NCBI RefSeq assembly: GCF_900496995.4
Contig: NC_044012.1
Span: forward strand, 24,900,759 to 24,964,758
From: Aquila chrysaetos chrysaetos
Taxonomy: Eukaryota; Chordata; Aves; Accipitriformes; Accipitridae
DNA length: 64,000 nucleotides
Direction: 5' to 3'
Positions within the stretch are counted from its first letter, which is position 1; the number at the start of each line of letters is the position of its first letter. Both the position numbers and the translations under genes were made by a program. Of the stretch, positions 1-64,000 are shown in pieces. The notes beneath the pieces were generated by a model. It was not told the origin of the DNA. It did no database searches and saw nothing but the letters and a program-made list of their open reading frames with translations.

Positions 1-3000
1 ACGTTGATGGCCGGTGGCTCCACGGTCAGCGATGTGTTGATCTGGACAATCTGGCGGGAGCTGGCAGCGAGGGGACAGTGTCACACCCCAGTGAGGGACA
101 GCACTGCCCCACGAATCCCACCAGGATACTCATGGGGACTGTGACATCCATCCCTGCTCCATCCCCAGGCTCTCCTCCTCTTATTGCAAGGGGAAACTGA
201 GGCACGGGGGAGTCCAGGAGATGCCTGGAAGTGTCCTGCCAGGCAGGACTGAGCCGAGTGACCCTGCAGAGCGTGGTGGCCCAGAGCTGTCCCCTCCACA
301 TGTCCCTGTCCCCAGGACTCACCGCAGCAGCACAGCCACCCCCTGCGCCCCCACGGCCAGGTCCACCAGCCCGTCCCCGTCCAGGTCCAGCTGCCCGTCC
401 ACGCTGCGCCCGAAATAGCTGAGAGTTGGACTCAGCGCCGCCGCCTCGATGCGCTGGGGAGGTGAGAGCAGGCCAAGCAGTGGCTTCATTGCTGTCTTGT
501 ATAAGGTTGTGCTCAACCTAATGGAGCCTCCCCCCAGATGGCAGCGAGACCCCCCAGCTCCACCCCGGTCCCATCTCACCTGCTTGTAATTGGGCAGGAG
601 GGTGCCCGGGGCACCATGGTAGACATAGACGGCACCACGGTGCCCATCCTCCAGTGGAGCCCCCACCACCACATCATTGAAGCCATCATGGTTGAGGTCC
701 GGCACGGCAGCCAGGGCATAGCCAAACCGGGAGTCCTGCGGCTTCTTGTTGGCATGCAGGGTGCCGGCAGGGGCCAGCAGCCTCTGAAGGGGCACAAGAC
801 AGCCCTCGGTACCCCATGGTGCCAGGTCCGGCCCCATGTGCTCCATATGTGAGGCCCAGGAGGTGGAGGGGGGAGTGCAGGGGATTCCCTGGGCTGTGTG
901 TCCTCCCTGGCCCTCCTGCATCTCCCCAACCCTGCTGTGACACCCCCCCCAAACCCTGCTGTGTCCCTCCAGTCCTGCCAAGTCCCCCAAATCCCACCGC
1001 ATCCCCCTGACCCTGCTGCATCCACCTGACCTTACTTTGTTCCCCCAACCCTGCTGTGTCCCCCCCAATCCCATTGCATCCCCCAGCCCCACTGTGCATC
1101 CCAATCCCCCTGCACCCACTGTGATGCCCCTGCATCCCCCCCCCCCAACCCCTCACCTGCCCCACTCTGTAGAGGTACACCCGCCCCATCTCCCTGCTCT
1201 GGGCACCCAGGTACATGGGAGCTGCCACCAGCAGCACATCAGTGACCCCGTCACCGTCCACATCCAGGGCGCACACCTCGCTGCCGAAGTAGGAGCCAAT
1301 CTGTGGGTCGCAGCAGGGTCATGTGAGGCTGGGGGCTGCCGGCAGCCCCTTCCCATGGCTGCCTGCCCCCTCCCCCTGCCAGCAGCACCTACCTGCTCCC
1401 CTGTCAGTGCCTGGGCCACTGTCACGGTCCCCGTGGTGCCCATCTCGAAGAGGATCACCTTGCCCTTGTGCTGGAAGCGAGGGGCTCCGGCCACGTACAG
1501 GCGCTGCCCGCCAGGCAGCTGCAGCGAGGAGACGGCATACCCTGAGGTGGGAGAGCCCGGGCATCAGCAGCAGGGAAAAGCCCTTGTGCTGGTGGGGCTG
1601 TTCCTCGGCCACCCTGTGTCCCCAGGGTACTGAGCATCCCTGGGGCACCCACCATCCCTGGGGCACCCACCATCCCCTGTTTCCCTGCCATGCCTAGGAC
1701 ACTGATCATCCCATTTGCTCCACATCCCCGGGGTGCTCAGTATCCTCAGTCCCCCCTGATTTCCCAGGGCACCAAGCATCCTTTGGGTGCTGAGTATCCC
1801 TGGTTTGCCCTGCATCCCCAGGGCACTGAGCATCCCTGGGGCACTAAGCATCCCTGGTTTGCCTGGCATCCCTGGGGCACTGAGCATCCCTGGGGTACCG
1901 AGCATTACCAGCGTACCGAGCATCCTTTGGGTGCTGAATATCCTTGGTTTGCCCAGAATTCCTGGGGCACTGAGCATCCTCAGGGCCCTGAGCATCCCAG
2001 GGGTACCCAGCATCCTTGGGACATCGAGCATCCCTCAGTTGCTGATGATCGCCCATTTGCCCCACATCTCTGGGACACGGAGCATCCCCAGTTCGCCCTG
2101 CATCCCTCGGGACATCCCCCCCCATACCCAAATAAGCCGCATGATTCTTCAGCTCCAGTGGGAACTCCTTCTCGAAGGCTTTCCGGGGTGGGATGATGCG
2201 GCCGCGCCGGCTCTCCTCCAGCACAGCCCCGTCCCAGTCGTAGGCTCCCACTGTGCCGAAGAGGATCCCGTCCTGGCAGGGAAGCAAAGGAGCGGGTTAC
2301 GCGATGCTTCGGCAGGATGAGAGCTTTGGGGGGAAGCACGTGTCACGCCTCGAGGACATCGTGTGCATGGCGATGCCTCACTGTCCCCAAACCCTCCCCA
2401 AAAATGTCATCTGGGACACTCAGTGCCCAGCATGACGGGGATGCACAAGCCCAGGATGGGCTGAGGATTATTTTCCACTTCTGCAAAGCCCCCGGGGCAG
2501 GCGGTTGCTGCCCTCCCCCTCCCTCCAGCCCTTCCCCGGGCCAGATCCTGCCCGTTCCAGCAGCCTCACCTCCAGGAGATGGAGGGAGAAGCCGATCTGG
2601 GACATCTCCAGCTCGAAGGAGCTCTCATTGTACCCGTGGGTGCCTGGGGTGGGGGAAGGAGATGGTATTCCTCCAGATGTGGTTCCAGCTGTTTTTTCTG
2701 CAGCCCTCCCCGGGGTCCAGGCCCGGATCTGGCCCCACATCACCTTCCAGGCTGAAGATGCGGTCGCCCAAGGCATCCACAATGTCGTTGAGGGCGGCCT
2801 CGTCGGTGACGTTGAAGAAATACTTCTCGTCCGGGTCGCTGGCAATGTACTTGATCTCACGGATGAAATCCTCAGGGTCTTGCTGCCGGCGGAGGTAGTG
2901 CCCCAGCACCTGGGGAGAGGGGGGTCCAGCATCAGCTGGAGGCCAGATCCTGACCCCAACACAGCCAGGATGGGGGTCCCCCACCCCAGCATGGCATAAA

Positions 3001-6000
3001 GGGGGAATGGGGAAACCAAGGCACAGTGCCTGCTCCTGACTAGCGGGCAGGGAGGTGGTCGGGGCGCTCACCGCGATGGCATAGCGGGTAACATTGCGCT
3101 TCTCACACTCCGCCAGTGCCTCAGGCAGCTCCTCGCCATCGTGGGACTCCCCGTCCGTCACCACAATCATCAGCCGGGTGGCATCCGCGCGCCCGCCCCG
3201 CTCGGGGCTGAAGGCTTCGGTGCTGCTGGAAAGGATGAGTGGTGTGAAGCCAATCCCGATCCCAATCCCGACCCTGATCCTGACCCCGATCCCAACCCTA
3301 ATCCTGATCCTGCTCCCCATGCTGACCCTGATCCCAACCCCAACCTTGACCCTTACCCCAATCCTGACCCTGATCCTGATCCCAATCTCGACCCCAACCC
3401 CCATCCCGACCCTGATCCCGATCCACATCCCGATCCCAACCCCAACCCCAGTCTTGATCCCAATCCTGACCCCGGTCCCAATCCCAGTCCTGATCCCGCT
3501 CCCAATGCTGACCCCAGTCCCAATCCTGACCCCGATCCTGACCCTGATCCCAACCCCAACCTCAATCTTGACCCTGATCCTGATCCAAATCTTGATCCCA
3601 ACCCCAACCTGTCTTGATCCCAATCCTGACCCCAATCCCAGTCCTGATCCCGCTGCTGACCCTGATCCCAACCCCAACCTTGACCCTGACCTCAATCCCG
3701 GCCCCAACCCTGATCCTGATCCAAATCCCGATCCCAACTCCAACCCCGACCCCAATCCTGACGCCGATCCCAATCCCGACCCTGATCCTACGCCCGATGC
3801 TGGTGCCCACCAAGCCTGGTGGATGGCGAAGGCCGTGCGTGTCTCCCGCCCCTCCTGCCGGCTGATGTTCTTGGCCGCCTCCACCACCTCCTCTGCTGTC
3901 TGGTACCGCCCCAGCACCCACTCATGCACTGCCCGCTCCCCGTACTGCAGCACCCCCACCTGCCACAGAGACGGGGTGCTCAGCGCGTGGGCTCAGCACC
4001 CCCCACTCCAAAATGTCCCCCCCAAAATGCGCAGCGTGTCCCCCCCTCCCCACAACGCAGCCCCAGCCGGCAAAGCGCACCCTCAACCACCCTGAAAGCA
4101 ACCCCAGCTGGCATCGCCCCAGGGGTGGCATCAACGCAGGGATGATGGCATCGCCCTGGGGACAATGGCATCACCCCAGGGGTGATGGCATGGCTTAGGG
4201 ACAACGGTATCACCCCAGAGGTGGCATCGCCCCAAGGGTGGCATCACCCCAGGGATGACAACGTTGCCCCAGGAGTGACATCACCCCAAGGGTGGCACTG
4301 CCACAGGGATGACATCATCCTGGGGACAATGGCATTGCCCTGGGGATACTGGCATCATCCCAGGGACAATTGTATCACCCCAGGGGTGGCATCACCCCAA
4401 GGCTGGCATCGCCCCAGGGAAGACAGCATTGCCCTGAGGACAACAGCACTGCCCTGGGCACAACGGCATCACCCCAAAGGTGGCATTGCCACAGGGACAA
4501 CACCATTACCCTGGGGACAATAGCAGCGCCCCAGGGGTGGCATTGCCACAGGGACAACACCATTACCCTGGGGACAATGGCATCACCCCAGGGATGACGG
4601 CATTGCCCTGTGTATGATGGCAGTACCCAGGGGATGGCATCGCCCAAGGGACAATGACATTACCCTGGGCATGACATTGCCCCAGGGACACCAGCACAGC
4701 CCTGGGGATGCTGGCATGGTCCTGGGGACCCTGGCACAGCCCCGGGGATGCCACCTCACCTGGATCTGTCCTGGCCCGATGAAGAACTTGTTGAGGATGT
4801 TGCTGAGGAAGTTCTGCACCTCGTACCAGGGGTAGATGCTGTTGGAGCCGTCCAGGACAATGACGATGTCCATGTAGGTGGAACAGCCTGCCAAGGGGGG
4901 ACGCAGCTGACACCGGCACGGCGTGGCAACATCCCGGCACGGGGCTCCACACACCGCTGCCATCCCCCCACTCACGCTGTGCCGTAGGCGCGATGGTCCC
5001 CACCGGCCGGAGATCACCGTCCAGCCGGGCGCAGATGCCGGTGCTGAAGACAGAGGTGCCGCACGCCTGGGACCAAAGCGGAGCGCAAGCCTGGCCAGGG
5101 GGGAGGGGGGGTGACACGGGGACACAGAGCATGGTCTGGCACCTGGCCCCTGCACCCGGCCGTGCCTCAGTTTCTTTCTGGGGAGGCTCCTCTCACCACG
5201 AAGCCGCCATCCTTGGAGTCCAGGAGGGTCATCCCGAAGTGCACGTTGTGGCCTGGGGTCGGGGAGAGCCACGGGGCTGCGGATCCTCAGCACCAGGGAA
5301 AGAGATGCCAGGGGTCAGTAGCGGAGTGAGACCCCCCCGCCAAACCCCGCCGGCGGTCTCACCGGGGTGAATGCCAGCCTGGAAAGGGCAAAGCCGGGTA
5401 CAGAGATGGCCACCCGTCCCCATGGGGCATGGTGGTACCGAGGTTGGCTTTGGTGCAGTTGGTGTTGGGGGGTCCCACGCGGCACTTGTAGACGTCACCT
5501 TGGCGGTTGCTGTCCCAAGGGGCCCCCACCAGCAGCCTGCGGGGACGTGGCAGCGTGAGGGGACACTGGCTGGGTCACCGGCAACACCCCGCTCCAGCTC
5601 GGCCGCAGCATTTTGGGGCACAGTGCCAAACCCTGCCCACCCCCGCCACCGGCACCGTGCCACGGTGCTTCCGCCACCAGGCTGCCGGCGGTTTCCGTCC
5701 GTCTGGCTGGCTGGCTGTCCGTCCTCCCTTTGATCGGCATCCCAACCGCCAGCACAGCCACTGGGGCCCCCCCGGATTTACTGACAGGACCCTTATTTTC
5801 ATGTCCCCCCCTGCTCCCAAGCTGTGTCAGGGCAAAGCACAAATCCACAATGAACCTTAAAAATCCCGTTTCTGCCCCCAGAAAACACCGAGGGGGCTTT
5901 GCTGCCCAGCCCCCTGCCTCAGTTTCCCCTCTTCAGGGCATCACAAGCCACGCATCCCCCCCATCCCTTAGCCCTGCCCCACATATCCGCCCCATGGGTT

Positions 6001-7607
6001 GTGCTGGGGGGGGATGAAAGCCCCACGGGTGTCCCGTTGTCCCCCCCCACCCGTGGGTGCCACTCACCACTTCTCCCCGCCGCCCACCCGCTGCAGCACC
6101 TTGTAGCCGAACTGGGCCTCGGCCGGTCCGTGGAAGAGCCGTGGGTGCCTCACATCGACATTGAACCCCACGCACAGACCTGGGGGGGGCAGAGGTGGGA
6201 TGGCGAGACCTGAGGGTGGGGGCACCCACGGACCCAGGCATCCTGCAGCCCCCCGCCACCCTACACCCATCTATAGGGACGGGACTGCTTTGGCGCAACC
6301 CCCAAAACACGATGGCCTCGGCACCGCGGGGGGGCATGCAAAGCTTCCCCCCCCCCGTTTTTTCAGGTGCTGCTGGGAGGACCCATCTCCCATCCAGTGG
6401 GGAATTAAAACGGGGGGGGGGGGGGGGGGGGGAGGACAGGACATGGGGATGGGTGTGACCTGTGATGACCGTGCCACAGCTGCCTCGTTTGCCAGCCACA
6501 ACCCCGTAATTAGGCAGGGCGATGCCCCCCCGCCCCAGCCCCCCCCCCTCGGCGGGTTTTGGGTGGGAGAATGAAGAGGCTGGCTGGGGAGTCGTGGCAT
6601 GGCCCTGGCACCCATGGGTGCCCATCGCCCTGCTGGGGTGAAACTGTGCAGGGAAAGGGGGGGAGCCGGGCCGGCGGGTAGTGGGTGTCTCGAGGAGGGG
6701 GAAGAGGTCCTGAGTGCTGGGTGCTGAGCACCCCATGTGTGGCTCCAAGCACCCCACAGGCAGCACTGAGCACCCCAAATGCACCACCAAGCACCCTACA
6801 TATAGCACCCACCACCCCACGTGCAGCACCAAGCACCCCAGCAGGCTCTGGGGTGGACAGGGCAACTTGGGGGTTTCCATTTTGGGGGGCCCAAGGGGTT
6901 TGCGTTTGCCTCCAAACTTGAAAAGAGTCACAAAGTGCTGCACCCCCCCCATCCCCTCTCCTCCTCTCCCAGCTCTGGATGGGGAAACCGAGGCACAGGG
7001 AGGCCAAGGGCCACTGCGCTGGCTGCATGCCTCAGTTTCTCCACCAGCAAGGCACAGTGGGGGAGCGTGGACTTGCCCAGATGGGACGGAGATTGGCTGG
7101 GGGCCCAGGCACCAACCTCTCCCTTGGGGGGGGGGGAGAAAAAAAACCCTTTTTTGTCTTTTTTTCCCCCCCAAATGTAGATTTTCCACTAAAGGTTTTT
7201 TTTTTAGTTCCTCTTAGCGGGGTTTGGCTTCCTTCCATGCTGGCACTGACCCCTTCCTGGCCCCATCCCCAAACCCAGGGGAGGTTTTGGGGTCCCCCCT
7301 CCAGCAGGAAAAAGTCAAAAATATATTGAGGAGGTGGGATAAGGACCAAAACCAGGTGCTTTTCCTGCAAACCCCCCCTGACCAGCTCGGCAGAGGCATC
7401 TCCACATCGCTGAGCTCTGGGTTAATGGGTACCCAGCTCAGCACCAACCCCCCCCCCAACCCCGCAGCATCCCCAAATGCCTCCGATTCACACATCCCTC
7501 CCCCCACAAAAAACCCTTTTTTCCCAAATCTGGCTGGATTTTGGGGGGACATTACCTGGGAGCAGGAGCAGCACGGGGAGAAGCGATCGGCACCTACTAC
7601 CCTCCAT
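1..7607 (-). CDS. ITGA10: Integrin alpha-10, partial (5' and middle coding exons)
   Basis: Collagen-binding integrin alpha chain, which pairs with beta-1 on chondrocytes. The coding segments I read on the minus strand are 7556-7607, 6068-6179, 5439-5536, 5363-5378 (doubtful), 5197-5252, 4976-5090, 4760-4887, 3811-3959, 3072-3225, 2744-2909, 2570-2643, 2128-2272, 1393-1541, 1157-1300, 580-783, 323-453 and 1-60, which continues off the left edge. Exon 1 encodes a signal peptide ([18 protein letters not shown]). The inserted VWA/I domain has the MIDAS motif DGSNS (4760-4887) and [10 protein letters not shown] (3072-3225). FG-GAP calcium loops read [19 protein letters not shown] and [10 protein letters not shown]. 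Order and wording follow human ITGA10 closely ([25 protein letters not shown]). All exon phases close except at 5363-5378. The calf domains, transmembrane segment and tail lie outside the window. Several introns hold minisatellites. Confidence 0.95.
1620..2110. repeat. Minisatellite in an ITGA10 intron
   Basis: Degenerate tandem units of roughly 15-24 bp built on 'catccctggggcactgag' fill most of the intron between the exons at 1393-1541 and 2128-2272. Open frames across it on both strands are products of the repeat (HPWGTEH- and APGMLS-like strings). Confidence 0.85.
3246..3800. repeat. Degenerate hexanucleotide array in an ITGA10 intron
   Basis: About 550 bp of C-rich hexamers (CCNANY type, for example 'cccgatcccaatcctgac') fill the intron between the I-domain exons 3072-3225 and 3811-3959. 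A six-base period with few stops gives long open frames on both strands: Asp-Pro/Asn-Pro and Ile-Pro strings on plus, Gly-Ser/Gly-Leu and Gly-Ile strings on minus. The flanking splice sites are canonical, so I read it as intronic. Confidence 0.9.
4120..4755. repeat. Minisatellite in an ITGA10 intron
   Basis: Tandem degenerate units of about 19-24 bp ('ggcatcaccccaggggtga' and relatives such as 'ggcattgccctggggacaa') occupy most of the intron between exons 3811-3959 and 4760-4887. Some adjacent longer blocks, near 4480-4540 and 4535-4600, are almost identical, which suggests recent expansion. Confidence 0.85.
6412..6432. repeat. Homopolymer run of 21 G
   Basis: An uninterrupted G tract in ITGA10 intron 1. 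Its exact length is likely to vary or be unreliable in assembly. Confidence 0.9.
6715..6840. repeat. Short tandem array in ITGA10 intron 1
   Basis: About six degenerate units of roughly 21 bp around the core 'aagcacccca' lie in the long first intron (6180-7555). The rest of that intron shows only simple C-, G- and T-rich tracts and no coding exon that I can recognise. Confidence 0.7.
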
Positions 7608-7761
7608 CGCCCCACCGTCGCTGGAGCCGCCAGCATCGGCCGCAAGCAGCTCAAAGGTTACTCTGTCTCCGTACAGGATATTTTTTTTTTCCTCTTTTTT
7701 TTTTTTTTTTTTAATATTTTTTTTTCCTCCTCCTTCATCTTCAATTGGCTGCTAAAAATAA
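7608..7761 (-). promoter_or_regulatory. Proximal upstream region of ITGA10
   Basis: Immediately upstream (minus strand) of the ITGA10 start codon. It holds a pure-T/T-rich tract (about 7678-7740), then an inverted CCAAT box (ATTGG, 7744-7748), then a perfect MEF2-type sequence CTAAAAATAA (7752-7761). MEF2 acts in chondrocyte differentiation, so the motif is plausible for this gene, but regulatory use is inferred from sequence only. A minus-strand ATTAAA at 7710-7715 could also serve the upstream TLR transcript. Confidence 0.35.
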
Positions 7762-8368
7762 ACAGCCGGAGTGGGGTTTTTTTGGTTTTTTTTGAGGGAC
7801 GGAGTTAGGAAAAAAAGGCAAAGTGGAGAAAAACATGGAAAAAAAAAAAAGAGAAGAGGGAAGAAGGGGGCAGGGGGATGCGGGGTTTGGGGGGACACTG
7901 GCATGCTCAGGGTGCTGCTGAAGGGGATTTTTCCCCTTTTCCTGGCAAAGTAGTCCCTGCACGGGGTGGGAAGCGTGTCCCATGGTGTCCCCAACCCCAG
8001 GAAGGCTTGAACCCCACAGCCGTGGCCGGGACACCCAGCTGTTCTCCCCAGGGACCTCGACTTCAGGCTGGGGGTGTAGGGATAGGGAGTTTTGGGGTGC
8101 CCGCTGCTATCCTTGGTTCTCGGTGGATTTAGGGTCGCCACGTCCTCCGGGTGACAGTGCCACCTCCTGGACATTGTCCCCATCTCCTGTCCCTTGGAGA
8201 AGGCTGAGAAGATGGGGTGACCTTGGTGAGGATCCCCCCCCATCCAAACCCCAGCTCCTCAAGATGCCCCTGGCAGGGGAAACCGAGGCAGGTGTGATGC
8301 CCAGCATGCAGTAGCACCCCAAGACCACCTTCCAGCTACTGAAGGACACAGGGCAAGAGAGGCCACCG

Positions 8369-10828
8369 CTACGTGGTGGCATCCATGGCTGTCTCTTCCT
8401 CTCCGGCAGCAGGACCGAGCCCCCCAGGGCTGCCCAAGAGGCTACGAAGCTGAAGCCAGAAGAAGGGTCGTCTCCCAGGTTCATGGGGCCACTCCAGGTA
8501 GGTCTTGGTGCCCAACATCTTCCGGAGCCGGGAGAAACGCTGGGGCAAACCCTGAGCATCGATGGGTTCCTTCACCACCAAGATGACGTCCTCGCTGCCC
8601 AGCCCCACGGCACGTTGGTGGGCAAAGTAGAGCTCATAGTTGCACCACTCACTGTCGACGAAGCTGCGGGAGAGGACGAAGATGACCTTGGCGCTCCTCT
8701 CGATGTTCTCCACGATGTTATCGATGATCCAACGGCCTGGCGTGAAGTCCCGCTCGTGGATACAGAGCCTGTATGGTGGTGTGGTGCTCTCCAGCCGGTG
8801 CAGAAGCTCCTGGCGAACCCAGCTGGCATCGGCATAGCTGTAGGAGATGAAGGCGTGATAGGAGCATCGCCGTGTGGCACCTGCCCGCTGCCTGCCATAC
8901 TTGGCACGCACCAACTGGTATGTGGCTCGCAGGTACCAACCGGCATCCAGTTTCCAGCAGAGCACAGCACACGCCACCACTGCTACCGCCGTGCTGGACA
9001 CCGCCACGGACACCAGCGCCAGCACGTTGCATTCCAAGGGACGCGGGGCATAAGCGGCCACGGCCGTATCCAGCAGTGGTTCGGGATGGTAGCAGGTCCA
9101 GTTGTGGGGCCAGTCGGTCAAGGTGGGTCGTCCCCGTCGCCATGTCTCCTCCAAGAAGAGGTAGAGGTCACAGGTGCAGTGGTAGGGGTTGTTGCCGGCT
9201 GCCAGGCTAATGAGCCGCGGCATATTGATGAAAGAGCCGTGACTGATGATGCCAAAGGAGTTGCCGTCGATGGCCAGCACCTCCAAACGGGGGCATCTCC
9301 ACTCAGAGGGGATGAACTTGATCTTATTGCCACTCAACCGCAGCTCCTGCAGCCAGGGGCTTCGGGTGAAGTAGTCCATGTCCAAGCGGTCAAGCTGTGA
9401 GTAGGAGAGGTCCAGGTACTCAAGGGTGGTGGGCAGGCACCCAAAGGTGCCTGCCGTCACCCGGTTGTGGTGGAGGGCCAGCCAACGCAAGGTAGGACTC
9501 CATTGGCACGTCTCCTGCAGGCTGCCCAAGCCATTGTGGCTGGCATCGAGGCGGGTGAGCCGGGGCCAGGTCCGCGTCAAGGCGGCCACCACAGCCAGGC
9601 TCAGGAGCTGGTTGGTGGCCAAGACAAAGCTCTCCAGCTTGGGCATGACACCCTCATAGTGGCAGCGTTGGTTATAGATATAACTGTCTTCCAGGCGGTT
9701 GCTGGAGATGTCCAAGGCCTCCACGTTATGCATCTCACCCCAAGCATCACAGGGGACATAGTTGAAGTTAACATTGATGATGGAGAGGGCGGCCACGCCA
9801 CTGAACCAAGTGAAGGTCCAGTCGAAACGCAGGACATCAGGGTTGCTGATGTCTTGCAGCAAGAGGCGGTCGAGCCGTGGGGCGGGTGCCTCCATGCCGG
9901 AGCTGTTCTGCCATGGCGAGCGGGCGAAGTCAATGGCCACCAGTGCCAAGTCACGGATGTGGGAACGTTGGACGTTGAGCAGGGCCAAGCGGAGGAGGTT
10001 CTCATTGAACTTGCCCCGGTAGAAGACCAACTTGGTGATCTGCAACTCGGCCAAGCCGTCAAAGGGATCGGCGTCACCAGTGTAGTAGGTGAACTCAAAG
10101 AGGTTACGGAAACGCAGGTAGTTGAGGGGTTTGCCCCGCAGGTCCCGCAACATCACCGGCAGAGCCGCTGCGCTCTTGTCCAAGGCCATGTCGCACCACA
10201 GCTCTGTGGTGTTGAGCCACGAGAAAGCCCCGGCTTCGTACCGTCGCAGGCTGGAGGCCGACTTGATGGCGAACTTCTGCAGCGCCGTGTCCTTCAAGAT
10301 GGCAAAGTCCCCCCGGGAGATGTCCTGCAGCAGTGGCCCACCCAGTGACAGCTCCTGCAGCTGCTGCAGCCTGCCGAAGATGCCATCCAATGCCGCGCTG
10401 CGGTAGAGGTTGTTGGACATGTCCAGCCAACGGAGGTTGACCAATGGTTGCAACGCCAGCGCCGGGATGCGGTTGAGAGAGTTGTTGAAGAGCCGGAGGT
10501 GCTCCAAGAGGGGGTTGGAGAGGAAAGCATTCGGCGAAATGCGGGAGATGTTGTTGTAGCCCAAATCCAAGTGCCGTAGCTGGGTCATGCTGGCAAAGTC
10601 GCCCGCTGTGATCTCCTGTAGCTTGTTATATGAGAGGTCGAGGCTGTGGAGGCCGCTGGGGAGGCCACGGGGCACCCGCACCAGGTCCTGCCCCTTGCAC
10701 AGCCCCGTCCGGTTGTCGGCATCAAACCGGCATGGCTGCCACGCTGCGTCCCCTGCCAGGGCCAACAGCACAAGGCACCAAACCCCCCGGGTGCCAGCAG
10801 CTGGCGGGGGCTGCATGGCCTGCGGCAT
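8369..10828 (-). CDS. Toll-like receptor, TLR1/TLR2 family, intact
   Basis: An uninterrupted frame encodes about 819 aa from the chosen Met; a second Met four codons on gives 815 aa. The upstream in-frame Met at 11002 is less likely because it would put 58 Pro/Cys-rich residues before the signal peptide (GVWCLVLLALAGDAAW). Leucine-rich repeats follow (LDLSYNKLQ, LDLGYNNIS, LDMSNNLY, LDISSNRL, LDLSYSQL). The LRR C-terminal cap has Cys pairs (YHCTCDL...WTCYHP...LECN). A membrane helix lies near residues 602-626 and a cytoplasmic TIR domain at about 656-797, with box 1 YHAFISYSYAD, BB loop RDFTPGRWIID and box 3 FFW. ETCQW in the ectodomain and the TIR wording resemble TLR2. TLR2 itself lies elsewhere in birds, so this may be a TLR14/18-like or other family-1 member. 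An upstream 5'UTR exon is possible. The gene sits between ITGA10 and PEX11B. Confidence 0.93.
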   Translation of the reverse strand: MPQAMQPPPAAGTRGVWCLVLLALAGDAAWQPCRFDADNRTGLCKGQDLVRVPRGLPSGLHSLDLSYNKLQEITAGDFASMTQLRHLDLGYNNISRISPNAFLSNPLLEHLRLFNNSLNRIPALALQPLVNLRWLDMSNNLYRSAALDGIFGRLQQLQELSLGGPLLQDISRGDFAILKDTALQKFAIKSASSLRRYEAGAFSWLNTTELWCDMALDKSAAALPVMLRDLRGKPLNYLRFRNLFEFTYYTGDADPFDGLAELQITKLVFYRGKFNENLLRLALLNVQRSHIRDLALVAIDFARSPWQNSSGMEAPAPRLDRLLLQDISNPDVLRFDWTFTWFSGVAALSIINVNFNYVPCDAWGEMHNVEALDISSNRLEDSYIYNQRCHYEGVMPKLESFVLATNQLLSLAVVAALTRTWPRLTRLDASHNGLGSLQETCQWSPTLRWLALHHNRVTAGTFGCLPTTLEYLDLSYSQLDRLDMDYFTRSPWLQELRLSGNKIKFIPSEWRCPRLEVLAIDGNSFGIISHGSFINMPRLISLAAGNNPYHCTCDLYLFLEETWRRGRPTLTDWPHNWTCYHPEPLLDTAVAAYAPRPLECNVLALVSVAVSSTAVAVVACAVLCWKLDAGWYLRATYQLVRAKYGRQRAGATRRCSYHAFISYSYADASWVRQELLHRLESTTPPYRLCIHERDFTPGRWIIDNIVENIERSAKVIFVLSRSFVDSEWCNYELYFAHQRAVGLGSEDVILVVKEPIDAQGLPQRFSRLRKMLGTKTYLEWPHEPGRRPFFWLQLRSLLGSPGGLGPAAGEEETAMDATT

Positions 10829-11044
10829 GGCAGTGGGGTGGTTGGGGAGGTACTGCCGGTGGCAGGAGCAGGGACAGGGCTGGAAGGGGCATCCGGGCAT
10901 CCCTGTGGAGCTGTCCTGCGGCAGGAGAGGGGCGTCAGTGGTGCCATGTGGGGAGGACCCCGACCCCCCAGGAAGCACCGGGATCAACCCCTGGGGAGGC
11001 ACCGGACGGGGGGGGGGTCGGAGGTGGCACCTGGATCCGGTAGG

Positions 11045-11390
11045 ATGGGAACAGGTAAATCCTCCCTTGGGGGCTCAGGGACTGGATCCCAGGGGGGTCG
11101 GGGACTGGATCTTGGTGGGGGGAGGGGGGGTGTTGGATCAGAGGGGGATCAGATCCTGGGGATCAGGGACTGGATTGGGGGGTGGGAGGTGTGGGACTGG
11201 ATCCCACGGATCAGGAAACGGATCCTGGGGGTATTGGGGATGGGATCCCAGGGGGATCAGGAAATGGGGGGGGGGGGGTGGAGGTGGGAATCGGGGACTG
11301 GATCCCAAGGGGATTGGATCCCAGAGCAGGGGGGTCAGGGACCAAATTCCAGGGGTCTCCAACACCAGATCCAGGGCGCCTTGGGGACGA
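11045..11390. repeat. Minisatellite upstream of the TLR gene
   Basis: Degenerate units around 'gggactggatcccagggg' and 'ggggatcagg', spaced about 25-40 bp, start roughly 200 bp upstream of the TLR start codon. No coding signal is seen. Confidence 0.75.
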
Positions 11391-12599
11391 GATCCCAGAA
11401 CGGAGCTCAGCAACCAGATCCCGTGGGATTTGGCACACCAGATTCCGCAGGCTGAGGGCCCAACCCAGTGCAAACACGCAACCCAACCCCTCCTCCTCCT
11501 CCTCCTCCCCCTCCTTCAAGGCTGGGCTGGGGCCGGGGGGGGGGGCTCCAGCAAGCTGTCCGCCACCCCGGGTTTGCCTTTCTGCTGATTTTTAGGGTGG
11601 GGTTTTTTTTCCAATTAAAAAAAATTAAACAATTAAAGCATTTAAAAATTAGCTTTTTTGCACAGAGGCAAACTTGTACTCCTCGGCCGTGGAGCGGTTG
11701 CAGCCAAGAGTTTTGGTATTTTTATTGGGGGGGGGGGGGAACAAACCAGGAAACTGGAGGAGAAAAACAGATGGGCGTCCGTCCTGCCCCAATGCCGATG
11801 GCAGAAGTGGCAAAGCCAGGCCAGGTATGGCCCCCCGGGGTCACAGTCCTGCCCAGATTGTCTAGGGCCAGACCCCAGCCCAGGGAGGGGGACATGGGGC
11901 AGCCGCCCTGCTTCGTCCTAAAAATTGTCGTCGTCATCCCCCGCCCCACGGTGCTCCCTGTGCTTGCATGGAAAGGAGGAAAAACACCTGGAAATGCCCC
12001 AAAGTGGTGGTGGTTGGGTGAGGGAGCAGGTGGTGGGGGACCTGTGGGGGCTGGTGTGGTCCCTGATGTCCCCCCCAGGGTCCCTTCGTGTGAGCCCCCA
12101 TAGGAAACACTTGCACTCCACAGCACTGCTGCACCCACGTGGGGAAACTGAGGCATGGGTGACCCTCGTCCTACCCTGCCAAGACCCTCCCAGCACCAAA
12201 CTCTTCCTCATTCCCAACACCAGCCCAGCCCAAACGCAACCAGTCACCCCAAAACAACCCCATATTTCCCCCTCCTCACCCCCCCGGCCAGACCCCACTC
12301 ACCCCACGTGGCACCTGGGATGCAGCGAGTTCAGCAGGTCTTAGCCAGGGCGGGAACGGCAACAGCCGCATCCAGGAACCGCCAGGGCAATGCCAAACTG
12401 GCCGGGGCGGCAGGCGGTGTGGCGGGGACGGGAGGAGGACGGGTTTTTGTCCCTGGCTGGGGGAAGCCCCCCCCCTGCCGCCAGCCCTGACCGCACTTTG
12501 TCCCCGGGGAGGTTTGCAGCAAGGGGCTGTGCCGAGGGCCTGGCTGGCTCGGGTCCCCAAAGTCCCCCCGCACCCCAAAGTTATGTGACCTCACATGCC

Positions 12600-13385
12600 A
12601 GGGTCCAGCACTCCCAGCCCAGTGCCCCCCAGCCCAGCCAAGCGCCCCCAGCCCAGCAGCCCCAGTCCAACCTGCTGCTCTGGTCCAGCATCCCCAGCCT
12701 ATCCTAGTGTCCTCAAATCAGCCCAGCACTCCCAAATCAACTCAGTACCACCAGTTCAGCCCAGTACCCCCAGCCCAGCACACCCAGTCCAGCCCAGTGC
12801 CCCCAGCCCAGTGCCCTCAATGAAGCCCAGCCCAGAGCCCCCAGCTCAGCTCAGACCCTCCCAGTCCATCCCAGTGACCCCAGAGCAGCACCCCCAGTCC
12901 AGCCCAGGACCGCCCAATTTAGCTCAGTGCCTCCAGTCAAGCCCGGCACCTCCAAGCCAGCTCAAAGCCCCCTGTCCAGCCCAGCACCCCCAGTCCATCC
13001 CAGTGTCCCCAGATCAGCCCAGCACTCCCAAATCAGCTCAGTACCCCCAGTTCAGCCCACTACCCCCAGTCCACACCAGTCCCCCAGCACAGCCTGGTGC
13101 CCTCAATGCAGCCCAGCCCAGAGCCCCCAGCCCAGCTCAGCCCCCCCACCCCAGTCCATCCCAGTGACCCCAGCGCAGCACCCCCAGTCCAGCCCAGGGG
13201 CCCCAGTTTAGCTCAGTGCCTCCAGTCAAGCCCAGCACCCCCAAGCCAGCTCAAAGTCCCCTGTCCAGCCCAGCGTACCTAATCCAGCATCCCCAGCCCA
13301 TCCCAGTGCCCACAATCCGGCATCCCCAGCCCATCCCAGTGCCCCCAATCCAGCATCCCCAGTCACTCCTCACAGCCCCCCAGTA
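12600..13385. repeat. Higher-order CCCAG minisatellite
   Basis: Pyrimidine-rich tandem repeats of about 10-25 bp built from 'cagcccagtgcccccag'. A longer unit is visible above this: the block starting at 12721 (gcccagcactcccaaatca) recurs at 13017 with the same order of variants for about 250 bp, giving a higher-order period of about 296 bp. Pro/Ser/Gln-rich open frames across it are repeat artefacts. Confidence 0.85.
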
Positions 13386-13595
13386 CAAGATTCCCCCCCC
13401 CTCCCCGCCAGGCTTGGCAATGCCCTGACTCCATCCCTCCCCACTCAGGTGGGTCCCAGGGGAGTCCCCTCTGCCAGCTCCAGCCCCCCCCCCATGGACA
13501 TGTCCAGCCATGCCACAAAGCTAAGCACCCATGGAGGAGCCCAGGAACCAGCCAGAAACAGGGACACATCCAGAAGACCAACCTTGACCCCTCTC

Positions 13596-13676
13596 CTTAA
13601 TTACTGACTAACGAAGACCGTCATCCAATTAGTGGTGAGTTTTCCCTTATCTAAAGGACCTGAGGTTTTGTAGAGT
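13596..13676 (+). repeat. Direct repeat, copy 1 (about 80 bp)
   Basis: Shares about 75% identity by eye with 14895-14975, same orientation, offset about 1.3 kb. Common core words are 'ctaacgaagacc', 'tcccc/tttatctaa' and 'ccaat'. It is at the left end of an AT-rich island inside otherwise GC-rich spacer. Confidence 0.7.
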
Positions 13677-14894
13677 AGAAAATATGTACAAAACCATGTA
13701 GAAAGTGCTCTAAATTGGTGTTTCCAGGCTCTGCCGTGATGATCTGGAGGTCCCACCAAGCCCACCATGGGCACAGCCATTGTGGGAGCATCCCCAGTAT
13801 CTCCTGCCTGGTGGGACCAGTCCCAGCCAAGTAACAGCTAATTAAACTTTGATGATGGTTGCTGGCTCTGGTTTCAGTTTCAGAGTTTCTGTTGTCTGGG
13901 AAAGCCCCATCGCAGCAGCAGGAGGGCATCTGGCAGCAGGCTTTGGAAATAAATCTGAATTAGTTGTAATTAGATCAGTAATAATGCTAATTAGTTGGAA
14001 TTAGCAGCTCAAACCCAGACCCTGCTCCCCCAAGGTATGATCTGTATTCTCTTTATAGTCCACAGCCCAATAAATACTTGGATAAGTGGAATTTTTATTA
14101 TTATTATTAAAGATGATCCTGCTAAGTAATCGGGATATTTTTGTAGAAAATTGTCCATGTAAGAGGAGCATTGGAGGCTGGGGGGCTCCAGACCCCCGAC
14201 ACGGAATGGTCCCACATCTTTAACTGCCATGAAGATGCTTCCAAAGGAAAAGCAGACACGGGGGATGGATGGAAAATGGTTGTACTGGGATGGAAAAACC
14301 CTTTAAAGGTTTTCCCAGGTGGTCAAGGGACTATCACAGACCTGGGGAGAGCTCTGTGCTCTGGTAAAAACAATTTCCAAAGCCGTTAAGAAAGGCTGGG
14401 ATGGGATTTCATCAGACTGGCAGCATCTGGTAGATGGAGGCAAGAGGTTTGAAGACGCAGGCTGGGATGGGAAACCCAAAGAAACAGAGTTTCCCCACCC
14501 AGATTTAGGGGAATATCAGCATATGGATGCCAGCTAACCCAGGCCACTGCATAAAAAAAAAACAGCTCTGAGGAATTTTGGGGGGGTTCCCACTTTTGCA
14601 AAAAATTCTTAAACCCCTTCACTTCCGTATTTAATATGAAAGTAAAATTAAGGATGAAAATTAAATAAACAGGTAAATAAACTATGAAAATTAAACAAAC
14701 TAAATATTTTTTATATATATAAACAGATAGAACACATTATTATTAATAAAAATATACATATAATTTTGTAGAAATTCCCCGAGACCCAGACCTCCGTGTC
14801 CTGGTGCAGGGCAGAACCATGAGGACCCCCTGGACCTCCACAGCCACCCCTGTCCCCGCCACCCCTGCTCCCAAGCCCACCCATCAGCGCCAGC
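13677..14894. other. AT-rich island between two direct repeats, no gene seen
   Basis: Much lower GC than its surroundings, with TTA/ATT runs (about 14095-14115) and an A/T-only stretch (about 14640-14765). I see no recognisable exon, RNA gene or transposon signature. It is bounded by the two related 80-bp direct repeats. Confidence 0.6.
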
Positions 14895-14975
14895 CTTAAG
14901 TACTGGCTAACGAAGACCCTCGCCCAATCAGCGACAATTTTCCCCTATCTAAGGGAATTTATGGTTCATTAAAAG
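14895..14975 (+). repeat. Direct repeat, copy 2 (about 80 bp)
   Basis: Second copy of the 13596-13676 sequence, starting 'cttaagtactggctaacgaa'. It ends about 145 bp upstream of the Ras-like exon remnant. This copy has a CCAAT box (cccaatcag). Confidence 0.7.
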
Positions 14976-15121
14976 CAGGTGAAGCTGGAGCTCAGGGCAG
15001 GACCAAGCCTCCAGGTTTCAAGGAAGCCCAGGTGAGACACCCCCCCCCAGCACAATGCCTCGGCCATGATGAGTTTGTTGGGTCTCAGCCAGGGCCAACA
15101 CCAGGCTCTGCCCATACCCAG

Positions 15122-15469
15122 GCCACCGAGAAGCTGCCGCACTGGGTGGACAGCATCATCCTGCTCTACAGCATCTGTGACTGCTCCAGCTCCCACTGGC
15201 CTCAGCAGCCACGGTGCCAGCAGCCGGTGCCTGTCATCTTGGTGGGCAACATGTGGGACCTTGCAGCACCGGCGGGCAGCGCCTGGCAAGGAGGGCCAGC
15301 TCCTGCACTGGCTTTCATGGAGGTTTCGGCTGCTGAGACCTACCACGGGGCTCTGCTGGTTTTCCACCAGCTGCTGGAGGCAGTGAGGGGGGTGGGAGGG
15401 AGAGCCACCGGCATCCGTGGCATCATCCAAAAAGTCTTGGCCGCCTTCAGCCATTGCCGGATGGGGTGA
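15122..15469 (+). pseudogene. Ras-like small GTPase terminal-exon remnant
   Basis: An open 348-nt block follows a good acceptor (ctctgcccatacccag). It resembles the last coding exon of a RERG/RASL11-type small GTPase: WVDSIILLYSICD matches the 'WADGFVLVYSICD' strand, PVPVILVGNMWDLA stands at the G4 position, FMEVSAAETYHGALLVFHQLLEAV matches the 'FYEVSAAE' G5 region, and GIRGIIQKVLAAFSHCR resembles a basic tail. The G4 box, normally NKxD, reads NMWD, so the guanine-contacting Lys is lost. The stretch after SICD is Pro/Gln-rich and shortened. No 5' exons with P-loop or switch regions are visible upstream. It is most likely a decayed gene copy; a diverged functional gene with exons I missed is possible. 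Confidence 0.55.
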
Positions 15470-18397
15470 GCCTCGCCCACGGCGGCTGTGAAGGTGGAAG
15501 CAGATTTGGGGGGATGGCTGGCAAACCGGAGTCGCCAAGCCCTGCCTGATCCAGGGTATGTCCCTCCCCAGTCTCACCATGGGGGAATGGGAGCAGCGCT
15601 GGGTGCCCGCAGTGCCGGCAGAGCCCTCCGAGCATGGGAACGTCCATCTGTCCGTCCCTCCCCAGAGCCAAGGTGATGGATGGAGGCTTCCCATAGCCAG
15701 GGACCTGCTGCGGGCTTTGCTGAACTGCTCGATAAACCGGCCGTGGCTAAACCCCCCCTGCCGAGAGGAGGCGTTTGTCCTACTTGGGTGCTGGGAAAGC
15801 CAGGAGCACCCTGCTGTGGTGCCGGAGACATCCCATACCCATCTCCTGGCCAAAGGAAACTAGTCCCAGGCCCTTCTGGCAGGCTGGGAGTCCAGACACA
15901 ACCTGCCCTGCCAGGGCTGAGCACCAGCAAACTCATTTGCCCACAGCAGCTGAGCAAAAAAATGCCTGGAGATGGGGAGGAAGAGCTGAAGGAAAAGACA
16001 AAACGAGCTTGTTTGCCTTCCCAGCTTCTCCCGCACATTCTTTGCCAGCTCTAAAGCACGGCGGGAGTGATTTGCTGCAGATGCTAGAGCGAGACTCAGG
16101 GTCCTGCCGGGCACGCACAAAAGACTCGACGCCCTCGATCCGCTCCGAAAAGGGCTGGGGGCAGGAGGCCTCGGCTCACTGCCACCACCGTGGGAGGGAA
16201 AGGGGGGTGGAAAAGGGCTGTTGATGCATTCCCAGCGATGGCAGCAGCGAAGACCCTAAATACTGGGGGGCAGGATGGGTCCCCAGGGTGTCCCCGTCAC
16301 TGCCTGGTATATTGGGAAACGCACGTTAGGACTGAGTCCGAGACCCCATCCCGACACAAGCCAGACACACAGGGCTGCGTGTTCATCCGTCCAGGATCAA
16401 GACGACAGAGGAAAACAGCGACATCTCAGCAACCAGGCTTTAATAATTAACTCTGCAAACCGCCACAGGACCATGATTAGCGCAGACGTCTATTTATAAC
16501 ACAGTATTTACACGCGAGCGAGGAGCAGAAGATGCCGTGCAGCCCTTCATCGTACCTTCCCAACCTCCGCCAAAGTAAAATATTGCTCTAACCCGTTAAA
16601 ACTGCTGCGGTAACAGCGCGCGGAGGCTGCTGACGTGCTAGGGTCAGCTGCCTTTCACTCTCATAACCAATCTACCTTCTCCACCAAGAGTTCCAAGTCG
16701 CTGAGTCCAAGCTGAGATTTTGCTCCAGCTCTTTACCTGGGCTGACGGGAATTGGGGGGGGGCAGCTTTCGCCATCCAAATACTTGGGTCTGAGTACCTC
16801 ACCCTGCACCTTCCCTGACTGAATCGGTTTGCAGGCAGAAAGACCCCATGTTCTTACACCCTACTGCCACCTCCTTCGTTATCCAGCTGAATTAAACTCC
16901 GTCTTGCTAAAGCTCTAGGCAGTTCGGCTCAGTTTCAGGCTGCACGCACCCACCCTCTCCCAGCGACTCAGCCCTTCCCCTGCCTGTATCACCCCAGAGC
17001 CCACAGAAAGCCGGGAGATGCCGAATGGAAAATGCCAGGGAGGTCCTGGAGCTGGGTCTGAACTAACAAACGCGAAGTAGCGCTCTCAAGTGAGAGGTTT
17101 CCAGCCCAGGGACAAGCCTTTGCCACCGCGCAGACGTACTTGGAAGCGCGTGAAGCTCGAGCTCTTTGTGCACAGAGCTGCTGAAGCTCAAAAAAACCAC
17201 CCCAGCGGGTTTTAAAAGCTGCTGAAGCTCAAAAAACCCACCCCAGCGGGTTTTAAAAGCACATGGGGTCACTCCCTCCCTCCGTATTGCCCTCCCAGGG
17301 ATGGACCGAGGAACAGCCCACCTCTGGATACAAATAATCAGTTCCAAGCGTGTCCTTCAGTCCATGGTTAAGTAAAACACTCTTTAGAGCCAAGTGAAAC
17401 CCACTGCCTGGCATAAACAGCATTAGCCGGTGTCACAGGAACCAAGGAAAGTTGGCAATTTTAGTGAGGTGGCAGTGCCAGCTCAGAGAGAAAAGCAGGT
17501 GGGAACAACTGACACAGAGAATCACAGCATTGAGCTGCCTCCTCCCCGATTTATCCCCAGAGAAGCCACCAAAAAGGACATCTGAGAAGCAAACTGCAGC
17601 AAAATGCTCAGCAGGATGAACCTGCGCAGCACCAGGCAGAGGGAGGGAGGCAAATACCAGATTTCAACTTCTTCACAGCTGCAGGGAAGAGCTCGGGCTG
17701 CCTGAATCCCCTTTCTGTTCTCAGGCACAGAGAGTTCCAAGCAGCAAGGGCTGGGAGTGACCCCAAGGCTTGGTGCGAGTCGCTGCAGTCACTTCTTCCC
17801 CACTGGGATTGCAGGGAAGGTGCAGGCAAGCAAATATTCTCCTACAGGGAAATACCCTGCCCCACCTCACCTCAAACCCATGACCAGCCGGCAGAGCGGA
17901 ACTGGCCAAGACCCCACGGACTTACTCCAAGCTCACCTCTGAATGCCCAGCTGAGTATGGCTCATCCGCAGTCAAAGTCCTTTCAACTCACCCTCTCTGT
18001 CTGCACTTAAAAAGTTTCTTAAAAGGACGATAAAGTGTCAAAACGGGCGCTGGATGCGCCCAGCCAGCGCTAGACTCACCCCAACCCTGCGGTTTAAACC
18101 CCGCCCCCCCCCAGTCTGGGAGAAGCACCCAGTGACCCAGGCAGCTTTCTCCGGCCCCAAATATTTCCCTCTTGGCTGGCTCCGTGTTAAGAGACCCCCC
18201 CCAAAGAGGGAGGGGAAAGATTAAAGCCCTAAAACAGCCAAACAGGCCCTACAGTGGATGGGGAGAAGAACCAAATTTAGGTCCATTGAGTATCACCCTC
18301 CCCACCAGCGATGCAGGGAGCCAAGGCAGCGGGAGCAGGTCCCTGCAGGCTCTGACGCCACAAACTCCCTCTACCTTTCTCCCATCTCCACAACCCG
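15470..18397. other. Spacer between Ras-like remnant and PEX11B 3' end
   Basis: No coding exon recognised. The stretch from about 16440 to 18555 could be distal 3'UTR of PEX11B, since a minus-strand ATTAAA occurs near 16439-16444. It also holds one 41-bp tandem duplication (listed separately). Confidence 0.4.
17176..17259. repeat. Two-copy tandem duplication, period 41-42 bp
   Basis: The segment starting 'agctgctgaagctcaaaaaa' at 17176 is repeated at 17217 almost without change, including the 'accccagcgggttttaaaag' part. High identity implies a recent duplication. Confidence 0.9.
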
Positions 18398-18403
18398 TTT
18401 ATT
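18398..18403 (-). terminator. Poly(A) signal AATAAA, PEX11B
   Basis: AATAAA on the minus strand about 155 bp beyond the PEX11B stop codon; the nearest candidate 3' end for that transcript. Confidence 0.5.
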
Positions 18404-18555
18404 ACGGCAGCCAAGTGTGACGTGAACGCGCAGCCGCACGCAACGGGATTGAGCCAGTCAGCTTTAGTCGTGTCCCAGCCCTAGGAGTAACTCCCCAGGG
18501 TCCCCACATATCTGCCTGCGCTGGCTTTGAGCCTGGAGGCAGGCTCTGAGAACAA

Positions 18556-19922
18556 CTAAGGCTTCAGTTTGAGCCAGGGATGAAGGATAGTGAGGATAGA
18601 GAGGATGGAGGAGGTGAGGCCGCACAGCCCCACAAAGCCTGGGTTGGTTTTGTACAGCCCCAACTTGTCCAGGGGGATAAAAAGGTCGCAGGCATTTTTC
18701 ACCACGTCCAGTAGCAGAGGAGGGTTGTTCCAAAGGATGCGGATCAGAAGCCGGAGCTGGATCTGCAGCCTCAGCCCCAGCTGCTGGAGCCCATTGTCAG
18801 CCCGGAGCTGGCACCCGTTCTCGTTGCCTTTTGCTCGCTTCCCGTTTGCCTCGCGCTCCATCAGGATCCGGATCTCGTAGGCATCCCGGCTCAGGTTCAC
18901 GATGAGGGCAAAGAGGTAATACCTAAAAAAAGAGGAAAAGGAATGGTGGGGCAGGGAGAGCAGAGAGAGCAGGAAAACAGTGCTGGGGATCACGGTCCGT
19001 GAAGCTGGGAGCCTCTAACTGTTTCCTTTTCAGCCATAAAAATAAGAAGTGCCTTAAAAAACCCACCCTGTACGGAAGAGTCCACGTTCTACTGACAGCT
19101 GAGGGGCTGAGCCAGGCCAAGTGCCCGCCACCTCTCTTGCCATCGGTATGGTGCAAGGAGAGAAGAAGCCCCTGCACGCAGCGCTCAGGAAGGGAGCTCA
19201 GACCCCTTCATCCACCCCTACTCCGTGGGACAGCAGAAAAAAAGCAAGAAACCCGCTCTCTCCCTGGGGAAGCATACCGACTCCTTGCCAGCAGCTCTCA
19301 CAGCTGTCCAAGCCCCTCACCTGAAGGACCTCTGGCCCCACTTCTCCTGGTCCACGCTGGGGACGAGCCCCGTCTTCCCCGCCCAGAGAACGTTGTCGCA
19401 GGCGAAGTACATGGCCCTGTTCAGGTGGCTGAGGGTGACGCAGAACCGCAGCACCATGTCCGACAGGTGAATGGCTCGTTTTGCCGCCTCCAATGCTTCG
19501 GCCGAGCTACCCAGGCGCATCACTGCGGGACAGATGGATGGTCACCGAAGGAGAAGGAGGGGGGATAAAGGGGGACCCCTGCCCCCCCCCAGCACCGGGG
19601 CAGCCCCACTCACGCTTGCGGCCCAGGCTGAGGTGAGCCTCCAGCTGCCGAACGCTGGCCAAGACCCCGGCACTCGCCCCGTTCCTCCGCAGCGTATCCC
19701 CCGCCAAGGCACAGGCGTATTGCGCGGCCCTGCAAGAGACAGCATGAGGGGGGGCCCACACCCCACACCCTCCCCGGGGGCCTCCGTGACCGCCCTCCCC
19801 CGGGCCCCGATGAGGGGAGGCCGGGCAGCCCTACGCCGGAACCGGCACAGTAACAGCCCCCCGTACCTGAAGAGCCGCTCCTTGGCCTGGCTCTGGGCGC
19901 TGAAGCGGACCCAGGTCTCCAT
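18556..19922 (-). CDS. PEX11B: Peroxisomal membrane protein 11B
   Basis: Promotes elongation and division of peroxisomes from their membrane. Four coding exons on the minus strand: 19867-19922, 19614-19729, 19321-19522 and 18556-18922, all with GT-AG sites and closing phases, giving 246 aa (human 259). The protein starts [22 protein letters not shown], with the conserved N-terminal amphipathic region. It continues with [26 protein letters not shown], the VLRF...[17 protein letters not shown] block, a YYLF...NLSRDAYEI block, and a C-terminal membrane segment ending [17 protein letters not shown]. The Gly-rich loop of the human protein is shortened here. The gene is divergent from LIX1L, with start codons about 810 bp apart across a shared CpG-rich promoter. 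Confidence 0.97.
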
Positions 19923-20147
19923 GACGGGGCCAGGCCGGGCCCGAGGCGTCGCTCCCCGGTGCGGGGCCTTGGCAGGGCAAGGCAGGACGCAACGCGACGC
20001 GACGCAACGCGCAGCAACTTCCGGGAGCACGACGGAAGCCGCCGCAGGTCAAAAAGGGCGCGGAGGGTGAGCCCTAGCCCCACCTGGTGGCTGGTGGCAG
20101 TAGAGAAGAGCCAGGCCACCCTCTTCATGCCCGCACAACTTATCCCT

Positions 20148-20671
20148 ATTGGCTAGATGCGCCAGGCCCCGCCCTTTTCCATCAAAACAGAGGCCGTGAA
20201 TGGGCAATTGGAACGGTCTCCCCAGTCTAAATCTGTACCGAAGGCTTTGATTGGTTAATTTTTCCAGTTCCCGCCCCCTTCTTCCGACCAATAAGAAGAC
20301 GGTTACAATTCCCTGCCTCCGCCTCCGCTGCTTTGCATTTTGATTCGTTCTTTCCTCTGTCATTATTATCATTCTTGCAGCACGACTGGACAGCTATCTT
20401 CTAAGCCCCGCCCCCTCGCCGTGTCCGTCACTTGTGATTGGGGTAAGTAAGGAGGGCGCGCCCCTCCCTCTCCACGCCCTACAAGCCAGTTCTGATTGGC
20501 CGCTCCCCTCCTGTCCCCGCCCACCTTCCCGATCCTCTGTCCTGCGATTGGTGTGCTGCCTCCCTCCCACCACCTTCCCTCTGCCCCGCCCCGAAGTCTT
20601 CTCCATGCTACCATTGGCCAGCTCCCACTGTCATCCCGCCCCCTCCCTGAGGTGATCTCCACGCCCATTGG
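20148..20671. promoter_or_regulatory. Array of nine CCAAT boxes in the PEX11B-LIX1L divergent promoter
   Basis: ATTGG occurs at 20148, 20207, 20250, 20437, 20495, 20547, 20613 and 20667, and CCAAT at 20288. Eight of nine share one orientation. The right-hand five are spaced 58, 52, 66 and 54 bp, within GC-box-rich sequence (repeated 'ccccgcccc'). NF-Y is the expected binder. There is no TATA box in the stretch, consistent with a CpG-island bidirectional promoter. Both genes are directly adjacent, so either could use it. Confidence 0.65.
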
Positions 20672-20686
20672 GCCCTCGGGCGGTGA

Positions 20687-31145
<10,459 letters not shown>

Positions 31146-33695
31146 ACTCTGGCGTGCAAGTTGTTCCACTCCCTCAGGCCTGCTAACACCTCCATGCTGA
31201 CGGGATCCATCCCGTGTCACGTAAAGCATGTAATGCCTCTTCCAGAATTGTGGCCCATTTGCACATTATAAAGAATTTTTTTTTTTTAAAAAAAAAAGCT
31301 CCTGTACAGATTTTTAAACCTTTTAATACTTGCTTCTAGACCTGCTCCTCAGCCCCCTATCCGCTAGAGAATTCCTTCTGTCACTTGTTTTTAAAGACGG
31401 CATCAAAAATGCAGCCTTTCAGTATTAACACTGAAAACCTCTGCTGTATGTTGGTACTATGTAGTCAGCAGTATTCCATGAAATGTAGCACTTCTTCCAG
31501 AAAGCTTCCGTTCTTTGGAGCTGATGCATGTCATGCAGACCTGCTTTTTTTTTTTTAATTTTGCTTCTTTGCTTTGGGGGGGTTGTCTATCAAAACTCCT
31601 TCTTGATAAGCACACTAATTTAAAAAAAAAAAACAAAACCAAACCACCAACACATTCTCTCTAACACTACAATGCAAGCTGCGCGGGGGAATGCTCCCAA
31701 GCACGTAAAAGGGATTTAAAACTGGGATTTTGTTTTGGCCAGACTTAAGTCTGGGGATCAGTCTTACAGTATTCCAGTTCCAAGCTCAGGCAGAATTCGC
31801 AGTTACCCCTACGACTGTCGGATGGCTCTGTCTGTTCCTGCTCTGGCTTTTTGCTCGTGGGGTAGGACATAGTTCATTCTCTAAATAATGCAGCTAATAA
31901 CAAACTACAAGGCCCTGCAGTACTTAAGGGATTGGACTTGACAGTTTAATTAAGTCTGCACCAAACAGAGCCTCCTGCTCTGCTCCTTTTCAGTCCTCTT
32001 TGGGTTCTTACAGTGCTTAGCCCAGCCTGGCAGGCTGGAGATGCTGAACTCCTGTCCCAAGCACCAGCAGTCGGTGTGGCGGGGGTGAAGTGGCCAGTTT
32101 ATTTCCCTGGAAATGGAGGGTTGGGTGTTTTTTGGCTTCCCCAGCCAAGCTGGGGAAGATGCGGAATTTTGAAAATCTTGTAAGAAATGAGAGATGGACA
32201 TGCTGTTCTCTCCAGAGCAGCTTCCAAACCAAATGTCAGACTTGGCCTTTTCAAGGAAGGTTTAAAAAACCTTGCCAGAGTTTCAGAACTTGCTAGCAGT
32301 AAGAGGGGAAAGGGCTCAGCTCCTCTCCCCAAAGAGCTCTGTGAATACAAGTCTTTATTAACTAGAACTGTGTTTAAGTCTTTGTTAACTAGAAGTGTGT
32401 TTAATCCTTTGAACCAGAGCACAGATCCAGCCCCAAGCAGCGAAAGTTCAGATTAGGGTTTGGCTTCAACTCTGCTTTGCTTCTGTCAGCCAGGTAAAGG
32501 GGCCTGACCCTCCACTGTGCCTAATTTACACTGCCCATCTCCCTCCGCAGCTGCGTGCTTCCCCCCCCCTCCCCAAGAAACAGTTATTGGGGACAATTCT
32601 TAGGATTTCTGGTAGAGCAGAGGACTGAGTAGTTCTTCAAGGTCAGCAGATCACGCAGAGCTTACCGTTCCTTGGTGAGAACTTGGCACGGGAGGAAAGG
32701 AATTGCGCGACTGCCAGGCTGGATGAAACGAAGGTGTGGGCTGCGGGTTTCCGCCCCCCTGGCCCGGAACGTTTACACAGTGTAGCCTTGAACAAGGAGA
32801 GAGGGTGATGGTGAGAGCTGTGCCGCTGGTGGAGCTGGGAGCGCCCGTTTCGGAGCGTGGTCCCTTCCTTGTCATAGTGGCGGTGGAACAAAACATTGCT
32901 GAAACAAAAATATCTCTATGCACTATTTTTTTATGCGAATAGTTCCCTATTCTTTGTACACGTGTCAGTACTAAATCTGTATGACGTTTAGATTTTTAAA
33001 AACACCCTTTCTGACTTTAAAGTGTTCCTGCAGCTCAACTTCAGTCAAGAAAGTAGTGACTTGTTCAAAGTAATTCCCGTATATCCCTTCCTACTTTTCC
33101 AATACGTAGCCCAGAAGCGCCAGCAGCGTCTCGGCGGGAATATAAATTGAAGACAGACTTCTTTCTTCAGTGCAGCTTTGAGCTTTCTCCATTTTTTTCC
33201 CCTGGGTGGAGGTACAAAGCCTTCAGGATTCTGCTATTTCCACTGGCAGCCACCCCTTGCACCCTCTCCTTTCTCTGCAGCAGCCTCTCGCACAGTATGT
33301 TTGACCACAGAGGCAGGCAGATATTCGAGCAATAGTCTTTGTTTTGAGATGGAGATTTTAAAAAATTGCATTATCTGTAGGTATTCTAGTTTTGTATTCT
33401 CGTCCTAACAAGCCTATTTTGGGTTTTTTTATATATTTTTTTTATATGCAGCCTCTTTACACAACAGTATTAATGTTTAACAAGTTTATAAATGTGATTG
33501 TAAATGGTGTGGAGTTGTTTTGGTTTTTTTTTTACTGGCTGGCAATATCTAGACCTTGTATTTGGATTTAATCACTTGCTCTAGAAATAACGTCTCTCCA
33601 CCAGCACTTCCACACCTGCCTGTAGCGTTCCGACGCGTGAAACGGTGATTTATCTGAGGGCCTGATCCAGCAAATAAAGGAACTCCCGAGAAACC
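31146..33695 (+). other. LIX1L 3' untranslated region
   Basis: AT-rich, stop-dense sequence with T-runs follows the stop codon. AATAAA at 33673-33678 would end a 2.5-kb 3'UTR, similar to the long 3'UTR of mammalian LIX1L. A further AATAAA at 34165-34170 could give a longer form ending just before the RBM8A CpG island. Confidence 0.65.
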
Positions 33696-34164
33696 TCGTG
33701 GCACCTCCACCATCGCCTTTTTGTGCCCTGCCTGGTAGAGGACACCTCGGTGCTTTTTGCTTTTTTGGGCACCATTGAGTGCTTTCCGTGTCGGGATTTT
33801 AATGCTTTTCAGTGAAAAACTCTCCACGACTCTCTGTCCTGCAGCGCTTGCTCGTACACGAACTCTTTCGGATGCCTCGCTGCTGCCCACAGCCGCTGTC
33901 ACATGAATTGGGGAGGATTAGGGTGTTTCCATTCCTCCTGGCGGAAGGGAAAAGGAAAATTTGATATTTCGTGACTTGTGTTTTTGGCAATTCAGGCACA
34001 GTTTTTCAGCCTCCAATCCACGTGGAAGGTGATAAAATGAACAAATCCAGGTTTTCTCAGCATCCAAAATGGGTTGTTTTCCTTGTTCGGGCCGCATAAT
34101 TAAATGCAAAGCTGAAATGATAAATCACCATATGCCGTTGCGGTTTGTATGTATGATTTTATAC

Positions 34165-34170
34165 AATAAA
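34165..34170 (+). terminator. Possible distal AATAAA of LIX1L
   Basis: Canonical hexamer about 380 bp upstream of the RBM8A start codon; use is not shown by sequence. Confidence 0.3.
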
Positions 34171-34432
34171 ACACTAGATTTTGGGGTAGCTGTGGTGGCT
34201 TCTCTCTTCTTCTGGGGCAAAAGGGGTGGATTGTGCCCCCAACCTCTTCATTGAACCGTCCCGGCGCAGGGGCTGGTACCCCGGGAGCAGCCGGGCTGGT
34301 GTCACCCCCCCGCCACCCCCGGGGGGGTGACAGTGGTGCCCAGTATGGCCCCAGTCTGGGGTGGGGAAGAGGCGCCCCTGCCCTTCCCAGCATGGCGGGG
34401 CGGGGCGGGACGACATGTGCTGACCTCCCTAA

Positions 34433-37505
<3,073 letters not shown>

Positions 37506-37987
37506 TGGATCCTCATTTCTACCTGTGCGTTCCAAGTCCAAACCGGGGAAACTGGGTGGGGGGAACCGGGGGGAATTTGTATGTTGGGGACGGGGCATTT
37601 GAGAAACAGCTGGAGGAGTAAAACAGTTCATTGCTTCAGCAGGTTTGCTTCTTACAAGATTTTATTGTTTTCATACAAGAAAACTTGAGTGAAGAAGCAA
37701 ACACCTGAGGTTTCTGGGGGTTATCTTCACTTGTGTTTGTGGTGAATGCAGCCCCTGAGCCCAGTTACGTACCAAATAGCGACATTTTTAAGCATTTTGT
37801 TACGCCTGTGAGTGACCTGGCATTTTGGTCACTCTTCTTTTAGACAGAAGTTGCTTTCTATACCCCAGGCAAACGTTCCTTACATCTCCTGAGGGGTTTA
37901 TTCTCTTGACTTTACGTTTGCGAGTGAACTCAGCCTTTTAAATAACTCCGATTTTGTGTAAAATTGTCCTCTCGTTATTTGTCCTTA

Positions 37988-37993
37988 ATTAAA
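37988..37993 (+). terminator. Possible poly(A) signal ATTAAA, RBM8A
   Basis: ATTAAA about 480 bp past the RBM8A stop codon; I found no AATAAA on the plus strand between the stop and GNRHR2. Confidence 0.4.
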
Positions 37994-38502
37994 TGTTCTG
38001 AGAAGCTGTAACTGAGCCCCAGTTCCTTTCATGCCTCTGCTACTTTTAGATTTGCCTAAAATCAGTCGATGTCACTAGCTGTTGATCTTGGGGCTGGCAA
38101 TAGAATACCTTACTAGTTGAAAAAGCCATTTTTCCTTAAAGTAGCATTTACAAGCGATAGCTTTATTGCACCGTGTGCTGTTCTCCATCAGATCAGCAGG
38201 CTCTGGGAGTGTTGAATTCTCCCCGTGCCCCCAGTGCACAGGAAGGGGCACATTTTAAATTCTTTTTTTTTTTTTTTTTTCCCCCAAGGAGCCCCAGCGG
38301 CATCTTTTAAAGGAATTTCTGCCCCAGTTTTTGCTTTCTGCCTGACACGGGGTGCCTTGCTTCTGGCTTATTGCTCCTCACACGGTGGTGGTGCCATTAG
38401 ACCCTGCCCGGCACAGAAACATGCCGGTGATGCCACAGTGCCGGCTCTGGTTAAACCATCCCTTGGCCCAAAGACAGGGTCCTGCTGAGAAAATAATCTA
38501 AG

Positions 38503-38508
38503 TTTATT
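38503..38508 (-). terminator. Poly(A) signal AATAAA, GNRHR2
   Basis: AATAAA on the minus strand about 100 bp beyond the receptor stop codon, implying a short 3'UTR. The RBM8A and GNRHR2 ends then face each other without overlap; in human they are reported to overlap antisense. Confidence 0.55.
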
Positions 38509-38608
38509 GTTGAGTGCCTTTGTGATGGCACAGACCTCTTGTGTCTCCCCCCAGCCCACTTTTGGGGGGTTCCCCTTGCTCTGCCACGGGTCCAGCCTGG
38601 CCTCCCCA

Positions 38609-40150
38609 TCACATGAAGCTCTCCACTGTCCTCCTCCAGCACAGCTCGCACCTCCGTCCTGGCAGAGCTGCATCCGCCATCACCTCCAGCTCGTGCTTTC
38701 CGGATCCCCCCAGGCTGTTGCCGGCTCTCCTGGCCGGCACGGCCGTGGTGGAGACGCGGAAGGAACCGCTGAGGGCAGAGGCGACCTCCTGCTTGTGCCG
38801 GTGGCGGCTGCAGCGGCAAGTGCGCCACATCTCCCTGCGGAAATGCACCGTGAAGAGCCCGTAGATGAGCGGATCCAGGCACGTATTGAAGAGGCCGAAG
38901 AGGAAGAGGATGTGGCTGAGAGATGGTGGCACCTTCTCCCGGGTCAGCATCTCGGGGGAGAACCAGTACCAGAGGCCCAGGAGGTAGTAGGGCGTCCAGC
39001 AGACAATGAAGGTCAGGACGATGATGATGGACATCTTGAGCGTGCGCATCCTGGCCCGGGGGATGTTGTCGTAGGATCGACGGAGCTGGATCTCCTGGGA
39101 GGACACTGCGGGGTGGAAGCGGAGTGAGGGGTAGGAAGGAGAGAGGAGGAACATGTTGCCCAGGGGTTAATTAAGAGTAATGGGTTAACGAGCGGGGGAG
39201 AGGGGACCCGAGTTGGGGGCTGGACCCGAGCAGGAGCATCGGGAGGTGAAAAAGGAGGAGAAGAACCAAGTGGCGATGGAGAAAGGGTGGAGGAATAGCA
39301 GGGCCCCAGCCCGTGCTCTCACCGCGGGTGTCCTTCATCCTGCCCGAGATGGCGACGAGGATGCGGCCATAGCAGAGCACCATGACGAGCAGGGGCAGGA
39401 GGAAGAGGCAGGCGAAGGTGAACATGTTGTAGAGTGTTTCCTGCCAGTGTGCCCTGAAGCTGCCCACTGTTGCACACTGCACAAAACGGCGGGGCTGCGA
39501 TGGGCTCACCGTGTGGAAGATAAACACCTGCAAGGGGCCACGGGGCCGTTAGCATCCTTCCTCCCTCCCACCATTGTCATTGTCATCATCCCACCTCACC
39601 CGAGGTGGTGGGTGGCATCCCCTCCGAGGTGTCCCCTCCCTGTACCTCAGGGCTGGGGTTCGCCCACCTGGGGCAGAGCCAGCACAGCGCTGAGCACCCA
39701 CGCCGCACGCAGCATCGCCTTGTTCCTCCTCTCGGCGCAGCCCACCGCCAACGGGTTGACGATGGCGGCGTGACGGTCCAAGGCGATGACAACGGTGACA
39801 AAGGCCGAGGCGTACATGGCAGCCAACTTGAGGAACATGAGCACCCGGCACGCCACATCCCCCCCGTACCACTGCACGGTGACGTTCCAGGTGGCGTCTA
39901 ACGGCATCACCACCACCGTCACCAGCAGATCGGCCACCGCCAGGTTGGTCATCAGGATGCGGACGCGGGGTGGACGCCGCCGTGGCGCCCGGGCAGCTGA
40001 CCAGAGCACGGCACCGTTGCAGCAAGCCGAGGAGAGAAAGAGGAGGCACGTGACGGCCACCCGCACCTTGGCCGCAGTGGAGAAGGTGGGCAGCAGGACA
40101 GGCTCCTCGCCGGCACAGCTCCAGTTCCCCGCTGTCCCAGTGACGTTCAT
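38609..40150 (-). CDS. GNRHR2: Type II gonadotropin-releasing hormone receptor
   Basis: Class A GPCR for GnRH peptides. Three exons on the minus strand: 39668-40150, 39323-39527 and 38609-39105; phases close to give 394 aa. Seven helices are visible. N-glycosylation sites are NVT (2-4) and NWS (9-11). TM2 has NLAVADLL (Asp74). TM3 Cys101 can pair with Cys in FVQCATVG. The TM3 end reads DRHAAIVNPL in place of DRY. TM6 has FIVCWTPYY, and TM7 has DPLIYG in place of NPxxY. After TM7 there is a cytoplasmic tail of about 80 residues (HRHKQEVASALSGSFRVST...), as in non-mammalian and type II receptors and unlike the tail-less mammalian type I receptor. The human copy is known as a pseudogene; this one is open. 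It lies next to RBM8A, as in human. Confidence 0.95.
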
Positions 40151-40884
40151 GCTGGCGGTGGCTGCTGTGGGGCTGGGAGCCCGGGGACCCGCTCAGGCTT
40201 GTCCCCCCAGCAGGACGTGGTGACGCTGAGCATGTTTTGGGTTTGCCCCGATTCTCCTGGTGGGGTCCTGCTCCTCTGCCCCGAGTTTGGTCAGGTCTCA
40301 GCCTGGGGGGGACCCAGAGTAATGGCGCCTGCCCGGGTCCCCTCCTGTTTCCAAGGCAGGGGTGCGGTGCATAAAGGAGTCTGGTCCCAGGCTGGGGACA
40401 GCAGCCTCGTCCCCCCCCCTCCCCAAGGACCCTCCTGGTGGGAGCAGCCGGGGTTGCAGCTCACCCCCAGGACCCCTCAGCACCCGGCAGGATGAGGCTG
40501 GTCACTGGTGTCCCCCAGCATCACCCCCTGTTGGTGTCCCCTGGCCAGCCTGGGGTGGCCTTCCTCCTCCTCTCCCAGAGAATAACCCTGTGGGGGTTAG
40601 AAAATCCCTCTTGTCACCGAGGCTGAAGAGAAGGGGATGGGGGGGCTGTCCCATGGCTGGCCCTGCTCCCTGTCCTTGCATCCATGCTGGAGCCACGTCC
40701 TTGTGCCCGGGCCCCCCAGCTGCCCCCTCCTCCCCCCGCGGGGTGTTTTTATCTGGGCCGAGTTCTCAGCGGGTGAGGAAGAGCAGGGGAGACAACACAC
40801 AAACAGGGATGGAGGGAGGGCCTGGCTGTCCCATGGCTGCTCCCCCCGTCCCCAGCCATGCCCTGTGACAGCATCCTCCCCCCC

Positions 40885-41250
40885 ATCCTCAGCAGTGCCC
40901 CCCCCCCAGCAGCACCCCAGCCGGTGTCCCAAGCCCCTGCAGTGTCCCCCCCAGCCCTGGCAGTGCCCCCCAACTCAGCCCTCAGCATTCCCCACCACCA
41001 GACCTTGCAGTGCCCCCCCAGCAGTGTCCCCAAGCCCCAGCAGTGCCCCGTGGCGTTGTCCCCAAGCCCCGGCAGTGTCCCTAGCCCCAGCAGTGCCCCG
41101 TGGCGTTGTCCCCAAGCCCCGGCAGTGTCCCTAGCCCCAGCAGTGCCCCGTGGCGTTGTCCCCAAGCCCCGGCAGTGTCCCCAAGCCCCGACAGTGCCCC
41201 GTGGCGTTGTCCCCAAGCCCCGGCAGTGTCCCCAAGCCCCGGCAGCCCCT
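40885..41250. repeat. Minisatellite with a 50-bp unit
   Basis: The word 'tggcgttgtccccaagcccc' occurs at 41051, 41101, 41151 and 41202, giving a nearly exact 50-51 bp period. A looser C-rich 'cagtgccccccag' array precedes it from about 40885. It sits between the GNRHR2 start and the ANKRD34A 3' end. Confidence 0.9.
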
Positions 41251-41639
41251 CCGGTGCGGTACCGCTCTGCAGTGCTGCCCAGCCATGCTTGCCGCAGCTA
41301 GTGCTGCCAGCACAGCCCAACCTCCTGCTGCGGCACAGGGCCAGCCTCGGCCTTGCCGGGAGGCCACGGGCTCCGCACACCCCCCTGGCACAACGCTGCA
41401 GGGCCTGCAGTGCACCCCCACCCCATGGGGGGGCCCTGCCAGCACCCTCACCTCTCCCACCAGGGATGGGGCCCCCCCACTGGCACCAGAGCTGAGCCTG
41501 TGCTCACCTGCTGGGACCCTCCCACCATGTCCCCATGGGGGGACAGCATGGTACCCTGTGGGGGCTGGGCTGCCCCCTCCCGTGGCCACACCACAGCTCG
41601 GGACCCCCCTGCTCTGCCAGCAAGAGCCATCGGGGTCCC

Positions 41640-41860
41640 CTGGCCCAGATGTGCTGGTGTCCAGATGTGCTAGCACCCAGGTATGGTGGCACCTAAATGT
41701 GCCAGTCCCCATGCACCCCCTTGCCCAGATGTGCTGGCACCCAGCTGCACCAGTCCCCGTGCATCCTGGTGCCCAGATGTGCTGGCACCCAGATATGCTG
41801 GTGTCCAGCTGTGCCAGTCCTCATCCACCCAGGTGTGCCCGGATGTGCTGGACCCTGCCC
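41640..41860. repeat. Degenerate minisatellite, 'cagatgtgctggcaccc' type
   Basis: Repeated words 'cagatgtgctggcacccag' and 'gtgccagtcc' at intervals of about 19-36 bp, adjacent to the ANKRD34A 3' end. No coding signal is seen. Confidence 0.75.
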
Positions 41861-41932
41861 TGCCCATGCCCAGGGCCAGCGGCCCCCCTCAGCCCCCCAA
41901 CACTTGGAGACGGGCTGAGCTGTGCTGGGGCC

Positions 41933-41938
41933 TTTATT
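41933..41938 (-). terminator. Poly(A) signal AATAAA, ANKRD34A
   Basis: Minus-strand AATAAA about 590 bp beyond the ANKRD34A stop, the first good candidate for its 3' end. Confidence 0.55.
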
Positions 41939-42528
41939 CACCGGGATGCTGACAGTGTGTGCCCCACCTCCTGCCCGCTCCCACCCTGGCACCCCCGTCG
42001 CTGGGACCCTGCACCCCAAAACTGGGGGGGAGCTCCCTGGGGAGGGACCATCCAGAGACACGGAGGGTCCAGCGGCTGTTATTGCTCACAGCACACAGCC
42101 CCAAGCAGTGCCTGGCACCGGCAGGGATGTGAGGACCCCCAAACGTGGGGCAGATTGGGCAGTTGGTGGTTGCTGCTGAGGTCCATAGGGAAAAGCGCTG
42201 CTGGGAGGATGAGGAGGGAGCAGGAGGAAGATGCAGGGGAGATGGGGGCAGGGGGAACGCCAGCTCCTGAAGGAATTTGTGGTCGTGCAAAGTTTCTGTC
42301 AACAGCAGCAAAGGAAGAATTGTCATGTGCCTGCAGTCATCAGTAGGGTTCAGAGTGAATGTTGCCACCACCTGCACGAGGAGGCCCCACACTGGCAAAA
42401 GAGCAGCCGGGCAGGGACAGAGCGACTGCCCGGGGTCCTCCCTTCACATGGGGGTCCGTGAGGATGCTGGGAGCAGGACCCAGGTGTCCGGGTGCTGCTC
42501 CAGGTTGGGGGGGGATATGGGGGGATCC

Positions 42529-43839
42529 CTAACTGCCTGGCTCTGGGGCCATGCTGCTCTGGAAGTTGGCCAGCTGCCGCATCTCCTCCGTCTGCATCGA
42601 GTGCCGGCGCAGCAGCTTGCGGCGTCCCTTGGGTGAGCCGGGGGCCAGGGGGCCACGGGGGCAGGGGGGGTGCGGGCCAGGGTGCAGGGGGGGCAAGAAG
42701 CCAGCCCTCCCCGGAGCCAAGGGCTCCAGCAAGAGGGTGCCAGAGCCACGACGCTCCAGCAAACCGGGTGGGCGTCGGCGGGCACCCGGTGGGGACTCGG
42801 CAGCTGGCAGCGGCATGGCCAATGCGGCACAGTGCCGGCCTCGGCCCGGCGATGGAGGCGGCGAGCCGGCCCAGGGACACCCCTCCATTTCAGGGGGTTC
42901 CCAGCGAGGCGGTTTGACCCGCACCGTTTCAGGGGCCGTGTTCCGGCGTGCCAGCGGCTGCAGGCAAGCGGGGGGCACCCGCTCGGCCCAGGCGGCCCCC
43001 AGTAGCCCCGCCGCCTCCCGGCCCTCCACGCTGTGCCGCCGCGGGCGCCCGCCCAGGCTTAGCCCCTCCATCCCCGCCACCAAATGCTCGGGGGGTCCCC
43101 ATGTTCCCTCCGTCCCCGGGGCCACCAACCCCCAGGGCTCTGAATTGAGGCGCTTCAGCGGCCGCCCCCGGCCACGGGATGGCTCCGGTACGGCGGTGAC
43201 CGGCGCCGGTGGTGGCGGCGGGGGGAAGCAGAAGATGTCCCTCTCCTCTTCTTTCTCACTGCCGGCCGGTGAAGCCGCCGTCCGCACCTCGATGTCAGAG
43301 GGCGACATGCAAAGCGCCGGCGAGTGTTTCTCCTCCAGCCCAGGCGAAGGGGGCGAGTTTAGGTATTGCCGGGTGGTTTTGGTACCCGAGGGCGAGGTGT
43401 CAGTGGTGATGATGATTACCTCCTTCCCTCGAGCTTTGCAGGCATCCAACAGCACCTGCAGCGTCTCCCGGTCCCCCCGGTTAATGGCGTAAACCAAAGC
43501 GGAGGCTCCGGCGTAATCGCGGGCGCTGGGATCAGCGCCGTGAGCCAACAAAACAGCGGCTACCGCCGGGCCGGCGCGTTCAGCGCAGGCGTGCATCAAT
43601 GCCGTCTTGCCCGTCTTATCGGGGATGTTGGGATCGGCGCCGTTTTCCAGGAGGTACCTCACCATACGGGGCTGCTCCAGTGGGTCGGTGTAGCCAGCCC
43701 GGCACGCGGCCATCAACGGCGTTTGCCCGGCGGCATTGCCTTCGTTGATGTAGGCTCCCCCTTCCAACAAGAGCCGGGTGAGACGAAATTTGCCCTGTGC
43801 CACAGCTCGCAGCAACGCCGAACCGTCCGCCGGTAACAT
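42529..43839 (-). CDS. ANKRD34A: Ankyrin repeat domain-containing protein 34A
   Basis: Single coding exon, 436 aa from the Met of MLPADGSALLRAVAQG, which aligns with the human start MLHTEGHALLRAVGQG. In-frame Mets at 43893 and 43953 precede it but add low-complexity residues absent from human. Ankyrin repeats span about residues 7-135 (LLLEGGAYINEG, TPLMAACRAG, YLLENGADPNI, TALMHACAERA, VLLAHGADPSARD). The family-specific box EVIIITTDTSPSGTK follows, then LNSPPSPG, LKRLNSEPWGLVAP, the repeated RRHSxEG/RRNTAPE phospho-type motifs, GLLERRGSGTLLLE and a C-terminal RRHSMQTEEMRQL. The protein is neural in mammals, with no established activity. The middle is Pro/Arg-rich and shorter than in human. 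Confidence 0.96.
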   Translation of the reverse strand: MLPADGSALLRAVAQGKFRLTRLLLEGGAYINEGNAAGQTPLMAACRAGYTDPLEQPRMVRYLLENGADPNIPDKTGKTALMHACAERAGPAVAAVLLAHGADPSARDYAGASALVYAINRGDRETLQVLLDACKARGKEVIIITTDTSPSGTKTTRQYLNSPPSPGLEEKHSPALCMSPSDIEVRTAASPAGSEKEEERDIFCFPPPPPPAPVTAVPEPSRGRGRPLKRLNSEPWGLVAPGTEGTWGPPEHLVAGMEGLSLGGRPRRHSVEGREAAGLLGAAWAERVPPACLQPLARRNTAPETVRVKPPRWEPPEMEGCPWAGSPPPSPGRGRHCAALAMPLPAAESPPGARRRPPGLLERRGSGTLLLEPLAPGRAGFLPPLHPGPHPPCPRGPLAPGSPKGRRKLLRRHSMQTEEMRQLANFQSSMAPEPGS

Positions 43840-44189
43840 GGTTAAACCGGGTGGCCCGCTGGCACCAGGAGGGCGGCGGACAGGGCTGGGCATTGCGGCA
43901 CTTATGGCAGCAGGGATGGCAGATGGGTGTGCTGGTCCGGGATTGTTGCCCACTCACTGCAAGGGGACACGGCGCATGTTGAAGCCCCCCCCCAACCCTC
44001 ACGATGGGGCAGTCCCAGCTCCCTGCCTCAGTTTCCCCAGCTGGGTCCCGTGAGGGGATGCTTCTCATGGATGCTACCAGCCATGGCAGCACAGCCCGTG
44101 GTACCGGGTCCCCTGGGCCCCTCTGCTGCTGCCTCTGGGCTGTGCCCACCTGCCTGCGCCATCCCCTGCCTGTGTCGCCCTGCCACATC

Positions 44190-44500
44190 CCTGTCCCGCT
44201 GCCTGTTGCCCCCTCCTGCATCCCCATCCCCCTTCCTGCATCCCCTGCCTGGATTCCCCCTGTACCCCATCTGCCCCCCGGCCTCTATCCCCTCCCGTAT
44301 TCCCCCAAATCCTCATCCTGCACCCCCTTCTTGTACTCCTCATCCCCCTGCCTGTACCCCCTGCCTGTATCCCCCTCCTGTAACCTTTTTGCATCCCCTG
44401 CCTGTACCCCCATCCCTGCCTGTACCCCCCATCTCATCCTGCATCCCCCCTGCATCCCTGCCGGTACCCCCGTCCCCTCCTGCATCCCTGCCGGCACAGT
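44190..44500. repeat. Pyrimidine-rich minisatellite upstream of ANKRD34A
   Basis: Units of about 17 bp such as 'cctgcctgtaccccc' and 'cctgcatcccc', strongly strand-biased (C+T on plus). It lies 350-660 bp upstream of the ANKRD34A start codon, so it may be within its 5'UTR intron or promoter. Confidence 0.75.
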
Positions 44501-44762
44501 TCCCATGGTGACCGCAGCTCATCCTGCTCCTCCGCTCTCTGACCAGTCAAGAAAATGGGGGAGAAACCACCAACCCTCCCATTCCCCCCCAGTTCACCAG
44601 CCTGGCTGGTGGCTGCCCCCCCCCCAGCAAGATGCCAACTGCCACCGAGCCTGGGCCTGATGATTGGGGCTGCACCATCCCCCCCTGGGTAGGGGGGACA
44701 CCCCAGAAAGGGGACCCCCCCACCCCAGCCCCTCTCTCCCCCATCCCTCCATCCCTTCTTCT

Positions 44763-44776
44763 GTTACCATGGTAAC
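44763..44776. promoter_or_regulatory. Perfect RFX-type X-box palindrome
   Basis: GTTACCATGGTAAC is a 14-bp perfect inverted repeat and fits the RFX consensus GTNRCC-N(0-3)-RGYAAC. It lies about 920 bp upstream of the ANKRD34A start and about 1.2 kb upstream of the likely POLR3GL first exon, with CpG-rich sequence to its right. The match is seen; which gene it serves is inference. Confidence 0.6.
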
Positions 44777-45099
44777 CGGAGGGTGGTATCCCCTGGCGAC
44801 GGGTCCTGGTCCCAGATGCCCCGGGGATGGAGGTGTCGGGGACATTGTTTGGTGGCCGCCATCCCGGCCTGCCGCCGGCGTAGTGGGGAGGGGGGGAGAA
44901 GGCAGGGGAGGTTATTTGGAGGGTTTTTCCCCCCCCTGCATCGCTATTTTTGGCAGCTGCTGGCGCGGGGAGGGCTGGAGAGGGATGAATCACCCGGCGG
45001 CGCAGCCGGCAACGAACCCACTGCGGCGAGCTGCCTGCGCAGGGGTGCGAGGGAGAGAGCGGCCATAAGGCCTGGCACAGCGGGGCTGGTGGTCACAGT

Positions 45100-45660
45100 G
45101 TGGCAGGTCTGGGCGGTCACAAGGCAGTGGGGCTGGGGGCCATGGGGCAGCAGGGCTGGGGGTCACAACACATTAGGGCTGGAAGTTACAGTGCAGCGGG
45201 CCTGGGGGGGTCACAGTGCAGCAGGGCTGGGGGGTCACAAGGCAGTGGGGCTGGGTGGGTCAGAACGCAGCAGGACCGGGGGGTCACAACACATTGGGGA
45301 TGGGGGTAACAGTGCAGTGGGGCTGGGGGACAGAACACATTGGGGCTGGGGGTCATGGGGCAGGGGGGCCTAGGGGTCATGGGGCAGGGGGGCTGGGGGG
45401 GTCACAACACATTGGGGCTGGGGGTCACAGTGCAGCGGGCCTGGGGGGTCACAAGGCAGCGGGGCTGAGGGACAGAATACAGTGGGGCCATGGGGCAGCA
45501 GGGCTGAGGGGTCACAGTGCAGCGGGCCTGGGGCGGTTCAGAACGCAGCAGGGCTGGGGGTCACAACACAGCAGGGCTGGAGGCCATGGGGCAGCAGCAC
45601 TGGGGGCTATGACACAGTGGGGCTAGGGGCCATGGGGCAGGGGGTCACAGCAGAGCCATG
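45100..45660. repeat. Minisatellite, GGGGCTGGGGGTCACA type
   Basis: About 18-20 degenerate units of roughly 25-32 bp, core 'ggggctgggggtcacagtgcag', with variants 'catggggcag' and 'acacattgggg'. The same core occurs as its reverse complement at 46945-47260. Confidence 0.85.
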
Positions 45661-45815
45661 TCGGGGACCATGGGCCAGCGGGGCCACAGTTCTGGGGGGC
45701 TGAGATGCCCCACGGCAGAGAGGGGGGGGCGGGGAGCCTCTGCACCCCCCATTTCCCCGCTCTTCCATCTCCCCATTCCCCCCCAGTACCGACCCCCCGC
45801 CCCATTTTCCCGCCC

Positions 45816-45860
45816 CATTCATTCATTCACTCATTCCTTCATTCATTTATTCCTTCCCTC
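45816..45860. repeat. (ATTC)n microsatellite
   Basis: Imperfect ATTC/TTCC tetranucleotide run just upstream of the POLR3GL CpG-rich first exon. Confidence 0.85.
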
Positions 45861-45889
45861 CGCCCCGCCCCGCCCCTGGCCCCCCTCCC

Positions 45890-46012
45890 CTCTGACTGGC
45901 TCCGCCGCGAGCAAATCAACGCGGAGCTGGCGCGAATGCCCCGCCCCCTTTCGAAACGGTGCGGAGCCGCAGCCGCCCCGGACGCACGTGAAGCGGCTGC
46001 GCATGCGCGGTG
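45890..46012 (+). promoter_or_regulatory. POLR3GL promoter and likely non-coding first exon
   Basis: CpG-rich segment with a perfect NRF1 palindrome TGCGCATGCGC (45998-46008) next to a good donor (GGT|GTGAGT, about 46011). The acceptor 'ccccccag' ends at 46421, three bases before the ATG, so a 5'UTR intron of about 0.4 kb is likely, as in mammalian POLR3GL. Confidence 0.55.
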
Positions 46013-46423
46013 TGAGTACCGGGCCCGGGCTGGGGGGGGGGGGGCACCGGGAGGGACTGGGAGCGGGGGGGGGGACACACGACACCGGAGGCTGGGTGGG
46101 CTGCCCCGTGTCCCCCCCGTGTCCCGGGGGTGGGGGGGCTGCCTTGTGTCCACGCGTGTCTCGGGGGGGCTGCTCCGTGTGTCCCCCGTGTCCCAGGGGG
46201 GACTGCCCCCCCCCCAGCTCCCTGGGCCCCGCCCGGGGCATTGCCCCACATCCCCGCTGCCCCACTCACCCCTGGGGGGGTCCCCTAAACCCTCCCCAGC
46301 ACAGGGGTCTGCCCCACTCCAAAACAAGGCGGGGGGCTGCCCCATGCCCCCCATTTATCCCCACACTCCCTCTGTCCCATGTTCCCCCCCCCAGCGCCCT
46401 CCCCCCGGCCCCCCCCCCCAGCC

Positions 46424-48280
46424 ATGGCGGGCCGAGGCCGGGGCCGGGGTCGCGGGCAGATGACCTTCAACGTGGAGGCGGTGGGCATCGGGAAGGGGGA
46501 CGCGCTGCCCCCCCCCACCCTCCAGCCCTCCCCCCTCTTCCCGGTAAGTCTTTAAAGGGGGGGGGGCGGGTTGTCCCCCCCCATCCCTGGTGTCGTGGGG
46601 GGGTGTCCCCCCCCCCAAGGGGAGCTGAGTGTGGCTGAGCACTGACACACTCACTGCACATGTGCCCCCCCCCAGCCCCTGGAGCACCGGGCGGCCCCGC
46701 TCCCGGGTGGGGAGGAGGGGGAGTACATGCTGGCGCTGAAGCAGGAGCTGCGGGGGGCCATGAAGAACCTCCCCTACTTCATCAAACCTGGGGCACCCCG
46801 GAGAGGTAGAGGGGGGTAAAGGGGGGGGGGCTGGGGTGTGCGTGTCCCCCCCTCTCCATCCTCCTGCACCCCCTCTTTGAGCGGGGGGGGGAGAGGGTTG
46901 GGAAGAGAATGGGGGGGAGGGTGCCTGCCCCATGGCACCCAGCCTGCTGCTGTGGGGCATCTCAGCCCCACTGCCCCCCCCCAGCCCCACAGCTCCCCAG
47001 CCCCACTGCATTGTGACCCCCACGGCCTCCAGCCCCACTGTTGTGACCTCCCCCAGCCCCACGGCCCCCCAGCCCCGCTGCACTGTGATCTCCACGGCCC
47101 CCAGCCCCACTGTTATGACCCCCCCAACCCTGCTGCCCCATGACCCCCAGCCCCACTGTGTTGTGACACCCCCCAGCCCCATGGCCCGCCAGCCCCGCTG
47201 CATTGTGGCCCCCCCAATCCCCAGCCCCACTGTTGTGACCCCCCCAGCCCCGCTGTCGCAGGCCCCATCGCGGCTGTTTCCAACTGGGCTGCCTCTCAGC
47301 CTTGGGTGTCCCCCACCCAGACCCCCCCCAACCCACTGACACCCCCCACATTGGGCCCCCTCAGATATTGAGCGCTACTCGGACAAGTACCAGATCTCCA
47401 GCCCCGTCGACAGCGCCATCGACTGGAACCCAGGTGGGGGGGGGCACGGGACAGGGGGAACCAGGGGGGCCCAGCGTGGGGCAGGGGGGCTCGGGGGGGT
47501 GGTGGTGGGGCCTGATCCAGCCCCTCACTCTGCCCCACAGACTGGAGGCGGCTGCCGCGGGAGCTGAAGATCCGGGTGCGGCGGCTGCGGAAAGGCAGTG
47601 AGTGTGTCCCCCCCGCCTCGTCCCCCCCTTCTTGTCCCTGCTGTGGGGCCGGATTCTGCCCCCCCCCCCCCGGGGGGGGGGGGGGTTAACACTCCCCTCT
47701 GCCCCACGCAGGGACCACCATCCTCATCCCTAAGTGCAAGCAGCGGGTCGCGCTCGACAAGGAGGAGACCATTAAGAAGCTGGAGGTAACGAGGCCGAAG
47801 GCTCGGCCACCATCCCGGGATGGGGGGGGGTGTCCTTACTGGGGTGGCCCGGCTGGATTTTAGGGTCCCCCCCCGGTTAATGCTGTGGGGGCTCCCCTGA
47901 ACCCCCAGAGCCTGGAGAAGAAAGAGGAGGAGGTGACGTCGGAGGAGGAAGAGGAGAAGGAGGAGGAAGAAGAAGGGAAGGAAGAAGAGGAAGAGGAGTA
48001 TGATGAAGAGGAGCATGAAGAGGTGGGGGGGGTGGGGACAACACGTGATGCATCCCAGTGGGCCCCCAGTTGGGGTGATGGGTGCAGCTGTCCTGGCCGT
48101 GGGGTGGCCCTGGTGGGGCCAGGGTGGGGATGTGGGGGGGGCTCGGGTGGCACCCTGACCCCCACCCTGTGTTGTGTCTGTCCACCCCCCCAGGAGACTG
48201 ACTACATCATGTCCTACTTCGACAACGGGGAGGACTTCGGCGCCGACAGCGATGACAACATGGATGAGGCGGTCTACTGA
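46424..48280 (+). CDS. POLR3GL: RNA polymerase III subunit GL (RPC7-like)
   Basis: Paralogue of POLR3G. Encodes the RPC7-beta subunit, which joins RPC3 and RPC6 in the initiation subcomplex of RNA polymerase III. Seven coding exons: 46424-46543, 46676-46805, 47365-47433, 47541-47597, 47712-47785, 47909-48022 and 48194-48280; 216 aa (human 218). The N-terminus MAGRGRGRGRGQMTFNVEAVGIGKGD is followed by the conserved PLFPPLE, ALKQELRGAMKNLPYFIKP, IERYSDKYQISSPVDSAIDWNPDWRRLPRELKIRVR and DKEETIKKLESLEKKEEEVTSEEE. A long Glu-rich acidic stretch and the terminal ETDYIMSYFDNGEDFG...SDDNMDEAVY come last. Introns are very short and one holds a minisatellite. It is divergent from ANKRD34A. Confidence 0.97.
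46945..47260. repeat. Minisatellite in a POLR3GL intron, inverted relative to 45100-45660
   Basis: Units of about 25-32 bp, core 'cagccccactgttgtgaccccc', in the intron between exons 46676-46805 and 47365-47433. The core is the reverse complement of the upstream 45.1-45.7 kb array. Confidence 0.85.
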
Positions 48281-48289
48281 GGCCCCCCA

Positions 48290-48560
48290 CCCTGGGACAT
48301 CGGGGTCCCCTGTCACCAGCCCCCCCCCCCCCCCCCCCCCGGGATGCCAGGATCCCCCATCACCAGCCCCCCACCCCCAGGACATCAGGGTCCCCTATCA
48401 CCAGCCCCCCCGGGACACTGGCATCCCCCGTCACCAGCCCCCCCCCCCCCCAGGACATGGGGGTCTCCCATCACCAGCCTCCCCCCACTCCGGGCCATCG
48501 GCGTCCCCTGTCACCAGCTCCCCCCCCAGGATGCTGGGATCCCCCGTCACCAGCCCCCTC
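48290..48560. repeat. Minisatellite in the POLR3GL 3'UTR
   Basis: About five copies of a roughly 55-bp unit: 'gggatcccc..tcaccagcccccc..ggacat'. It starts within 10 bp of the stop codon, so it would be transcribed in the mRNA. Confidence 0.8.
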
Positions 48561-48938
48561 CAGCCTGCAGGTGGCACTTGTGCTCCAGGGACGGGGCGGG
48601 GGGGACACAACCCAAGGTTGGGGCACCCCAGGGTGCTGGCAGCTTTGGGGGGGGGGGGTGTGACACACACGACCCACAGATGGGACATGGGGACACCCCG
48701 CTGCCCACCCCCACTTGGGGGGGGTCTCCACTGTGGTGGGGGGGCTCGGGGTGGGGGGGAAGGACAACCCCCCCCCAGCCTTGTCCCCAAGCCAGCAGTG
48801 GGTGGGATCATTCCTTCTGAAGGTGGTTTTAGGGGTGATGGGGGGGGCCCCCCACACCCCCAAACTCCACCTGGCCTCACCCCTCCCCCTTTTGCAGCAG
48901 CTTTTTAACATTTGGGTTTTTTTAATAATTTTGGGTGG

Positions 48939-48944
48939 ATTAAA
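48939..48944 (+). terminator. Poly(A) signal ATTAAA, POLR3GL
   Basis: ATTAAA in a short T/A-rich patch about 660 bp after the stop, followed by a T-rich 'gatttctgtatttcc' and a T/G-rich stretch. Confidence 0.6.
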
Positions 48945-48979
48945 GTTGATTTCTGTATTTCCAGCTCATCTTGTCCTGT

Positions 48980-49917
48980 GGCCTCAAACCCCACGTGGGA
49001 TTTTGGAGGGGGGGGGTGGGGGTGGGGTGGATAATGGGGTTCCCAAGCTGCCCCCCCCCCCCGCTTGCTGGGCTGTTCCCACCCCCTGCGCTGGGGACAT
49101 AAGGTTTGTTACCGTGGGGTTGTGAGCGGGGGGGGGGGGGTTCCTGCCCTAGGGGTGGGGTGCTGGGTGCACCCATGGGTGCAGGGAGCAGCTGTTTAGG
49201 GGTGCCCCCCCCAGCTCTTCACCCCACACACGTGCAGGGCCAGCTCCTGGCATCACCAGGGTGGGACAGGTGCCCGGCGGCACCCGGTTTTCCGCCCCGG
49301 CACCCCATCGGTTCACGCTCGGGTACCCCCCCACACCCCGGCCATGTGCGGGGTGGGCACGTGGCACCTGCTGGGGGGACAGGGATGGGGTGGGTGGGTG
49401 CAAATCCCCAGCTCCTGGAGTCAGGGGATGCAGTGGAGCCGTGTTCCCGTTCCCCCTGTTCCCCCTTGGGCTGTGGCAGCAGCTCGGGGGGGGTGGCCAG
49501 GCAGGTTGGGGGGGGGCACCCCAATACCCCCCCCCCGGGGTTTTCCCAGCCTGGATTAACCCCTGTGGCGCTGGGCTCCAGCAACACTGGGTGCAGGGTC
49601 AGGCCCCTGCTCTAGCCTGGTGGGGGAAGGTTTGTGCTTTCCTGGGGCGGGGAGGGGCAGCAGGGTTTGAACCCCACCCCCCCGCCAACCCCTGAATGTC
49701 TCATGGGTTCCCCTGAACCCCCCAGTTGGGGATGATTCAGGGTGCTGGGCTGAGCCCTGCCAAACTCATCGCATGCACCAGCAGTGCCCAGGGTGGCACT
49801 GGGAGGGGGGGAAAGGGTTTTTTTGGGGGGGGAAAGGTGTTTTGTGCAGCCGGAGGGGACAAGGCAGAGCCGGGGCGGGGGCCACTCATGTGAACCTCAT
49901 GTGATGGGGAAGCGCCG

Positions 49918-49951
<34 letters not shown>

Positions 49952-52900
49952 TCGGGCAGGGTTCCTGTTTATGGTTGTTTTTCAATTCCTGGGTAATAAA
50001 AAAAAAAAAAACCAAACCCAAACAAAAGCAGTAGGTCAGCAAATCCAACACTTGTTTGGTTTCGGTTGCACTCCTGCCCCCCCCCCCCCCCCCCCCCAAA
50101 AAGCAGAGGTGTCCCCAAGGGTGGCTGGGCCATCACAGGACTCCAAGAGGTGGTGATTTCCCAGCTGCAGCCCCAAGTGCTCCCATGGGGCAAAGAAATA
50201 ATCCTGGATGGGTGAGGGGGGGGGCAGCAGCAGGACCCCACCCCAGGGAAGGATCTGCCCCCCCCCCCCCCCCCAGGAATAAAACAAGCTGGAAAGGGGA
50301 ATTTGGGACTGGGAATAGCTGCGGAGGTTTCAGTGTGGGGTTGGGGGACCTGCCCCAAATCCCCTAGGAAAAAAGAGCTGGGGGGGGGGTGCTCCCCCCA
50401 CCCCCGCAGCCACCGCCTGGTTTCGTGCCTCGGTTTCCCCAGTGCCGTGGGGCCTCTTCCTCCCCGGCGCGGTGCACGTGAGTGGCGCGTGGGCCTCCTC
50501 GTGCTCACCGCCCTGCGCCAGCCCTCGCTGCCGTGGTTATTTTTACCCCCCACGCCGGGAGGGGGGCACGGAGGCCCTGTGAGGGGGCTGGTTTTGGGGT
50601 CCCCCCGGGGTTGGGGCAACCCATGGTTCAATCCTGGGGGATTTAGAGTGTTTGGGGAGGGCTGAGGGGTCCTGAGCGTCATCGTTGTGTTGTGTGTCCC
50701 CCCCATCCAGGTTGTCCCCCCAGCCCTAGTGGGGTCGGGTCAAGGCCCGGCTCCCCGCTGTGCCCCACTAAGTGTCATTGGGGGGGCCAGAGCCCCAACC
50801 TGCACCCAGTGTCCCCTGGGGAGCCAGGCTGGGGAGGGGGGACCTGCCAGCATGTGGGGGGGGGGGGTGTCCCACTGCCCCCTGAGTGAGATGGGGCTGT
50901 TTCACTCCAGGCTTTGCCTTCCCTGCCCCTACCGGGGGCACCCCCAGCCCAACACCCCCTGCACCCCAAAAGAGAGAACGTTCTCCAGCGAAGCTGCTGG
51001 AGGATGAGGGGATCTCAGGGGGGAGCTGCTGCCAAGCCCCCACCCTGCCGCAAACAAGCAAATCTAGAAACCCACAGAGCCACTGCACCCAGGAGAAGCA
51101 CCCACGAGGGCAGGAGTGCAGGCAGGGGTGCGGGCAGCAAGGGCTGGCACGGCTTGGTGCTGCATTCGTGGGGATGGGGAGGACCGAGTTGTGCCAAAAG
51201 TTGCGGGATGCTCTGATCCCAGCTGCCCCACATCCCTTTTGGGGACATCTCTGTCCCCACCGCTGGGGGTGCTCGCTGCTCCCCAATGCCCCCCCCATCC
51301 CAATCCTACCCACCCCCTTCCCAGTGCCCCAGATGCCGCGGATTGTCCCAGGACCTTTGGCTGAGTTGGGAGCAGCTGGGAAGCAGGGCCGGAGCCAGGA
51401 CAGGCCCCACGCCAGGAGCCAGCACCGCGGGGCGCCTGGCATCCCACCAGGGCTGAGGCTGGGGCATGGCTGGGGGGGGGGAGCATGGCACTGGGGCGGG
51501 GGACACACGGACATGGCACTGGGAGGGGGGGAGGCATTGCACTGGGAGGGTCCCCACTCCATGGGGTCGACCACCATCTTGGCCTCCCAGCTGGGACCCT
51601 GCAACTCTCACCTCCATCCCTCCTTCTGCTTCCCCCTGGGGCTGGTGGTGGGATCCCACCGCCATGGGTGGTAGCAGCACCCCCCATCCCTGTCCCCCCC
51701 CCCAACCCACCTGGGGCTGGATCCTGGGGGGGAACAGACAGGGGGACGGACACATGGACAGGTGGCTTCATGCAAGGACAGGTGGACACATGGGTGAACC
51801 AGAGGAGCAGAACCCAGATACGGGGGTGGCTCTGGGGGCAGAGACACCATCACCCCCCCCCCCCCCCCCCCCAGGATGTCAAGAGCGGGGGCAGCAGCTT
51901 AAATCCCCCTTTTTTTTTTCCAAGAAAACCATTTTTGGCCCAATTTAGCTGCAGCTGCTGCTTCCCCAGCTTGCTGGAAATAACACAACCCCCTGCCCCG
52001 GGGCATGGAGGAAGAAGAAAACCAGGCAAAAACAGGCAGTGGGCTGAAAATACCCGGCGGGGGGAAGGCTGGGGGGGGCTCAGGCTGCAGCCCCATGGTG
52101 CTGGGCTGGTGTGGACGCTCCCAAGCCGCTCCAGCACAAAGTCCGAGCTGCTGTGACCGCTGATCGGGGGGGGCGGGGGCTGTTTTATGGCGCTCATTTG
52201 TTTAATTGAGGCTGTAAAGTGGGGTGTGGGGGGGTGGGTGTGGGGTTCAGCCACCCCGGGAAAGGGGGGGATGATGGGGTGGGGGTGCTGTCCCCTCCCA
52301 GGCCTTTTACTGGGTGGGGTTGTTATTGTAGGGTCTCCGGGGCGGCTGCTCCCAACATAGGGTGGGCAAGTAGCAAATCGGGACCTGGGCTGGGGTGAGA
52401 CGGGGTGGGGCTTCACCCCACTGCTGCCAAGGGATGAGTGTTTGCAGAGTCCAGCCCCGGGCTGCCCGCCAGGTCCCCCACCGGCTGGCCGTAGCCCCCA
52501 ACGGCTGGCTGTAGCCCCCCCCAAGCTCGGCTCTTTCTGCCCATACTTGGCCTGGAGTGGGGCTGACCCTTCGCCCGCTTGGATGGCAGCCCGGGCACGC
52601 CGGGGACGGTGCCAGCCGGGCACAGGGATGGCGGTTGGGCTCCCACGCCTTGGTGCGTGCCCCTGGGAAGGGAAACTGAGGCACGGAGGGGGTACTGGAA
52701 CAATGGGTGCCTGGAGGGTTCCCCCCTGTGGATGTGGGTGTGTGGGGGGGTGCTGGCACCCATGGGAGTATCTGGGGTGGCCTGTGCCAAGGCGGGGGGG
52801 GATGGAGGATCGCTGGACCAAGCCATGGTGTTTGCGTGGTCATGGGGGAGGTTGCTGGCGCTGGGTTGGGGACATGGTGACTTTCCCAGGACAGAGCTGG

Positions 52901-54240
52901 GATAAGGGCGGCGGTGGGGGGAAATGTAGTGGTTGGAGTAAATGGATGAGAGTGGGGATAAACCCGCCATGTCATCGCGTCCCTTCACCAGTGTCACCGG
53001 TGGCAGGGCTCGTACGGGGACGCTGCTTGCCCTGCGGGGAGTCAGGGTTGGGCTTGCTGGGGCCAAAGGTGCAGGCTGGGGCGTGTGGCTGGACAAACTG
53101 CACTGGCCTGGCATGGCCGGAGCCGCTGGCTTCCTGGTGATAAGGCCTCTCTACGTGCCGAGCCGGTGCCGTGCCATGCCGGCAGCGGGGAGATAAGGCC
53201 AGGCGGGGCGGGTAAAGGGCTCCCGGTGAGGTTGGATGAGGCATTAGTGGCTCTGGCAGGACGGGGAAACTGAAGCACAGTGGATTTGGACGTGGGTGCA
53301 GCCGGAGAGGACTGGGAGCCCCATTGCTGCTTGGGGGATCCAGGGGCAAGCGGCTCGGTGATGGTGCCGGCTGCCAAGTCGGCGAGGGGTGAGGGAGCAG
53401 AGCTCTTGGCCAAGGTCAGGGCTGTTTTCCTCTCTAGGGGCCCGTTCCTCGATACAGCTGGCGGACGCAGGTAGCATCAACCCCCGGCCCTTTGCCGTTA
53501 ACTTTCACCTACATCCCCCCAAAATAGGGCTGGAGGAGGGTGGGATATTGCCACAACAGCTCTGGTGGCAATAGGAAGCTAAGGAAGGCCCCGAGGTCCT
53601 GCTCAGCGTGCCTCAGTTTCCCCTCTCAGGTGCTGATCCTGCTCCCCAAGTGCTGCTTTTCCTCCCCCACCGGATTTTGGTTTCTCACTCTGGAGCAATC
53701 GGGAGCCCTGGAGAGCCGGTGCCTACCCTGGCACTGTGCTGGGATGTGGGTTGGCAGTGAGGTCTGCTCCCACCTTGGCCGGTCCCGGTGATGCCACAGA
53801 AACAGACTCAGGAAAGCTCTGCCTAGCCCAGGCTGCAGGTGTTTTGCTGGCTGCATCCGAACACATGGGGAAAAAAACCCTCCTCTGAGTGGCAATTGCC
53901 ACATCCCAGGAGCACAGTGTAAATTTTGGTGACCAGCGTCCAAAAAACACCCACTCTGGTGGCTGCGCTGCAGCTAGAGGGAGGTGGCAGGGCAATTAGC
54001 AGCTGCTGGGTTAACGAGAGCCAGCATCCAAAGGAGGCAGCTGCCAGAGCACCCAGCTTTGTGGTGGGAAGAGGTCCAGTGGATGTGTACCATCATCGTG
54101 TCTCCCCCACCCCAGCACCAGCTCCCTGGGGACAAGCAGACCCATCCCTTCCCCAGGGCAGTGCCACCCCCAAAGTGACCTCACAGGTGTGGGGACCTCA
54201 TCCCACCTTCCCCACCAGCCACCATCCAAGAGGCTAAGCC
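48980..54240. other. G/C-rich spacer between POLR3GL and TXNIP 3' ends
   Basis: No exon with recognisable homology on either strand. The two genes converge on it. The left half is full of G- and C-runs, including a 33-C tract at 49918-49950 and a 21-C tract at 50077-50097; the C/G tracts are followed by more ordinary sequence from about 52.5 kb. Many long open frames here are Pro/Gly-rich and reflect composition. Confidence 0.6.
49918..49950. repeat. Homopolymer run of 33 C
   Basis: Uninterrupted C tract; G-quadruplex potential on the minus strand. Such tracts are prone to length errors. Confidence 0.9.
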
Positions 54241-54257
54241 ACCATCTCAGGTCTCTC

Positions 54258-54263
54258 TTTATT
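54258..54263 (-). terminator. Poly(A) signal AATAAA, TXNIP
   Basis: Minus-strand AATAAA about 1.36 kb past the TXNIP stop, matching the usual size of the TXNIP 3'UTR. The intervening 54264-55618 then is 3'UTR. Confidence 0.7.
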
Positions 54264-55618
54264 AAGACGACACCCCCCAGGGGCATGTCAAGCATCGGTA
54301 CAAAACAAACCTTTCCCTTTTTCCCCTTCTTCCCCCCCAAATCCCAATACAAAACAGTACAAAAGGAGTTCATCAGCATCTTTAACAGAAGCAGCCGGCA
54401 GGATTGAAGATTCTCTTTCCAGGTGAACCCATGGCACCGGGAAGAGCCAGCCCGCATCTGGAATGGGGTTCGGTTCTGCCAGGATCAGCCCGCATTCCCC
54501 CCAGCCATCACCCAAGGCTGGGGTTTGTTGAAGCTTTTGGTCAGGGACAGCTTGGGTGTTGAGAGGCGAGAGGGAATGGGGGAAGGAATTCCACTGGGAC
54601 AGGAGGAACCCTCGCTCCTGTGTCCCATAGGATCCTGTCGGCTTCTGCAGTCCTGCCAGGGCCAGCGGGACTGGGAAGCAGCGACCAGGGGTAACCGACA
54701 GAAATCTGTGCCGTCAAGCCATTCCTCCCGTCCCATGGGAACACCAGCTTCCATGGGCTGGTAAAGTACAGACCCAAAATCAACATTACAGAATCACAGA
54801 ATGCAAACCGACTCCGATATGGAGCTGGGTGTCTCAGACTAGGAGCTGGTCTACAACATGCGGCAGCGCTCCTTGCACTAGGTCAGCTTCTCCCAGCTGG
54901 ACCAGCGCTTTCCCGAAGAGGCTGGACAGAGCTGCTGCGCACAGCTGAATGCAGAGTGAGGGAGCGCTCGAGCAGCGAGCAGCGGGAGGGCAGCTCAGAG
55001 ATTGAAGGCATTTAGAACTCACTAGCAACAACCCCGCCCACCATCAGAGAAATGAGTTTCATTACGATCTTTGCACGCACGGGTGCATTCTCGGACACGG
55101 AACCAACACGTACGAACAGGTCGCATCCGTCCCTGGGGACAGCACAGGGGATTGAAGGCATCATGATGGCAATTTTGGACATGAATGTCTTTTTTAAAGT
55201 CTTTTTAGGCTGGAATCTGCCTTTCCTAAGGGTTTGTGAGGGAGGTGTGTGAGGCTTTTCCACCTCCCCTGCTCCACCTCGAGATTCTCCTGCCCGTTTT
55301 CACGTAAGCACCTTGGTAGTTTGGGTTTGGTTTTTTTGGAAGACTTTGACTGTAAGCAAGGTCCCAAAGCACCCCTGAGCCACACCGGGGTTTCTCGGTA
55401 CAGCCGGTACATGAGGGAACACAAAGACTCATAACACTTCATCACCTCGGCCACACTCGCCGAGCAGAGCCTCGCCGGGAGCCACGTCTGCCATGCGAGT
55501 GGCCGCTCCTCCTGCAGCGGGGCTCTTCGAGCCGAGGTCCGTGCTGCTGCAAGGTGTCCATCACAGCGCATTGCAAGTCCAGAAAAAGCGGGAGAGTTAA
55601 CAACCTTTGACTCAGCGC

Positions 55619-58600
55619 TCACTGCACATTGTTGTTCGCGATGCAGGGGTCCACCTGAGAAGGGGGGAAGCGATTTCAATCCCGAGCCAAAAACCCCACC
55701 CCAATGTTTCTGCAGAGCCATCTCATCTATCCTGTCACCCCTACCCAGGGTTCAGGCCGCCAGGAGCGATCCTCCCCACCACACCAGCACAGCATCTCAC
55801 CTCTGTGTAGGTGGGCGGCGGCATGAACTTGAACTCTGGAGCGTACATGAAAATGGGGCTGTCGAAGCTGTCAGGATCATCCAGGAGTGGAGTGGTGGGG
55901 CTCTCCAGGCGGTGGTCTTCAGGAACGATGTCCAGGTAGCACGGGGGTGCTGTGAGGGATGGAGGGACCAGTGAGTATTCCAAGATCGCCTGCGTTCTCC
56001 CGCTACACCCCACCGCAACCCTCTTTTAGCCCCTCCTAAACTCGGGGGGGGGGGGGGGGGGGGGGGGGGCTGTCACAGTGGTGCCCACCAAGGACCCCCT
56101 CGCGGTCAACCGCATTCTCCTCACCTTCTGGAGCATCAGGGAGGTTCAAATCCACCCAGCTCATTTCAGAGCTGGTCTGACTAGCCATGCTGGAGCTGCG
56201 GCTACCAATGCCCGAGCGGCTGCCGATGACAAGGGGCAGCTCCAAGATGATCTTCTTGGAGCCTGGGACACTGACGTAGATCTGCAAGGGCAAGAACCAG
56301 AGTTTTAAGGGACGTTGGGAACCAAGAGGGGACGAAGTTTATCCCGCTAGTGAAGCAAGGAAGAGTAACACCAATCCAAACCACTCACCTGCAAGAAATA
56401 CTCCACACGCAGGATGTTGCAGCCCAAGATGGATGGTTTGAGCTTCTTGACGCGGATGGTCTTGCCCCGCCAGGACTCGGACATGCCCGAGATGATGTGG
56501 TTGCCTCGGACACAGGAGAGTTTCTGGGTGAAGACCTTGGTCTGCCCGTTGGCCAGGTAGGTGTGCTTGGCGATGATGGCCGCTTTGGGTACCACAATGC
56601 GGGAGCAAGTGTTCTCGAAGTCAGCGTTGATGCAGATCTCATCACCTGAGGAGGGAATGGTGTTTGGCATTTAGGAAGGTTGGAGCTTTTTCCTTGTGGG
56701 ATGCCCCTTTTAGCTGTTTAACATCCCCGATACTCCCCCGCTGCTCAGCTCAGGTACAGCTCGCCCCATCCCCCCCCCCCCCCCCCCTTTCTCCCCTCAT
56801 CTATGAGAGGAGGACACGCTCTTACCTTCGCAAAATCCTTTCCTGTCGATTTGAGCGCTGACTGACACACGTCCATCAGGAATGAACATACAGGACACCT
56901 TCTTCTCCTTCTTGGCAGCAACTGGGGACTGCAGAGAAACATCATTGTTACCTAGGTGAGACATGCCCACTGTTCCCATCCCACTCTCCCTTCCTTCCTC
57001 TTATTTTTGCAACAACAGCTTCAAGTTCCCCATGAGGTTCGAGTGTCTTGCAGCTAAGTGAAAGCAGAACAAGCGCGTCACTTTATCTGCCTTGGTGTAG
57101 ATTTCTAGAAGTAACTAGGACTTGCTAAGAACTAAGTATTTAATCCACGCTCAGCAATAAAACCTATTACGGGAGTCTTAATGACAGAGGTCGGACTGAC
57201 CCTATCCAAGGGCTTTTCTCCCTCCTAGCACCTGCTGACACCCCTGTCTCTTGGAGTAAAGCAGCACTTACCAGCAATTCTGGGGTGTTCACGTCGACAG
57301 GATCCATAACCTCGAAGCGCTTCTTTATCTCCTGAGTGGGAAAGGACGGGCGCTCCAGGAAGGCCTTCACCCAATAATCCACGCAGCCATACTTTCCCTT
57401 GAAGGTAGTACCCAGAGGCCTGTGGAAAGAGACGCTTGTTAGACACATCTGAGGCAAGAGAACTTCCCGTAGCAATCCATTTTCGTTTTTCTTTTCAGAG
57501 GCACCGTTTGTCTTGTACTTACCCCTGGGGAAGCTCGAATCCGAATTTGTACTCATATTTGTTCCCGGGTCTCAGGATTACAGAGCCGTCCCCATCTGGG
57601 AAAGGAAAAGGGGAAAGGAAACATTAACTGAAGCTCCACGGCTTTGTTCTTAAACATTATCCTCTGTTCTGCTTACACAGGCGGTGATGAATCCAAGCGC
57701 TGCATGGGCTTGAGCTGCATTAGCTGTTTGGTAAGAGCTGCCTACACCTGTCCCCCAAGAACAGCCCAAGAACCCCGTGTCTTCTCGAAGCAGGGAAGCG
57801 CTGCTCATTTAATCTCACTTCTATCAACATCCCCCTGCAAAGCCAGAACACCGTGTCCTGATGTACTTCAGTCCCTGTTACCTCTCCTCACCCACCCTGC
57901 TTCCACTCTGTGCGAGTATCTAGTACCCACTTCTCTATCTATCTCCAAGACTTCACATCACCCCTGTTATCACCCTGGACGCTTTGCCAAGTCCCTCTCT
58001 CTCTTACCTTCCCTGCAGCCAGCCAGACAAGGCGGCTGCTGAAGGGAGTTCTCCATGCCCAGGAGAAGAGATCAGGTGAGATCTCTCGGTCTCAGGTGAG
58101 ATGTGCACTTTCCATCCCCCGGCCACCACCCGTCCCAGGCACAGCACCAGCACCTCCTGCTGCCCTGACACCCAGCCGAGGCCAACGCCAGTACTCACTC
58201 CCTGCGGGCATACACTGTCGCTGCCTGTTCTGCGGGCCACACCAACACCCAACGGCTTCTGTACACTCTATCAGGCAGCTCGTCCCTCGCCTTTCAAACT
58301 TTGAACTTGACTTTAACCAAGCCCTGCTGTCCTCTGCTTGTTCACAGGCTTCAATCGATTCGCTCATTCCCCCCAAGACTCAGCCAACATCCAATCCCAC
58401 TTCCGTCTCTGTGACGATCCCCAACACCAGCGGAACACCACGACTCCTCACTGCAGAACTAGCCCGCTCGATGCGTACCCCAAGGGGACACAACCAGGAG
58501 ACTTGCTCCAGCCTCATCAGAGAGCAACCAGCAAGAAAAGCTGCCTCTCAATGGCCAGCTTTCTAGTCCTTTTCTCCCCACCATCTTTTGCCCCCCAACT

Positions 58601-58876
58601 CCCTTCTCCCAGCCCCAAATCCTCACCAGTGGGCTGCTCCTCCAGGGTGAGGACATCCTCGAAGCGCAGGTACTCCATCTCCTGCTTGCACTGCTGGGGG
58701 CCCTTGGCCCAGTTGACTTTGGCCACCCCACAGGCCAGCACCTTGACGGCGCTGACGCGAGTGACCTCGGCCACCTCCACCAACACGCGCCCGGCCACTT
58801 TCTCCCCGCTGCAGTAGACCTTCTCAGGCTCGCTAAAGGCCATCATGAAGGTCTTCACCTTCTTGAACATCACCAT
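55619..58876 (-). CDS. TXNIP: Thioredoxin-interacting protein
   Basis: Alpha-arrestin that binds reduced thioredoxin and lowers glucose uptake through GLUT endocytosis. Eight exons on the minus strand: 58627-58876, 57523-57595, 57272-57419, 56826-56928, 56389-56645, 56125-56281, 55801-55949 and 55619-55654; phases close to 390 aa (human 391). It starts MVMFKKVKTF. The N-terminal arrestin domain (KVYCSGEKVAGRVLVEV, ACGVAKVNW...QQCKQ) is followed by the C-terminal arrestin domain from about residue 175 (KKEKKVSCMFIPDGRVSVSA, DENTCSRIVVPK-type block, SSSMASQTSSEMSWVDLN). The human thioredoxin-linking Cys247 region is kept as GCNILRVEY/SCVRGNHI. PPxY motifs are PPCY in APPCYLD and PPTY in MPPPTYTE. 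The C-terminus is VDPCIANNNVQ. Human 'PTGENEMVIM' reads PTDGDGSVIL here. Confidence 0.97.
56044..56069. repeat. Homopolymer run of 26 G in a TXNIP intron
   Basis: Uninterrupted G tract between TXNIP coding exons 6 and 7, about 55 bp from the exon 6 donor. Confidence 0.9.
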
Positions 58877-59121
58877 GGCTGAGAGGAGTGTGGGGGAAAG
58901 CTCTTGAGAAAGCAGCGAGGGCAAGAACTGCGGGGTTTTTTTCCCCCGAAGAGGAAAAAACAACCCTGAAACAAGCTGATTTTAGTCAAAAAGCGCACTC
59001 TAAGCCCTCGCCTCCTGGCGCTGCAGGGGGCCGGAAATAAGCAGGGCCACTCCGCAACACAGCCGCTCCGCACCGCCCGCTGCCCTCAACGCTTTGAGAG
59101 CGGCCCCCGCCGGCCGCCGCC

Positions 59122-59270
59122 TTTTATAGACTCCGCCTCCCCGCCCTTCCCCCGCCCGCGCCTGTTGATGCCAGGAGCGCCACGCCGAGGGCGCGTGGCC
59201 AGGCGTGCTGCTCGCGTGATCAGCGCCCCTATTGGCCGCCGCCACCTTGTTTACAGCCCCGCCGTCCAAT
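59122..59270 (-). promoter_or_regulatory. TXNIP promoter: TATA box, ChoRE-like pair, FOX site, CCAAT boxes
   Basis: Reading away from the gene: a TATA box (TATAAAA on minus, 59122-59128, about 250 bp upstream of the ATG); two E-box-like halves CACGCC (59181-59186) and CGCGTG (59192-59197) exactly 5 bp apart, the spacing of a carbohydrate response element for ChREBP/MondoA-MLX; a forkhead motif TGTTTAC (59249-59255); and CCAAT boxes at 59231-59235 (inverted) and 59266-59270. Mammalian TXNIP is induced by glucose through such elements with flanking CCAAT boxes. The half-sites here are imperfect, so activity is inferred. Confidence 0.6.
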
Positions 59271-59449
59271 CAGAACGCCGGGTACGGAGCGTGGACAGCG
59301 TGTGAAGGAGAGGCGAGCGTGTTCAAGTGAGAGGAGGGTGGGAGAGGGGGGGAACGGAGTGACGGCCCGGCAGGCCAATGGGGAGAGAGGGCGAGCGGCG
59401 GCGGTAGCCAACGGCGAGCGGAGAACAGGATGTAATGTGCTCAGGCATG

Positions 59450-62400
59450 AAGGAGGGGGAGAGTCCGCCCCAGGGTGGGTGCTGGGCCCTGGGCCCTGGG
59501 CCCTGTGTGGGACCTCCTGGGCTGGGCCCTGCTGTACTGGGCGAACTGGGGGCGGCTTGACAGGCTTTCTGGTGCTCCCCTCACCCTTCTGGAGGCTTTC
59601 TTCCCCCTTCCTCAGTCCCCTCCGCCCAGGGCAGCCTAGGGGCATTTCCACAGCCCCCCCTGACCTCCCCTCAGCCGGTACCTGAAGTGTTTCCTCAGCC
59701 CCCTTCTGTGGTACCCCCGTTCCCCCCCCCCCCCATTATTTGAGGTAAATAAGGATGCGTTTGGTTTAGGGGATGGAAGCCTGACCTTGGGGGCTTCTCT
59801 CCACCCTTCTGGGGTGTCATGGGGGGGTATTTCCCCCAGCTGTGCCCACGTTCCACAGCTGCCCGACGGGACACCTGCACCCCCGCCCTGCCTGCCGTGT
59901 TTCGGGGAGCCTTCCCATGCATCCTTCCCAGAAACAGACCTCTCAACATGCCAGCATATCGCTAAAAGGGAAGTGTGACCCCCCCCTTCCCACACCCCTG
60001 TGCTTCGGGATCCTTCGAGACAGCGTCTTGAAGCTGGGGGGAGGGGGGGGCCACGGGGGATGACAACACAGAAAGTAGCCGATGAGAAAATCTGAGGCAA
60101 ATGTCTATTTTTAAGATCGCGACATCTAGATGTTTCTTGCTGTTCACCATAGAAAATGGGGGATTTTTTTCGTCAACAAGTCTACCTCGATCTAAGGGAG
60201 GGCAAACAACTACATCCTTCCTACAAAGTGTGCCCGGGGCAGGCCCCCTGTCCCTGTTTTCCAGCTGGGATTTGGGGAACAGGGAGAGTTGTGTTGTCCC
60301 CCACAGGAGGCTTTCGGCTCAGAGAAACCCTCGAATTTTCCTTCCTAGATCATTTTTGCTGACCAGACATTCTTCCCTGACAGGCAGGGGCTTATTTTGC
60401 CCTTGGTTTTAAAAGCTGTTAATGGTTTTACAGCTCAGGAAAACACAGGGAGTGCAGGAAACAGGAGAACAATATTTTTGGAGCCACCCAACAAAGCAGG
60501 AATGGAAAACGGGGGCTTCCAAGACCACCCCACCCCGAACAAGGAAAAGGGATATGTTTTTGTTAGCAGTTGTCTCTGTTGTCCTTTGGAGCTTGTTTGT
60601 CCGTGTGTTTCTGGCACGCACTGTGCTTTTCTTTCTCTGCCATCCTCTCCTTCCCCCAGAGTTAATTCACACCTGTTAGTATAAACCGATAAACCGGCCA
60701 GATAAACTGTAGGGCATAAACTGTTCGCCTGCCAAACTGCAGGACAAATTTCCTTACTGTGAGAGAATTATTTCACAATTAAGTACGTAATGGAGGAACT
60801 GCACCTTTTTCCTGCCGCTTCTGGTCCCAGCAAGCTCACCCCATTGTCTCCTGCTGCACGCTAGGAAAAAAGGTGCCGGATTAGCGAAGAATTGCGGATT
60901 TGTTCTAATTTGGCAAAATGAGGAGAGCTCTCTTTCCAGCCTTGCCAGCTATGGGATATTTGATCCCAAAGACCCTGGCTTGGATCTGTACCCAGCATTC
61001 CCTTAGGAGCTGTGTTTACGCTCTCCCTCTCCAGTTTCCTTTGGTGCCCATCTTTCCAAGGAAGACATATCCAGCCTGGCTCTCGCAGCCCATGACTGCT
61101 TGCTCTCGGACAGTAAAATACATTCCAACAACGTCAAAGGACAAATGAGTTCTAAGCCAAAGAGTTTGCCAGAGATACCATCCAAGGCACGTTCCACAGC
61201 CTGAATCGTCTCCAAATTTCTCTTTATCTGTCAATCAGCTTTTGCCCTTTGCTCCCCTGACCCCTATCTGCCTGGAAATGCCTCCCCAGTCCTTCTGCAG
61301 AAGAGGGAGCAGCTGTAATTTCCTCAGGGCTGAGACATGGTTCACAAGGTTTCCCACGCAAGCAGCACCCTCGATTAAGCAAGGGCTTCAGAAATGCTTA
61401 GGAATTTTAGCTTGTAAAAATGAAAGCTTCAAAATGTCACGTCTCCTTCAGAAAACAAGGGCACCAGAAGAGAAGCTGGTTGGATTTCTGGGCAGAGACA
61501 AGCTCTTGGGGGCTTCCTTGCTCCCACTAAGCAATTATTTTAGGGCATTCACCCCCCCTTTCTGCTTATTTCCCACAGGGATTGTGGTGCTTGGAGGATC
61601 CCCCCACCCTTAATTGAGAGCAAAGCTGCTGCTGAGGTTGGACGGGGGGGAGTGGCCAGAGCCTTGTCCTCTGCTGGTGTGCCTGGCCGGGGCGAGGGAC
61701 GGCAAGGAGAGCAAGGAGAGCTGCATGACTAATGTTATATGCTGGGGATGTCCCGGTTCAAAAAGCAGCAGGGTTGGGCTGAGTGAGAAACCAGGCCCTG
61801 AGGTGACTCACTGAAAGCTGGGGCTGCTGCGTGGGTCATGGAGAAAGAATTGGGTAAGGCAGAAACTAGGCAGTACAACAGCTTTCAGCGCCGCGCTCTG
61901 TGCTGGACACATTGTGCCTTGCTGGAAACCACCCTTATTCCTACCATCCATCTGAATCCCACTTGTCATAAAAGCCCGATGCTGATAAAAGCCTTTTTTT
62001 TTCTGGTCTAGATTATCGGGAGCTGCTACCCATCGTTGCCTGGAGAAGCCACACTCCTCTCATGGCAGGCTGTCCTTTGTCCCCTCCATCAGACAACCGC
62101 CTGAATTGCTTGGAGAGCTGGTGGGTGCCTGCTGGAGGCTGCAGCCCTGGAGCTTCTTGGTGCTGTTTTCTCTGTTTTTTTCACCATATATGGTTGCTTC
62201 CAGCAAATTCGAGGCAGGGAAGGGGGGGGAAGAGAGGGACGCCAAGGGATTCACAGTGGCCCGAGTGAAGGGACAGAGTGTGCCTGCTGTGCGGTCGAGA
62301 GCGGGAGCCAGGGCGGAAAAGGCATTTCCTTTGGTGAGATTGTTTATGTACAGGGAACATAATAAATAAATCCCACGCTGATTGCATCGGGGGTGTGTCG

Positions 62401-64000
62401 CTGCAGCTGGAAAACGAGGGACCGTGGGACTTGAGTGGCTCCTGGAAAGCCACTGCTTGTCCCACACTCGGCTTCTCACTGCTCACATTTGGCTGTGGCC
62501 AAGGCAGTCATTCAACAGCAAAAGGGCCACCTGAGATTTCTAGGTTTGAAAGCAGGCAGTGAAGCAAGGGTAGCATCACTGTTTCAGTTTCTAAATAAAA
62601 CCAGCAGTTTTGGTAAGGATGTTAAGGTTTGTGGGGCCTGGCTTGAGGTGGGGCGGGGGTGGCACAGCACTGCTGGTTTGCTGGAATAGAGGTGAACAGG
62701 GCTGGTGTTTGTTTGACAGCTCTTGAGGGATCTACCAGAAACGGGTTGGAAAACTCTTAGGGCAGATCCCCATTAGGGGTTTCCAAAATCAGGATTTTTT
62801 TTGCTGCTTTCGTCCATAGCAGTGGCTTGTGTTACCACTGGCTGTGCTTCCTAGCGCTGTGCAGGCTGCGTACCATTTTGAAATGCTTTGTGGCACACAT
62901 ATTGCAGAGCAGGATCACTTTTCCCCCTTACCCATCCCTGCTGAACAGGGAGAAGTCCTCTCAGGGCTCAGGTATGAGGACTTTTCCCCCAGAGCCCCAA
63001 GTTTCCAGCTCCTGCCACGGAGTGCGATGCAAAAGCTCTCCCTGACAGATGGTTCTTTGCTGTGGTGGGATTTCTTAATTTCTTTTCTGGCCAGATTGTG
63101 TTTTTGCAACAGAGGAAGGGGAAAGCCAGAGCTAAGTGTCACCACCCTCTGACAAGAAACTGAGCTCAGTCATCCATAAACAAGGAGGAATTTGAATTCA
63201 GAGTTTGGGAAGTCCCGTGTCTATCATCTGGTCTGGGCAGGAAGACTCAGCTGCATCAGCTCTTTCCTCCGGCTGGGAGAGCATGACCTCTCCCGGGCTC
63301 TCAGCGCACGGCAGGGCTGGTTAAAACCATGGCTCCGTTGGCCAAGCCTTCCTCTTCTAAAAGAACAAATCCAGCTCATCTCTTTGCCAGACCAGTCTGC
63401 TAGGTCCTTTTTGCCTTTGGTGTCAGTTGGGTTTTAAATATGTTGTTACGAAGGGAGGAAAAAGTATCCTGATTTCCTGAGCTTCCATCTCTCCTTTGTC
63501 TGTTTGTCCTTTGAAAGGCCTCAGCAGGTTCTGCAGATGCTGGAGAGAGCAAAGAAATAAGGAACTTTTACTTTTCAGCAGCCAAAGCTACTCTGAGGCT
63601 GCCAGCCTGTGTGTGCATGCTTGGGAGCAAGGGAATCCTCACCTGACATGCTCACCCCAAACATCAAGCTCCCTAATTTAGAGAACCAGGTTGGGTGGCT
63701 GTAATTGGGGGATGGGGGGCGGCAATCCCCTCCTAGACCTCTTTCACGATCTCACAGGCAGCAAGGCCAAACGATGGAACCTTTTGGGGAGCATTTCGTG
63801 GTGTTTGGGGTGAGAATGGACATCCCCTGGGCTGTGGAGCTGCTGACTCCGCCGAAGTCCTTCTTATACTTTGTGTTGTGTGGACATCTAGAGGCCTTGC
63901 CAGGAATGGCACAGGAGTGATTTTCCTCCCTCCACCCGTGCGGGCCGGTTGGTTGGATTACAGAAACGACAAAGGATATCGGTGTTTTTCACCTGCCCAG
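59450..64000. other. Upstream flank of TXNIP, no gene recognised
   Basis: I find no exon with clear homology on either strand. The sequence is mostly unique, of moderate GC. A short 'ATAAAC' repetition occurs near 60680-60720. In human the next gene in this direction is hemojuvelin (HJV); nothing like it is visible here. Confidence 0.55.

Follow-up and report, generated by a model that had tools for sequence, protein, structure and literature searches.

An intact Toll-like receptor gene, most likely of the TLR14/18 type, between ITGA10 and PEX11B in the genome of the bird Aquila chrysaetos

The stretch of Aquila chrysaetos DNA analysed here (the window, 64,000 nucleotides, C9:24900759-24964758), together with a scan of the genome it comes from (1,233,704,830 bases in 144 contigs), revealed a real, intact, single-copy and ancient gene of the TLR1 subfamily in a bird. 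We consider it probable that this gene, retained beside ITGA10 and PEX11B in an ancestral gene block, encodes a functional plasma-membrane receptor, most likely the bird ortholog of TLR14/18. An intact receptor of the TLR1/2 family had been proposed at nt 8369..10828 in the first-pass annotation of this DNA, and the open frame, the LRR and TIR domains, the transmembrane helix, the three TIR boxes and the BB-loop proline all bear this out.

The coding sequence is a single open frame on the minus strand (nt 8369..10828) of 819 codons plus TAG, with no internal stop found by translation. The start codon is either the ATG at nt 10828 or the ATG four codons downstream (nt 10816). The GC content at codon positions 1, 2 and 3 (0.582, 0.449 and 0.798, respectively) follows the pattern of a coding frame, and no tandem repeat was listed within it, while positions 1-7650 hold about 1.7 kb of tandem repeat in summed arrays. 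DNA identical to the frame is present in the assembly at C9:24909130-24911586, and the gene is single-copy: after it, the highest-scoring hits are full-length matches at 31% (55 of 181 candidates scored).

The deduced protein has the architecture of the TLR1 subfamily, with a leader, a capped LRR ectodomain, one transmembrane helix and a TIR domain. The leader was read by eye from GVWCLVLLALAGDAAW as a putative signal peptide (residues 1-29; nt 10742..10828, minus strand) with the hydrophobic core GVWCLVLLALAG. The LRR ectodomain that follows (residues 30-602; nt 9023..10741, minus strand), delimited by Pfam, phmmer and alignment, bears an N-cap and a C-cap (CTCDLYLF...NWTCYHP...ECN), with the C-cap cysteines all in place in the ectodomain alignment, and includes every one of the six N-glycosylation sequons of the protein. 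Hydropathy places the transmembrane helix at about residues 602-624 (nt 8957..9025, minus strand), the 19-residue windows that start at residues 602-606 giving the peak and those at 602 and 605 its maximum of 2.39. The TIR domain (residues 657-798; nt 8435..8860, minus strand), defined by Pfam, phmmer and box alignment, contains on the same strand box 1 YHAFISYSY, box 2 LCIHERDFTPG (nt 8735-8767), which includes the BB-loop proline, and box 3 FWLQLR (nt 8444-8461). Pfam retrieved LRR_8 (E 3.9e-37) and TIR (E 7.8e-20, residues 657-783), whereas phmmer against PDB aligned residues 40-602 with the mouse TLR2 ectodomain end to end (E 1.1e-57) and residues 653-798 with the human TLR2 TIR (E 2.5e-50), E-values that exclude a chance resemblance to TLRs. 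An AlphaFold model of the single sequence had a mean pLDDT of 36 and was set aside. The Rfam scan gave 0 matches at the gathering threshold, and no relative of the gene was found by the scan of viral_contigs.

As previously proposed, the gene lies between ITGA10 and PEX11B. ITGA10 exons (nt 319..5293, minus strand; FG-GAP and I-domain) were identified by their VWA and FG-GAP domains and by an I-domain probe, and PEX11B (nt 18559..19922, minus strand) by tblastn with a human probe, which gave four matches of 60-79%. Long minisatellites are carried by the introns of ITGA10. Further along the window, human probes located LIX1L (nt 20735..31118, plus strand; exon 1 by eye and five matches from nt 26671), RBM8A (nt 34547..36197, plus strand; four matches), POLR3GL (nt 46457..48277, plus strand; four matches) and TXNIP (nt 55798..58876, minus strand; seven matches), and the domain search added one open frame for an ankyrin-repeat protein (nt 42529..43953, minus strand) which, by its position, we take to be ANKRD34A. 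In a 164-kb stretch around the window, human probes also placed PIAS3, POLR3C, RNF115 and ITGA10 to one side and, at the opposite end, past TXNIP, HJV at 68184-69346 in window numbering. We take the set from PIAS3 to HJV to be the gene set of human 1q21.1, a block in which no human TLR is known; since the two sets are the same, the block is regarded as ancestral. Nothing relevant linking TLR14 or TLR18 to these neighbour genes was present among the literature matches listed. Zebrafish tlr18 was expected on chromosome 16, where the one paper found places TLR19, so no claim of synteny with zebrafish is made here.

The first-pass annotation had also envisaged a microchromosome, which did not hold for this genome, where the gene sits at 24.9 Mb of the 45.2-Mb contig C9. 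About 0.65 Mb past the window, at C9:25.61-25.97 Mb, there is a large cluster of beta-keratin genes, for which a chicken feather keratin probe gave at least 144 matches in the genome, the best being 92% identical and full length. Such a cluster is presumably a mark of the chicken chromosome 25 segment, and this suggests that the segment carrying the TLR is the equivalent of chicken chromosome 25 and has become part of a larger chromosome by fusion. One "open frame" of 21,490 residues returned by the beta-keratin search falls in a run of N. CR1 3'-end patterns gave, within the window, either 0 matches or counts near chance. Many 2-kb blocks of the window have a GC content of 60-71%, with others down to 44%, and introns rich in minisatellites occur in ITGA10, POLR3GL and other genes. 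These introns resemble the "sequence stuttering" described for introns of chicken dot chromosomes in the available text of PMC12954441, according to which median intron repeat coverage is close to zero on other chicken chromosomes and chromosomes 25 and 33 have some dot-like features; a term search of the main text of that paper found no TLR, ITGA10, TXNIP or PEX11B. A locus so GC-rich and laden with minisatellites could help explain why the gene was overlooked.

The genome gave 22 TIR matches, namely two TLR1, two TLR2, TLR3, 4, 5, 7 and 15, the gene described here, nine IL-1R-family-like sequences and three others (L038, L040 and L042); TLR8, TLR9 and TLR21 were not seen among them. The TLR1 and TLR2 labels rest on TIR identities of 84.0% and 80.1% to human TLR1 and TLR2, respectively, and the two TLR2 genes were taken jointly as the 2A/2B pair; the genes labelled TLR3, 4, 5, 7 and 15 are presumed to be such from length and motif. 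The two TLR1-type genes are neighbours, and so are the two TLR2-type genes, in line with the tandem pairs published for birds (PMC2275738, PMC6946030). Taken with the beta-keratin matches and the genome size of 1.234 Gb, these pairs mark the host as a bird and reject a reptile, in which a gene of this kind would not have been new.

Relative to these paralogs, the TIR domain of the new gene is 49.3% identical to each Aquila TLR2, 46.6% to each TLR1 and 45.2% to TLR15, and 50.7% identical to that of human TLR2. Since 45.2-49.3% within one genome is to be compared with 80.1-84.0% between Aquila and human orthologs, the split of this lineage predates that between birds and mammals. Topology tests were performed on the TIR (13 sequences, 7 topologies) and on the ectodomain (7 sequences, 5 topologies), with trees built only from genes of this genome, four TIRs from human and one ectodomain from mouse. 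On the TIR, a position as sister to the bird TLR2 pair had p-AU 0.019, KH 0.074 and SH 0.17, and one as sister to the bird TLR1 pair p-AU 0.0002, KH 0.005 and SH 0.015, whereas joining all TLR2, all TLR1/6/10 or TLR15, or falling outside TLR1 plus TLR2, was allowed (p-AU 0.41-0.53; best tree 0.66), the deep branches of the tree being poorly supported. On the ectodomain, the position as sister to the bird TLR2 pair had p-AU 0.0027, KH 0.005 and SH 0.12, that as sister to TLR1A alone p-AU 1e-69, and joining TLR1, TLR2 or TLR15 had p-AU 0.96, 0.073 and 0.086, respectively, with a mild preference for the TLR1 side. Judged from these alignments, the lineage is one that split off before birds and mammals parted, with a deep placement that varies among TLR1, TLR2, TLR15 or none of them with these sequences.

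A text search for printed TIR box letters of TLR14/18 found PMC10151648 only, and Table 2 of that paper provided 10 of the 15 rows against which 26 box positions were scored, the other five coming from PDB and from this genome. Fugu TLR14 was the top row (24/26, with box 2 identical), followed by zebrafish TLR18, catfish TLR18 and grass-carp TLR25 (22/26 each) and by lamprey TLR14d and catfish TLR25 (21/26 each); human and zebrafish TLR1, human TLR2, 6 and 10, and the Aquila TLR1, both TLR2 and TLR15 scored 16-19/26, so that all six TLR14/18/25 rows rank above all nine TLR1/2/6/10/15 rows. The box signature of TLR14/18, (L/V)C(I/V)HERDFxPG; FWxQLR, is present in the Aquila protein, and the Q at position 4 of box 3 is found in 4/4 TLR14/18 rows, 0/2 TLR25 rows and 0/4 TLR1/6/10 rows of Table 2. 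The last residue of box 1 is Y here and H in the four TLR14/18 rows. No TLR14/18 sequence was found among the best 60 of 329 PDB matches, among the 14 of 14 matches of the TIR query, or in viral_contigs. In the available text of PMC6946030, TLR14 is reported from nearly all reptiles examined, strongly constrained at a dN/dS of 0.126, and TLR18 is listed for the green turtle in PMC9951749.

Because of the box match and of this reptile occurrence, we call the gene TLR14/18-type, a name already favoured in the first-pass annotation and still the best-fitting one, as far as box residues go. Orthology to TLR14/18 is most likely on both grounds, and full membership of the group, compared by TIR boxes only, is likely. 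The TLR14/18 receptors of fish, amphibians, turtles, other reptiles and lamprey share with the Aquila protein the near-identical boxes and the LRRNT-LRR-LRRCT-TM-TIR architecture; its 819 codons are close to the newt alignment of 819 (PMC4316619) and to the reptile alignment of 835 (PMC6946030), as given in the available parts of these papers. It differs from them in the residue closing box 1 and in its host, a bird, a class without any TLR14/18 in the published surveys.

The claim that the receptor belongs to the TLR1/2 family without being a copy of a bird TLR2 had been set beforehand as open to refutation by the trees, and it stood, the AU test rejecting the copy on both TIR and ectodomain and the SH test not doing so. 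A divergent copy of TLR2A/2B or TLR1A/1B moved beside ITGA10 is indeed the least probable of the explanations considered, and an extremely improbable one: TLR2 is the best PDB match for both ectodomain and TIR, the ETCQW-like and VPC stretches are common to both receptors, and the TLR2-copy tree passes SH on both data sets and KH on the TIR, but the AU test rejects the sister position to bird TLR2 and to bird TLR1 alike, on TIR and on ectodomain, and the Aquila TLR1 and TLR2 TIRs are nearer each other (52.0%) than either is to the TIR of this gene. Bird 2A/2B and mammalian TLR2 are moreover set apart from it by a TIR identity of 49-51%, an ectodomain identity of 25-29% and another locus. A recent copy of bird TLR2 or TLR1 was thus ruled out by the AU tests (SH not significant for the TLR2 copy). 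TLR15 is likewise TLR1-related, is borne by birds and reptiles and has the box 3 Q in common with this gene, but the Aquila TLR15 lies on another contig and shares the low TIR identity given above. Somewhat less remote, and still unlikely, is another ancient member of the TLR1 subfamily (TLR25, TLR27, TLR28 or an unnamed lineage). The TLR25 boxes are nearly as close as those of TLR14/18, the deep TIR placement allows several positions (p-AU 0.41-0.66), the box 3 Q extends to TLR15, and in the published tree, as presented in the available text of PMC8455134, TLR14/18, TLR15, TLR25 and TLR27 were all present in the jawed-vertebrate ancestor. The single best row is nonetheless fugu TLR14; TLR25 has a box 3 of the form FW(S/C)(S/N)LR, with S or N where the Aquila protein and all TLR14/18 rows have Q, and its records, in the text available, come from fish, elephant shark and lamprey, there under the names TLR14a/b (PMC10151648 for the boxes); of TLR14/18, 25 and 27, it is TLR14/18 for which that text reports occurrence in reptiles (PMC6946030, PMC9951749).

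Whichever its exact lineage, the TLR14/18-type gene might be a young pseudogene or a silent relic whose frame is still open by chance, and we hold this to be very improbable. The gene is known here from the genomic DNA of one genome alone, and published surveys, in the portions available, report no bird TLR14 (PMC4850435, PMC6946030, PMC2275738); against this, the lineage predates the separation of birds and mammals and yet shows no stop and a coding-type GC pattern, the three TIR boxes are intact, as are the C-cap cysteines, and a published table lists a TLR18 unigene for goose (PMC4376690). The frame admits 7,371 point changes, 261 of which create a stop; at 0.1 neutral substitutions per site 8.7 stops would be expected, with a chance of none of 1.7e-4, which falls to 2.8e-8 at 0.2 substitutions per site. 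Since the lineage predates the bird-mammal split and its frame is open, with TIR boxes and C-cap cysteines intact, the sequence argues for a gene that was probably kept by selection until recently, and its expression would be expected.

The best reading of the TLR14/18-type protein is a surface sensor of bacterial products, putatively coupled to MyD88. In the proposed mechanism, the LRR horseshoe would bind a product of the bacterial envelope (lipoprotein, lipoteichoic acid or peptidoglycan by class), the receptor would form a homodimer or a heterodimer with TLR2 in which the TIR domains meet through the BB loop, and MyD88 would then be recruited and NF-kB switched on. The lipid-pocket phenylalanine of TLR2, which we take to be F349, corresponds to N in the Aquila protein, where the alignment places a preceding loop three residues shorter than that of mouse TLR2 and shows NFNYVPC in place of KVF(L/M)VPC, the pocket motif common to mouse TLR2 and a bird TLR2 (L002). 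A TLR2-like lipopeptide ligand is not assured, because of both the F to N change and the shorter loop, and this receptor may recognise another ligand than TLR2 does. The class of ligand and the pairing are what the precedent of the subfamily would predict, and the MyD88 route is suggested by publications on fish TLR18 and lamprey TLR14b: in the available text of PMC10151648, tilapia TLR18 binds MyD88 and activates NF-kB, and lamprey TLR14b activates NF-kB via MyD88, while lamprey TLR14d co-precipitates with TRIF; seahorse TLR18 transcripts are up after LTA, LPS and peptidoglycan (PMC10426278).

In the literature, as far as the accessible text of the papers goes, the TLR set of birds is taken to comprise ten genes and no more (PMC2275738, PMC6946030). 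Temperley 2008 gives ten TLRs for chicken and states that TLR14 is not in land-dwelling vertebrates (PMC2275738), the chicken yielded no TLR14 to Solbakken 2016 (PMC4850435), Liu 2019 reports TLR1A, 1B, 2A, 2B, 3, 4, 5, 7, 15 and 21 from 37 bird genomes (PMC6946030), and a 2018 review considers the TLR14 subfamily apparently lost in amniotes (PMC6043800). BlastN was the search behind the published absence from 37 bird genomes (PMC6946030). The TLR18 unigene of the 2015 goose transcriptome, comp21608_c0, is an annotation in a table, with TLR18 mentioned once in the main text (PMC4376690). A search of titles and abstract openings for TLR14 or TLR18 together with birds gave no claim of a bird TLR14/18 among the matches listed, its scope leaving aside subscription papers and database annotation.

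What is new is most likely a TLR14/18-type receptor, a known kind, in a class from which surveys report it missing, and the usual list of ten bird TLRs may be incomplete. More broadly, we think it rather likely that birds as a class never lost TLR14/18 and that it persists, functional, as their eleventh TLR in its ancestral place between ITGA10 and PEX11B, on a segment resembling chicken chromosome 25, hidden by difficult sequence and by searches at the DNA level, and with an altered lipid pocket that would mean a ligand unlike that of TLR2. If this is true, the ITGA10-PEX11B interval would be where the scar of the loss should be sought in mammals, and hidden copies in other birds; being an exact, conserved interval, readable in long-read assemblies of birds, crocodiles and mammals, it makes presence, decay or absence directly testable. 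Models of pathogen sensing in birds and of TLR gene loss build on the ten-gene set, from which an intact TLR14/18-type gene in a bird would remove one inferred class-wide loss, and to which it would add a candidate receptor for bacterial ligands.

Between positions 18559 and 48277 of the window, the genes were found in the order PEX11B-LIX1L-RBM8A-ANKRD34A. LIX1L and RBM8A are apparently swapped relative to the human 1q21.1 order, ANKRD34A-LIX1L-RBM8A-GNRHR2-PEX11B. Long imperfect minisatellite arrays, with units of 12-170 bases, occupy introns and spacers of the window (1763-2035, 3250-3789, 4109-4748, 12743-13273, 45076-45644 and 46963-47255), resembling the "sequence stuttering" of chicken dot chromosomes described in PMC12954441, although here the segment is part of a 45-Mb contig. 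On the same contig, about 0.65 Mb from the window, lies a dense beta-keratin cluster (G000:C9:25610676-25966110), in the region of which a large run of N starts near position 25803706.

Outside this contig, the receptor matched a further locus of the host genome, L009 (G000:C22:944735-945853), an open frame of 515 residues. The match covers the C-terminal LRR cap and the membrane region of the receptor, and the frame stops shortly past a membrane helix, lacking a TIR domain. L009 is possibly the transmembrane form of bird CD14.

TLR21 was not recognised among the 22 TIR matches of a whole-genome scan of the host assembly, three of them being without an identity. Reported in birds (PMC6946030), TLR21 may be unassembled, overlooked by the TIR scan, or lost in Aquila chrysaetos chrysaetos.

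The host TLR1 pair (L004 and L005, G000:C1:25.83-25.84 Mb) showed 100% identity in the TIR and 68.3% in the ectodomain, the corresponding values for the TLR2 pair (L002 and L003, G000:C1:49.19-49.21 Mb) being 98.6% and 77.2%. Near-identical TIRs accompanying divergent ectodomains within each pair are a sign of gene conversion limited to the TIR end, a process reported earlier for this gene family (PMC3125219).
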